A stretch of 37,746 nucleotides of DNA from Planctomycetota bacterium. GTDB lineage: Bacteria; Planctomycetota; JACQVX01. The notes under the pieces are model-generated. The model did no database searches and had not been told where the DNA came from. It was given only the letters and a program-made list of their open reading frames with translations. Numbering within the stretch: the first letter of the stretch is position 1; every line of letters begins with the position of its first letter. Location of the stretch: contig JACQVX010000084.1 in assembly GCA_016209495.1 (NCBI GenBank), positions 1 through 37,746 of the forward strand. Reading direction: 5' to 3'. This document shows, one piece after another, positions 1-37,746 of this stretch. The position numbers and the translations under genes were made by a program.

Positions 1-1
1 A

Positions 2-349
2 TATTGCCGGATGCCCGACCTGGGCGGGTTCTTTGCGCACGAGCCTGATCACATTATCGCCGCCCAACATCGCGGACAGACGGACCTCGAAAACCTCGCG
101 CTGGCATGCCTCCAGTGCAATCGCTTCAAGGGGCCCAACATCGCTTCGGTGGACCCCGAAACAAACCGGATCGTGCCCCTGTTCAACCCGAGAACCGACT
201 CGTGGATCGAGCACTTCCGCACCGAACGCGGGCGTGTCCTCCCGCTGACGCCCGTGGCTCGCGCAACGGCGGCGTTGTTGAACTTCAACGACCCGGACCG
301 CGAAGAGGCACGGCAGAAGTTGTGGCAGGTCGGCCGCTATCCAGGCTGA
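2..349 (+). CDS. HNH endonuclease, 5' end cut by window edge
   Basis: This is the C-terminal part of a stand-alone HNH endonuclease, a metal-dependent DNA-cutting fold. The frame is open to the left edge: the codons before the first ATG (position 11) read Tyr-Cys-Arg, matching the YCRMP segment that precedes the core in many stand-alone HNH proteins, so ATG 11 is not the real start. The core is visible as EPDHIIAAQHRGQTDLENLA followed by LACLQCNRFKGPNIA, giving the catalytic DH, the central Asn and the final Asn/His-region residues. A first zinc CxxC would need one Cys outside the window. The C-terminal LFNPRTDSWIEHF segment is typical of this small family. The RHS frame starts 40 nt downstream. 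Biological target unknown; it could be a housekeeping or a mobile nuclease. Confidence 0.85.
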   Translation, partial: YCRMPDLGGFFAHEPDHIIAAQHRGQTDLENLALACLQCNRFKGPNIASVDPETNRIVPLFNPRTDSWIEHFRTERGRVLPLTPVARATAALLNFNDPDREEARQKLWQVGRYPG

Positions 350-389
350 AGCGAAACCACACGAGAACTCGGCGCCTGGTCTGGGGCGG

Positions 390-3383
390 GTGGTGGGGCG
401 GCGGGGCCCGCTGGGGGAGGATCTGCGCCTCGACTACGACGGGGCCGGTCGGGTCGTCGCGGTGGTGGACGGCCTGGGCGAGCGGACTCGCTACCGGCGC
501 GACGCCCTCGGTCGGGCGGTGGAGGTGGTGGACCCGGACGGGGCCTCCACCCGGTTCGCCTACGACGCGGCGGGTCGGGTGGTGGAGCGCTCGGACCCCT
601 CCGGGGCGGTGCGCCTGGGCTACGACGAGCGGGGACGCCTGGCGGTGCGGACGGGCCCCGGGGGCGACGAGGCCCGCTTCGAATACGACGCGGCGGGGGA
701 CCTGGCCCGGGCGCGTTCGGAGGGCGCGGACCTGGGCTGGAGGCGTGACGCCCTGGGGCGGGTGGTGGAGGTCGTGGACCGGGTGCTGGAGCGCTCCGTG
801 CACTACGGCTGGGCCCCGGGGGGGCTCAGGACCTCGCTCGCCACACCGGAGGTGGAACTGCGCTACGACTACGACGCGCGGGGGCGCATGGTGGCGGTGC
901 AGGGCCCCGGCGGGACCACGCGGTGGGACCTGGACGCGGCGGGACGGCGCACGCGGGTGCGAAACCCGAACGGCGTGGAGACGCGCTACGAACGGGACCT
1001 CGCCGGGCGGGTCGTGGAGGCCGAGACCGTGGCTCCCTCGGGGCCCCTGGAGCGCTGGGCCTATGCCTACGACGACGCCGGCCGCGTGGTGCGCGTGGAG
1101 GGGCCGGAGGGCGAGGCCCGCCTTGCCTACGACGAGGCGGGCCGGCTGGCGCGGGAGGAGCGCGACGGGGCGGTCGCGCGGCGCTACGGCTACGACGCCG
1201 CCGGAAACCGCCTCGAGGCCGCGGGAGAGGTCACCTACGTCCACGACGAGGCCGGGCGCGTGGTGGAGAGGCAGGGGCCCGAGGGCGCGACGCGGTTCGC
1301 ATGGGACGTCCATGGCCGCCTGGTGGGGGCGGAGGCGCCGGACGGACGTGTGGAGCGCTACGGCTATGCCCCCGACGGGCGCCGGCTCTGGCGCGAGAGG
1401 GACGGCCGGCGGGTGCGCTACCTCCACGACGGCGAGAACCTCCTGGCCGAGTACGCCCAGGACGGGAGCTGCCTCGCGACCTACGTCCACGGCGACGGGC
1501 TGGACGACGTCCTCGGCGTGCTGCGCGCGGGGCAACGCTGGGCCTGCCACACGGACGGGCGCACGAACCTCACGGCCCTGACGGACGGCGAGGGGGCCGT
1601 GGCGGCGCGCTACCGCTACGACGCCTTCGGGGTGCCCCTGGTGGAGGAGGAGCCCTTCGAGCTGCCCTACCGCTACGCCTCGGCGAGCTGGGACGGCCTG
1701 GCCGGGGTCTACCCCATGCGGGCGCGGCCCTACGACCCGAGGGCGGGGCGTTTCCTCTCGAAGGACCCCCTGGGCCAGGCCGGGGGGCTGAACCTCTACG
1801 CCTACGTGGGCAACGACCCGGCGGGCCGGGTGGACCCGTGGGGCCTCTCCGGCGAGGAGTCGGTCTGGGGCCGGATCGGCGGGTGGTTCGAGGGGGCAGG
1901 GCGGTGGACCGCGGGCGCGGCCCGGGATACCTGGGCCGTGGCCCGCGAGGTCCCCGGGGTCGTCTGGGAGGACGTGGCCAGCGGCGGGGCGCGGGACCGG
2001 ATCTACGCCTTCGGGCGGGGCCTGGGCTACGGCGTCGTGGACGCGGGAAAGGGACTGGGCCAGATGGTCCTCCACCCGGTGGACACGCTCTCGGGGCTGA
2101 AGGACGCGGTGGTGAACTGGGACCAGACCGCCGCCGCGGTGGGCCGCCTGGTGGACGACTACTGGGAGGCGGCCCGGAGCGACCCGGAGCGCTTCGCCGA
2201 GATGACCGGGAGGCTCACGGCGGAGATCGAGCTGGCCATCGTGGGCGCCAAGGGCCTGGACAAGCTCGCCAAGGCGCGGCAGATCCAGCGGCTCCGGGGC
2301 GTGGTGGCGGCCCGTAGCGCCGCGGTGGCCCGGACGGCGGGCAGGGCGGCGCGCGGCTCGTCCGTGGGTCGCGTGCTGGCCCCTGTGGCCCGCCGGGTGG
2401 GCGCGGCCGCGACGGTGACGGGCGCCGCCCTGGGGGGGGCCGCTCGGGCGGTGGGCTCGGGCCTCTCGAGCGCGGGCGGGGCCGTGCGCCAGGGGATGTC
2501 TCGCGCCGGCGCGACGGCGCGCGCCGCCGCGGAGCGCGCCCGGGAGCGCCTGGCGGTCCTGCGCGGCCGGCGTCCCCCCCGGCGGGGCGTGAAGGACGCC
2601 CTGGACGACATGGCCGGCGGCAAGAAGGGCGGCGGAGGCCCGGCGGCAGGCGAGGCGAGCGGCCTCACTGCGGCCCAGGCCCGAGCCATCTCCCGCGAGT
2701 TCCAGGAGGCCCTGGGGCGCCACCTCCGGCCCGGCGTGGCCCTCACCGACGAGGTCTTCGACGCCGCCTTCGACGACATGGCGCGGGTGGCCGCCCGCCA
2801 CGGCATCGAGATGACCATGAGCCGGGACGTGGCCCGGTCGGCCATCCGCAAGGCCTTCCTGGGCGACGCCTCCAGGGCCCTGGCCGACGGGCAGGTCATG
2901 GACGCCCTGAACTCCTACCTGGCGGCGGCGGCGGCCCCCCCGGCCCTGTGGCCCGAGAGCGCCACGCGCCTCTCCATGATGCTCCGGAAGACCAACCCGC
3001 TCATCGCCGACCCCATGAAGGTCCTGGGCCACGAGTTCACCCACGCCGCCCACGCGAGCATGGCCCGCGCCATTGCGCGCCGGATGGGGATGGGGGCGGA
3101 CGAGACCGCCCGGTTCCTGCGGGAGTTCGAGAAGACCAACCTGACGACCTTCGAGCGAGCCGCGAGCCGCATGGGCGCCCTGGCGAAGAACGGCGGGGAC
3201 GCCGGGGCCTACGCCCGCGAACTGGCGAGCTTCACCGACGAGATGACTGAGGCCCTCATCGCGGGGCGGAACCTCGAATACTCCGCGGGCCTGGTCCACG
3301 ACCTGAAGGCCATCGTGGGGACCCATACCGGGACCATCCTCCTGGGGGCCGGCGCCTACGCCTACTGGCAGTCCACACGCTGA
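390..3383 (+). CDS. RHS/YD-repeat protein with HExxH C-terminal domain, N-terminus missing
   Basis: Encodes 997 residues. Residues 1-440 are about sixteen YD repeats of the type YDAAGRVV, which build the beta-cocoon of RHS toxins. The RHS-associated core ends with YDPRAGRFLSKDPLG and NLYAYVGNDPAGRVDPWGL (DPWGL at 482-486), the usual junction before a variable toxin. After it come a Gly/Trp-rich pre-toxin segment (about 487-640), an Ala/Arg-rich linker (about 650-740) and a 250-residue C-terminal domain with a zincin-like motif HEFTHAAH (H881, E882, H885); E954 is a possible third zinc ligand. Family knowledge: the variable C-terminus is normally the effector. Odd points: the GTG start lies directly on YD repeats with no signal peptide, PAAR, VgrG-binding or TcdB-like N-terminus and no clear Shine-Dalgarno, so this looks like an RHS tail or orphan cassette. 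No recognisable immunity gene follows. The metalloprotease activity is inference. Confidence 0.88.
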   Translation: MVGRRGPLGEDLRLDYDGAGRVVAVVDGLGERTRYRRDALGRAVEVVDPDGASTRFAYDAAGRVVERSDPSGAVRLGYDERGRLAVRTGPGGDEARFEYDAAGDLARARSEGADLGWRRDALGRVVEVVDRVLERSVHYGWAPGGLRTSLATPEVELRYDYDARGRMVAVQGPGGTTRWDLDAAGRRTRVRNPNGVETRYERDLAGRVVEAETVAPSGPLERWAYAYDDAGRVVRVEGPEGEARLAYDEAGRLAREERDGAVARRYGYDAAGNRLEAAGEVTYVHDEAGRVVERQGPEGATRFAWDVHGRLVGAEAPDGRVERYGYAPDGRRLWRERDGRRVRYLHDGENLLAEYAQDGSCLATYVHGDGLDDVLGVLRAGQRWACHTDGRTNLTALTDGEGAVAARYRYDAFGVPLVEEEPFELPYRYASASWDGLAGVYPMRARPYDPRAGRFLSKDPLGQAGGLNLYAYVGNDPAGRVDPWGLSGEESVWGRIGGWFEGAGRWTAGAARDTWAVAREVPGVVWEDVASGGARDRIYAFGRGLGYGVVDAGKGLGQMVLHPVDTLSGLKDAVVNWDQTAAAVGRLVDDYWEAARSDPERFAEMTGRLTAEIELAIVGAKGLDKLAKARQIQRLRGVVAARSAAVARTAGRAARGSSVGRVLAPVARRVGAAATVTGAALGGAARAVGSGLSSAGGAVRQGMSRAGATARAAAERARERLAVLRGRRPPRRGVKDALDDMAGGKKGGGGPAAGEASGLTAAQARAISREFQEALGRHLRPGVALTDEVFDAAFDDMARVAARHGIEMTMSRDVARSAIRKAFLGDASRALADGQVMDALNSYLAAAAAPPALWPESATRLSMMLRKTNPLIADPMKVLGHEFTHAAHASMARAIARRMGMGADETARFLREFEKTNLTTFERAASRMGALAKNGGDAGAYARELASFTDEMTEALIAGRNLEYSAGLVHDLKAIVGTHTGTILLGAGAYAYWQSTR

Positions 3384-3403
3384 GCGCCCTCACGGCCGGG
3401 CGC
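3384..3403 (+). terminator. terminator-like hairpin after the RHS gene
   Basis: Directly after the RHS stop codon, GCGCCC (3384-3389) and GGGCGC (3398-3403) form a perfect 6-bp stem around an 8-nt loop. No T-run follows, so it is at best a weak or Rho-assisted end signal. Confidence 0.3.
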
Positions 3404-3468
3404 CCAGGAACACGCCGAGGCCGTGCCGCCCCGCGGGCGGGCCGGTAGCATGCCCGCGGAGGCGCCGG

Positions 3469-4011
3469 ATGCAGAGCACCAGACCGCGCCGGACCGTCGC
3501 GGACTACCTCAGGCTTCACGAAGGGACGCTCGCCGAACTCATCGACGGGGAGATCCTCCTGTCGCCCTCGCGCCGCTATCGCCACCAGCGCATCGTGCAG
3601 GGCCTGTTCCTCGCCCTCCACGCCCACGTGAGCTCGACCGACCGCGGCGAGGTCTGCGTCGCGCCGCTCGACGTGCACCTGCCTTCCGGGGACGTCGTCC
3701 AGCCCGACGTGATCTACATCCCGCGGGGCCGTCGGGACCTCATCGGGGAGTGGATCCACGGTTCTCCGGCGTTGCTCGCGGAGGTCCTGTTCCCGGACCA
3801 CCGCGAGCGGGACGTGATCGTCCAGCGCGGCCTCTACGCGAGGAACGGCGTCGGCGAGTACTGGGTGGTGGACGACGAGCGGAAGGGCGTGGAGGTGCTG
3901 GTGCTCTCGGGCCAGGCCTACCGGACCCACGCCTGGTTCGAGGTCGGCGACGCGCTGACCTCGCCCACCCTGCCCGGCCTGTCCCTGGACCTGGGCGCGA
4001 TCTTCGCGTAG
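3469..4011 (+). CDS. Uma2 family (DUF820) endonuclease
   Basis: A 180-residue protein with the Uma2/DUF820 fold, a PD-(D/E)xK nuclease relative. Visible motifs in order are AELIDGEILLSPSRRYRHQR (N-terminal strand and active-site Glu/Asp region), VVQPDVIYIPRG (the PDV motif), LLAEVLFPDHRERD and GLYARNGVGEYWVVDDE, the family's ELYARxGVxEYWxVD signature. The length is normal for the family. The ATG at 3469 is preceded 6 nt upstream by GGAGG. The protein is intact; its substrate is unknown, since Uma2 proteins are widespread, multicopy and mostly uncharacterised. It runs convergently towards the release-factor-like gene, 16 nt away. It follows the RHS gene but does not resemble an RHS immunity protein. 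Confidence 0.88.
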   Translation: MQSTRPRRTVADYLRLHEGTLAELIDGEILLSPSRRYRHQRIVQGLFLALHAHVSSTDRGEVCVAPLDVHLPSGDVVQPDVIYIPRGRRDLIGEWIHGSPALLAEVLFPDHRERDVIVQRGLYARNGVGEYWVVDDERKGVEVLVLSGQAYRTHAWFEVGDALTSPTLPGLSLDLGAIFA

Positions 4012-4027
4012 CGCGCGGCCTCCTGGG

Positions 4028-4390
4028 CTACTCCTCCCCCGGCGCGCGGCGCGCGGCCTTGGCGGCGGAGTGGTGCCGCTTGTCGGCCAGGAGGCGCGCG
4101 CGGGCGCGGCGCGAGCGGCGGCGCTTCTGGCGGCGGAGCTTCTCCCGCGCCGCCTCGGCCGTCGAGTCCTCGCCCGCGCGCCGGGCCTCCAGCTTCTCCA
4201 CCAGCCGCCGGCGAGCCAGGAATCGGTTCAGGCCCTGGGAGCGGGACTCCTGGCAGCGCACCCGCACGCCGGTGGGGCGGTGGACGAGGACCACGCAGGT
4301 GGCGTTCTTCTGGAGGTGCTGTCCCCCGGGGCCCCGGGAGAGGACGAAGGACTCGTCCACCTCCGACTCGGCGAGGCCCAGGGACTTCAT
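4028..4390 (-). CDS. RF-1 domain (GGQ) ribosome-rescue/release-factor-like protein
   Basis: From the ATG at 4390 the product is 120 residues. It holds the peptidyl-tRNA hydrolysis domain of class I release factors: ESFVLSRGPGGQHLQKNATC with the catalytic GGQ, then VRVRCQESRSQGLNRFLARR, and a very basic C-terminal tail (KLRRQKRRRSRRARARLLAD). There is no codon-recognition domain, so it should act like ArfB/YaeJ or related rescue factors, releasing peptides from stalled ribosomes. The reading frame stays open upstream and encodes LITPKLPVSPEKLSDLERR; the PVSPEKL segment is usual at the N-terminus of this family. No ATG, GTG or TTG lies there, but a CTG at 4447 sits 7 nt after GGAG, so the true protein may be 139 residues. 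Last gene of the propionate operon. Confidence 0.85.
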   Translation of the reverse strand: MKSLGLAESEVDESFVLSRGPGGQHLQKNATCVVLVHRPTGVRVRCQESRSQGLNRFLARRRLVEKLEARRAGEDSTAEAAREKLRRQKRRRSRRARARLLADKRHHSAAKAARRAPGEE

Positions 4391-4458
4391 GCGCCGCTCC
4401 AGGTCGGAGAGCTTCTCGGGCGAGACGGGGAGTTTGGGGGTGATCAGTCCACGACTCC

Positions 4459-6018
<1,560 letters not shown>

Positions 6019-6471
6019 CTAGAACTCCATATGTCCGGAGGCGGCCGGCGTCCCGGGGTCCACGCCGGGGGCCGCTCGCTCCACCAGCTCCAGGAGGACG
6101 CCCCCGGTATCGCGGGGGTGGAGGAAGGCCACCCGCGTCCCGCCGACGCCGGCCCGGGGGGCCTCGCCCACCGGGGAGAGGCCGGCGTCGCGGGCGGCGG
6201 CCAGGGCCGCGTCCAGGTCCTCGACCCGCAGGGCCAGGTGGTGCAACCCCGGGCCGTTCCGCCTGAGGAAGCGGCCCACGGGTCCCTCCGGAGAGGTGGA
6301 CTCCAGGAGCTCCACCGCCCCGGCGCCCGGGAGGCCCAGGCGGGCCACGCGCACGCGCTCGGCGGGCACCTCCTCCTCGTGCTCCACCTCCAGGCCCAGG
6401 CCCCCCCTCCAGACCCTCAGGGCCTCCTCCAGGGACTCCACCGCCACGCCGATGTGATCCAGCCCCTTCAC
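6019..6471 (-). CDS. mce: methylmalonyl-CoA epimerase
   Basis: A 150-residue protein of the vicinal-oxygen-chelate fold that interconverts (S)- and (R)-methylmalonyl-CoA between carboxylase and mutase. Two VOC half-domains are visible, with metal-binding positions in LDHIGVAVESLEEAL near residue 5 and in GPGLHHLALRVEDLDAAL, and the terminal Glu in GGVLLELVE. The TSPEGPVGRFL segment is typical of Mce. Length matches the family, apart from a short tail after the last strand. I chose the GTG at 6471 because it overlaps the TGA of the B12-binding subunit (GTGA, 6468-6471) and begins exactly at the first strand. The gene sits between mutase and carboxylase in pathway order. Confidence 0.92.
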   Translation of the reverse strand: MKGLDHIGVAVESLEEALRVWRGGLGLEVEHEEEVPAERVRVARLGLPGAGAVELLESTSPEGPVGRFLRRNGPGLHHLALRVEDLDAALAAARDAGLSPVGEAPRAGVGGTRVAFLHPRDTGGVLLELVERAAPGVDPGTPAASGHMEF

Positions 6472-6881
6472 GGCTCTCTGGCCTCCCTTCTCACAAAGGC
6501 CACCACCTCCGCCGTGGGGGTCCCGGGCCCGAAGATCCCCCGGAAGCCCGCCTCCCGCAGGGCCCCCTGGTCCTCCGTCGGGATCACGCCCCCGCAGAAG
6601 AGGAGGACCCGCTCCGCCCCCGCCTCGGCCAGGGCCCGCGCCACCCGCGGCAGGACGGTCATGTGGGCGCCGGAGAGGCTGGAGAGGCCCACGGCGTCCA
6701 CGTCCTCCTGCACGGCCACTCGGGCCACCGCCTCGGGGGACTGGCGGATGCCCGTGTAGATGACCTCCATGCCGGCGTCCCGGAGGGCGCTCGCCACGAC
6801 CAGGGCCCCGCGGTCGTGGCCGTCCAGGCCGCACTTGGCCACCAGGACCCGGATGGGGTCAACCCCGGCTCGCGCCCGCAC
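6468..6881 (-). CDS. mcmA2: methylmalonyl-CoA mutase, B12-binding subunit
   Basis: A 137-residue stand-alone cobalamin-binding domain. The base-off/His-on motif is present as DGHDRG (D20, H22, G25), followed by SSLSGAH and LLFCGGVIP, the other two cobalamin-contact loops. It partners the catalytic subunit encoded just upstream to isomerise (R)-methylmalonyl-CoA to succinyl-CoA. Many bacteria fuse the two parts; here they are separate. The GTG at 6881 is the first usable start and overlaps the end of the catalytic-subunit gene by 23 nt, so translation is probably coupled. The stop overlaps the epimerase start. Functional assignment is strong; a partner in another B12 mutase is less likely given the adjacency. 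Confidence 0.92.
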   Translation of the reverse strand: MRARAGVDPIRVLVAKCGLDGHDRGALVVASALRDAGMEVIYTGIRQSPEAVARVAVQEDVDAVGLSSLSGAHMTVLPRVARALAEAGAERVLLFCGGVIPTEDQGALREAGFRGIFGPGTPTAEVVAFVRREAREP

Positions 6882-8517
6882 CGTCGTGCTCCCCGAAGAC
6901 CCCCGCTAGGGTCTCCATGACCTCCCCCAGGGTGAGCCCGGCCTCCACGCCCTCCAGGACGTGGGGCACGAGGTTCTCCCCCGCCTCGCGGGCCGCGGCC
7001 TCCAGTCGGGCCACTAGGGCGGCCACCCGGGCCGGGTCGCGCCGCGCACGGGCCGACCGCAGGGCCTCCGCGCGCCGCCCCTGGACGGCCTGGTCCACCC
7101 GGAAGACCCCTGGCCGGGGCCCCTCTCCGGTGCGCCAGCGGTTCACCCCCACGACCACGCGTGCGCCCGACTCCACCTCCCGCTGGTGGCGCCAGGCGCT
7201 GTCGTGGATCTCCCGCTGGGGGTAGCCCTCCTGGATGGCGCGGACCATCCCGCCCATGGCCTGGATCCGCGCCAGGCATTCCCGGGCGCCGGTCTCCAGC
7301 GCGTCCGTGAGGGCCTCGACGTACGGGGAGCCGCCCAGGGGGTCGGCCACGTCGGCGACGCCGCTCTCGTGGGCGAGGACCTGCTGGGTCCGGAGGGCGA
7401 GCGTCGCGCTCTCCTCGGTGGGCAGGCCCAGGGCCTCGTCCCAGGCGTTGGTGTGAAGGGACTGGCAGCCGCCCAGGACCGCCGAGAGGGCCTGGAGGGC
7501 GACCCGCACCACGTTCAGCTCCGGCTGCTGGCCGGCCAGGGTGGAGCCGGCCGACTGGACGTGGAAGCGGAGCTTGCAGGCCGAGTCCGGGGCGCCGTGG
7601 CGCTCGCGGAGGAGCCGGGCCCAGAGGCGGCGGGCGGCGCGGAACTTGGCCACCTCCTCGAAGAGGTGGTTATGGGCATTGAAGAAGAACGAGAGGCGGC
7701 CCGCGAAGCCCTCCAGGTCCAGGCCCCGCCCCAGGGCGGCCTCCACGTAGGCCAGACCGTCCGCCAGGGTGTAGGCCAGCTCCTGCACCGCGGTGGCTCC
7801 CGCCTCCCGGATGTGGTAGCCGCTCACCGAGACGGGGTTCCACCGCGGGGCGTGCTCGGAGCACCAGGCGATGACGTCCGTCACCAGGCGCATGGACGGC
7901 CCCACCGGGAAGCGCCAGGTCCCGCGGGCGATGAACTCCTTCAGGATGTCGTTCTGAAGCGTACCGGCGAGACGCCCGGGCGGGATGCCGCGCCGGCGGG
8001 CCACCGCCACGTAGAAGGCCAGCATGACCATGGCCGAGCTGTTGATGGTCATGGAGGTGGAGATCCGCTCCAGGGGGAGGCCGTCCAGGAGGGCCTCCAT
8101 GTCCTCCAGGCAGGAGATGGGGACGCCGACCCGGCCCACCTCCCCGTCCGCCAGGGGGTGGTCCGAGTCGTAGCCGATCTGGGTCGGGAGGTCGAACGCC
8201 ACCGACAGGCCCGTCTGGCCAGCGTCCAGGAGCATCCGGAAGCGGCGGTTGGTCTCCTGGGCGCTACCGAAGCCGGCGTACTGGCGCATGGTCCATAGGC
8301 GGCCGCGGTACATGGTCGGGTGGACGCCCCGGGTATAGGGGAACTCGCCCGGCCCCTCGGCCTCGGTGGGGGCCGGGGCCTCGGCGGGGAAGTAACAGGG
8401 GGCGAGCTCGAGTCCCGAGGTCGTCAGGAACCGGGGCGATCGCTCCGGGTGCCCCCGGGCCGCCGGGGTCCAGACCTCGTCGAACCAGCGAGCGCCCGCG
8501 CGGGCCGGCTGGCTCAC
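6859..8517 (-). CDS. mcmA1: methylmalonyl-CoA mutase, catalytic subunit
   Basis: A 552-residue (beta/alpha)8 mutase chain without the C-terminal B12 domain. The substrate-channel segment TRGVHPTMYRGRLWTMRQY holds the active-site Tyr (Y70) and TMRQYAGF (about 76-83), which match methylmalonyl-CoA mutase rather than isobutyryl-CoA mutase. Downstream are GTLQNDILKEF, VSVSGYHIREAGATAVQE with the conserved His, and LHTNAWDEALGLPTEESATL. The GTG at 8517 was chosen because it overlaps the biotin-ligase stop (GTGA at 8514-8517) and gives the normal length. It catalyses the adenosylcobalamin-dependent step to succinyl-CoA together with the B12-binding subunit. No MeaB/ArgK chaperone gene accompanies it in this window. 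Confidence 0.92.
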   Translation of the reverse strand: MSQPARAGARWFDEVWTPAARGHPERSPRFLTTSGLELAPCYFPAEAPAPTEAEGPGEFPYTRGVHPTMYRGRLWTMRQYAGFGSAQETNRRFRMLLDAGQTGLSVAFDLPTQIGYDSDHPLADGEVGRVGVPISCLEDMEALLDGLPLERISTSMTINSSAMVMLAFYVAVARRRGIPPGRLAGTLQNDILKEFIARGTWRFPVGPSMRLVTDVIAWCSEHAPRWNPVSVSGYHIREAGATAVQELAYTLADGLAYVEAALGRGLDLEGFAGRLSFFFNAHNHLFEEVAKFRAARRLWARLLRERHGAPDSACKLRFHVQSAGSTLAGQQPELNVVRVALQALSAVLGGCQSLHTNAWDEALGLPTEESATLALRTQQVLAHESGVADVADPLGGSPYVEALTDALETGARECLARIQAMGGMVRAIQEGYPQREIHDSAWRHQREVESGARVVVGVNRWRTGEGPRPGVFRVDQAVQGRRAEALRSARARRDPARVAALVARLEAAAREAGENLVPHVLEGVEAGLTLGEVMETLAGVFGEHDGAGASRG

Positions 8518-9317
8518 TCCTCCGACTCCGACGTGACCTCTCCGGCCAGGAAGGTGCGCTGGCCCCCGTCCGCGAGGCGCAGGACCAGCCCCCCCAGCGG
8601 GGTCACGTCCAGGGCCTTCCCGTGGACCGCGCCGTCGGGCAGCTCCAGGGTGACCTGCCGGCCCAGGGTGCTCGAGCGGGCCCGATAGCGGTCCAGGAGC
8701 GCGGCGCCCTCGGCGGTGCCCAGGAGGGCGTAGTGGCCGTCCATCCGGTTCAGGAAGGCCACCAGGAGGTCCAGGTTGGCCACGCGGCGGCCCGTCTCGG
8801 CCAGGGTGCTGGTGGCCGACTCCCGGAGGGCCTCGGGGAAGGATTCGCGTGCGAGGTTGGTGTTGAGCCCGAGGCCCAGGATCAGGGCGCCGGCCGGGCG
8901 GGGGTCCTCGATCCGCTCGCAGAGCAGGCCGCCCAGCTTCCGGCCCCCGGCCACGAGGTCGTTGGGCCACTTGAGGCCCGCGCGGAGCCCCGCCACCGCC
9001 TCCACCGCCTCCGCCGCGGCCAGGCCGGCCAGGAGGGTGATGGGGTGGACGCGGCCCGAGGAACCGCGCGGCCGCAGGACCAGGCTCGCCCACAGACCCC
9101 CGCCCGCCGGGGAGAACCAGGCCCGTCCGTGGCGGCCCCGGCCGGCCGTCTGCTCGCGGGCGATGACCAGGGTCCCCTCGGGGGCGCCGGAGCGGGCCAG
9201 GCGGGCCGCCTCGTCGTTGGTGGAGCCCAGCCGCAGGTGGTGATGGACCGAGCGACCCAGGACCAGCGTGGCCAATCGGGCGTGGAGGTTGGCGATGGAG
9301 GGCGCGTCGCTTCCCAT
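8514..9317 (-). CDS. birA: biotin--[acetyl-CoA-carboxylase] ligase, catalytic form without HTH
   Basis: A 267-residue biotin protein ligase that makes biotinyl-AMP and attaches biotin to carrier proteins. The catalytic motif GRGRHGRAWFSP (biotin/AMP loop) and LKWPNDLVAGGRKLGG (active-site Lys and substrate floor) are clear, followed by ILGLGLNTN and a C-terminal SH3-like cap ending near GEVTSESEE. There is no N-terminal winged-helix domain, so it should not be a BirA-type repressor. I chose the ATG at 9317: MGSDAPS leads directly into the fold, and a TATCCT box ends 9 nt upstream. The reading frame is also open further upstream, but that part is repeat-derived. First gene of the propionate operon, a position that links biotin loading to carboxylase production. 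Confidence 0.9.
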   Translation of the reverse strand: MGSDAPSIANLHARLATLVLGRSVHHHLRLGSTNDEAARLARSGAPEGTLVIAREQTAGRGRHGRAWFSPAGGGLWASLVLRPRGSSGRVHPITLLAGLAAAEAVEAVAGLRAGLKWPNDLVAGGRKLGGLLCERIEDPRPAGALILGLGLNTNLARESFPEALRESATSTLAETGRRVANLDLLVAFLNRMDGHYALLGTAEGAALLDRYRARSSTLGRQVTLELPDGAVHGKALDVTPLGGLVLRLADGGQRTFLAGEVTSESEE

Positions 9318-9326
9318 GGGGCCCGT

Positions 9327-9356
9327 AGGATACGGGGCCCCGGGGGGGTGGGGCCA
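9327..9356 (-). promoter_or_regulatory. putative promoter of birA-mcm operon, leaderless layout
   Basis: Read on the minus strand, TGGCCC (9351-9356), an 18-nt spacer and TATCCT (9327-9332) resemble a -35/-10 pair. The ATG at 9317 lies only 9 nt after the -10 box, with no Shine-Dalgarno, so transcription would begin at or next to the start codon. The -35 match is weak. Confidence 0.42.
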
Positions 9357-9379
9357 GGCGAATTCCCGCGCGGGCGGGG

Positions 9380-9493
9380 CGCCCACGAGAAACACGCCCA
9401 CGGCCGCGCCCACGGCCACGAGTCACGAGCCACGCACACGCCCGCGCCCGCGCCCGCGCCCCCGCCCGCCAACACGTCCACGTCGGTGAAGAA
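9380..9493. repeat. degenerate CACGCC/CGCGCC hexamer tract
   Basis: Within the 231-nt gap 9318-9548, the plus strand carries repeats of the form CACGCCCACGGCCGCGCC, then GCGCCC units and a final CACGTCCACGTC. It is the longest and most degenerate of four similar intergenic tracts (others at 14211, 17201 and 29285). It lies about 60-170 nt upstream of the predicted birA start and downstream of the TPR-PDZ gene. No coding potential is credible here. Confidence 0.8.
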
Positions 9494-9548
9494 GCCGGAG
9501 AGCCACGCGCTCACCCGGCCGAGTCTGGCCGCTACTCCGTCACGGCGC

Positions 9549-11348
9549 CTATCGGTCCCCGAGGGTCAGGGCGATATCCAGGCGCGTCCCCTGGCGGTCC
9601 ACGGTCACGACCTGCTCCGAGCCGGGCTCCAGACCCGCCAGAACGGCCTGGAGGGGCCGCTCGGCCGTGACCGCCACGCCGGCTACCTCGACGATGAGGT
9701 CCCCGGCGGCGAGACCCGCGGCCTGGGCCGCGGTGTCGGGGAGGACCTCGTCCACCTGGAAGCCCCGAGCCTCCTGACCCCCTCGCACCCCCAGGTAGGC
9801 CCGCTCGCTCGGCGCGAGATCGATGCCCTCCACCTGGGTCCTGGGGACGGCCACGGGGCCGAAGTCCGCCTCCAGGACGAAGACGCCGTCGGCCAGGTCC
9901 GTGAGCCTCCCGCTCAGGCGGTCGCCGCCGGCCAGCTCCAGGCGGTCTACTCGACCGGGGTGAGGGGGAGCCGGGGCCGCGGGGGGAATCTGCACGGGGG
10001 CCAGGTCCACGAGGCGCCACTCGCCCACGGAGACGCCGGGATAGCTGAAGGTCACCGCGCCGTTGCCCGTGACGGTCAAGCCGTTGTGGACGACGGTCAT
10101 CGTGACCTCGGCGGAGGCCTCGGCCGGACTCGCGGAGGCGCAGAGTCCGGCGGGCACCTCGAGGGGCGAGTCCCGCCAGGGGACGGAGAGTCCGAGGCCG
10201 TCAGGCCCCAGGCCCTGGACCCGGCCCCAGATCGCCCCGGCCTCGCCCTCCAGCTCCAGGCGCATTCCTTCCGGCGCGCGGGCCTCGTTCTCCGGGATGA
10301 CCCAGTGCTTCAGCAGGGCGCGCGGGACGGCCACCTCCCCGAAGGCGGTGCCCAGGACGAGGGTCTCCGCCGTCATGGACAGGCACTCGCCGGAGAGGCG
10401 GTCGCCGTTGGCGAAGCAGACCGGGTCGCGCTCGGGCATGCAGTCCAGCGGTTCGCCGGTGAATCGCACGGCCCTGAGCCAGGGCCTCGGGATGGCCAGG
10501 GCGGCGCCCCAGGGCAGCTCCACCCGGAGTCCATCGGCATCCAGTCCCAGGACCTTGCACCGGAGGTGGGAGCCGTCCACCAGGTCCACCCGGTGCGGGG
10601 CCTCGCCCGAGGCCGCGCCCGCGTGCGGGGCCCAGTCCAGACGCCGCAGGCCCTCCAGGTCCACCCGGGCCGGCTCCGCGAGCCCCGGGACCTCCAGGAG
10701 GAGGACCCCCTCGCCGCCGCCCTCGACCAGCCTGCCCGAGAGGGTGTCGCCCCCCTCCAGCTCCACCGTGTCCCGTTCGGGCCGCGCCCGCGGGGCCTCG
10801 GTCCCGGTGCCCCAGAGGCTCAGGGTCCCGCCGCCCGCGAAGAGGGGCGTCGAGGTCGAGCCGGTCACCGTGTAGCCCCCCGATCCCCCGAGGAACGTGG
10901 CGTTTCCCGCGGCGTTCGTCCCCAGGACGTGCGCGGTGGCGAGCCCCGTGGCCCACCGCAGGCGCGTGGCCTGCATCTCGGCCAGAGGTGCCTGGGCGGC
11001 GAGGGCGTCCAGCATCCGGACCCGGACCACGGCCGCGCGCGCCTCCTCGGCCCAGGCCGACCCCGGGTCCACCTCCAGTGCCTCCTCGAAGGCCGCCAGG
11101 GCCTCGGTCCTCTGGCCCGACTGCTCCATGCAGTAAGCCGCCCAGTAACGGGCGTCGTCCGCCAGGGGGCCATGGGCGTCCAGGTCCAGGGCCTGGCGAT
11201 AGTCGTCCAGGGCCGCGGCGTAGCGCTTCTGGTGCAGGTTCGCGGTGGCCCGGGCGTAGGCCTCCCAGGCGGGGTCGTCGACCTGGGCCCGGAGCGCCGT
11301 GGGGGCCAGGGCGAGGGCCAGGAGCAATGCGGATACGGCTCGCGTCAT
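9549..11348 (-). CDS. secreted TPR and PDZ protein with repeated GDxLSGRL motifs
   Basis: A 599-residue protein with an N-terminal Sec signal peptide (hydrophobic to about residue 20, ending LRAQ). Residues 22-125 form TPR-like helices (YAAALDDYRQALDLDAHGPL, TEALAAFEEALEVDPGSAW). The middle consists of about five beta-rich repeats of roughly 40 residues built on L-x-x-GDxLSGRL: LEGGDTLSGRLVEG, LVDGSHLRCKVLGL, FANGDRLSGECLSM, a degenerate LELEGEAGAIWGRV copy and LAGGDRLSGRLTDL. A PDZ domain closes the protein (about 510-599; YLGVRGG, AGLAAGDLIVEVAGVAV). It should act in the periplasm, possibly as a scaffold that binds peptide ends; no protease active site is seen. GGAGG precedes the ATG. It lies 25 nt after the anti-sigma gene, so it is probably co-transcribed and may be a target or sensor of that sigma system. 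Confidence 0.8.
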   Translation of the reverse strand: MTRAVSALLLALALAPTALRAQVDDPAWEAYARATANLHQKRYAAALDDYRQALDLDAHGPLADDARYWAAYCMEQSGQRTEALAAFEEALEVDPGSAWAEEARAAVVRVRMLDALAAQAPLAEMQATRLRWATGLATAHVLGTNAAGNATFLGGSGGYTVTGSTSTPLFAGGGTLSLWGTGTEAPRARPERDTVELEGGDTLSGRLVEGGGEGVLLLEVPGLAEPARVDLEGLRRLDWAPHAGAASGEAPHRVDLVDGSHLRCKVLGLDADGLRVELPWGAALAIPRPWLRAVRFTGEPLDCMPERDPVCFANGDRLSGECLSMTAETLVLGTAFGEVAVPRALLKHWVIPENEARAPEGMRLELEGEAGAIWGRVQGLGPDGLGLSVPWRDSPLEVPAGLCASASPAEASAEVTMTVVHNGLTVTGNGAVTFSYPGVSVGEWRLVDLAPVQIPPAAPAPPHPGRVDRLELAGGDRLSGRLTDLADGVFVLEADFGPVAVPRTQVEGIDLAPSERAYLGVRGGQEARGFQVDEVLPDTAAQAAGLAAGDLIVEVAGVAVTAERPLQAVLAGLEPGSEQVVTVDRQGTRLDIALTLGDR

Positions 11349-11373
11349 GACGAACCTCCTTCTCTATCCTTCT

Positions 11374-12126
11374 CTACAAGCTCCGCAGTCTGTCCGGGGC
11401 GGCTCGCACCACCCGCAGGCGCAGGGCGTCGATGCGGCCCAGGACGTCCGAGTCCTCGAAGCGCCGGCCCAGGTCCTCGCGGGCGACCTCGCCGGAGGCG
11501 GCGCGGGCCACCTCCGAGAGCAGGTCCCGCACCAGGCCGACGAGTTCCCGCACGGGCCGTCCCTCCTCGCCCGGGAAGCGCGCGGCCACGCGGTCCGCCT
11601 CCTCCACGAGGCGCATCGTGCCCACCTCGGCCCCCAGGACGCCGAGCAGCCCCTGGGCCGCGGGCTCCAGGTTCCTGGCCTGCACCAGGACGAGCCGGGC
11701 CCGTCCGAGGTAGTCGCGCAGGTCGTCCAGGGCGGCGAGCGGCGGGGCCGCCGGGGGCGGCTCGGGGGCGGGTTCGCCGGGCCGGGAGGGCGTCGGGTAG
11801 AGCCTGCCTGCCGCCAACCCCAGGGTCACGAGCAGGACCGCTGCCGCGGCGCGCAGCACCCGCGGCCCGTGGCCGCGGCCTGCCACGGCACGGGGTGGGG
11901 GAGGGGGGAGCGCCGCCAGGACGCGCCGGGTGTAGACCTCCGGGTCGGCGGGCCAACCCGGGGGGGCGTCCCCCGCGCGCCGCAGCTCCTCCAGGAGGGC
12001 GTCCTGCCGCCGGGCCCAGGCCTGGCAGGCCGGACAGGCCGCCAGGTGGGAGCGGGCCTCGGCCCGTCCGGGCGGTTCGGGGGTCAAGAGCTCGGGGATC
12101 TCCAGCCGGGCGAGCTCACAGTCCAT
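11374..12126 (-). CDS. zinc-finger anti-sigma factor, single-pass membrane protein
   Basis: 250 residues. The N-terminus has the ZAS/zf-HC2 pattern: C3, then H27 and CPAC (C31, C34) in RSHLAACPACQAW. A proline-rich linker leads to one membrane span (about 89-109, VLRAAAAVLLVTLGLAAG). The C-terminal 140 residues are helical and Leu/Arg-rich (LDDLRDYLGRARLVLVQARN) and would lie in the periplasm as a sensor; they match no family that I recognise. Its start overlaps the end of the ECF sigma gene by 11 nt, the usual arrangement for a sigma and its cognate anti-sigma factor. Expected role: sequester the sigma factor at the membrane until a signal releases it. Confidence 0.85.
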   Translation of the reverse strand: MDCELARLEIPELLTPEPPGRAEARSHLAACPACQAWARRQDALLEELRRAGDAPPGWPADPEVYTRRVLAALPPPPPRAVAGRGHGPRVLRAAAAVLLVTLGLAAGRLYPTPSRPGEPAPEPPPAAPPLAALDDLRDYLGRARLVLVQARNLEPAAQGLLGVLGAEVGTMRLVEEADRVAARFPGEEGRPVRELVGLVRDLLSEVARAASGEVAREDLGRRFEDSDVLGRIDALRLRVVRAAPDRLRSL

Positions 12127-12679
12127 GTCCCACTCCTCTCAGCCTCCGTTCGAGGCGGGCCAGGGCGGCCGCCACCCGGGACTTGAGCGTCGAGACCGGG
12201 ACCCCCAGCACCGAGGCGCTCTGGGTGAAGCTCAGCCCGTGGTGTACGTGCAGGACCACCGCCTCTCGAAGCCGGGAGGGCAGCTCTCCCAGGGCGCGAC
12301 GGACCTCGTCCCGCCGCTCGCCCTCCTCGGCCGCGTCCCGGGGTCCGGGATCCCCCGCCGCCCGCAGGGCCAGGATCTCGGGGTCCAGGCCCCGGGGCCG
12401 GCGCAGGCGCGCCCGGAGGCGGTCGCGGCAGCGGTTCAGCGTGATGGTGAGCAACCAGGGTCTCCACCCCTTGGCGGGGGTCACCTCCCGGGCGGTCCGG
12501 AAGGCCGCGAGCAGGCTGTCCTGCACCGCGTCCTCCGCCGCGTGGCGGTCCCCCAGGAGGCGCCAGGCCAGCGCCAGCAGCTCCCCCTGGTAGGCGCGGA
12601 CGACCAGGGCGAAGGCCTCACGGTCGCCGGCCGCCACGCGGCGGACCACCTCGGCCTCGACCCGCCCCGAGGGGCTCAT
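12116..12679 (-). CDS. ECF RNA polymerase sigma factor
   Basis: 187 residues, the normal size for group 4 sigma factors. Region 2 (about 19-62) contains EAFALVVRAYQGELLALAWR and GDRHAAEDAVQDSLLAAFR, the core-binding and -10 recognition part. Region 4 (about 129-178) contains LGELPSRLREAVVLHVHHGL and VLGVPVSTLKSRVAAALARL, the -35 helix-turn-helix. Region 3 is absent as expected. The ATG at 12679 opens the gene, and the anti-sigma factor follows with an 11-nt overlap. A 122-nt space separates it from the divergent gene at 12802. I see no convincing ECF-type self-promoter (for example GGAAC) in that space, so the target sequence is unknown. Confidence 0.93.
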   Translation of the reverse strand: MSPSGRVEAEVVRRVAAGDREAFALVVRAYQGELLALAWRLLGDRHAAEDAVQDSLLAAFRTAREVTPAKGWRPWLLTITLNRCRDRLRARLRRPRGLDPEILALRAAGDPGPRDAAEEGERRDEVRRALGELPSRLREAVVLHVHHGLSFTQSASVLGVPVSTLKSRVAAALARLERRLRGVGHGL

Positions 12680-12751
12680 ACTCCCAGGACGTCCGCGAGG
12701 CCCGGACGGACGAAGGAATCGCCGCGGGCAGCCAGGCCATCGTGCAGCTCC

Positions 12752-12780
12752 TTGTGGCCCCGCCGGGGGCGGGCTAGCAT
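12752..12780 (+). promoter_or_regulatory. putative promoter of the gene at 12802
   Basis: TTGTGG (12752-12757), a 17-nt spacer and TAGCAT (12775-12780), then a GGGAGGG ribosome-binding site before the ATG at 12802. A 6-bp inverted repeat (CCCGCC/GGCGGG, 12759-12773) lies inside the spacer and could be an operator. Confidence 0.4.
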
Positions 12781-12801
12781 CCGCGCGGGGAGGGCCGCGC
12801 C

Positions 12802-13218
12802 ATGGACGTGGATCGGGACCGATTCGAGACCCTGGTGCGGGGGGTGGCGGACCGACTCAAGGGTGAGTTGCAGCAGGACGAGGGCGCCGGCCGCTACGTC
12901 ATCCGGGCCGAGCTTCCGGGCGGGCGCAGCCAGAAGGTCTACCTGGAGCTGGACGAGGACACGGTGCGCTACTCCACCCAGTGCGCGGCGTGGGTATCCG
13001 ACTTCGAGAACCCGAACATCTTCAAGGACCTCCTCCGCCGGAACGCCCGCCTCAAGCACGGCTTCTTCGCCCTCGGACCCGAGGGGGACGTGGAGCTGGT
13101 GGAGACCCAGGTCCTGGCCACCTGCGACCTGGACGAACTCTATGTCTCCGTGACCAACCTGGCCATGGTGGGGGACTTCATGGAGAAGGAGTTCCACCCC
13201 GGGGGGGACGTCTACTAG
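12802..13218 (+). CDS. YbjN / type III secretion chaperone-like protein
   Basis: 138 residues, acidic, with no signal peptide or membrane span. Its layout (an amphipathic N-terminal helix, RFETLVRGVADRLKGELQ, then alternating strands YVIRAELPGGRSQKVYLELD, a helix LLRRNARLKHGFFAL and strands ending in a helix MVGDFMEKEF) resembles the YbjN and CesT/Tir-chaperone fold of peptide-binding chaperones. The match rests on pattern rather than on a signature residue. ATG 12802 has a GGGAGGG site. It is divergent from the ECF sigma gene and ends 6 nt from the convergent alpha/beta hydrolase. The client protein is unknown and no secretion apparatus genes are nearby. Confidence 0.55.
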   Translation: MDVDRDRFETLVRGVADRLKGELQQDEGAGRYVIRAELPGGRSQKVYLELDEDTVRYSTQCAAWVSDFENPNIFKDLLRRNARLKHGFFALGPEGDVELVETQVLATCDLDELYVSVTNLAMVGDFMEKEFHPGGDVY

Positions 13219-13224
13219 GCGGGC

Positions 13225-14067
13225 TCACCCCACCTTGCGGCCGCGGGCGCTGTCCCTGCGCCGGGCCGTCGCGAGGCCGCTGGTCTCGTCCAGGAAGCCG
13301 CGCAGGACCTGGTTGAATTCCTTCGGCCTCTCGAGCATGGGGCAGTGGCCCACGCCCTCGAAGCGCACGAGTCGCGCCCCCTTCACCCGGGAGACCGCCA
13401 GGTCCGCGGCCTCCGGACGGACCAGGGCGTCCCGAGCCGCGTGGACCACCAGGGTGGGGACCCGGACCCGGGGGAGGTCCTCGGTGAGGTCGGCCCCCCG
13501 GATGGCCAGGACGCTCCTGTAGAGGCTGTGGACCGGGAGGTGGCGGGCGTCCAGGAGGAGTTCCCTTGGCAGGCGGCCCATGTAGGTGAAGTTGTTGATG
13601 ATGAACTGCACCAGGGCGGGGCTCTTCCGGAAGAGGAAGAAGAACCGCTTGAAGGGGACGGCGGAGGCCAAGCTGGCGCGTAGGGTGAGGCCCCGCTCCC
13701 CCTGGACGGGCGTGCCCACCAGGACGAGGCCCCGGACCAGCTCCGGGTGGATGGCCGCCAGCTTCAGGGCGACCATGCCGCCCATGGAGTGCCCCACCAC
13801 GTGGACCGGGGCCAGGCCCAGGGACTCGATGCAGCGGGCCACCAGGGCGGCCTGGTGGCAGATGGAGTATCCGTTCTCGGGCTTGTCGGACCGCCCGAAG
13901 CCGCAGAGGTCCAGGGCCACGGTGCGGTAGGCGCGGCGGAAGGTGCGCTGGGTGCCTCGCCAGAACTTGGAGCTGGCGCCCCAGCCGTGCAGGAAGAGCA
14001 CCCCGGGGCCCTCGCCCCGCTCGCGGTAGCACAGACGGATCCCGTCTACCGTGACGTGCGCCTTCAA
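13225..14067 (-). CDS. alpha/beta hydrolase
   Basis: 280 residues of the alpha/beta-hydrolase fold. Visible are the oxyanion-hole motif HGWG (27-30), LDLCGFGRSDKP, the nucleophile elbow GHSMGG with S94, the acid in VVHAARDALVRPE and the catalytic His in GVGHCPMLERP. A cap domain lies between residues 125 and 195 and contains an aromatic stretch (PFKRFFFLFRKS), suggesting a hydrophobic substrate. The likely reaction is ester, lactone or C-C bond hydrolysis; the exact substrate cannot be read. I chose the TTG at 14067 because GGAGG lies 4 nt upstream and the fold begins right after it. The frame is open further upstream, but only through repeat-derived sequence. A promoter-like pair lies at 14107-14136. 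Confidence 0.87.
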   Translation of the reverse strand: MKAHVTVDGIRLCYRERGEGPGVLFLHGWGASSKFWRGTQRTFRRAYRTVALDLCGFGRSDKPENGYSICHQAALVARCIESLGLAPVHVVGHSMGGMVALKLAAIHPELVRGLVLVGTPVQGERGLTLRASLASAVPFKRFFFLFRKSPALVQFIINNFTYMGRLPRELLLDARHLPVHSLYRSVLAIRGADLTEDLPRVRVPTLVVHAARDALVRPEAADLAVSRVKGARLVRFEGVGHCPMLERPKEFNQVLRGFLDETSGLATARRRDSARGRKVG

Positions 14068-14106
14068 ACGTCCTCCGGTGGCCGCTCCCCCGGTTCGTCC
14101 GCATGG

Positions 14107-14136
14107 AGTATAGCCCGGGTCGGGTCCGCCGGGCAA
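14107..14136 (-). promoter_or_regulatory. putative promoter of the alpha/beta hydrolase gene
   Basis: On the minus strand, TTGCCC (14131-14136), an 18-nt spacer and TATACT (14107-14112). The start site would fall near 14100, leaving a 5' leader of about 30 nt that contains the GGAGG site. Confidence 0.5.
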
Positions 14137-14210
14137 CCCCGCCGGCTTCACGGGGTGCGCGACCGTTCCTGCAGCGGTGTGGATGCCCGTGCAGGTGGGG
14201 CCTGGAAGTC

Positions 14211-14265
14211 CACGCCCACGGCCGCGCTCACGACCACGACCACGACCACGTTCACGTCCACGAAC
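14211..14265. repeat. CACGCC/CACGAC hexamer tract in divergent intergenic region
   Basis: The 352-nt gap 14068-14419 separates two divergent genes. At its centre the plus strand reads CACGCCCACG, a short break, then four CACGAC-type units and CACGTTCACGTCCACG. It lies about 110-165 nt upstream of the hydrolase promoter and about 120 nt before the promoter of the gene at 14420. The rest of the gap holds the two promoters and a small inverted repeat; no gene is seen. Confidence 0.8.
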
Positions 14266-14344
14266 GCCTGCGCTCAGGCGTCCATCATGGGTCGGTCCTG
14301 GATGCCCGCCAAGGCAGGTTCGGGAGGTCAGGAGTCGTGTAACC

Positions 14345-14362
14345 ATCACTGGGTGATTCACC
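14345..14362. promoter_or_regulatory. overlapping inverted repeats, possible operator
   Basis: ATCAC-TGG-GTGAT (14345-14357) and GGTGA-T-TCACC (14352-14362) overlap just upstream of the -35 box of the gene at 14420. The symmetry suits a dimeric repressor or activator site, but nothing else supports it. Confidence 0.25.
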
Positions 14363-14382
14363 GAGGCCGAATGTGGCGGTCA

Positions 14383-14411
14383 TTGTCTTACGGCGACCTA
14401 GGATTTAGCCT
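14383..14411 (+). promoter_or_regulatory. putative promoter of the gene at 14420, leaderless layout
   Basis: TTGTCT (14383-14388), a 17-nt spacer and TAGCCT (14406-14411). The ATG follows 8 nt later and no Shine-Dalgarno is present, so the mRNA would start at or very near the A of the ATG. Confidence 0.4.
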
Positions 14412-14419
14412 GGCCCACC

Positions 14420-15340
14420 ATGCGCATTGTGTCCCTGATCGCTTCGTCGACCGAGATCGTCTGCGCGCTCGGCCTCGGGGACCAGCTCGTCGCGCGCTCC
14501 CACGAGTGCGACTACCCCGAGTGGGTGAGGCATCTCCCCGCCGTGACCGAGCCGAAGTTCCCGACGGAGGGGACGAGCCTCGAGATCGACGGGCGCGTGA
14601 AGGCGATCGTGGAAGACGGTCTCTCGGTCTATCGCGTCCACGCGGATCGACTGCGCGCGCTCGCCCCCGATGTCATCGTGACCCAGTCGCAGTGTGAAGT
14701 CTGCGCGGTGAGCGAGAAGGACGTCCAGGAGGCCACTGGCGACTGGCTCGGGTGCCGTCCGCGGATCATCTCGCTCGCTCCGGATGCCCTCGCCCACGTC
14801 TGGCGGGACATCTGCCGCGTCGCGTCCACGCTCGGCGTTCCGGAGCGCGGAGAGGCCCTCGTTCGCCGACTCGAGGACCGGATCGGCGCGATCGCGGCGC
14901 GCGCCCACACGCTGACGGCAAGGCCGACGGTCGCGTGCATCGAGTGGATCGAGCCCCTCATGGCGGCCGGCAACTGGGTACCCGAACTCGTCGAACGGGC
15001 GGGAGGCGTGAACCTCTTCGGCGAGGTGGGAAGGCACTCGCCCTGGGTGACATGGGAGGCACTCGTCGAGCGTGATCCCGACGTCGTGGTCGTCCTCCCG
15101 TGCGGGTTCGACATCGCCCGGAGCCGGTCCGAGATGCCCGCCCTCGGCCGTCGTCCCGAGTGGCCACGCCTCCAGGCGGTCCGGAACGGTCGGGTCGTGC
15201 TGGCCGACGGGAACGCCTTCTTCAACCGGCCCGGTCCCCGCCTCGTCGAGTCGCTCGAGATCCTCGCGGAGGTTCTTCACCCCGCCGAGTTCGACTTCGG
15301 GCACGAGGGGAAGGGCTGGGAGCGGTTCGAGGGCGCTTGA
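14420..15340 (+). CDS. BtuF/TroA-like cobalamin- or metal-chelate-binding protein, no signal peptide
   Basis: 306 residues of the periplasmic-binding (TroA/BtuF) fold. The opening MRIVSLIASSTEIVCALGLG, then SHECDYPEWV and VTQSQCEVCAVSEKDV, and the closing NGRVVLADGNAFFNRPGPRL are typical of proteins annotated as cobalamin-binding. The N-terminal strand begins at residue 2, so there is no signal peptide or lipobox and the protein appears cytoplasmic. No ABC permease or ATPase gene is adjacent. It may handle corrinoid or another chelate for the B12-dependent mutase encoded 6 kb away; that is inference. The gene uses more TCG, CGA and CTC codons than its very GGG/CCC-rich neighbours. It ends at 15340, directly against the convergent PepSY gene. 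Confidence 0.75.
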   Translation: MRIVSLIASSTEIVCALGLGDQLVARSHECDYPEWVRHLPAVTEPKFPTEGTSLEIDGRVKAIVEDGLSVYRVHADRLRALAPDVIVTQSQCEVCAVSEKDVQEATGDWLGCRPRIISLAPDALAHVWRDICRVASTLGVPERGEALVRRLEDRIGAIAARAHTLTARPTVACIEWIEPLMAAGNWVPELVERAGGVNLFGEVGRHSPWVTWEALVERDPDVVVVLPCGFDIARSRSEMPALGRRPEWPRLQAVRNGRVVLADGNAFFNRPGPRLVESLEILAEVLHPAEFDFGHEGKGWERFEGA

Positions 15341-15946
15341 TCAAGTCCCGGTTCGCGGCCTCCTCAAGAGGCTGAGCCCGAGCACGGCGAGACTGGCGAG
15401 GAGGACCGGCCCTGCCACTCCGAGCACGCGGTCGATCGACGGAAGGCCTGTCCACTGGAGATAGTGGACGCGGTAGAGCGCGTCGATCCAATCGGTGTCA
15501 CGGCCTCGCTGACTGAGGCGGAGCTCGTCCCAGTCGATGCGGATTCGCACTCCGGTGTCCGTCACGGCGACGTCCTCCTCCATCTCGGCGATGCGGCCAT
15601 AGCGCTGCCGATCCGAGGTGATCGCATCATCGATGAGCGCTCGAAGCACTTCATCGGTCGGCGCTGGCCACGGCTCCATCGTTCGCGGGTCGAGGTGCTG
15701 CCACCCTTCGGGCGTGAGCGTGAGGAGGTGCTCTCCCAGCACCGTGCGGAGCAGGCGCGTCTCGAGCCACTCCGGGTGGGGCGCGAGCGAGATGGAGCGC
15801 TCGAGCGGATACGTGCGCACGGGGAGGCGCGCGTAGGCGCCCTCATAGCCGGGCTTCACGAGGAAGACGAGGCCCGTCCCCGCCCAGGCGAGGACCGGGA
15901 GGAAGATGAGCACGCCGAGCCGGCGGTGCCACGTGCGTCGGCGCAT
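15341..15946 (-). CDS. PepSY-type membrane protein
   Basis: 201 residues with an N-terminal span (about 8-30, RRLGVLIFLPVLAWAGTGLV) and a C-terminal span (about 174-195, LGVAGPVLLASLAVLGLSLL). Between them lies a periplasmic domain with ERSISLAPHPEW and WIDALYRVHYLQWTG; the YRVHYLQW segment before the last span is a PepSY-associated TM protein hallmark. This family is often linked to iron reductases or siderophore and chelate handling, which would suit the chelate-binding protein next door, but the two genes are convergent. It is shorter than the four-span PiuB type. It follows lpxB by 55 nt on the same strand. Function unknown. Confidence 0.72.
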   Translation of the reverse strand: MRRRTWHRRLGVLIFLPVLAWAGTGLVFLVKPGYEGAYARLPVRTYPLERSISLAPHPEWLETRLLRTVLGEHLLTLTPEGWQHLDPRTMEPWPAPTDEVLRALIDDAITSDRQRYGRIAEMEEDVAVTDTGVRIRIDWDELRLSQRGRDTDWIDALYRVHYLQWTGLPSIDRVLGVAGPVLLASLAVLGLSLLRRPRTGT

Positions 15947-16001
15947 GAGCGGCCTCAGGACTCCCTTCGAGCCGGGAGGCGTGCGGTGGACACGTCGGGG
16001 T

Positions 16002-17153
16002 TCACGGCCATGCGCCCGCCGTCCCCGCCACCTCCAGCAGGATGCGGGCGGCCCGGGCCGAGGCCCCGGGGCCCCCGAGGCGCGAGCGGACCTCCGCGAG
16101 GTCCCGGACGGTGCGCGAGCGCTCGGGGCCCTCCGGGAGCAGCCGGAGGACGTCGTCGGCCATGGCGCGGGAGCAATCGCGCCAGCTCAGGTGTTCGGGG
16201 ACCACCCGGCGGCCGGCGACGATGTTCACGAGGCTGATGTGGGGGGTGGTGAGGAGCAGGGGGGCCAGGGCCCGGGCCACGGCGCCGACCCGGTAGCAGA
16301 CCACGGGCGGTGTGCCGAGACACGCCAGCTCCAGTCCCGCGGTCCCGCTGGCCACGAGGGCCACCCGCGACGAGGCCATGACCTCGTAGGCCTGCCCCGG
16401 GGCCGCCTCCACGGGCGGCGCCTCGGGGACGGCGCGGCGGGCCGCCTCGACGAGCCCCAGATGCGCCTCGGAGGCCAGGCCCAGGACGAAGCGGGCCCGG
16501 GTCCGCCGCGCCACGAGCGCCGCCGTCCGCAGCATGAGCGGGAGGTTGGCCTGGACCTCGCGAGGGCGGCTTCCCGGCAAGAGCCCCACCGCGGGCAGGC
16601 CGTCCGGGTTCACCCGGCGAGCGAAGCCCTCGTCCAGGGAGAGCGCCGCCAGGTGGTCGAACAGGGGGTGGCCGACCACGTCCACCGGGACGCCCCGCGC
16701 CTCGTAGAGCGGGCGCTCGAACTCGAAGAGGCACATCATCCGGTCCACCACCGCCGAGACGCGCCCGATGCGGCTTCCGCGCCAGGCCCAGACCTGGGGG
16801 CTCACGTACCAGAGGACCGGCACCCCCAGCCCGCGCGCGCGGGCCGCCAGGCGCAGGTTCCACCCGGGATAGTCCACGCAGACCAGGACGTCCGGGCGCT
16901 CCCGGCGGAGGTGTTCCAGCGCGCGCCCCATGAGTTCCCGCAGGTGGCCGAGGTTCCGGAGGACGTCCACGAAGCCGATGAGGCCCTCGGAGACGGTATC
17001 GTGGATCAGCCTTGCCCCCTGGGCTGCCAGGCGGGGGCCCCCCAGGGCCCAGGCCTCCAGTCCCGGGGCCAGGGCGCGGGCCTCTCGGAGCAGGGCGGCG
17101 GCGTGGTGGTCCCCGGAGGGTTCGCCGGCGCTCAGGAAGACCCGGGGGGGCAT
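16002..17153 (-). CDS. lpxB: lipid-A-disaccharide synthase
   Basis: 383 residues, the usual size for LpxB (GT19). The enzyme joins UDP-2,3-diacylglucosamine and lipid X into the lipid A disaccharide at the inner face of the cytoplasmic membrane. Signatures are FLSAGEPSGDHHAAALLREA at the N-terminus, VDYPGWNLRLA, YVSPQVWAWRGSRI, VGHPLFDHLA, GLLPGSRPREVQANLPLMLR and ASGTAGLELACLGTPPVVCY, with LVNIVAGRRVVPEHL near the end. The ATG at 17153 starts exactly before the first strand. A TATACT box lies 10 nt upstream, so the mRNA could be leaderless. Its presence shows that the organism makes lipid A. No other lpx genes are in the window. Confidence 0.94.
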   Translation of the reverse strand: MPPRVFLSAGEPSGDHHAAALLREARALAPGLEAWALGGPRLAAQGARLIHDTVSEGLIGFVDVLRNLGHLRELMGRALEHLRRERPDVLVCVDYPGWNLRLAARARGLGVPVLWYVSPQVWAWRGSRIGRVSAVVDRMMCLFEFERPLYEARGVPVDVVGHPLFDHLAALSLDEGFARRVNPDGLPAVGLLPGSRPREVQANLPLMLRTAALVARRTRARFVLGLASEAHLGLVEAARRAVPEAPPVEAAPGQAYEVMASSRVALVASGTAGLELACLGTPPVVCYRVGAVARALAPLLLTTPHISLVNIVAGRRVVPEHLSWRDCSRAMADDVLRLLPEGPERSRTVRDLAEVRSRLGGPGASARAARILLEVAGTAGAWP

Positions 17154-17163
17154 GGGCGAACGT

Positions 17164-17193
17164 AGTATAGGGGTAGCCCGACGATGGTGGCCA
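17164..17193 (-). promoter_or_regulatory. putative lpxB promoter, leaderless layout
   Basis: On the minus strand, TGGCCA (17188-17193), an 18-nt spacer and TATACT (17164-17169). The lpxB ATG follows 10 nt after the -10 box and has no Shine-Dalgarno. Confidence 0.48.
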
Positions 17194-17200
17194 CCGTCCC

Positions 17201-17236
17201 CGCCCACGCCCACGCCCACGCCCACGCCCAAGCCCA
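17201..17236. repeat. CGCCCA hexamer array, six units
   Basis: Five perfect CGCCCA units and one AGCCCA unit, the most regular of the four intergenic tracts. It lies in the 331-nt gap 17154-17484 between divergent lpxB and the pyrimidine operon, about 45-80 nt upstream of the predicted lpxB start. Apart from this tract and the two promoters, I see nothing in the gap. Confidence 0.9.
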
Positions 17237-17432
17237 GGAACGCGGGCACGGGCATGCCCAGGCCCCCGGCCCCGCGAACGGTCGCTCCACGGGCGCGTCG
17301 GCGCGATGGGTCGTCGCCCGTCGTCGACACACGCGTGGTGAGGGCTCTCGCTCCTGGCCTCGCGACGCCTCGCCCGGCCTCGGTGTGGACGCCCGGATTG
17401 CCTCACAGGCTCGGAGACGGCCGCTGCCACCA

Positions 17433-17461
17433 TTGACCCCGGGTCCCGAGGCCAGTAGATT
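17433..17461 (+). promoter_or_regulatory. sigma70-type promoter of the 17485-29262 operon
   Basis: TTGACC (17433-17438, five of six consensus bases), a 17-nt spacer and TAGATT (17456-17461). The expected start is near 17468, leaving a leader of about 17 nt with GGGAGGTGA before the ATG at 17485. Confidence 0.62.
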
Positions 17462-17484
17462 GCGGCCCCCCCGGGAGGTGACTC

Positions 17485-18360
17485 ATGCCCAGGACCGTGC
17501 GTTGCGGGCTCATCCAGGCCTCCACCCCGCTGGACGGCCGTCAGCCGCCCGAGGTCATCAAGAAGGCCATGGTGGAGAAGCACCTGGGGCTCATCCAGGA
17601 GGCCTCGCGGCAGGGGGTGAAGGTCCTCTGCCTGCAAGAGCTGTTCTACGGGCCCTACTTCTGCGCCGAGCAGGACCGGAAGTGGTACGCCCTCGCGGAG
17701 CGGGTCCCCGGGGGGCCCACCACGCGGCTCATGCAGGAGCAGGCGCGGCGCCAGGAGATGGCCATGGTGGTCCCGATCTACGAGGAGGAGATGACCGGGG
17801 TCTACTACAACACGGCCGTGGTCATCGGTCCCGACGGGGCATACCTGGGGAAGTACCGCAAGCACCACATCCCGCACTGCGCCCCCGGATTCTGGGAGAA
17901 GTTCTACTTCAAGCCCGGGAACCTGGGCTACCCGGTCTTCCAGACCCCCTGGGCCACCATCGGGGTCTACATCTGCTACGACCGCCACTTCCCCGAGGGG
18001 GCGCGGATCCTGGGCCTGAAGGGGGCGGAGGTGATCTTCAACCCCTCGGCCACGGTGGCGGGGCTCTCCGAGTACCTGTGGAAGCTGGAGCAGCCGGCCC
18101 ACGCCGTGGCCAACGGCTACTATTGCGGGGCCATCAACCGCGTGGGGCGCGAGCAGCCCTGGGATATCGGGGAGTTCTACGGCAGCTCCTACTTCTGCGA
18201 CCCGCGGGGGCGGGTCATCGCGGAGGGGAGTCGCGACCGGGACCAGGTGGTGGTGGCGGACCTGGACCTGGACCGGATCCAGGAGGTGCGGGACACCTGG
18301 CAGTTCTTCCGGGACCGGCGCCCGGAGACCTACCAGGAGCTGGGCCAGCTCCTGCCGTAG
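17485..18360 (+). CDS. pydC: beta-ureidopropionase (nitrilase superfamily)
   Basis: 291 residues of the nitrilase fold. The catalytic triad is visible: E52 in LCLQELFYGPYFC, K126 in GKYRKHHIPH and C164 in IGVYICYDRHFPEG. The sequence around them (CAEQDRKWYALAE, INRVGREQPWDIGEFYGSSY) fits N-carbamoyl-beta-alanine amidohydrolases; N-carbamoylputrescine amidase is the main alternative. The predicted reaction is N-carbamoyl-beta-alanine to beta-alanine, CO2 and ammonia, the last step of reductive pyrimidine degradation. Dihydropyrimidinase, the enzyme of the preceding step, lies two genes downstream, which supports this reading. A good promoter and a GGGAGGTGA site precede the ATG. First gene of a ten-gene run. 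Confidence 0.87.
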   Translation: MPRTVRCGLIQASTPLDGRQPPEVIKKAMVEKHLGLIQEASRQGVKVLCLQELFYGPYFCAEQDRKWYALAERVPGGPTTRLMQEQARRQEMAMVVPIYEEEMTGVYYNTAVVIGPDGAYLGKYRKHHIPHCAPGFWEKFYFKPGNLGYPVFQTPWATIGVYICYDRHFPEGARILGLKGAEVIFNPSATVAGLSEYLWKLEQPAHAVANGYYCGAINRVGREQPWDIGEFYGSSYFCDPRGRVIAEGSRDRDQVVVADLDLDRIQEVRDTWQFFRDRRPETYQELGQLLP

Positions 18361-18382
18361 CGGACCGGACGGAGGGACGACC

Positions 18383-19861
18383 GTGGAGACCTGGCGCAAC
18401 TTCATCGACGGGGAGTGGGTCGAGTCGGCCAGCGGCCGCGCCCAGGAGGACACCAACCCGGCGGACACCGGCGAGGTCCTGGGGCGTGCCCCGTGTTCCA
18501 CGGGCGAGGAGGCCCGCGGGGCGGTGGACGCGGCGCGCCGTGCCCTGCCGGCCTGGCGCGCCACCCCGGCCCCGGTCCGCGCCCGGGTCATCGGGAAGGC
18601 GGCGGAGGTCCTCTCGCGCCGCGCCGAGGAGGTGGCCCGGCTCCTCACGCGGGAGGAGGGGAAGGTCCTCCGGGAGGCGCGGGGCGAGGTGGCCAAGAGT
18701 GTCAACATCCTGGAGTTCATGGCGGGGGAGGGGCGCAGGCTCAACGGGGAGACGGTCCCCAGCGAGCTCGCGAGGACCTTCGCCTGCACCCTGCGGGCCC
18801 CCCTGGGGGTGGTGGGGCTCATCACCCCGTGGAACTTCCCGGTCTGCATCCCCTGCTGGAAGATCGCCCCGGCCCTGGTGGCGGGGAACACGGTGGTCTT
18901 CAAGCCCGCCTCCCTCACCCCGGCCACGGCGGTGGAGGTGGTGCGGGTCTTCGAGGAGGCGGGGGTGCCCCGCGGGGTGCTGAACCTGGTCCATGGCGCG
19001 GGTGGCGAGGTGGGCCAGGCCCTGGTGGAGCACCCGGAGGTGCGGGCCCTCTCCTTCACCGGCTCCAACGAGGTGGGGACCCGGCTCTACTCCGACGGGG
19101 CGCGGCAGCTCAAGAAGGTGCAGTGCGAGATGGGGGGCAAGAACCCCATCGTGGTCCTGGACGACGCCGATCTGGGGCTGGCGGTGGAGGCCACGGTGCA
19201 GGGGGCCTTCGGCTCCACGGGGCAGCGCTGCACGGCCACCTCCCGGGCCATCGTCGTGCACGCGGTGGCGGACGAGTTCGTGGAGAGGGTCGTGGCCCGG
19301 GCCCGCCGGTTCCGGGTGGGGAACGGTCTCGACCCCGCCGTGGACATGGGCCCCTCGGTGGACGAGCGGCAACTCGAGACGGTCCTCGGGGCCATGGACC
19401 GGGCCCGCTCCGAGGGGGCCCGCTGCCGGACCGGGGGGACCCGCCTCGCCGAGGGGGACCTCTCCCGAGGGTTCTTCAGCGCCCCCGCGGTCTTCGACGA
19501 GGTCTCGCCGTCCATGCGATTGGCCCAGGACGAGGTCTTCGGCCCCGTCCTGGCGGTCCTGCGGGTGGGGGACCTGGAGGAGGCCATAGAGGTGGCCAAC
19601 GGCGTGCGCTTCGGCCTCTCCTCCTCGGTCTACACCTCCGACGTGTCGCGGGCCTTCCGCTTCACCGAGGCCATCGAGACGGGGATCGTCCACGTCAACA
19701 ACCCCACCATGGGGGGCGAGGCCCAGTTGCCCTTCGGGGGGATGAAGGCCACGGGGGTGGGCCTGCGGGAGCAGGGTCACGTGGCCCTGGATTTCTTCAC
19801 GGAGTTGAAGACGGTCTACCTGGACTACACGGGCACGAAGCGGGAGTCGAACATCTTCTAG
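18383..19861 (+). CDS. NAD(P)-dependent aldehyde dehydrogenase
   Basis: 492 residues, full length for the ALDH superfamily. Landmarks are [31 protein letters not shown] (cofactor pocket), SFTGSNEVG, the general base E249 in QCEMGGKNP and the nucleophile C283 in [12 protein letters not shown], then [13 protein letters not shown]. The GTG at 18383 has GGAGGGACGA upstream. In this cluster the substrate could be malonate semialdehyde, derived from beta-alanine, or another semialdehyde; the sequence also resembles 2-oxoglutarate-semialdehyde dehydrogenases. The GQRCTA site is that of a classical hydrolytic dehydrogenase, but this does not exclude CoA acylation. No aminotransferase or dihydropyrimidine dehydrogenase gene is present in the cluster, so the pathway as encoded here is incomplete. 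Confidence 0.85.
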
Positions 19862-19870
19862 GAGGCGCCC

Positions 19871-21280
19871 ATGGGGATCCTCATCCGTCAAGGCGACGTC
19901 GTCACCGCCACCGATCGCTACACGGGGGACATCTACGTGGAGAACGGCCACGTGGCGGCCCTGGGCCGGGACCTCTCGGCCTTCCGGCGAGCGGGGGACG
20001 AGGTGGTGGAGGCCGGCGAACTCCTGGTCTTCCCCGGGGGGATCGACGCCCACACCCACATGGAGCTCCCCTTCATGGGCACGGTGAGCACGGACGACTT
20101 CCGGGACGGGACCGTGGCCGCGGCCCTGGGGGGGACCACCGGGATCATCGACTTCGCCATCCCCGCCAAGGGCGACGGCCTCCTGGACACCCTGGCCCGC
20201 TGGCACGAGAAGGCGAACGGAAGGGCGGTCGTGGACTACGCCTTCCACATGGCGGTGGTGGACTGGAACGAGCGGATCCGCGACGAGATCCCGCTCGTGG
20301 CGGAGCGGGGCGTCACCTCCTTCAAGACCTTCACCGCCTACAAGGGGGTCCTGGGGATCGACGACGGGCAGCTCTTCTCGATCCTGCGCCGGGTGCGCGA
20401 GGCCGGGGGCCTCGTGACCGTCCACGCGGTGAACGGCGACGTCCTCTCGGTCCTGGCCGAGGAGTTCGTGCGGGAGGGCACGACGGGCCCCGAGTACCAC
20501 TACCAGACCCAGCCCAACTGCATGGAGGCGGAGGCCACCCACCGCTCCTTCGCCCTGGCGGGCCTCGCCCGGCAGGGGGTCTATATCGTCCACATGACCT
20601 GCGGCGAGTCCCTGGACGAGCTCCGGCAGGCCCGCCGCGCGGGACTCACGGCCTACGGGGAGACCTGCGTACAGTACGCCCTCCTGGACGAGTCGCTCTA
20701 CCACAAGCCGGACTTCGAGGGGGCGAAGTACGTCCTCTCGCCGCCGCTCCGGTCGCGCAAGGACACGGAGGAGGTGTGGCGGGCCCTGGCGGACGGGACC
20801 CTCTCCACGGTGGCCACGGACCACTGCCCCTTCAACTTCCAGGGGCAGAAGGACCGGGGCCGGCCGCCCCTTGCGGACTTCCGCCGGATCCCCAACGGCC
20901 TGCCGGGGGTCGAGGAGCGCATGAGCCTGCTCTACACCTACGGCGTGGCCGCGGGGCGAATCAGCCTGAACCGCTTCGTCCAGCTCACCTCCACCAACGT
21001 GGCGCGGATCTTCGGCCTGCACCCCCGCAAGGGGACCATCGCCGTGGGGAGCGACGCGGACCTGGTCCTCTACGACCCGCGGTGGGAGGGGACCTACAGC
21101 GCGCGCCGCCAGGCCTCCCGCTGCGACACGAACGTCTACGAGGGCTGGAGGCAGCAGGGGCGGGTGGTCCACACGATCCAGCGTGGGCGCTTCCTGGTGC
21201 GGGACGGGCGCTTCGTGGGCGAGGAGGGCGGAGGCCGCTTCATCGAGCGCCCGCGCTTCGACCCCCTCCAGGCCCAGTAG
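19871..21280 (+). CDS. hydA: dihydropyrimidinase / D-hydantoinase
   Basis: 469 residues, full length. All binuclear metal ligands of the cyclic amidohydrolase are visible: H61 and H63 in DAHTHMELPF, the carboxylated Lys K152 in SFKTFTAYKG, H185 in VTVHAVNGD, H241 in YIVHMTCGES and D317 in STVATDHCPF. It opens dihydrouracil and dihydrothymine (or hydantoins) to N-carbamoyl amino acids, which the beta-ureidopropionase would then cleave. ELPFMGTVSTDDF next to the metal site is typical of dihydropyrimidinases rather than dihydroorotases or allantoinases. The ATG has an AGGAGG-type site, and the aldehyde dehydrogenase gene ends 9 nt upstream. Confidence 0.92.
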   Translation: MGILIRQGDVVTATDRYTGDIYVENGHVAALGRDLSAFRRAGDEVVEAGELLVFPGGIDAHTHMELPFMGTVSTDDFRDGTVAAALGGTTGIIDFAIPAKGDGLLDTLARWHEKANGRAVVDYAFHMAVVDWNERIRDEIPLVAERGVTSFKTFTAYKGVLGIDDGQLFSILRRVREAGGLVTVHAVNGDVLSVLAEEFVREGTTGPEYHYQTQPNCMEAEATHRSFALAGLARQGVYIVHMTCGESLDELRQARRAGLTAYGETCVQYALLDESLYHKPDFEGAKYVLSPPLRSRKDTEEVWRALADGTLSTVATDHCPFNFQGQKDRGRPPLADFRRIPNGLPGVEERMSLLYTYGVAAGRISLNRFVQLTSTNVARIFGLHPRKGTIAVGSDADLVLYDPRWEGTYSARRQASRCDTNVYEGWRQQGRVVHTIQRGRFLVRDGRFVGEEGGGRFIERPRFDPLQAQ

Positions 21281-21285
21281 GGCGC

Positions 21286-22158
21286 GTGGGGCAGACGCCG
21301 GGACACCCGGGGATTCCCGACCGCCTCGGCGCGCGGCTGGCCGAGGCCGCGCGGGCCGCTCGGGGGCTCCTGGGGGACCCCAGGCCCAGGGTGGGGCTCA
21401 TCCTGGGGTCGGGCCTGGGGGGGTTCGAGCGCCGGGTGGAGGGGGCCCGCTCCTGCGGCTACGGGGCCGTCCCGGGCCTGGTCCAGTCCACGGTGGAGGG
21501 CCACGCGGGCCGGCTGGTGGCGGGTCTCGTGGGGGGGGTCGAGACCCTGGTCCTGTCCGGCCGGCTGCACGCCTACGAGGGCCACCCGGTGGCCGACTGC
21601 GCCTTCCCCGCGCGGCTGGCAGCGTCCCTGGGGGTGCGGGGGCTCGTGCTCACCAACTCCGCCGGGGGGATCCGCGCGGACCTGTCCCCGGGGGACCTGA
21701 TGCTCATCGAGGACCACATGAACCTCTCCGGGCGCAATCCCCTGGTGGGCCCCCACGACGCGGCCCTGGGGCCGCGGTTCCCGGACATGACGGAGGCCTA
21801 CTCCCGCCGGTTGCGGGAGGCGGCCCTGGGGGCGGCGGCGGCCCTCGGGCTCCCGCTCGCCCGCGGGGTCTACGCGGTCCTGGGGGGGCCTTCCTACGAG
21901 ACCCCGGCCGAGATCCGCGCCCTGGGCGCCCTGGGGGCCGACGCGGTGGGGATGAGCACGGTCTACGAGGTGGTGGCGGCCCGCCAGATGGGGGTGGAGG
22001 TCCTGGGGATCTCCTGCGTGACGAACCGCGCCGCCGGGACGGGCAACGGGGCGCTCTCCCACCAGGAGGTCCTGGAGGTGGGGGAGCGGGTGCGGGGCGC
22101 GTTCGAGCGGCTCCTAGAGGCCGTGATCCCGCGGGTGGCTGCCGCCGTGGAGGGATAG
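21286..22158 (+). CDS. punA: purine nucleoside phosphorylase
   Basis: 290 residues of the trimeric PNP/MTAP family (NP-I). Motifs are VGLILGSGLGGFERRV (phosphate loop), STVEGHAG, SGRLHAYEGH with the conserved His, LVLTNSAGGIRADLSPGDLM, GGPSYETPAEIRAL, GMSTVYEVVAARQMGVEVLG and SCVTNRAAG (base-binding Asn). The reaction is phosphorolysis of inosine or guanosine to the free base and ribose-1-phosphate. The LTNSAGG and CVTN motifs favour 6-oxopurine specificity over methylthioadenosine. The GTG at 21286 lies 5 nt after the dihydropyrimidinase stop. Its bases would feed the phosphoribosyltransferase encoded at 25192. Confidence 0.9.
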   Translation: MGQTPGHPGIPDRLGARLAEAARAARGLLGDPRPRVGLILGSGLGGFERRVEGARSCGYGAVPGLVQSTVEGHAGRLVAGLVGGVETLVLSGRLHAYEGHPVADCAFPARLAASLGVRGLVLTNSAGGIRADLSPGDLMLIEDHMNLSGRNPLVGPHDAALGPRFPDMTEAYSRRLREAALGAAAALGLPLARGVYAVLGGPSYETPAEIRALGALGADAVGMSTVYEVVAARQMGVEVLGISCVTNRAAGTGNGALSHQEVLEVGERVRGAFERLLEAVIPRVAAAVEG

Positions 22159-22161
22159 GGC

Positions 22162-23487
22162 GTGGCCATCCTGATCGAGGACGCCTGGGTCGTCACCATG
22201 GACGCCGACCGGCGCGTGGTGCGGGGCTCGGTCCTCGTGGAGGGGGGGCGCATCGCCGCGGTGGGGGAGGTGGACCCCTCGGAGACGGAGGGGCCGGCGG
22301 TGGAGCGCATCGCCGCGGGGGGGCGGGTCCTCCTGCCGGGCCTGGTGCAGACCCACGTCCACCTCTGCCAGACCCTCTTCCGGAACCAGGCGGACGACCT
22401 GGAGCTCCTGGACTGGCTCTCCCGCCGGATCTGGCCCATGGAGGCGGCCCACGACGAGGCCTCCGTGCGGGCCAGCGCCCGGCTGGGGATCGCGGAGCTC
22501 CTGAAGGGGGGGACCACCACGGTCCTGGACATGGGGACGGTGCGCCACACGGGGGTCATATTCGAGGAGGCCCGCCGCATGGGCATCCGCGGGGCCTTCG
22601 GCAAGGTCATGATGGACCACCCGGAGTGTCCCGAGGGGCTGCGGGAGCCTACCGACGAGGTCCTGGCGGAGTGCGCCTCGCTGGCGGAGCGCTGGCACGG
22701 CCAGGCCGGGGGGAGGCTGCGCTACGCCTACGCCCCGCGCTTCGCGGTCTCGTGCACCGAGGGGCTGCTCCGCGAGACCGCGCGGCTGGCCCGCCGGGGC
22801 GGTTGCCTGGTGCACACCCACGCCTCGGAGAACCGGAAGGAGCTGGAGCTGGTGCGGCGGCTCCACGGCCGCGGGAACATCGAGCTCCTCGGGGAGCTGG
22901 GGCTCCTGGGCCCGGACTGCTGCATCGCCCACTGCGTCCACGTCACCGAGCGGGATATGGATCGACTGCGGGACTCGGGGAGCCACGTCCTGCACTGCCC
23001 CTCCTCGAACCTCAAGCTGGCCTCCGGCGTCGCCCCCGTGCCGGAGATGCGCCTCCGGGGCATCTCCGTCTCCCTGGGGGCCGATGGGGCCCCGTGCAAC
23101 AACAACCTGGACATGTTCACCGAGATGCGCCAGGCGGCCCTGGTCCAGAAGGTCCGCCTGGGCCCCACGGCCATGCCGGCCGCCGAGGTGGTGGCCATGG
23201 CCACCGTGGGCGGGGCCCGGGCCCTGGGCCTCGCCGGCGAGGTGGGTTCCATCGAGCCGGGGAAGCGGGCCGACCTGATCCTGGTGGACCTGGAGCGGCT
23301 ACACTCGGTGCCGGGGAACGACCTTTACGGGCGGCTGGTCTACTCGGCTCGCGCCACCGACGTGGTCCTCACCATGGTGGACGGGCGGGTGGTGGCCCGG
23401 GACGGGATGCTGCTGGTGGACGACGAGGCGGACGTGGTGCGGACGGCGCTGCGCGAGGCCGAGGCCTTGACGCGGCGCGTGGCCTGA
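22162..23487 (+). CDS. amidohydrolase, SAH/MTA deaminase or related purine deaminase (MtaD/SsnA type)
   Basis: 441 residues of the metal-dependent amidohydrolase superfamily. Ligands are H65 and H67 in VQTHVHLCQTLFRNQADDLE, H220 in VHTHASENRKE, H257 in IAHCVHVTE and D308 in SLGADGAPCNNNLDMFTEMR. The family includes MtaD, SsnA, guanine and 8-oxoguanine deaminases and TrzA. LLDWLSRRIWPMEAA and the GAPCNNNLDMF loop occur across several of these, so the substrate is not decided by sequence. With a PNP immediately upstream (3-nt gap) and a phosphoribosyltransferase downstream, a purine base or adenosine derivative is the likely substrate. GTG start at 22162. Confidence 0.82.
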   Translation: MAILIEDAWVVTMDADRRVVRGSVLVEGGRIAAVGEVDPSETEGPAVERIAAGGRVLLPGLVQTHVHLCQTLFRNQADDLELLDWLSRRIWPMEAAHDEASVRASARLGIAELLKGGTTTVLDMGTVRHTGVIFEEARRMGIRGAFGKVMMDHPECPEGLREPTDEVLAECASLAERWHGQAGGRLRYAYAPRFAVSCTEGLLRETARLARRGGCLVHTHASENRKELELVRRLHGRGNIELLGELGLLGPDCCIAHCVHVTERDMDRLRDSGSHVLHCPSSNLKLASGVAPVPEMRLRGISVSLGADGAPCNNNLDMFTEMRQAALVQKVRLGPTAMPAAEVVAMATVGGARALGLAGEVGSIEPGKRADLILVDLERLHSVPGNDLYGRLVYSARATDVVLTMVDGRVVARDGMLLVDDEADVVRTALREAEALTRRVA

Positions 23488-23501
23488 GGAGGGTACGGCG
23501 C

Positions 23502-23678
23502 ATGTCCCAGGCGAGCTACGACGAGAAGGTCCGTGCGCTGGAGCGGAGGCTCTCGGAGATGAAGACGCGCATCGCGGAGCTCCGGGCCTCGGAGGAGGTC
23601 CGGGCCATCGTGGACCTCGAGGCGCCGCGCGAGGCCGCCCCCCACGGCCACGCCCCCGCGCCCGGGCACGGGCACTGA
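23502..23678 (+). CDS. 58-residue coiled-coil protein with His-rich tail
   Basis: A small protein with a strong ribosome-binding site (GAGGAGGG, 8 nt before the ATG), 14 nt after the deaminase stop and 2 nt before the next gene. Residues 1-40 form one charged amphipathic helix (ASYDEKVRALERRLSEMKTR, heptad-like) suited to a coiled coil. The last 12 residues carry four His (PHGHAPAPGHGH), a possible metal-binding or flexible tail. No enzyme motif, signal peptide or membrane span is present. I do not recognise a family. The DNA that encodes the tail (about 23640-23675) resembles the intergenic CACGCC tracts, so the tail may derive from such a tract. Tight spacing on both sides supports expression as part of the operon. 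Confidence 0.65.
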   Translation: MSQASYDEKVRALERRLSEMKTRIAELRASEEVRAIVDLEAPREAAPHGHAPAPGHGH

Positions 23679-23680
23679 CC

Positions 23681-25195
23681 GTGCGCGGCCTCGCGAGGGC
23701 GGCCCTCCTGGGGCTGGCCGCGGCCGGAGCGGCGCTCGCCCAGACGGACGAGCGGGAGGCCTTCGCCCGCCGGCTGGACCCGCGGCGCACCGCGGACAAG
23801 TACGCGCGCAAGGACGCGGTGAAGGACCTCCGGGGGAAGAACGCCCCCTGGGCCACGGAACTGCTGCTCGGGGCCTTCCTGGACCCGGAGGCCATCGTCC
23901 GGGACTGGGCCTTCGAGACCCTGGAGGACGTCCCCGACGAGGGTTCGCTGGACCTCATCATCGGCGCCCTGCTCCACGCCGACGACTTCGTGCGTGAGAA
24001 CGTCTGCGACCTCCTGGGGCACCGGCGCTCGGCCGGGGCCGTGGGGCCGCTCCTGAAGGTCCTCGGGAAGTACCGGGAGACCGGGGCCCGCGCGGCGGCG
24101 GCCAGGGCCCTGGGGCGTATCGGGGACGCGGCGGCCTGGGACGGCCTGGAGGGGCGCCTGGGGAAGGACCGGGAGCCCCTGGTGGAGCTGGAGCTGCTCG
24201 AGGCCCTCTCCCGCATCGACGGTCCTCGGAGCGTGGACCGGCTCCTGGAGGGCTGCGCCTCGAAGGATTGGCAGGTGGCGGCGTGCGCCCTCCGGTCCCT
24301 GGCCCTGGTGGACCGGGGCCGGGGGTTCGAGCAGGCCCTGGCCCTGGCGGGCCACAAGGCCTGGCCCGTACGCTCCCACGCCATCGAGGTCCTGGGCGCC
24401 TCGCGGCGCAAGGAGGCCGTCGAACCGCTCATCGCGCGGCTCGGCGAGGAGGAGGGGCGGCTGCGCCACGACGCCTACATGGCCCTGGTGCGACTGACGG
24501 GCAACGAGGACCTGGACGCCACGCGGGAGGCCTGGGAGGGCTGGTGGCGTTTCAACAAGGACAGCTTCGACCCGGAGAAGGTCGCCGAGGGGGCCGACCG
24601 CAAGGGGAAGGAGACGACCCGTGTCAGCTACTACGGGGTGGAGGTCTTCAGCACCCGGGTGGGCTTCATCATCGACGGCTCGGGCTCCATGAAGGAGCCC
24701 ATGGGGGGCAGCTCGGAGAACAGGGATTCGCGTCGTATCGACGTGGCCCTGGCCGAGCTCCTCCGGACCGTGGACCTCCTGGAGGAGGAACGCCGCTTCA
24801 ACGTGTACGCCTACGGCACCGAACCGGTCCAGTGGCAGCCGCGGGTGCAGCAGGCCTCGCGCGCCAGCAAGGTGGCCTGCGCGAAGTGGCTCGAGCGCCT
24901 GCGCAACCCGGCGGGCTGGAGCAACCTCCACGACACGGTCCAGCGCTGCGCGGAGGACCCGGACCTGGACACGATCTTCCTCCTCTCCGACGGAGAGCCC
25001 AGCGTGGGGCGCTACAAGTTCCCGGACCGGATCTTGGAGAAGACGGAGGAGGTGAACCGCTACCGGAGGCTCCGGATCTACACCATCATGACGGCGGTCT
25101 TCGAGGGGGACGGCGCCGCCAACCGGGAGCGCAACGCCGTGGAGTTCCTCACGCGGCTGGCCGAGGGGACCGGCGGGGAGTTCCGGCGCAAGTGA
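23681..25195 (+). CDS. exported HEAT-repeat protein with C-terminal von Willebrand A domain
   Basis: 504 residues. A signal peptide (about 1-20, [13 protein letters not shown]) directs it to the periplasm. Residues 40-300 are HEAT-like helical repeats (for example [20 protein letters not shown] and [19 protein letters not shown]). The vWA domain begins near 318 ([20 protein letters not shown]) and has a complete MIDAS metal site: D332, S334, S336 in DGSGSM, T419 in NLHDTV and D437 in LLSDGEPS. It should bind a partner protein through a divalent cation. This HEAT-vWA arrangement recalls planctomycete proteins. The GTG at 23681 follows the small protein by 2 nt, and the stop overlaps the phosphoribosyltransferase start (GTGA). 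Partner unknown. Confidence 0.85.
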
Positions 25196-25734
25196 GGATC
25201 GCCCGGGAGGCCGAGCCGCCCATCGAGAGCCTGGTGGCCGCCGACCGCATCGCCGGGAGGTGCGCGGAGCTTGGGCGGGAGATCACACGGGACTACTCCG
25301 GGAAGGACCTGATCCTGGTGGGGGTCCTGAAGGGCTCCGTCATGTTCCTCTCGGACCTGATGCGGCACATCGACCTCCCGCTGACGGTGGACTACCTGCG
25401 GGTCTCCTCGTACGGGGACCGGACCGAGAGCGGGGGCGTGGTGCGCTTCGAGCTCGACCTCTCCCAGCCCGTGCGGGGCAAGCACGTCCTCATCGTGGAG
25501 GACATCGTGGACACGGGGCTCACCGTCCACTACCTCCTGAACAACCTGGCCACCCGCGAGCCCGCCAGCCTGAAGGTCTGCACCCTCCTGGACAAGCCCT
25601 CCCGCCGCCAGAAGGACGTCCCCATCGACTACCGGGGCTTCCAGGTCCCCGACACCTTCGTGGTGGGCTATGGACTGGACTACCAGGGGCGCTACCGCAA
25701 CCTGCCCTACATCGGGCGCGTCCCGGCCTCCTGA
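25192..25734 (+). CDS. hpt: hypoxanthine (guanine) phosphoribosyltransferase
   Basis: 180 residues, the normal size for bacterial HPRT. The PPi loop [16 protein letters not shown], the flexible loop [11 protein letters not shown], the PRPP motif [12 protein letters not shown] (E103, D104) and the base-binding [11 protein letters not shown] are all present. The enzyme turns hypoxanthine or guanine plus PRPP into IMP or GMP. The GTG at 25192 overlaps the vWA gene stop by 4 nt. Together with the purine nucleoside phosphorylase four genes upstream it forms a nucleoside-to-nucleotide salvage pair. Immediately downstream are two nucleotide cyclases, which use GTP and ATP. Assignment is firm. Confidence 0.94.
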
Positions 25735-25744
25735 GCGACGGCCC

Positions 25745-26746
25745 GTGCGGGACGAACGCAAGGTCGTGCGCTCCCTCAGCCTGATTTCCCAGGCCATCAA
25801 CTCCTCCGTCAGCCTGGAGCAGGTCCTGCGCCTCATCGCCATCGAGGCCGTGGGCCTCGTGGACGCGGACGTGTGCGCCATCATGCTCCTGGACGACACG
25901 CGGCAGAGGCTGGTCTTCTGCGAGACCTACGGCCTGACCCGGGAGGAGGTGGAGCGGATCTCCTTCCGCGTGGGGGAGGGGATCGCCGGGTGGGTGGCGG
26001 AGCGGGGCCTCCCGGCCCTGGTGGACGACGTCTCCCTGGACGCTCGCTGGGTCCCCAAGGACGACCAGGCGACGGCCACGCGCTCCCTCCTCTGCGTCCC
26101 CATGGAGGTGGCGGAACGGCCCATCGGGGTGATCAACCTCTCCCATTCCCAGAAGACGGGGGCCTTCGACGAGGCCGACAAGGACGTGGTCATCCTCCTG
26201 GCCAACCATATCGCGCAGAACATCGAGAAGTACCGGCTCTACGAGCTGTCCATCACGGACCCCCTCACCGGCGTCTTCAACTACCGCTACTTCCAGCACC
26301 AGCTCGAGAAGGAGTTCAAGCGGGTGCGCCGCTACAAGGGGGAACTGGCCGTGGTCATGGTGGACATCGACCACTTCAAGAGGCTGAACGACACCCGCGG
26401 CCACCCGGCGGGGGATCGGGTCCTCCGGGAGATGGCCGAGGTGCTCCGGGGCAACGTGCGCGAGGTGGACACCCTGGCCCGCTACGGGGGCGAGGAGTTC
26501 GTGGTCGTCCTCCCGGCCACCGGCCGCTCGGGGGCCGTGGAGATCGCCGAGCGCATCTGCAACACCATCGACGACCACCCGTTCCGCGGGGACGGGTCGG
26601 GGACCGGGACCCTGCACGTCACCGTCAGCCTGGGCGGCGCCGTGTGGACCCCGGACGTGGTGCGCCGGGACGAGCTCGTCCGCCGGGCCGACTCGGCCCT
26701 CTACCAGGCCAAGAAGGAGGGCCGCAACCGGGTGGTGTTCGTGTGA
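25745..26746 (+). CDS. GAF-GGDEF diguanylate cyclase
   Basis: 333 residues. An N-terminal GAF domain (about 10-170; VRSLSLISQAINSSVSLEQV, FRVGEGIAGWVAERGLPALV, GVINLSHSQKTGAFDEADKD) senses a small ligand or redox state. The GGDEF domain (about 175-333) has the active signature GGEEF (248-252), the metal-binding MVDIDHFKRLND and an intact allosteric I-site RxxD (R239 to D242) exactly five residues before it, so c-di-GMP product inhibition is expected. It is cytoplasmic with no membrane span. The GTG at 25745 was chosen because the coiled linker (RDERKVVRSLSL) starts there; an in-frame ATG at 25670 lies inside the hpt gene. Its stop overlaps the start of the adenylate cyclase gene (GTGA). Confidence 0.92.
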   Translation: MRDERKVVRSLSLISQAINSSVSLEQVLRLIAIEAVGLVDADVCAIMLLDDTRQRLVFCETYGLTREEVERISFRVGEGIAGWVAERGLPALVDDVSLDARWVPKDDQATATRSLLCVPMEVAERPIGVINLSHSQKTGAFDEADKDVVILLANHIAQNIEKYRLYELSITDPLTGVFNYRYFQHQLEKEFKRVRRYKGELAVVMVDIDHFKRLNDTRGHPAGDRVLREMAEVLRGNVREVDTLARYGGEEFVVVLPATGRSGAVEIAERICNTIDDHPFRGDGSGTGTLHVTVSLGGAVWTPDVVRRDELVRRADSALYQAKKEGRNRVVFV

Positions 26747-29262
26747 CCGAGCCCCCGGCCACGGCCGCTGGCGAACCGGGCCCGCGGGGGTCAGGGGAGG
26801 ACGCCTGCCGGCTGCTCCTGGTGGCGCCCGCGGGGACGTGCCGGGACGTGCTGGTCCCCCGGCTCTCGCGGGTGCGCGACGAGCTGGGGGTGGAGGTCTA
26901 CTACGCCGAGGACCCCGACGGGGCGCGGCGGATCCTCGACGACCTGGCGGCCCGCTCGGCGGTCCTGGACGTGCTCGTCTGCGACGGGGCCGTGGCCGGG
27001 GGCGGCCTGGGCCTCCTGGCGGAGTCCCGCGCCAGGCCGCTCGGGCCCGTGTTCCGGGTCGTCCTGGTGGACCGGGAGGACCGAGAGGCCATCCTCGCGG
27101 CCGCCGGTCGGGTGGAGGTCCACCGCGCGCTCGTGAAGCCGCTGGACGAGGGGGCCTTCGAGGAGTCCGTGAGGGCCTTCCTGGCGGGGGCGGCCCATGC
27201 GAGGGCCCTGGGGCGGGCCAACCGCAGCCTCACCACCATGCTCGACATCGCCAAGGCGATGAACTTCGAGAAGGACATGGACAAGCTCCTGGCCATGATC
27301 TCCACGCAGGCCACGGAGGTCATCGGGGCCGACCGCGCCACCATCTTCCTGCTCAGCCGCGACGGGACCGAGCTGGTGGCCCGGGTCAAGACGAAGGAGA
27401 AGGCCGCCATCCGGATCCGCCGGGACGCCGGCATCGCGGGCTTCGTCTTCACCACCGCCCAGCCGGTGAACATCCCGGACTGCTACGAGGACCCGCGCTT
27501 CAACAAGGAGGTGGATCGCCGCACCGGCTACCGGACGAGGAACCTCCTCTGCACCCCCATCAAGAACCTCCACAACGAGCCCATCGGCGTGATCCAGCTC
27601 CTCAACAAGGCCCGGGGTCCCTTCCACAGGGAGGACGAGCAGTTCCTGGAGATCTTCGGCTCCCAGGCCGCCGTGGCCATCGAGAACGCCTTCCTCTACG
27701 AGGAGATGCTGGAGAAGAAGCGCCTGGAGCGCACCCAGGCCACCATGCGCCGCTACGTCCAGGAGGGCCTCCTGGAGCAGATCAAGGAGGGGGCCGGGAA
27801 CCTGGACCTGGGGGGGGAGACGAAGCAGGTCTCGGTCCTGTTCTGCGACATCCGCGGTTTCACCGCCATGTCCGAGGCCATGGAGCCGGAGGCGGTCGTG
27901 GACATGCTGAACGACTACTTCACCCGGATGCTCGCCCCCGTCCGGGCCAACCACGGGGTCATCGACAAGTTCATCGGGGACGCCCTCCTGGCCATCTTCT
28001 ACGGGGACGAGCCGGCCGTGACCGCACGCAACGCGGTCCTGGCCGCCCTGGACATGCGCGCGGCCCTGAGGGAGTTCAACGAGCAGCGCCGCGTGCGGGG
28101 GTTGCCGGGGCTGGAGAACGGCATCGGGATCAACACCGGGCCGGTGGTGGCCGGGAGCATCGGGACCGAGCGCCGCAGGGACTACACGGTGATCGGGGAC
28201 ACGGTCAACACCAGCGCGCGGCTCGAGAAGGAGTCCAAGCAGGGGCGGCACACCCGGGTGGTGGTGAGCGGGGCCACCCTGGCGGCGGTGCGGCCCTTTG
28301 TCCAGGTGGAGGCCATGGCCGTGGAGGCCATACGCGGCAAGCAGCAGCGGGTGGAGGTCTATGAGCTCGTGGGGCTCCGCCCCGCGGCCGAGGTGAGGGA
28401 CGCGGTCCCGGCCCTGGGCCCCGAGGAGCGGGGCGCGGCCGTGGACTTCCTGGGCCGGCTGGAGGGGTCGGAGGCGACGGAGGCCCTGGTGGCCATCTAT
28501 CGCGGCGGGGACCCGGAGCTCGCCATCGCCGCCCTGAACGCCCTGGGGGCCTTCCGGCGCCGCTTCGACCGGGTGGTGCACGACTTCCTGGGGGCGGAGC
28601 TGGACCGGGCGGACCTCGACCCCCGGGTGCGCGCCAGCCTGGTGACCGCCGTGGGACGGGTGGGGGGGACGAGGCTCCTCGCGAGGCTCCGGGCGCTGGT
28701 CCACGACCAGGACGAGCGCATCCGGGCCAACACGGTCGAGGCCCTGGGCCGGCTGGAGGACGCCGAGGCCCTCCAGGGGATCCTGGAGCGGCTGGGGGAC
28801 GAGAACGGCCGCATCCGGGCCAACGCCGCCATCGCCCTGTGCCGCCGGGAGCCGGTGCGCACGGTGGAGGCCCTCGCGCGGACCCTGGAGGAGGCGGACC
28901 CGGCGCGCCGTTCCAGCGCCCTCTGGGCCCTGGGGGAGGTGGGGCGCCTCTTCGACCCGGCCTGTTCGGCCTTCCTCCTCTCGGACGAGGACGCGCAGAC
29001 GCGGCAGAACGCCCGGCGTGTCCTGGAGGGGGTGGTCCCGCTCCTGGTGGGGGCCCTCCAGGACAGGGACCGGAAGGTGGTCCGCCAGGCCGTGGCCGGC
29101 CTCGGGAGGATCCGTGACGCACGGGCCGTCGTCCCCCTGGTGCGGCTCCTGGCGGACGCGGACGCCAAGCTCGCCCTCGAGGTGGAGCGGGCCCTGCGGG
29201 CCCTGGGGGCCGCCGAGGAGGTGCTGTGGCTGGTGGGCAGGCTGCGGAGGAAGGGCGGGTGA
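26743..29262 (+). CDS. class III adenylate cyclase with receiver-like, GAF and HEAT domains
   Basis: 839 residues. Domains in order: a receiver-like domain (about 25-150) with a possible phospho-acceptor Asp in DVLVCDGAV and a Lys in LVKPLDE, but lacking the usual N-terminal DD pair; a GAF domain (about 161-325); a class III cyclase domain (about 355-520); and a long HEAT-repeat tail (about 560-839). The cyclase carries both metal Asp (D369 in FCDIRGFTAM, D413 in FIGDALLAIF), the adenine-selecting pair K409 and D486 (VIDKFIG, VIGDTVN) and the transition-state N489 and R493, so cAMP rather than cGMP is predicted. HEAT repeats after a cyclase are unusual and suggest control by, or docking to, another protein. 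GTG start overlapping the diguanylate cyclase stop. Confidence 0.92.
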   Translation: MTEPPATAAGEPGPRGSGEDACRLLLVAPAGTCRDVLVPRLSRVRDELGVEVYYAEDPDGARRILDDLAARSAVLDVLVCDGAVAGGGLGLLAESRARPLGPVFRVVLVDREDREAILAAAGRVEVHRALVKPLDEGAFEESVRAFLAGAAHARALGRANRSLTTMLDIAKAMNFEKDMDKLLAMISTQATEVIGADRATIFLLSRDGTELVARVKTKEKAAIRIRRDAGIAGFVFTTAQPVNIPDCYEDPRFNKEVDRRTGYRTRNLLCTPIKNLHNEPIGVIQLLNKARGPFHREDEQFLEIFGSQAAVAIENAFLYEEMLEKKRLERTQATMRRYVQEGLLEQIKEGAGNLDLGGETKQVSVLFCDIRGFTAMSEAMEPEAVVDMLNDYFTRMLAPVRANHGVIDKFIGDALLAIFYGDEPAVTARNAVLAALDMRAALREFNEQRRVRGLPGLENGIGINTGPVVAGSIGTERRRDYTVIGDTVNTSARLEKESKQGRHTRVVVSGATLAAVRPFVQVEAMAVEAIRGKQQRVEVYELVGLRPAAEVRDAVPALGPEERGAAVDFLGRLEGSEATEALVAIYRGGDPELAIAALNALGAFRRRFDRVVHDFLGAELDRADLDPRVRASLVTAVGRVGGTRLLARLRALVHDQDERIRANTVEALGRLEDAEALQGILERLGDENGRIRANAAIALCRREPVRTVEALARTLEEADPARRSSALWALGEVGRLFDPACSAFLLSDEDAQTRQNARRVLEGVVPLLVGALQDRDRKVVRQAVAGLGRIRDARAVVPLVRLLADADAKLALEVERALRALGAAEEVLWLVGRLRRKGG

Positions 29263-29284
29263 GGGGAGACTGGAGAACCACCGT

Positions 29285-29308
29285 CACGCCCACGCCCACG
29301 CCCACGTC
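29285..29308. repeat. CACGCC hexamer tract, four units
   Basis: Three CACGCC units and one CACGTC unit in the 165-nt gap between the adenylate cyclase gene and the lipoprotein cluster, about 45 nt upstream of the -35 box at 29351. Confidence 0.85.
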
Positions 29309-29350
29309 CGCCCTCGCAGTGGCCGATTCGCACGGCGGCGACGAAGCCGC

Positions 29351-29379
29351 TTGACAGCGTTCCGGTCGCGCCCTACCGT
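29351..29379 (+). promoter_or_regulatory. sigma70-type promoter of the envelope-protein cluster
   Basis: A perfect TTGACA (29351-29356), a 17-nt spacer and TACCGT (29374-29379). The start would fall near 29386, about 40-50 nt before the first lipoprotein start codon. Confidence 0.6.
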
Positions 29380-29427
29380 AGCGCCCCCCGATGGGGACGG
29401 CCTGGCCGAGCGGCCGAGGGCGAATGG

Positions 29428-30228
29428 ATGGAGATGATCATGCACGCTACGCGAGGCATCGTCCCCCGACTAGCCGCCCTGATGCTGCTGGGCGCCTTGG
29501 GCTGCAGCAGCGCCACCGTCCTCAAGTTCCCCAACCAGGGCGACTCCCTCCAGGTGGGCCGAGCCCCGGGCCCGGCCTTCTCGTGGACCGTCCAGCGGCG
29601 CACGCCGTTCACGCTCTGGCTGGTGGCAGGGGAGCCCAGTCTCGGTCCGCGGGACGAGTACACCCTGACCGTGGCTCGCGACGCCTCCTTCTCGAAGGCC
29701 AGCGCGGTCTACACGGCGGACCGCATCCGCGAACGCCGCTACATGATCCCCGCCGGGCAGGGTTGGCTGGCCAGCGGCGTCACCTACTTCTGGAAGGTGG
29801 AGGGCGCGGTGCGGGCGGAGGACGGCGAGCTGGGCGGCGAGCACGGCTGCAAGAAGCCGAGGTCCTTCCGCCTGGAGGCGCGGGAGACCGTGGCCGTGGA
29901 CATGAAGGTGCCGCGCTCCAGCGGGGAGACGAGCACGCAGGTCGTCATCGGCGACGAGACCTTCACCGTGGACGCCAGCTTCTCCCTGGAGAACGGCGAG
30001 ACCCGCACCGTGGCCATCACCGCCTGGGACGGGGAGAAGCGCATCACCGCCGGCGGCAAGATCTGGGTGGTGGGCGTCAATGAGAACACCCGGTACGGCC
30101 GCATCAACATCGACAACCTCACCCTGGAGGAGCTGACCCGCATCAACGCCGGGGACGTGGGGGACTTCACCTACACCCTGGGCGGTGACGAGATCGTCAA
30201 GATGAAGCTGGGCAGCCGCATCGAGTAG
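29428..30228 (+). CDS. probable lipoprotein with FN3-like domain
   Basis: 266 residues from the ATG at 29428. An ATG at 29440 (MHATRGIV) is equally plausible because GGATGGAG precedes it. A lipoprotein-type signal ends in LMLLGALGCSSA, with the Cys at residue 26; the -3 residue is Ala, so the lipobox is imperfect. Residues 34-130 look like a fibronectin type III-like sandwich (GPAFSWTVQRRTPFTLWLVA, EYTLTVARDASFSK, LASGVTYFWKVEG). The C-terminal half is beta-rich with NIDNLTLEELTRINAGDVGD. It should sit on the periplasmic or outer face of the envelope. It is co-directional with the next genes (10-nt gap). Family not recognised. Confidence 0.72.
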   Translation: MEMIMHATRGIVPRLAALMLLGALGCSSATVLKFPNQGDSLQVGRAPGPAFSWTVQRRTPFTLWLVAGEPSLGPRDEYTLTVARDASFSKASAVYTADRIRERRYMIPAGQGWLASGVTYFWKVEGAVRAEDGELGGEHGCKKPRSFRLEARETVAVDMKVPRSSGETSTQVVIGDETFTVDASFSLENGETRTVAITAWDGEKRITAGGKIWVVGVNENTRYGRINIDNLTLEELTRINAGDVGDFTYTLGGDEIVKMKLGSRIE

Positions 30229-30238
30229 ACCCGCCATC

Positions 30239-31609
30239 GTGACCCGGACCGTCGCACTGCTCCTCGCGGCGGGCTGCCTGCTGGCGGCCGCCTGCGGCGA
30301 CCCCCAGCCGGCCCCACGCCGCGACGCCGAGACGCCGCCCCGCGACGAGGGGCCGCCGCGGCTCAAGCTTCTGCCCTACCGCGTGGAGTCCGGTCCTCTG
30401 GCTACGCCGGTGGAGGCCGAGGGGGCGGGGGCGGTGGAGAACCTGGCCTTCGCCTTCTTCGACCTGGGCGCGGAGGTGGCCTGGCAGACCGCCGAGGCCG
30501 AGGGCGCCATCACCGGCTCGGCGGGCCGCGGCGGGGTGGTGGGCAGCGCCGCCGCCGGCGGCCGTGTGGGCCAGGAGGCCGCGGGCGGCCTGGCGGGCAC
30601 CGGCACCACCGGCGAGCGGGTGGGCCAGGAGGCCGCGGGCGGCCTGGCGGGCACCGGCTCGACCGGGGCCCGGGTGGTGCAGACGGGGGAGGGCAGCTTC
30701 CAGGAGGCGGGGGCCGGCGGCGAGCGGGTGACCGGGGGGCAGAGCGGCGCCATGGCGGGCACCGGCGGCAGCCGGCGGCTCCTGGGACGCGGCGATCGGC
30801 GGCGCTTCTCCAGCCAGGAGGAGTACGAGGACTTCCTCCTACAGCAGGCCGAACTGCTGCGCGCCCGCAGCCGCTCCCTGGCGGAGCTCATCGCCCAGGA
30901 CAAGCTGCTGCACCAGATCTACGCCCTCAGCCAGGGGGAGTTCCGGCGCCATATCCGCGACCTCACCCGGGAACGGTCCAGGGTGCTGCGCCTGGTGAAG
31001 ACCGCCTCGGTGGAGGCCATCCGTCCCGGCGAGACCTTCGACTACATCCTCGAGCTGCAGAACAGCACCGGCGCGGCGGTGCGGCGCATGATCATCTACG
31101 ACGAGTTCCCCCCGCAGCTGCAGTTCGAGAACCGCTACCGGGTCCTGCGGGTGCGGCCCGACGGCGGCGAGATCGCGCTCAGCGCCGAAGGGGAGGAGGT
31201 CATCGGCTTCCTGACCCCCAACGAGTGGGAGGCCGGGAAGATCGCCTGGAACCTGCCGGAACGCCTGCGCCTGGGCGGCGAGGACCGCCTGCAGCTCCGC
31301 TTCCAGGCCACCTGGTACCTGGAACGCGGCGCCCCGGCCGCCGACGGCGTCCCGCTGCGCGCCGCCGGGGACGCTGCCGCGGAGGTACTGGGGACGGCGG
31401 GGACGGCGGACCTGGTCCTGGTGGCCCTGCGGCAAGAGGCGTTCCTCAGGGTCTCCCTGCGGCGCGCCGGCAGCGGCGAGCGCCTGGAGGGCTGGCTGGC
31501 GGCGGAGGCCTACCGCCCCGAGGCCATGGAAGACGCCACGGACTTCGAGCGCCGCCTGCAGCAGACGGTCTTCTTCGGCGCGGAGAACGCCGGCCGGCAG
31601 CGGCCATGA
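30239..31609 (+). CDS. probable lipoprotein with Gly-rich 18-residue repeats and DUF11-like domain
   Basis: 456 residues from the GTG at 30239. The signal peptide ends in CLLAAACGDPQ (Cys 19). Residues 92-180 are Gly/Ala-rich and contain three consecutive 18-residue units starting with RV (109-126, 127-144, 145-162; RVGQEAAGGLAGTGTTGE is the first). A charged helical stretch follows (EEYEDFLLQQAELLRARSRS), then a beta-sandwich with ASVEAIRPGETFDYILELQN and RRMIIYDEFPPQLQF, the pattern of DUF11-type adhesin-like domains. The combination suggests a surface or periplasmic structural protein. Its stop overlaps the next start (ATGA, 31606-31609). Function unknown. Confidence 0.72.
   Translation: MTRTVALLLAAGCLLAAACGDPQPAPRRDAETPPRDEGPPRLKLLPYRVESGPLATPVEAEGAGAVENLAFAFFDLGAEVAWQTAEAEGAITGSAGRGGVVGSAAAGGRVGQEAAGGLAGTGTTGERVGQEAAGGLAGTGSTGARVVQTGEGSFQEAGAGGERVTGGQSGAMAGTGGSRRLLGRGDRRRFSSQEEYEDFLLQQAELLRARSRSLAELIAQDKLLHQIYALSQGEFRRHIRDLTRERSRVLRLVKTASVEAIRPGETFDYILELQNSTGAAVRRMIIYDEFPPQLQFENRYRVLRVRPDGGEIALSAEGEEVIGFLTPNEWEAGKIAWNLPERLRLGGEDRLQLRFQATWYLERGAPAADGVPLRAAGDAAAEVLGTAGTADLVLVALRQEAFLRVSLRRAGSGERLEGWLAAEAYRPEAMEDATDFERRLQQTVFFGAENAGRQRP
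30563..30670 (+). repeat. 54-nt tandem repeat inside the coding sequence
   Basis: Two near-identical 54-nt units (30563-30616 and 30617-30670) encode the first two 18-residue repeats, and a diverged third follows to 30724. The near-identity at DNA level suggests recent duplication, so the copy number may vary between strains. Confidence 0.85.
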
Positions 31610-32607
31610 CGGTCCACCGTGCGCGGGCGCTGGCGCTGGCACTGGCGCTGGCGGCGGGCTGCGCCGCCACCTCGGGGCCCGGGCGCGGCGCCGGCGCCGG
31701 CGAGCCGGCGGCGGGGTGGAGCACCCCGAGGTTGAGCATCAACCGGCGCGCGATCTACGCCTCCGGGGAGCTGGCGGGGCTGGCCGAGGCGCTCCTGGGG
31801 CAGCTCGCCGGGGGCGCGGCGGGGCGAACGCCGCGGGTGGCCTTCTACTACTTCACCCTGGGCGGGGCCCGGCACCACCTGGGAGAGTCCGTGGCCCAGG
31901 ACCTCGCCTCGCAGATGGTGCGCCGGGCGGCCGGGCGCGCGGAGTTCTACACGCGACGCAAGCTGACCCGGGTGATGGAGGAGCAGGCCTTCCAGGGGAC
32001 CGAACTGGTGGACGAGACCACCCTGGTCCACGTGGGCCGCGCCAGCGGCGTGGACGCCATCGTCAGCGGGCGGCTGGTGCTGCGCGCGGACGAGGAGCTG
32101 GCCCTCAACTGCCAGGTCCTGGACCTGGCCAGCGGCCGCATCCAGGGCGGCGGGCGTCTCCACATCTCCCTGGAGCCGGTCACCACCCTGGAGCCGGTGG
32201 AGCGGCTCGACGATGCGGCTGCCCGGGCGGCCCGGGATCTGGCGGAGGCCCTGGAGGGGGCGCCGCATCGCCTGGCGGTCTACGACGTCACCCGCAGCCG
32301 GGAGGACTTCGCCCAGGGCCGGGAACTGGCGGAGGCCATCGGCACCGAGCTGGCGCTGCGCGGCCCCCCGGGGCTGGAGACGCTGACGCGCTCCGCCCTG
32401 GCGCAGGTGATGGAGGAGCAGGCGCTGGAGCTCACGGAGGGCTTCGACGAGACGACGCGCACCGAGATCGCCCGCCTGGCCGGGGCGGACGTGATCCTGA
32501 CCGGTTTCGGGGAGATCTACCGCGACCTCTATGTGTTCAACGTGCAGGTGCTGGACGTGGAGACGGCGCGCATCCTCGCCGCGGTCCCACTGCTGGTCGC
32601 ACGCTGA
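31606..32607 (+). CDS. lipoprotein with duplicated FlgO/CsgG-like domain
   Basis: 333 residues. The signal ends in LALALALAAGC (Cys 19). The mature part contains two copies of a FlgO/CsgG-like alpha-beta domain. The first has FYTRRKLTRVMEEQAFQGTE then ASGVDAIVSGRLVL and CQVLDLASGRI; the second has ETLTRSALAQVMEEQALELT then LAGADVILTGFGEI and VQVLDVETARI. The repeated VMEEQA and GADxIxxG elements show the duplication clearly. Relatives act in outer-membrane assembly and secretion (CsgG) or around the flagellar basal body (FlgO); no curli or flagellar genes are nearby. Start ATG 31606 overlaps the previous stop, so translation is coupled. The second copy lacks extra membrane-insertion elements, which makes pore formation unlikely. 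Confidence 0.75.
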   Translation: MTVHRARALALALALAAGCAATSGPGRGAGAGEPAAGWSTPRLSINRRAIYASGELAGLAEALLGQLAGGAAGRTPRVAFYYFTLGGARHHLGESVAQDLASQMVRRAAGRAEFYTRRKLTRVMEEQAFQGTELVDETTLVHVGRASGVDAIVSGRLVLRADEELALNCQVLDLASGRIQGGGRLHISLEPVTTLEPVERLDDAAARAARDLAEALEGAPHRLAVYDVTRSREDFAQGRELAEAIGTELALRGPPGLETLTRSALAQVMEEQALELTEGFDETTRTEIARLAGADVILTGFGEIYRDLYVFNVQVLDVETARILAAVPLLVAR

Positions 32608-32685
32608 GGGACCGAGAAGGGAGTCGTGACGGAATCACTGCGCGAATGTAGCGGTCCTTTCGTCAAGGCGACAAAGGGAGGGGAC

Positions 32686-33396
32686 GTGTCCAAGAAGAGA
32701 ATCGGCGGACTGTGGGTCGTGGCGCTGCTCGCCTCCTCGGGGTGCGTCTGCTTCCCCGGGCGGGAGCTGCCGGAGGTGCCGCGGGAGTCGGTCATGGGGC
32801 TGAACGTTCCCGGTGGGGTGGTGGTGGACGCCGCATACTCCATCGTCGGGCAGCCTCACGCCCTGCCCAACGAGGAGCTGCGCCTGGGCGTCGAGCAGGC
32901 CCTGGGGGGACCGCCGCGCCCCGGCATGCTGGGGACGCGGGTGGTGCTCAACCTGCAGCACGACATGCACCAGGGGGGCATGGTCCTGGCCATCGTCGTC
33001 TCGGAGCTGAGTGTCATGCTCATCCCGGTCACCCTGGGGAACGACTTCCGGCTCACCGCCGACGTGACCACTCTCGATGGGCAGCGGCGCAGCTATGTCC
33101 TTAAGGACTCGATGCGCAGCTGGTTCCAGATGTTCCTGGTCTTCTTCATGTCCTCCAGGCGCATGCCCTCCAAGGTGCAGCGGGACGTCATCGAGAACAT
33201 GGCCAACAACCTGCTCGCGCAGATGGAGCGCGACGGCATTGCCACCCGCGGAGGGGTCGCGCCAGGCAGCCCCCCAGGCGGCGCGACACCCGGTGGCACG
33301 CCGCCGCCCACCGCCGGGGGCGCCTGCTCCTACTGCGGCCAGAAGGTGGACCCCACGGCGCCGAACTGCCCGGGCTGCGGGGCACCCTTGCGGTAG
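32686..33396 (+). CDS. membrane-anchored protein with C-terminal zinc ribbon
   Basis: 236 residues from the GTG at 32686, which has AAAGGGAGGGG upstream and opens directly on the signal segment (KKRIGGLWVVALLASSGCVC). A longer frame from 32626 has no such support. The Cys at residue 20 could be lipidated, though the lipobox is weak. Further hydrophobic stretches are AIVVSELSVMLIPVTLG and WFQMFLVFFMSSRR. A Pro/Gly-rich linker (APGSPPGGATPGGTPPP) leads to a zinc ribbon, CSYCGQKVDPTAPNCPGCG. Zinc ribbons are usually cytoplasmic, so a lipoprotein topology would be odd and the orientation is uncertain. It follows the FlgO/CsgG-like gene by 78 nt. Function unknown. Confidence 0.65.
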   Translation: MSKKRIGGLWVVALLASSGCVCFPGRELPEVPRESVMGLNVPGGVVVDAAYSIVGQPHALPNEELRLGVEQALGGPPRPGMLGTRVVLNLQHDMHQGGMVLAIVVSELSVMLIPVTLGNDFRLTADVTTLDGQRRSYVLKDSMRSWFQMFLVFFMSSRRMPSKVQRDVIENMANNLLAQMERDGIATRGGVAPGSPPGGATPGGTPPPTAGGACSYCGQKVDPTAPNCPGCGAPLR

Positions 33397-33416
33397 CGTC
33401 ACGCCTCAGGGATCCG

Positions 33417-34364
33417 GTGGTGGAAGGGTGCATCGCCTTCGCCCTGGACGCGGAAGGCCGGCTGGCCTGGCAGGTGGGGTCCGATCGGGATATGCCCGAG
33501 GGCCTCGGCCTCGAGGGCGCCTTCGACGGCGATGGCGGTCTCTCGGCGGTCGTGGCCCGGGCCCTGGCCGGCGAAGCCCTGCGACAGGAAGTGGTCCTCC
33601 TGGGGAGGCCCCATGAGCTCTGGCTCCTGCCCAGGGGCGGGGGGGCCGGCACGGCGGCCCGCGGTGTCTGGGGCGTGATGCGGGGGGTCTCCCCGCGGGA
33701 GGAAGGGGGCGGCGAGGCCGGGCGGGGCGCGGAGGTGCTCGGGGCGGTGGAGCGGGAGCGGGAGCGGATCGCCCAGGACCTGCACGACGGCGTGGGATCC
33801 CTGCTGGCGGCGGCGAGCCTGGCTGTCCGCGACCTGAGGCGGCGGGGGGTCGGGGAGGCGGGGCCCCTCGAGGCCGTGGCCGGTCTGCTGGGGCAGGCCC
33901 TCGAAGGTATCCACGACCTGGGCGCCGGGCTCCTGGACGCGGACCTCGACCGCCTGGGGCTCGCGGGGGCGCTGGAGGCCTTCGTCCGGCGCGAGGTCCT
34001 GCCCCGCGGGCTCGCGTGCGACGTGGACCTGCGCTGCCGCGGAGGCGGGCCGCCCCGGGCGGTCGCCGTGCAGCTACTCCGCATCGCCCAGGAGGCCCTG
34101 CGCAACGCCGTCCGCCACTCCCGTGCGCGACGCGTGGCGGTGCGGCTGGAGGAGGACCGCGAGGCCGTCTGCCTTCGGGTCTCCGACGACGGGGTGGGGA
34201 TGCCGGCGGACCTGGAGGCCGCGGAGGGCCTGGGACTCCGCCTCCTCAGGGCCCGGGCCCGGGCCGCGGGCGGCCGTCTCGCGGTGGGCCGGGTCCCGGG
34301 CGGAGGCACCGAGGTCCGCTGCAGGGTGCCCCGGTCCTGGGCGCTCAGGCGGAGCGGGGTTTGA
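33417..34364 (+). CDS. NarL-type sensor histidine kinase (HisKA_3), cytoplasmic
   Basis: 315 residues. The first 100 form a small PAS-like input domain (IAFALDAEGRLAWQVGSDRD, LWLLPRGGG). The dimerisation helix has H123 in RIAQDLHDGVGSLL, the HisKA_3 signature. The ATP domain shows the N box with N230 (AQEALRNAVRHS), G1 D257xG259xG261 (SDDGVGM) and a G2-like GLGLRLLRARARAAGG. No membrane span is present, so the signal is internal. The GTG at 33417 was chosen; a second GTG lies at 33420. The response regulator gene follows 38 nt later. The pair does not contain a sigma-54 activator domain, so it cannot by itself drive the sigma-54 promoter at 35367. Confidence 0.87.
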   Translation: MVEGCIAFALDAEGRLAWQVGSDRDMPEGLGLEGAFDGDGGLSAVVARALAGEALRQEVVLLGRPHELWLLPRGGGAGTAARGVWGVMRGVSPREEGGGEAGRGAEVLGAVERERERIAQDLHDGVGSLLAAASLAVRDLRRRGVGEAGPLEAVAGLLGQALEGIHDLGAGLLDADLDRLGLAGALEAFVRREVLPRGLACDVDLRCRGGGPPRAVAVQLLRIAQEALRNAVRHSRARRVAVRLEEDREAVCLRVSDDGVGMPADLEAAEGLGLRLLRARARAAGGRLAVGRVPGGGTEVRCRVPRSWALRRSGV

Positions 34365-34402
34365 GGGGCTCCAGGCGCGCGCGCCCGAGCGGGAGGCGCC
34401 GC

Positions 34403-35071
34403 GTGGCCATCGTGGACGACCACCCCCTCGTGCGCGCGGGGCTGAGGCGGGTCCTGGAGGCCGAGGGCGACCTCGTGGTCTGTGGGGAGGCGGGGACGGG
34501 CCGGCAGGCCCTGGCCCTGGCGCGCCGCGGGGCGGTGGACGCCTTCCTGGTGGACCTGTCCCTCCCCGACGTGGGAGGGCTGGACCTCCTGCGCCGGCTG
34601 GCGGAGGCCTGCCCCGGGGCAAGGCTCCTGGTGCTCACCATGCACGACGAGGGGGCATACGCGGACCGCTGCCTGAGGGCGGGGGCCCACGGATTCCTCC
34701 AGAAGACGGAGTCTCCCCGCGCCCTGGTGGGGGCCCTGAGGCGCGTCCTGGACGGCGGCTACCACCTGAGCGAGACCACCCTGCGGAGGGTGCTGGGCCG
34801 TCTGGCCTCGCGAGGGGGCGGCCCCGGGCCGCCGGGCGGGGTGGAGGCGCTCACCGACCGCGAGCTGGAGGTCTTCGAGCTCTACGGCGGCGGCCTGGGC
34901 ACCCGGGAGATAGCGCGCCGGCTCCACCGGAGCCCCAAGACCATCGACTCCCACCGCTGCCGGATCCGGGTCAAGCTCGGCCTGGACCCGGGGACCGGGC
35001 TCGTCCACCGGGCGACCCGGTGGGTCGTGGAGGGGCCAGGCGGGCCCGGATGCCCCGCTCGTACACCGTAG
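34403..35071 (+). CDS. NarL/FixJ-family response regulator
   Basis: 222 residues. The receiver has D5/D6 (VDDHPLVRAGL), phospho-acceptor D51 (FLVDLSLPD), T79 (VLTMHDEGAYA) and K101 (GFLQKTES). The C-terminal LuxR/GerE helix-turn-helix shows LTDRELEVFELYGGGLGTRE, IARRLHRSPKTIDSHRCRIR and VKLGL. The GTG at 34403 has GGGAGGCG upstream. It is the cognate partner of the kinase just before it. Targets are unknown; the gas-vesicle operon 400 nt downstream is close, but its promoter is of sigma-54 type. Confidence 0.92.
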   Translation: MAIVDDHPLVRAGLRRVLEAEGDLVVCGEAGTGRQALALARRGAVDAFLVDLSLPDVGGLDLLRRLAEACPGARLLVLTMHDEGAYADRCLRAGAHGFLQKTESPRALVGALRRVLDGGYHLSETTLRRVLGRLASRGGGPGPPGGVEALTDRELEVFELYGGGLGTREIARRLHRSPKTIDSHRCRIRVKLGLDPGTGLVHRATRWVVEGPGGPGCPARTP

Positions 35072-35288
35072 GGGATTCCCCTGGACCCGAATCAGTCCTG
35101 GCCCGATAGCAGCCTGGCGAGCGAGTCTCCTAGGATGCGTCCGCTCGATCTCCGGGGGAGGGGGATGCGTCATGGGGGGACCGACCCTGGAGGCGTGGCT
35201 TCTTCGGGTTGAGCGGGCATCGCCTCCCTCGTTCTGGAAGTCGGCGCACGGAGTCGGTTCCCGGGTCACGGGGAGACGAGCAGACGCT

Positions 35289-35315
35289 GCGAGGGTCGAT
35301 CAAGACAGGCCTCGC
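35289..35315. promoter_or_regulatory. inverted repeat, possible activator site
   Basis: GCGAGG (35289-35294) and CCTCGC (35310-35315) lie about 80-105 nt upstream of the predicted sigma-54 start, within the range where enhancer-binding proteins usually sit. Six-bp symmetry alone is weak evidence. Confidence 0.25.
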
Positions 35316-35366
35316 GTTCTCGGCCACCTGCGGCATCGTCGTCCGAGATCTGGCCGAGCGCTCGCC

Positions 35367-35381
35367 TGGCACTCGCCTTGC
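35367..35381 (+). promoter_or_regulatory. sigma-54 (RpoN) promoter of the gas-vesicle accessory operon
   Basis: TGGCAC (35367-35372), five bases, TTGC (35378-35381): a full match to the -24/-12 consensus, with GG and GC separated by exactly 10 nt. Transcription would start near 35393, about 80 nt before the first gene. An activator of the AAA+ type is required and is not encoded in the window. Confidence 0.75.
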
Positions 35382-35393
35382 CTCTTGCCTCCT

Positions 35394-35448
35394 ACAGGCC
35401 GAAATGGGGCGGCCGATGACGAGAAAGGCAAGCTGGCTTTCGGCCTGT
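35394..35448 (+). promoter_or_regulatory. 11-bp stem-loop at the predicted 5' end of the gas-vesicle mRNA
   Basis: ACAGGCCGAAA (35394-35404) pairs perfectly with TTTCGGCCTGT (35438-35448) across a 33-nt loop. The stem starts within about 1 nt of the start site predicted from the sigma-54 promoter and ends 13 nt before the GGAGGGG ribosome-binding region, so it could stabilise the 5' end or affect translation. No known riboswitch family is recognised. Confidence 0.6.
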
Positions 35449-35472
35449 CCTACCAGACAGAACGGAGGGGCC

Positions 35473-35994
35473 ATGGGGCGCAGGCGTCAATCCGAGCAAG
35501 GCTCGGGCGATGTCGGCCTGGGTGGGATGTTCCGGAGTCTTGGTGGCTTCCTGGACTTCCTGTCGGACCTCGCCGAGAAGGCAGGAGAAGAGGGCGGCGA
35601 GTTCAAGCGATCCGGCGAGCTCGGCGACGAGAAGAAGGGCGTCAAGGCGGTCTACGGCTTCTCGGTCCGCGTGGGCGGTGGCGGCAAGCCGCTCATCGAG
35701 AACTTCGGGAACGTGAGGGACAACGGCCAGGGCGCGGTCGTGGAGGAGGCGCGCGAACCAATGGTCGATGTGTTTGATGAAGGTGATCACCTGACCGTGG
35801 TGGCGGAGTTGCCCGGGGTCGGTGCGAACGACATTCGTTTCGAGGTCAAGGAGGACGTGCTGAACCTGAGCGCCACCCGTGGTGATCGCAAGTATCGCAA
35901 GGAGGTCCTGCTCCCCTCGGCAGTCCGCGCGCAGGCAGCCACATCCTCGTACCGAAATGGCGTCTTCGAGATCAAGCTGCCGAAGGCTAAGTAG
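35473..35994 (+). CDS. gvpH: gas vesicle GvpH-like small heat-shock protein (Hsp20)
   Basis: 173 residues. The N-terminal part (GGMFRSLGGFLDFLSDLAEK, then KKGVKAVYGFSVRVGGGGK) matches the leader of Hsp20 proteins found in bacterial gas-vesicle clusters. The alpha-crystallin domain follows: EPMVDVFDEGDHLTVVAELP, GVGANDIRFEVKEDVLNLSA, then SSYRNGVFEIKLPKAK. The I-x-I tail motif is not obvious. It should chaperone gas-vesicle subunits during assembly. The ATG at 35473 follows GGAGGGG; in-frame upstream ATGs (35209, 35417) lie before or inside the predicted stem-loop. First gene after the sigma-54 promoter. Codons such as GAT, GTT and CGT are more frequent here than upstream, which suggests transfer of the cassette. 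Confidence 0.85.
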   Translation: MGRRRQSEQGSGDVGLGGMFRSLGGFLDFLSDLAEKAGEEGGEFKRSGELGDEKKGVKAVYGFSVRVGGGGKPLIENFGNVRDNGQGAVVEEAREPMVDVFDEGDHLTVVAELPGVGANDIRFEVKEDVLNLSATRGDRKYRKEVLLPSAVRAQAATSSYRNGVFEIKLPKAK

Positions 35995-36017
35995 GCCGTG
36001 GGGGAAGGGGGGAGCCC

Positions 36018-36842
36018 ATGACGGTGGAAGTCGGCAGCGGGCAGGTCCTGTATCTCTACGGCGTCGTTCCCCAAGGCCAGCCGCTACCGGCGAGCGAGGT
36101 CGCCCCCCTCCAGGGCGTTCCGTTCTCATCCCTCGTTGCCGTCGTCGAGCCCGTTCCCCTGAGCGAGTTCTCGACCGAGACGCTCGAGCAGCGACTCCAG
36201 TGCATCGATTGGGTGGCTCCGCTGGCGCGAAGGCACAGCGCCGTGCTGAACGACGTCATGCAGCACGGGCCCGTCGTGCCCGCCCGCCTCTGCACCCTGT
36301 TCAGCAGCGCCGACGCACTGATCGAGTCGCTCGCGGAGAACGAGCAACGGTTCCGAGACGCGTTGAGCGCGCTCAGGGGACGCGAGGAGTGGGGCCTCAA
36401 GGTCTTCTGTCACGAGGAAACCCTTCGTTGCACGAGCTGTTCGGGCGACGCCCAGGTGAAGGCACTCGATGCAGCGGCCGCCACGGCGAGCCCGGGCCAG
36501 GCGTTTGTGGTCCGCAAGAGACGCGATGCTCGTCTGGCGGAGGTGGCGTCCGCGCGGATCAACGAGGTTATGGATGAGATCCTTGACGCCCTGGGCTCCG
36601 TTGCCACCGACATCCGTCTCAGGTCCTTGCTCTCCGGAGCGGCGACCGGGCGGCGCGAGGCGATGGTCATGAACGCCGCCCTGCTCGTGGACATCACGGC
36701 CTCCATCGCGCTTGTCGCCACGACCGAGGAGCTGGTCTCGCGCCTCTGCGAGGAGGGCCTTGTCGTCGAGCTCACGGGCCCCTGGCCGCCCTACAGTTTC
36801 TGCGACGACGACTCGGCAGTCCCATCGGAGGAGGCGAGGTGA
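36018..36842 (+). CDS. gvpL: gas vesicle protein GvpL/GvpF
   Basis: 274 residues, the usual length for GvpF/L. The family hallmarks are the opening strand VLYLYGVVPQG, SSLVAVVEPVPLSEF, the WVAPLARRHSAVLNDVMQHG and VVPARLCTLFSSADAL segments, EEWGLKVFCHEE, the long central helices, and the C-terminal ELTGPWPPYSFCDD. GvpF and GvpL proteins bind the shell protein GvpA and help nucleate assembly. It lies 23 nt after the Hsp20 gene, and its stop overlaps the next start (GTGA at 36839-36842). An unusual CxxC pair (CTSCSGD) sits after residue 140. The shell gene gvpA is not in the window and should lie further downstream or elsewhere. Confidence 0.93.
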   Translation: MTVEVGSGQVLYLYGVVPQGQPLPASEVAPLQGVPFSSLVAVVEPVPLSEFSTETLEQRLQCIDWVAPLARRHSAVLNDVMQHGPVVPARLCTLFSSADALIESLAENEQRFRDALSALRGREEWGLKVFCHEETLRCTSCSGDAQVKALDAAAATASPGQAFVVRKRRDARLAEVASARINEVMDEILDALGSVATDIRLRSLLSGAATGRREAMVMNAALLVDITASIALVATTEELVSRLCEEGLVVELTGPWPPYSFCDDDSAVPSEEAR

Positions 36843-37489
36843 CCGTGGAGGGGGCGCGCGGACCGATCTGCCTCTACGCGGTGGTACCCGCCAGCCAGGC
36901 ACATGCCCTCCGCGCGAGTGACCTTCGCGACGTCGTGTGCGGCCCCATCGCGGCGCTCGTCGGCAGGCGGGGGAGGGACGCGGGGCGACGCGGCGCCCTT
37001 CGGCACGACCGCATCGTGGGTCGAGCCCTCGATGTCTGCTCGTCAGTCGTGCCATTCCGCTTCGGGACCGACGTTCGTTCCGAGGGGGAGGTCCACGACG
37101 TCCTGGCGCTGAATCTGGATTCGCTTCCCCGTCATCTCGAGCATTTTCAGGGCCGTGTGGAGATGGGCCTCAAGGTGAAGCTTCCCCCTGCCGTGATGTC
37201 GGCGGTGTTATCCTCGGGCCTCGACCGGGTTCGCGTCCTTGCCCCAGGACCCGCGGACCGGCGGGAGCGGCTCATTCGAGTCTCCACCGGGCAGGTGTTC
37301 GAGGGAAACTACCTCGTCCGGCGCCGGGCCGTCGGTGCCTTCTGGTCGGCGGTGGAGGAGGTCCGCACGGCCCTTCCGGAGCTGCCCATCCTTGGGAGCG
37401 GTCCCTGGGCCCCGTACAGCTTCTGCGATTTCGCGCTCCAGCCGGTCCTCGGAGGCCAAGACCGGCGGAGCGCCTTCCAGACTCAGTGA
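36839..37489 (+). CDS. gvpF: second, shorter GvpL/GvpF family protein
   Basis: 216 residues, shorter than its neighbour. It has CLYAVVPASQAHALR, the H-D-x-I-V-G helix (ALRHDRIVGRALDVCSSVVP), FRFGTDVRSEGEVHDVL, EMGLKVKLP and the family end GSGPWAPYSFCDF. The central helical section is reduced, which explains the length. The GTG at 36839 overlaps the stop of the preceding gene. Tandem GvpF/L paralogues are common in gas-vesicle clusters and probably co-assemble. The letter F or L cannot be assigned reliably from sequence alone. Confidence 0.9.
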   Translation: MTVEGARGPICLYAVVPASQAHALRASDLRDVVCGPIAALVGRRGRDAGRRGALRHDRIVGRALDVCSSVVPFRFGTDVRSEGEVHDVLALNLDSLPRHLEHFQGRVEMGLKVKLPPAVMSAVLSSGLDRVRVLAPGPADRRERLIRVSTGQVFEGNYLVRRRAVGAFWSAVEEVRTALPELPILGSGPWAPYSFCDFALQPVLGGQDRRSAFQTQ

Positions 37490-37498
37490 GGTGAAGAC

Positions 37499-37746
37499 GT
37501 GCATTCGATCCGGACACTCGGAGACGTCATCCATGCCGTCACGAACTCGCTGAGCCTCATCTCGAGCCATGCGCAGTATCACCTGGGCAAACGCGAGGCG
37601 GCCCGCTCGGGAACGGAAGGGTTGCAGGTCATCTACGACGAGGCGGAGCGAGCCGTGCGGCTGCTCGCCCTCGTTCCCCAGGGGCTCGCAGGGAGCCGCG
37701 TCCAGGGCGGGGACATGCCCCCTCCAGGCGGCACACGACGCACACG
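37499..37746 (+). CDS. histidine-kinase-like dimerisation domain protein, 3' end cut by window edge
   Basis: An open frame of 82 codons runs from the GTG at 37499 to the right edge. GAGGTGAA lies 5-6 nt upstream, and the preceding Gvp gene ends 9 nt before the start. The product begins HSIRTLGDVIHAVTNSLSLI, then SSHAQYHLGKREAARSG and YDEAERAVRLLALVPQG. This has the shape of a HisKA dimerisation helix pair: a His in the position of the HExxN phospho-acceptor motif (VIHAVTNSL), HAQ in the first helix, and EAERAxRLL in the second. An ATPase domain would have to lie beyond the window. There is no sensor domain before the helix pair. It may be a kinase that responds to the gas-vesicle regulon, or an inactive relative; this is inference. 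Confidence 0.6.
   Translation, partial: MHSIRTLGDVIHAVTNSLSLISSHAQYHLGKREAARSGTEGLQVIYDEAERAVRLLALVPQGLAGSRVQGGDMPPPGGTRRT

Follow-up and report, generated by a model that had tools for sequence, protein, structure and literature searches.

Overlapping genes for a predicted diguanylate cyclase and a predicted adenylate cyclase beside purine genes in a Planctomycetota bacterium

Introduction

The Anabaena adenylate cyclases CyaB1 and CyaB2 have a class III cyclase domain preceded by a GAF domain with the NKFDE motif, CyaB2 possessing a tandem GAF pair. CyaB2 activity is raised when its GAF domains bind cAMP, and the NKFDE motif is kept in most characterised cyclic-nucleotide-binding GAF domains (PMC4411481). 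Among GAF-GGDEF enzymes, Dcsbis (PA2771) contains an RxxD I-site, which is blocked by a loop of its own GAF domain; the NKFDE motif of this GAF is degenerate and the protein binds neither cAMP nor cGMP (PMC4937426). The Leptospira protein Lcd1 ties cAMP to c-di-GMP (PMC8846402), and cAMP is reported to activate this GAF-GGDEF enzyme (PMC8846402; PMC5932348). The GAF domain of DcpA from Mycobacterium smegmatis is responsive to GDP (PMC8846402). No paper describing an operon of hpt with a diguanylate cyclase (DGC) gene, or of a DGC gene with a cyclase gene, was found in the literature searched.

Here, a DGC gene and an adenylate cyclase (AC) gene lying side by side in a 37,746-nt stretch of DNA from a Planctomycetota bacterium (contig JACQVX010000084.1, the window) were analysed together with their neighbours and with related loci from the same phylum.

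Results

The DGC gene (25745–26746, GTG start at 25745, TGA stop at 26746) encodes a GAF-GGEEF protein of 333 aa and is located on the forward strand, as are the cluster genes and domains described below. The AC gene (26743–29262, GTG to TGA) encodes a class III cyclase of 839 aa composed, in this order, of a receiver-like front, a GAF domain, the cyclase domain and a HEAT-repeat tail. The two genes share the sequence GTGA (26743–26746), which contains the AC start and the DGC stop, so the 4-nt overlap reported in the first-pass annotation was found as described. The overlap has good support, since no further in-frame ATG, GTG or TTG occurs between the GTG at 26743 and the first strand of the receiver-like fold. 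The sequence AAGGAGG is located about 22 bases 5' of the AC start; this spacing exceeds that of a standard ribosome site and would fit termination–reinitiation at the AC start. The stop codon of the gene for a HEAT-VWA protein (23681–25195; HEAT_2 2e-29, VWA_3 6e-6, the latter slightly under its curated cut-off) and the start of hpt likewise overlap by GTGA, so the DGC/AC overlap is not special and tight packing is ordinary in this cluster.

The gene order upstream of the DGC gene is that of a purine-nucleoside phosphorylase (21280–22158, start approximate; NF006054 1e-96), a 5'-deoxyadenosine deaminase-type amidohydrolase (22162–23487; NF005557 2.9e-180), a small ORF, the HEAT-VWA gene and hpt, encoding hypoxanthine phosphoribosyltransferase (25192–25734; TIGR01203 2.8e-63), with 10 bases separating the end of hpt from the DGC start. 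In the profile search, the purine enzymes, the deaminase among them, scored over their family cut-offs. Judging by the family names, the three enzymes could form a route from 5'-deoxyadenosine through 5'-deoxyinosine and hypoxanthine to IMP. A scan for sigma-70 promoters and terminators revealed nothing clearly beyond chance level. Farther out, the window encodes an RHS-repeat protein (390–3383, 1.4e-53), after which comes a gene resembling Uma2 nucleases (3469–4011), and, downstream of the pair, a histidine kinase with HisKA_3 and HATPase_c domains (33417–34364). Two GvpL/GvpF gas-vesicle genes (36018–36842, 3.7e-54, and 36839–37489, 1e-26) share 4 bases, and an Hsp20-like domain is encoded at 35209–35994.

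In the DGC, Pfam detected a GAF_2 domain (aa 22–161, E 7e-23) and a GGDEF domain (aa 170–329, E 3e-47). The I-site REVD (aa 239–242; 26459–26470) and the active-site GGEEF (aa 248–252; 26486–26500) are present at the canonical 5-residue spacing, in agreement with the earlier description of an active GGEEF and an intact I-site. Both the GG(D/E)EF active-site motif and the RxxD motif, a feature of product-inhibited members, are therefore in place, and the protein would act as a GAF-GGDEF enzyme under product inhibition through the I-site. The complete NKFDE motif of cyclic-nucleotide-binding GAF domains of the CyaB2/PDE type is missing: by sequence reading, the DGC GAF segment GVINLSHSQKTGAFDEADKD retains N, F and D and has lost K and E. 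This GAF domain probably mediates dimerisation. In architecture, I-site and degenerate NKFDE motif the DGC resembles Dcsbis (PMC4937426). It shares the GAF-GGDEF arrangement with Lcd1 (PMC8846402), a likeness drawn from its described architecture; Lcd1 is reported to be activated by cAMP, whereas the DGC lacks the full motif.

The catalytic domain of the AC (27820–28365) was recognised as class III (Pfam Guanylate_cyc, E 1.5e-25). All six canonical positions are filled, as the first-pass annotation had stated: the metal-binding D369 and D413, the adenine-pocket K409 and T482, and the transition-state residues N489 and R493. Five of these residues are invariant among 38 aligned cyclases and T482 is nearly so. 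Class IIIb cyclases of the adenine type combine Lys with Thr, and Thr at position 482 represents the class IIIb form. D480 was considered as the adenine-specificity residue and rejected, as it varies among relatives; T482 is the correct position. The AC would act as a homodimer making cAMP. Both enzymes thus look catalytically intact by their residues, so loss of activity in either domain does not appear to offer grounds against the earlier description. Neither appears to span the membrane, as was also claimed before: the top 19-residue hydropathy windows (2.01 in the DGC, 1.73 in the AC) fall inside folded domains, namely the GAF domain and the receiver-like fold, respectively.

The AC GAF domain (27274–27681, Pfam GAF 4e-23) is clearly related to that of the DGC (local score 138, shuffled mean 30); the presence of GAF domains in both proteins was confirmed. 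Unlike the DGC GAF, it has the complete NKFDE motif (NK at aa 288–289, F at 294, DE at 298–299), and the cyclic-nucleotide motif is thus confined to the AC. Its best match among solved structures was CyaB2 (1ykd, 2e-42), followed by the PDE5 GAF domains, with PDE2 lower in the list. The strict NKFDE pattern was present in 4 of the 38 aligned cyclases. By analogy with Anabaena CyaB2, this domain probably binds cAMP and boosts the activity of the AC itself; such feedback, predicted from the motif, is the strongest testable prediction of the analysis.

For the N-terminal part of the AC (26797–27216), no Pfam match was obtained and receiver matches by sequence were weak only. A single-sequence AlphaFold2 model (m7733cb527ba8) of moderate confidence (pLDDT 68, pTM 0.65) displayed the (beta-alpha)5 order, and Foldseek matched it to HupR (TM 0.72), the XynC REC domain (0.71) and 3kcn (0.67), all of them receivers, 3kcn being deposited as a Rhodopirellula baltica adenylate cyclase. 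The modelled fold therefore suggests a receiver, as proposed from the sequence earlier. A full phosphorylation site is lacking: the receiver Asp and the Lys-Pro pair could be read in the sequence, but neither the acidic pair that should follow strand 1 nor the Thr/Ser, which makes phosphorylation doubtful and points to a probably degenerate pseudo-receiver.

The C-terminal tail of the AC (28423–29259) consists of HEAT repeats in three stretches (Pfam HEAT_2 2e-26), also as anticipated. Together with the receiver-like front it probably serves protein interaction. The AC of the window was the only one of the 38 aligned cyclases to contain such repeats; a HEAT-tailed cyclase is an unusual architecture, the DGC and the AC being otherwise of known kinds. 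The idea that the tail had been copied from the adjoining HEAT-VWA gene was unsupported, the local similarity being weak (8e-7 over 42 aa), and no HEAT protein of the same genome matched the tail at 1e-8. A contig search for AC relatives gave a single match, in a Wallbacteria MAG (22% over the cyclase end and part of the HEAT region), which was uninformative. Compared with CyaB2, the AC has one GAF domain instead of a tandem pair, with the receiver-like front and the HEAT tail in addition. A cyclase of another genome, G080 (locus L068), has Response_reg (1e-28), GAF and Guanylate_cyc domains in the same order as the AC and 36% identity with it across the GAF and cyclase domains; in contrast to the AC, its receiver is clear by sequence, it is devoid of a HEAT tail, its NKFDE motif is incomplete and no DGC gene adjoins it. 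FHA domains are common in GAF cyclases of the phylum (22 of the 38 aligned), and one cyclase in the genome of the window (L080, 3065–7129, open frame of 1,355 aa) has FHA and GAF domains.

The recurrence of the pair, for which the first-pass annotation had proposed a survey of genomes, was examined in loci chosen within the phylum by similarity to the window proteins; they constitute a sample, not a census. No GGDEF gene was found near the cyclase in any of 76 loci from other genomes (38 and 38 with a cyclase domain, flanks usually of 4–5 kb and shorter at contig ends), nor near any of 14 other cyclase matches in the genome of the window. DGC relatives were searched in 392 genomes of the phylum, the compared genomes including no second member of the class of the window. 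The best were those of G080 (48%) and G304 (44%), the remainder being at 34–39%. No cyclase gene adjoined the DGC relatives; at one locus (L051) the other strand encoded a cyclase at a distance of about 4 kb.

In G080, the DGC gene begins 5 bases after hpt, in the same hpt–DGC order as in the window, and no cyclase is encoded in the 275 bases left on the contig after it. In G304 (locus L048), purE (7629–8126) and a GAF-GGDEF gene (6661–7632) overlap by 4 bases, with no cyclase. When the 30 best hpt loci were inspected over about 1.5 kb, a GGDEF gene was present at those of the window and G080 and at none of the other 28. The hpt–DGC order thus rests on two genomes, and the G080 contig ends soon past the DGC gene.

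The genome of the window (4.08 Mb) contains about 16 GGDEF and 15 cyclase matches. From these numbers and about 3,900 genes, an adjacent co-directional pair was estimated to arise between about 0.04 times per genome, if the DGC gene must come first, and 0.09 times, if both orders count; the estimate ignores the clustering of signalling genes. Plausible readers or breakers of both messengers exist in the same genome, which has 15 cNMP_binding matches and, among the proteins scanned, a single GGDEF-PilZ protein and a single GGDEF-EAL protein.

Discussion

The reading that seems probable is that of the end of a purine-salvage cluster bearing two signalling enzymes, both catalytically intact and each regulated separately. 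The pair was absent from all related genomes examined and is therefore probably a local gene arrangement, not a recurring signalling module. In the few relatives found, the neighbours of the DGC are purine genes and not cyclases. Of the earlier statement that a translationally coupled pair making two messengers is unusual, the word unusual is fair for the sample; the notion of a coupled two-messenger unit was not supported by recurrence, the lack of which the first-pass annotation had named as grounds for refutation and which was observed throughout the loci sampled. Co-transcription, if the genes form an operon, would set the dosage of both enzymes jointly.

A chance origin, in which two unrelated signalling genes came to share a transcription unit while having no functional tie with one another or with purine salvage, is rather unlikely. 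The number of GGDEF and cyclase matches (an estimated 4–9% for one such pair), the lack of recurrence in the sample and the second 4-nt overlap in the cluster speak for it, but the overlap implies shared expression and the hpt–DGC order is retained in one distant genome, G080. This retention, along with purE in G304, places hpt or purE beside a DGC gene in three genomes and is consistent with the DGC GAF domain reading a purine nucleotide, so that c-di-GMP would track salvage flux; the GDP response of DcpA offers a precedent (PMC8846402). Such a purine-status sensor is nevertheless unlikely, given the small number of genomes and the missing DGC gene at most hpt loci.

Control of one enzyme by the messenger of the other received no support in the analysis. 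A dedicated relay, in which the DGC GAF domain binds cAMP from the AC and c-di-GMP synthesis is thereby turned on, in the manner reported for Lcd1 (PMC8846402; PMC5932348), is possible but unsupported, and we regard it as quite unlikely. The adjoining, overlapping genes and the relatedness of the two GAF domains agree with it; however, the DGC GAF domain has a degenerate NKFDE motif, Dcsbis with such a motif binds neither cyclic nucleotide (PMC4937426), and the closest DGC relatives have no cyclase next to them. A lineage-specific two-messenger unit built on purine salvage, with a self-activating AC co-produced with the DGC and cross-control through the GAF domains, is highly doubtful; if it were true, cAMP and c-di-GMP would rise jointly with purine recycling.

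On present evidence, the pair mainly illustrates that gene overlap by itself does not make a signalling module. If co-regulation were real, the locus would be a compact case of one transcript setting the synthesis of both cAMP and c-di-GMP, tied to purine recycling. The AC, which combines one NKFDE-containing GAF domain with a HEAT tail, is a clean subject for asking if a single GAF domain can suffice for cAMP feedback.
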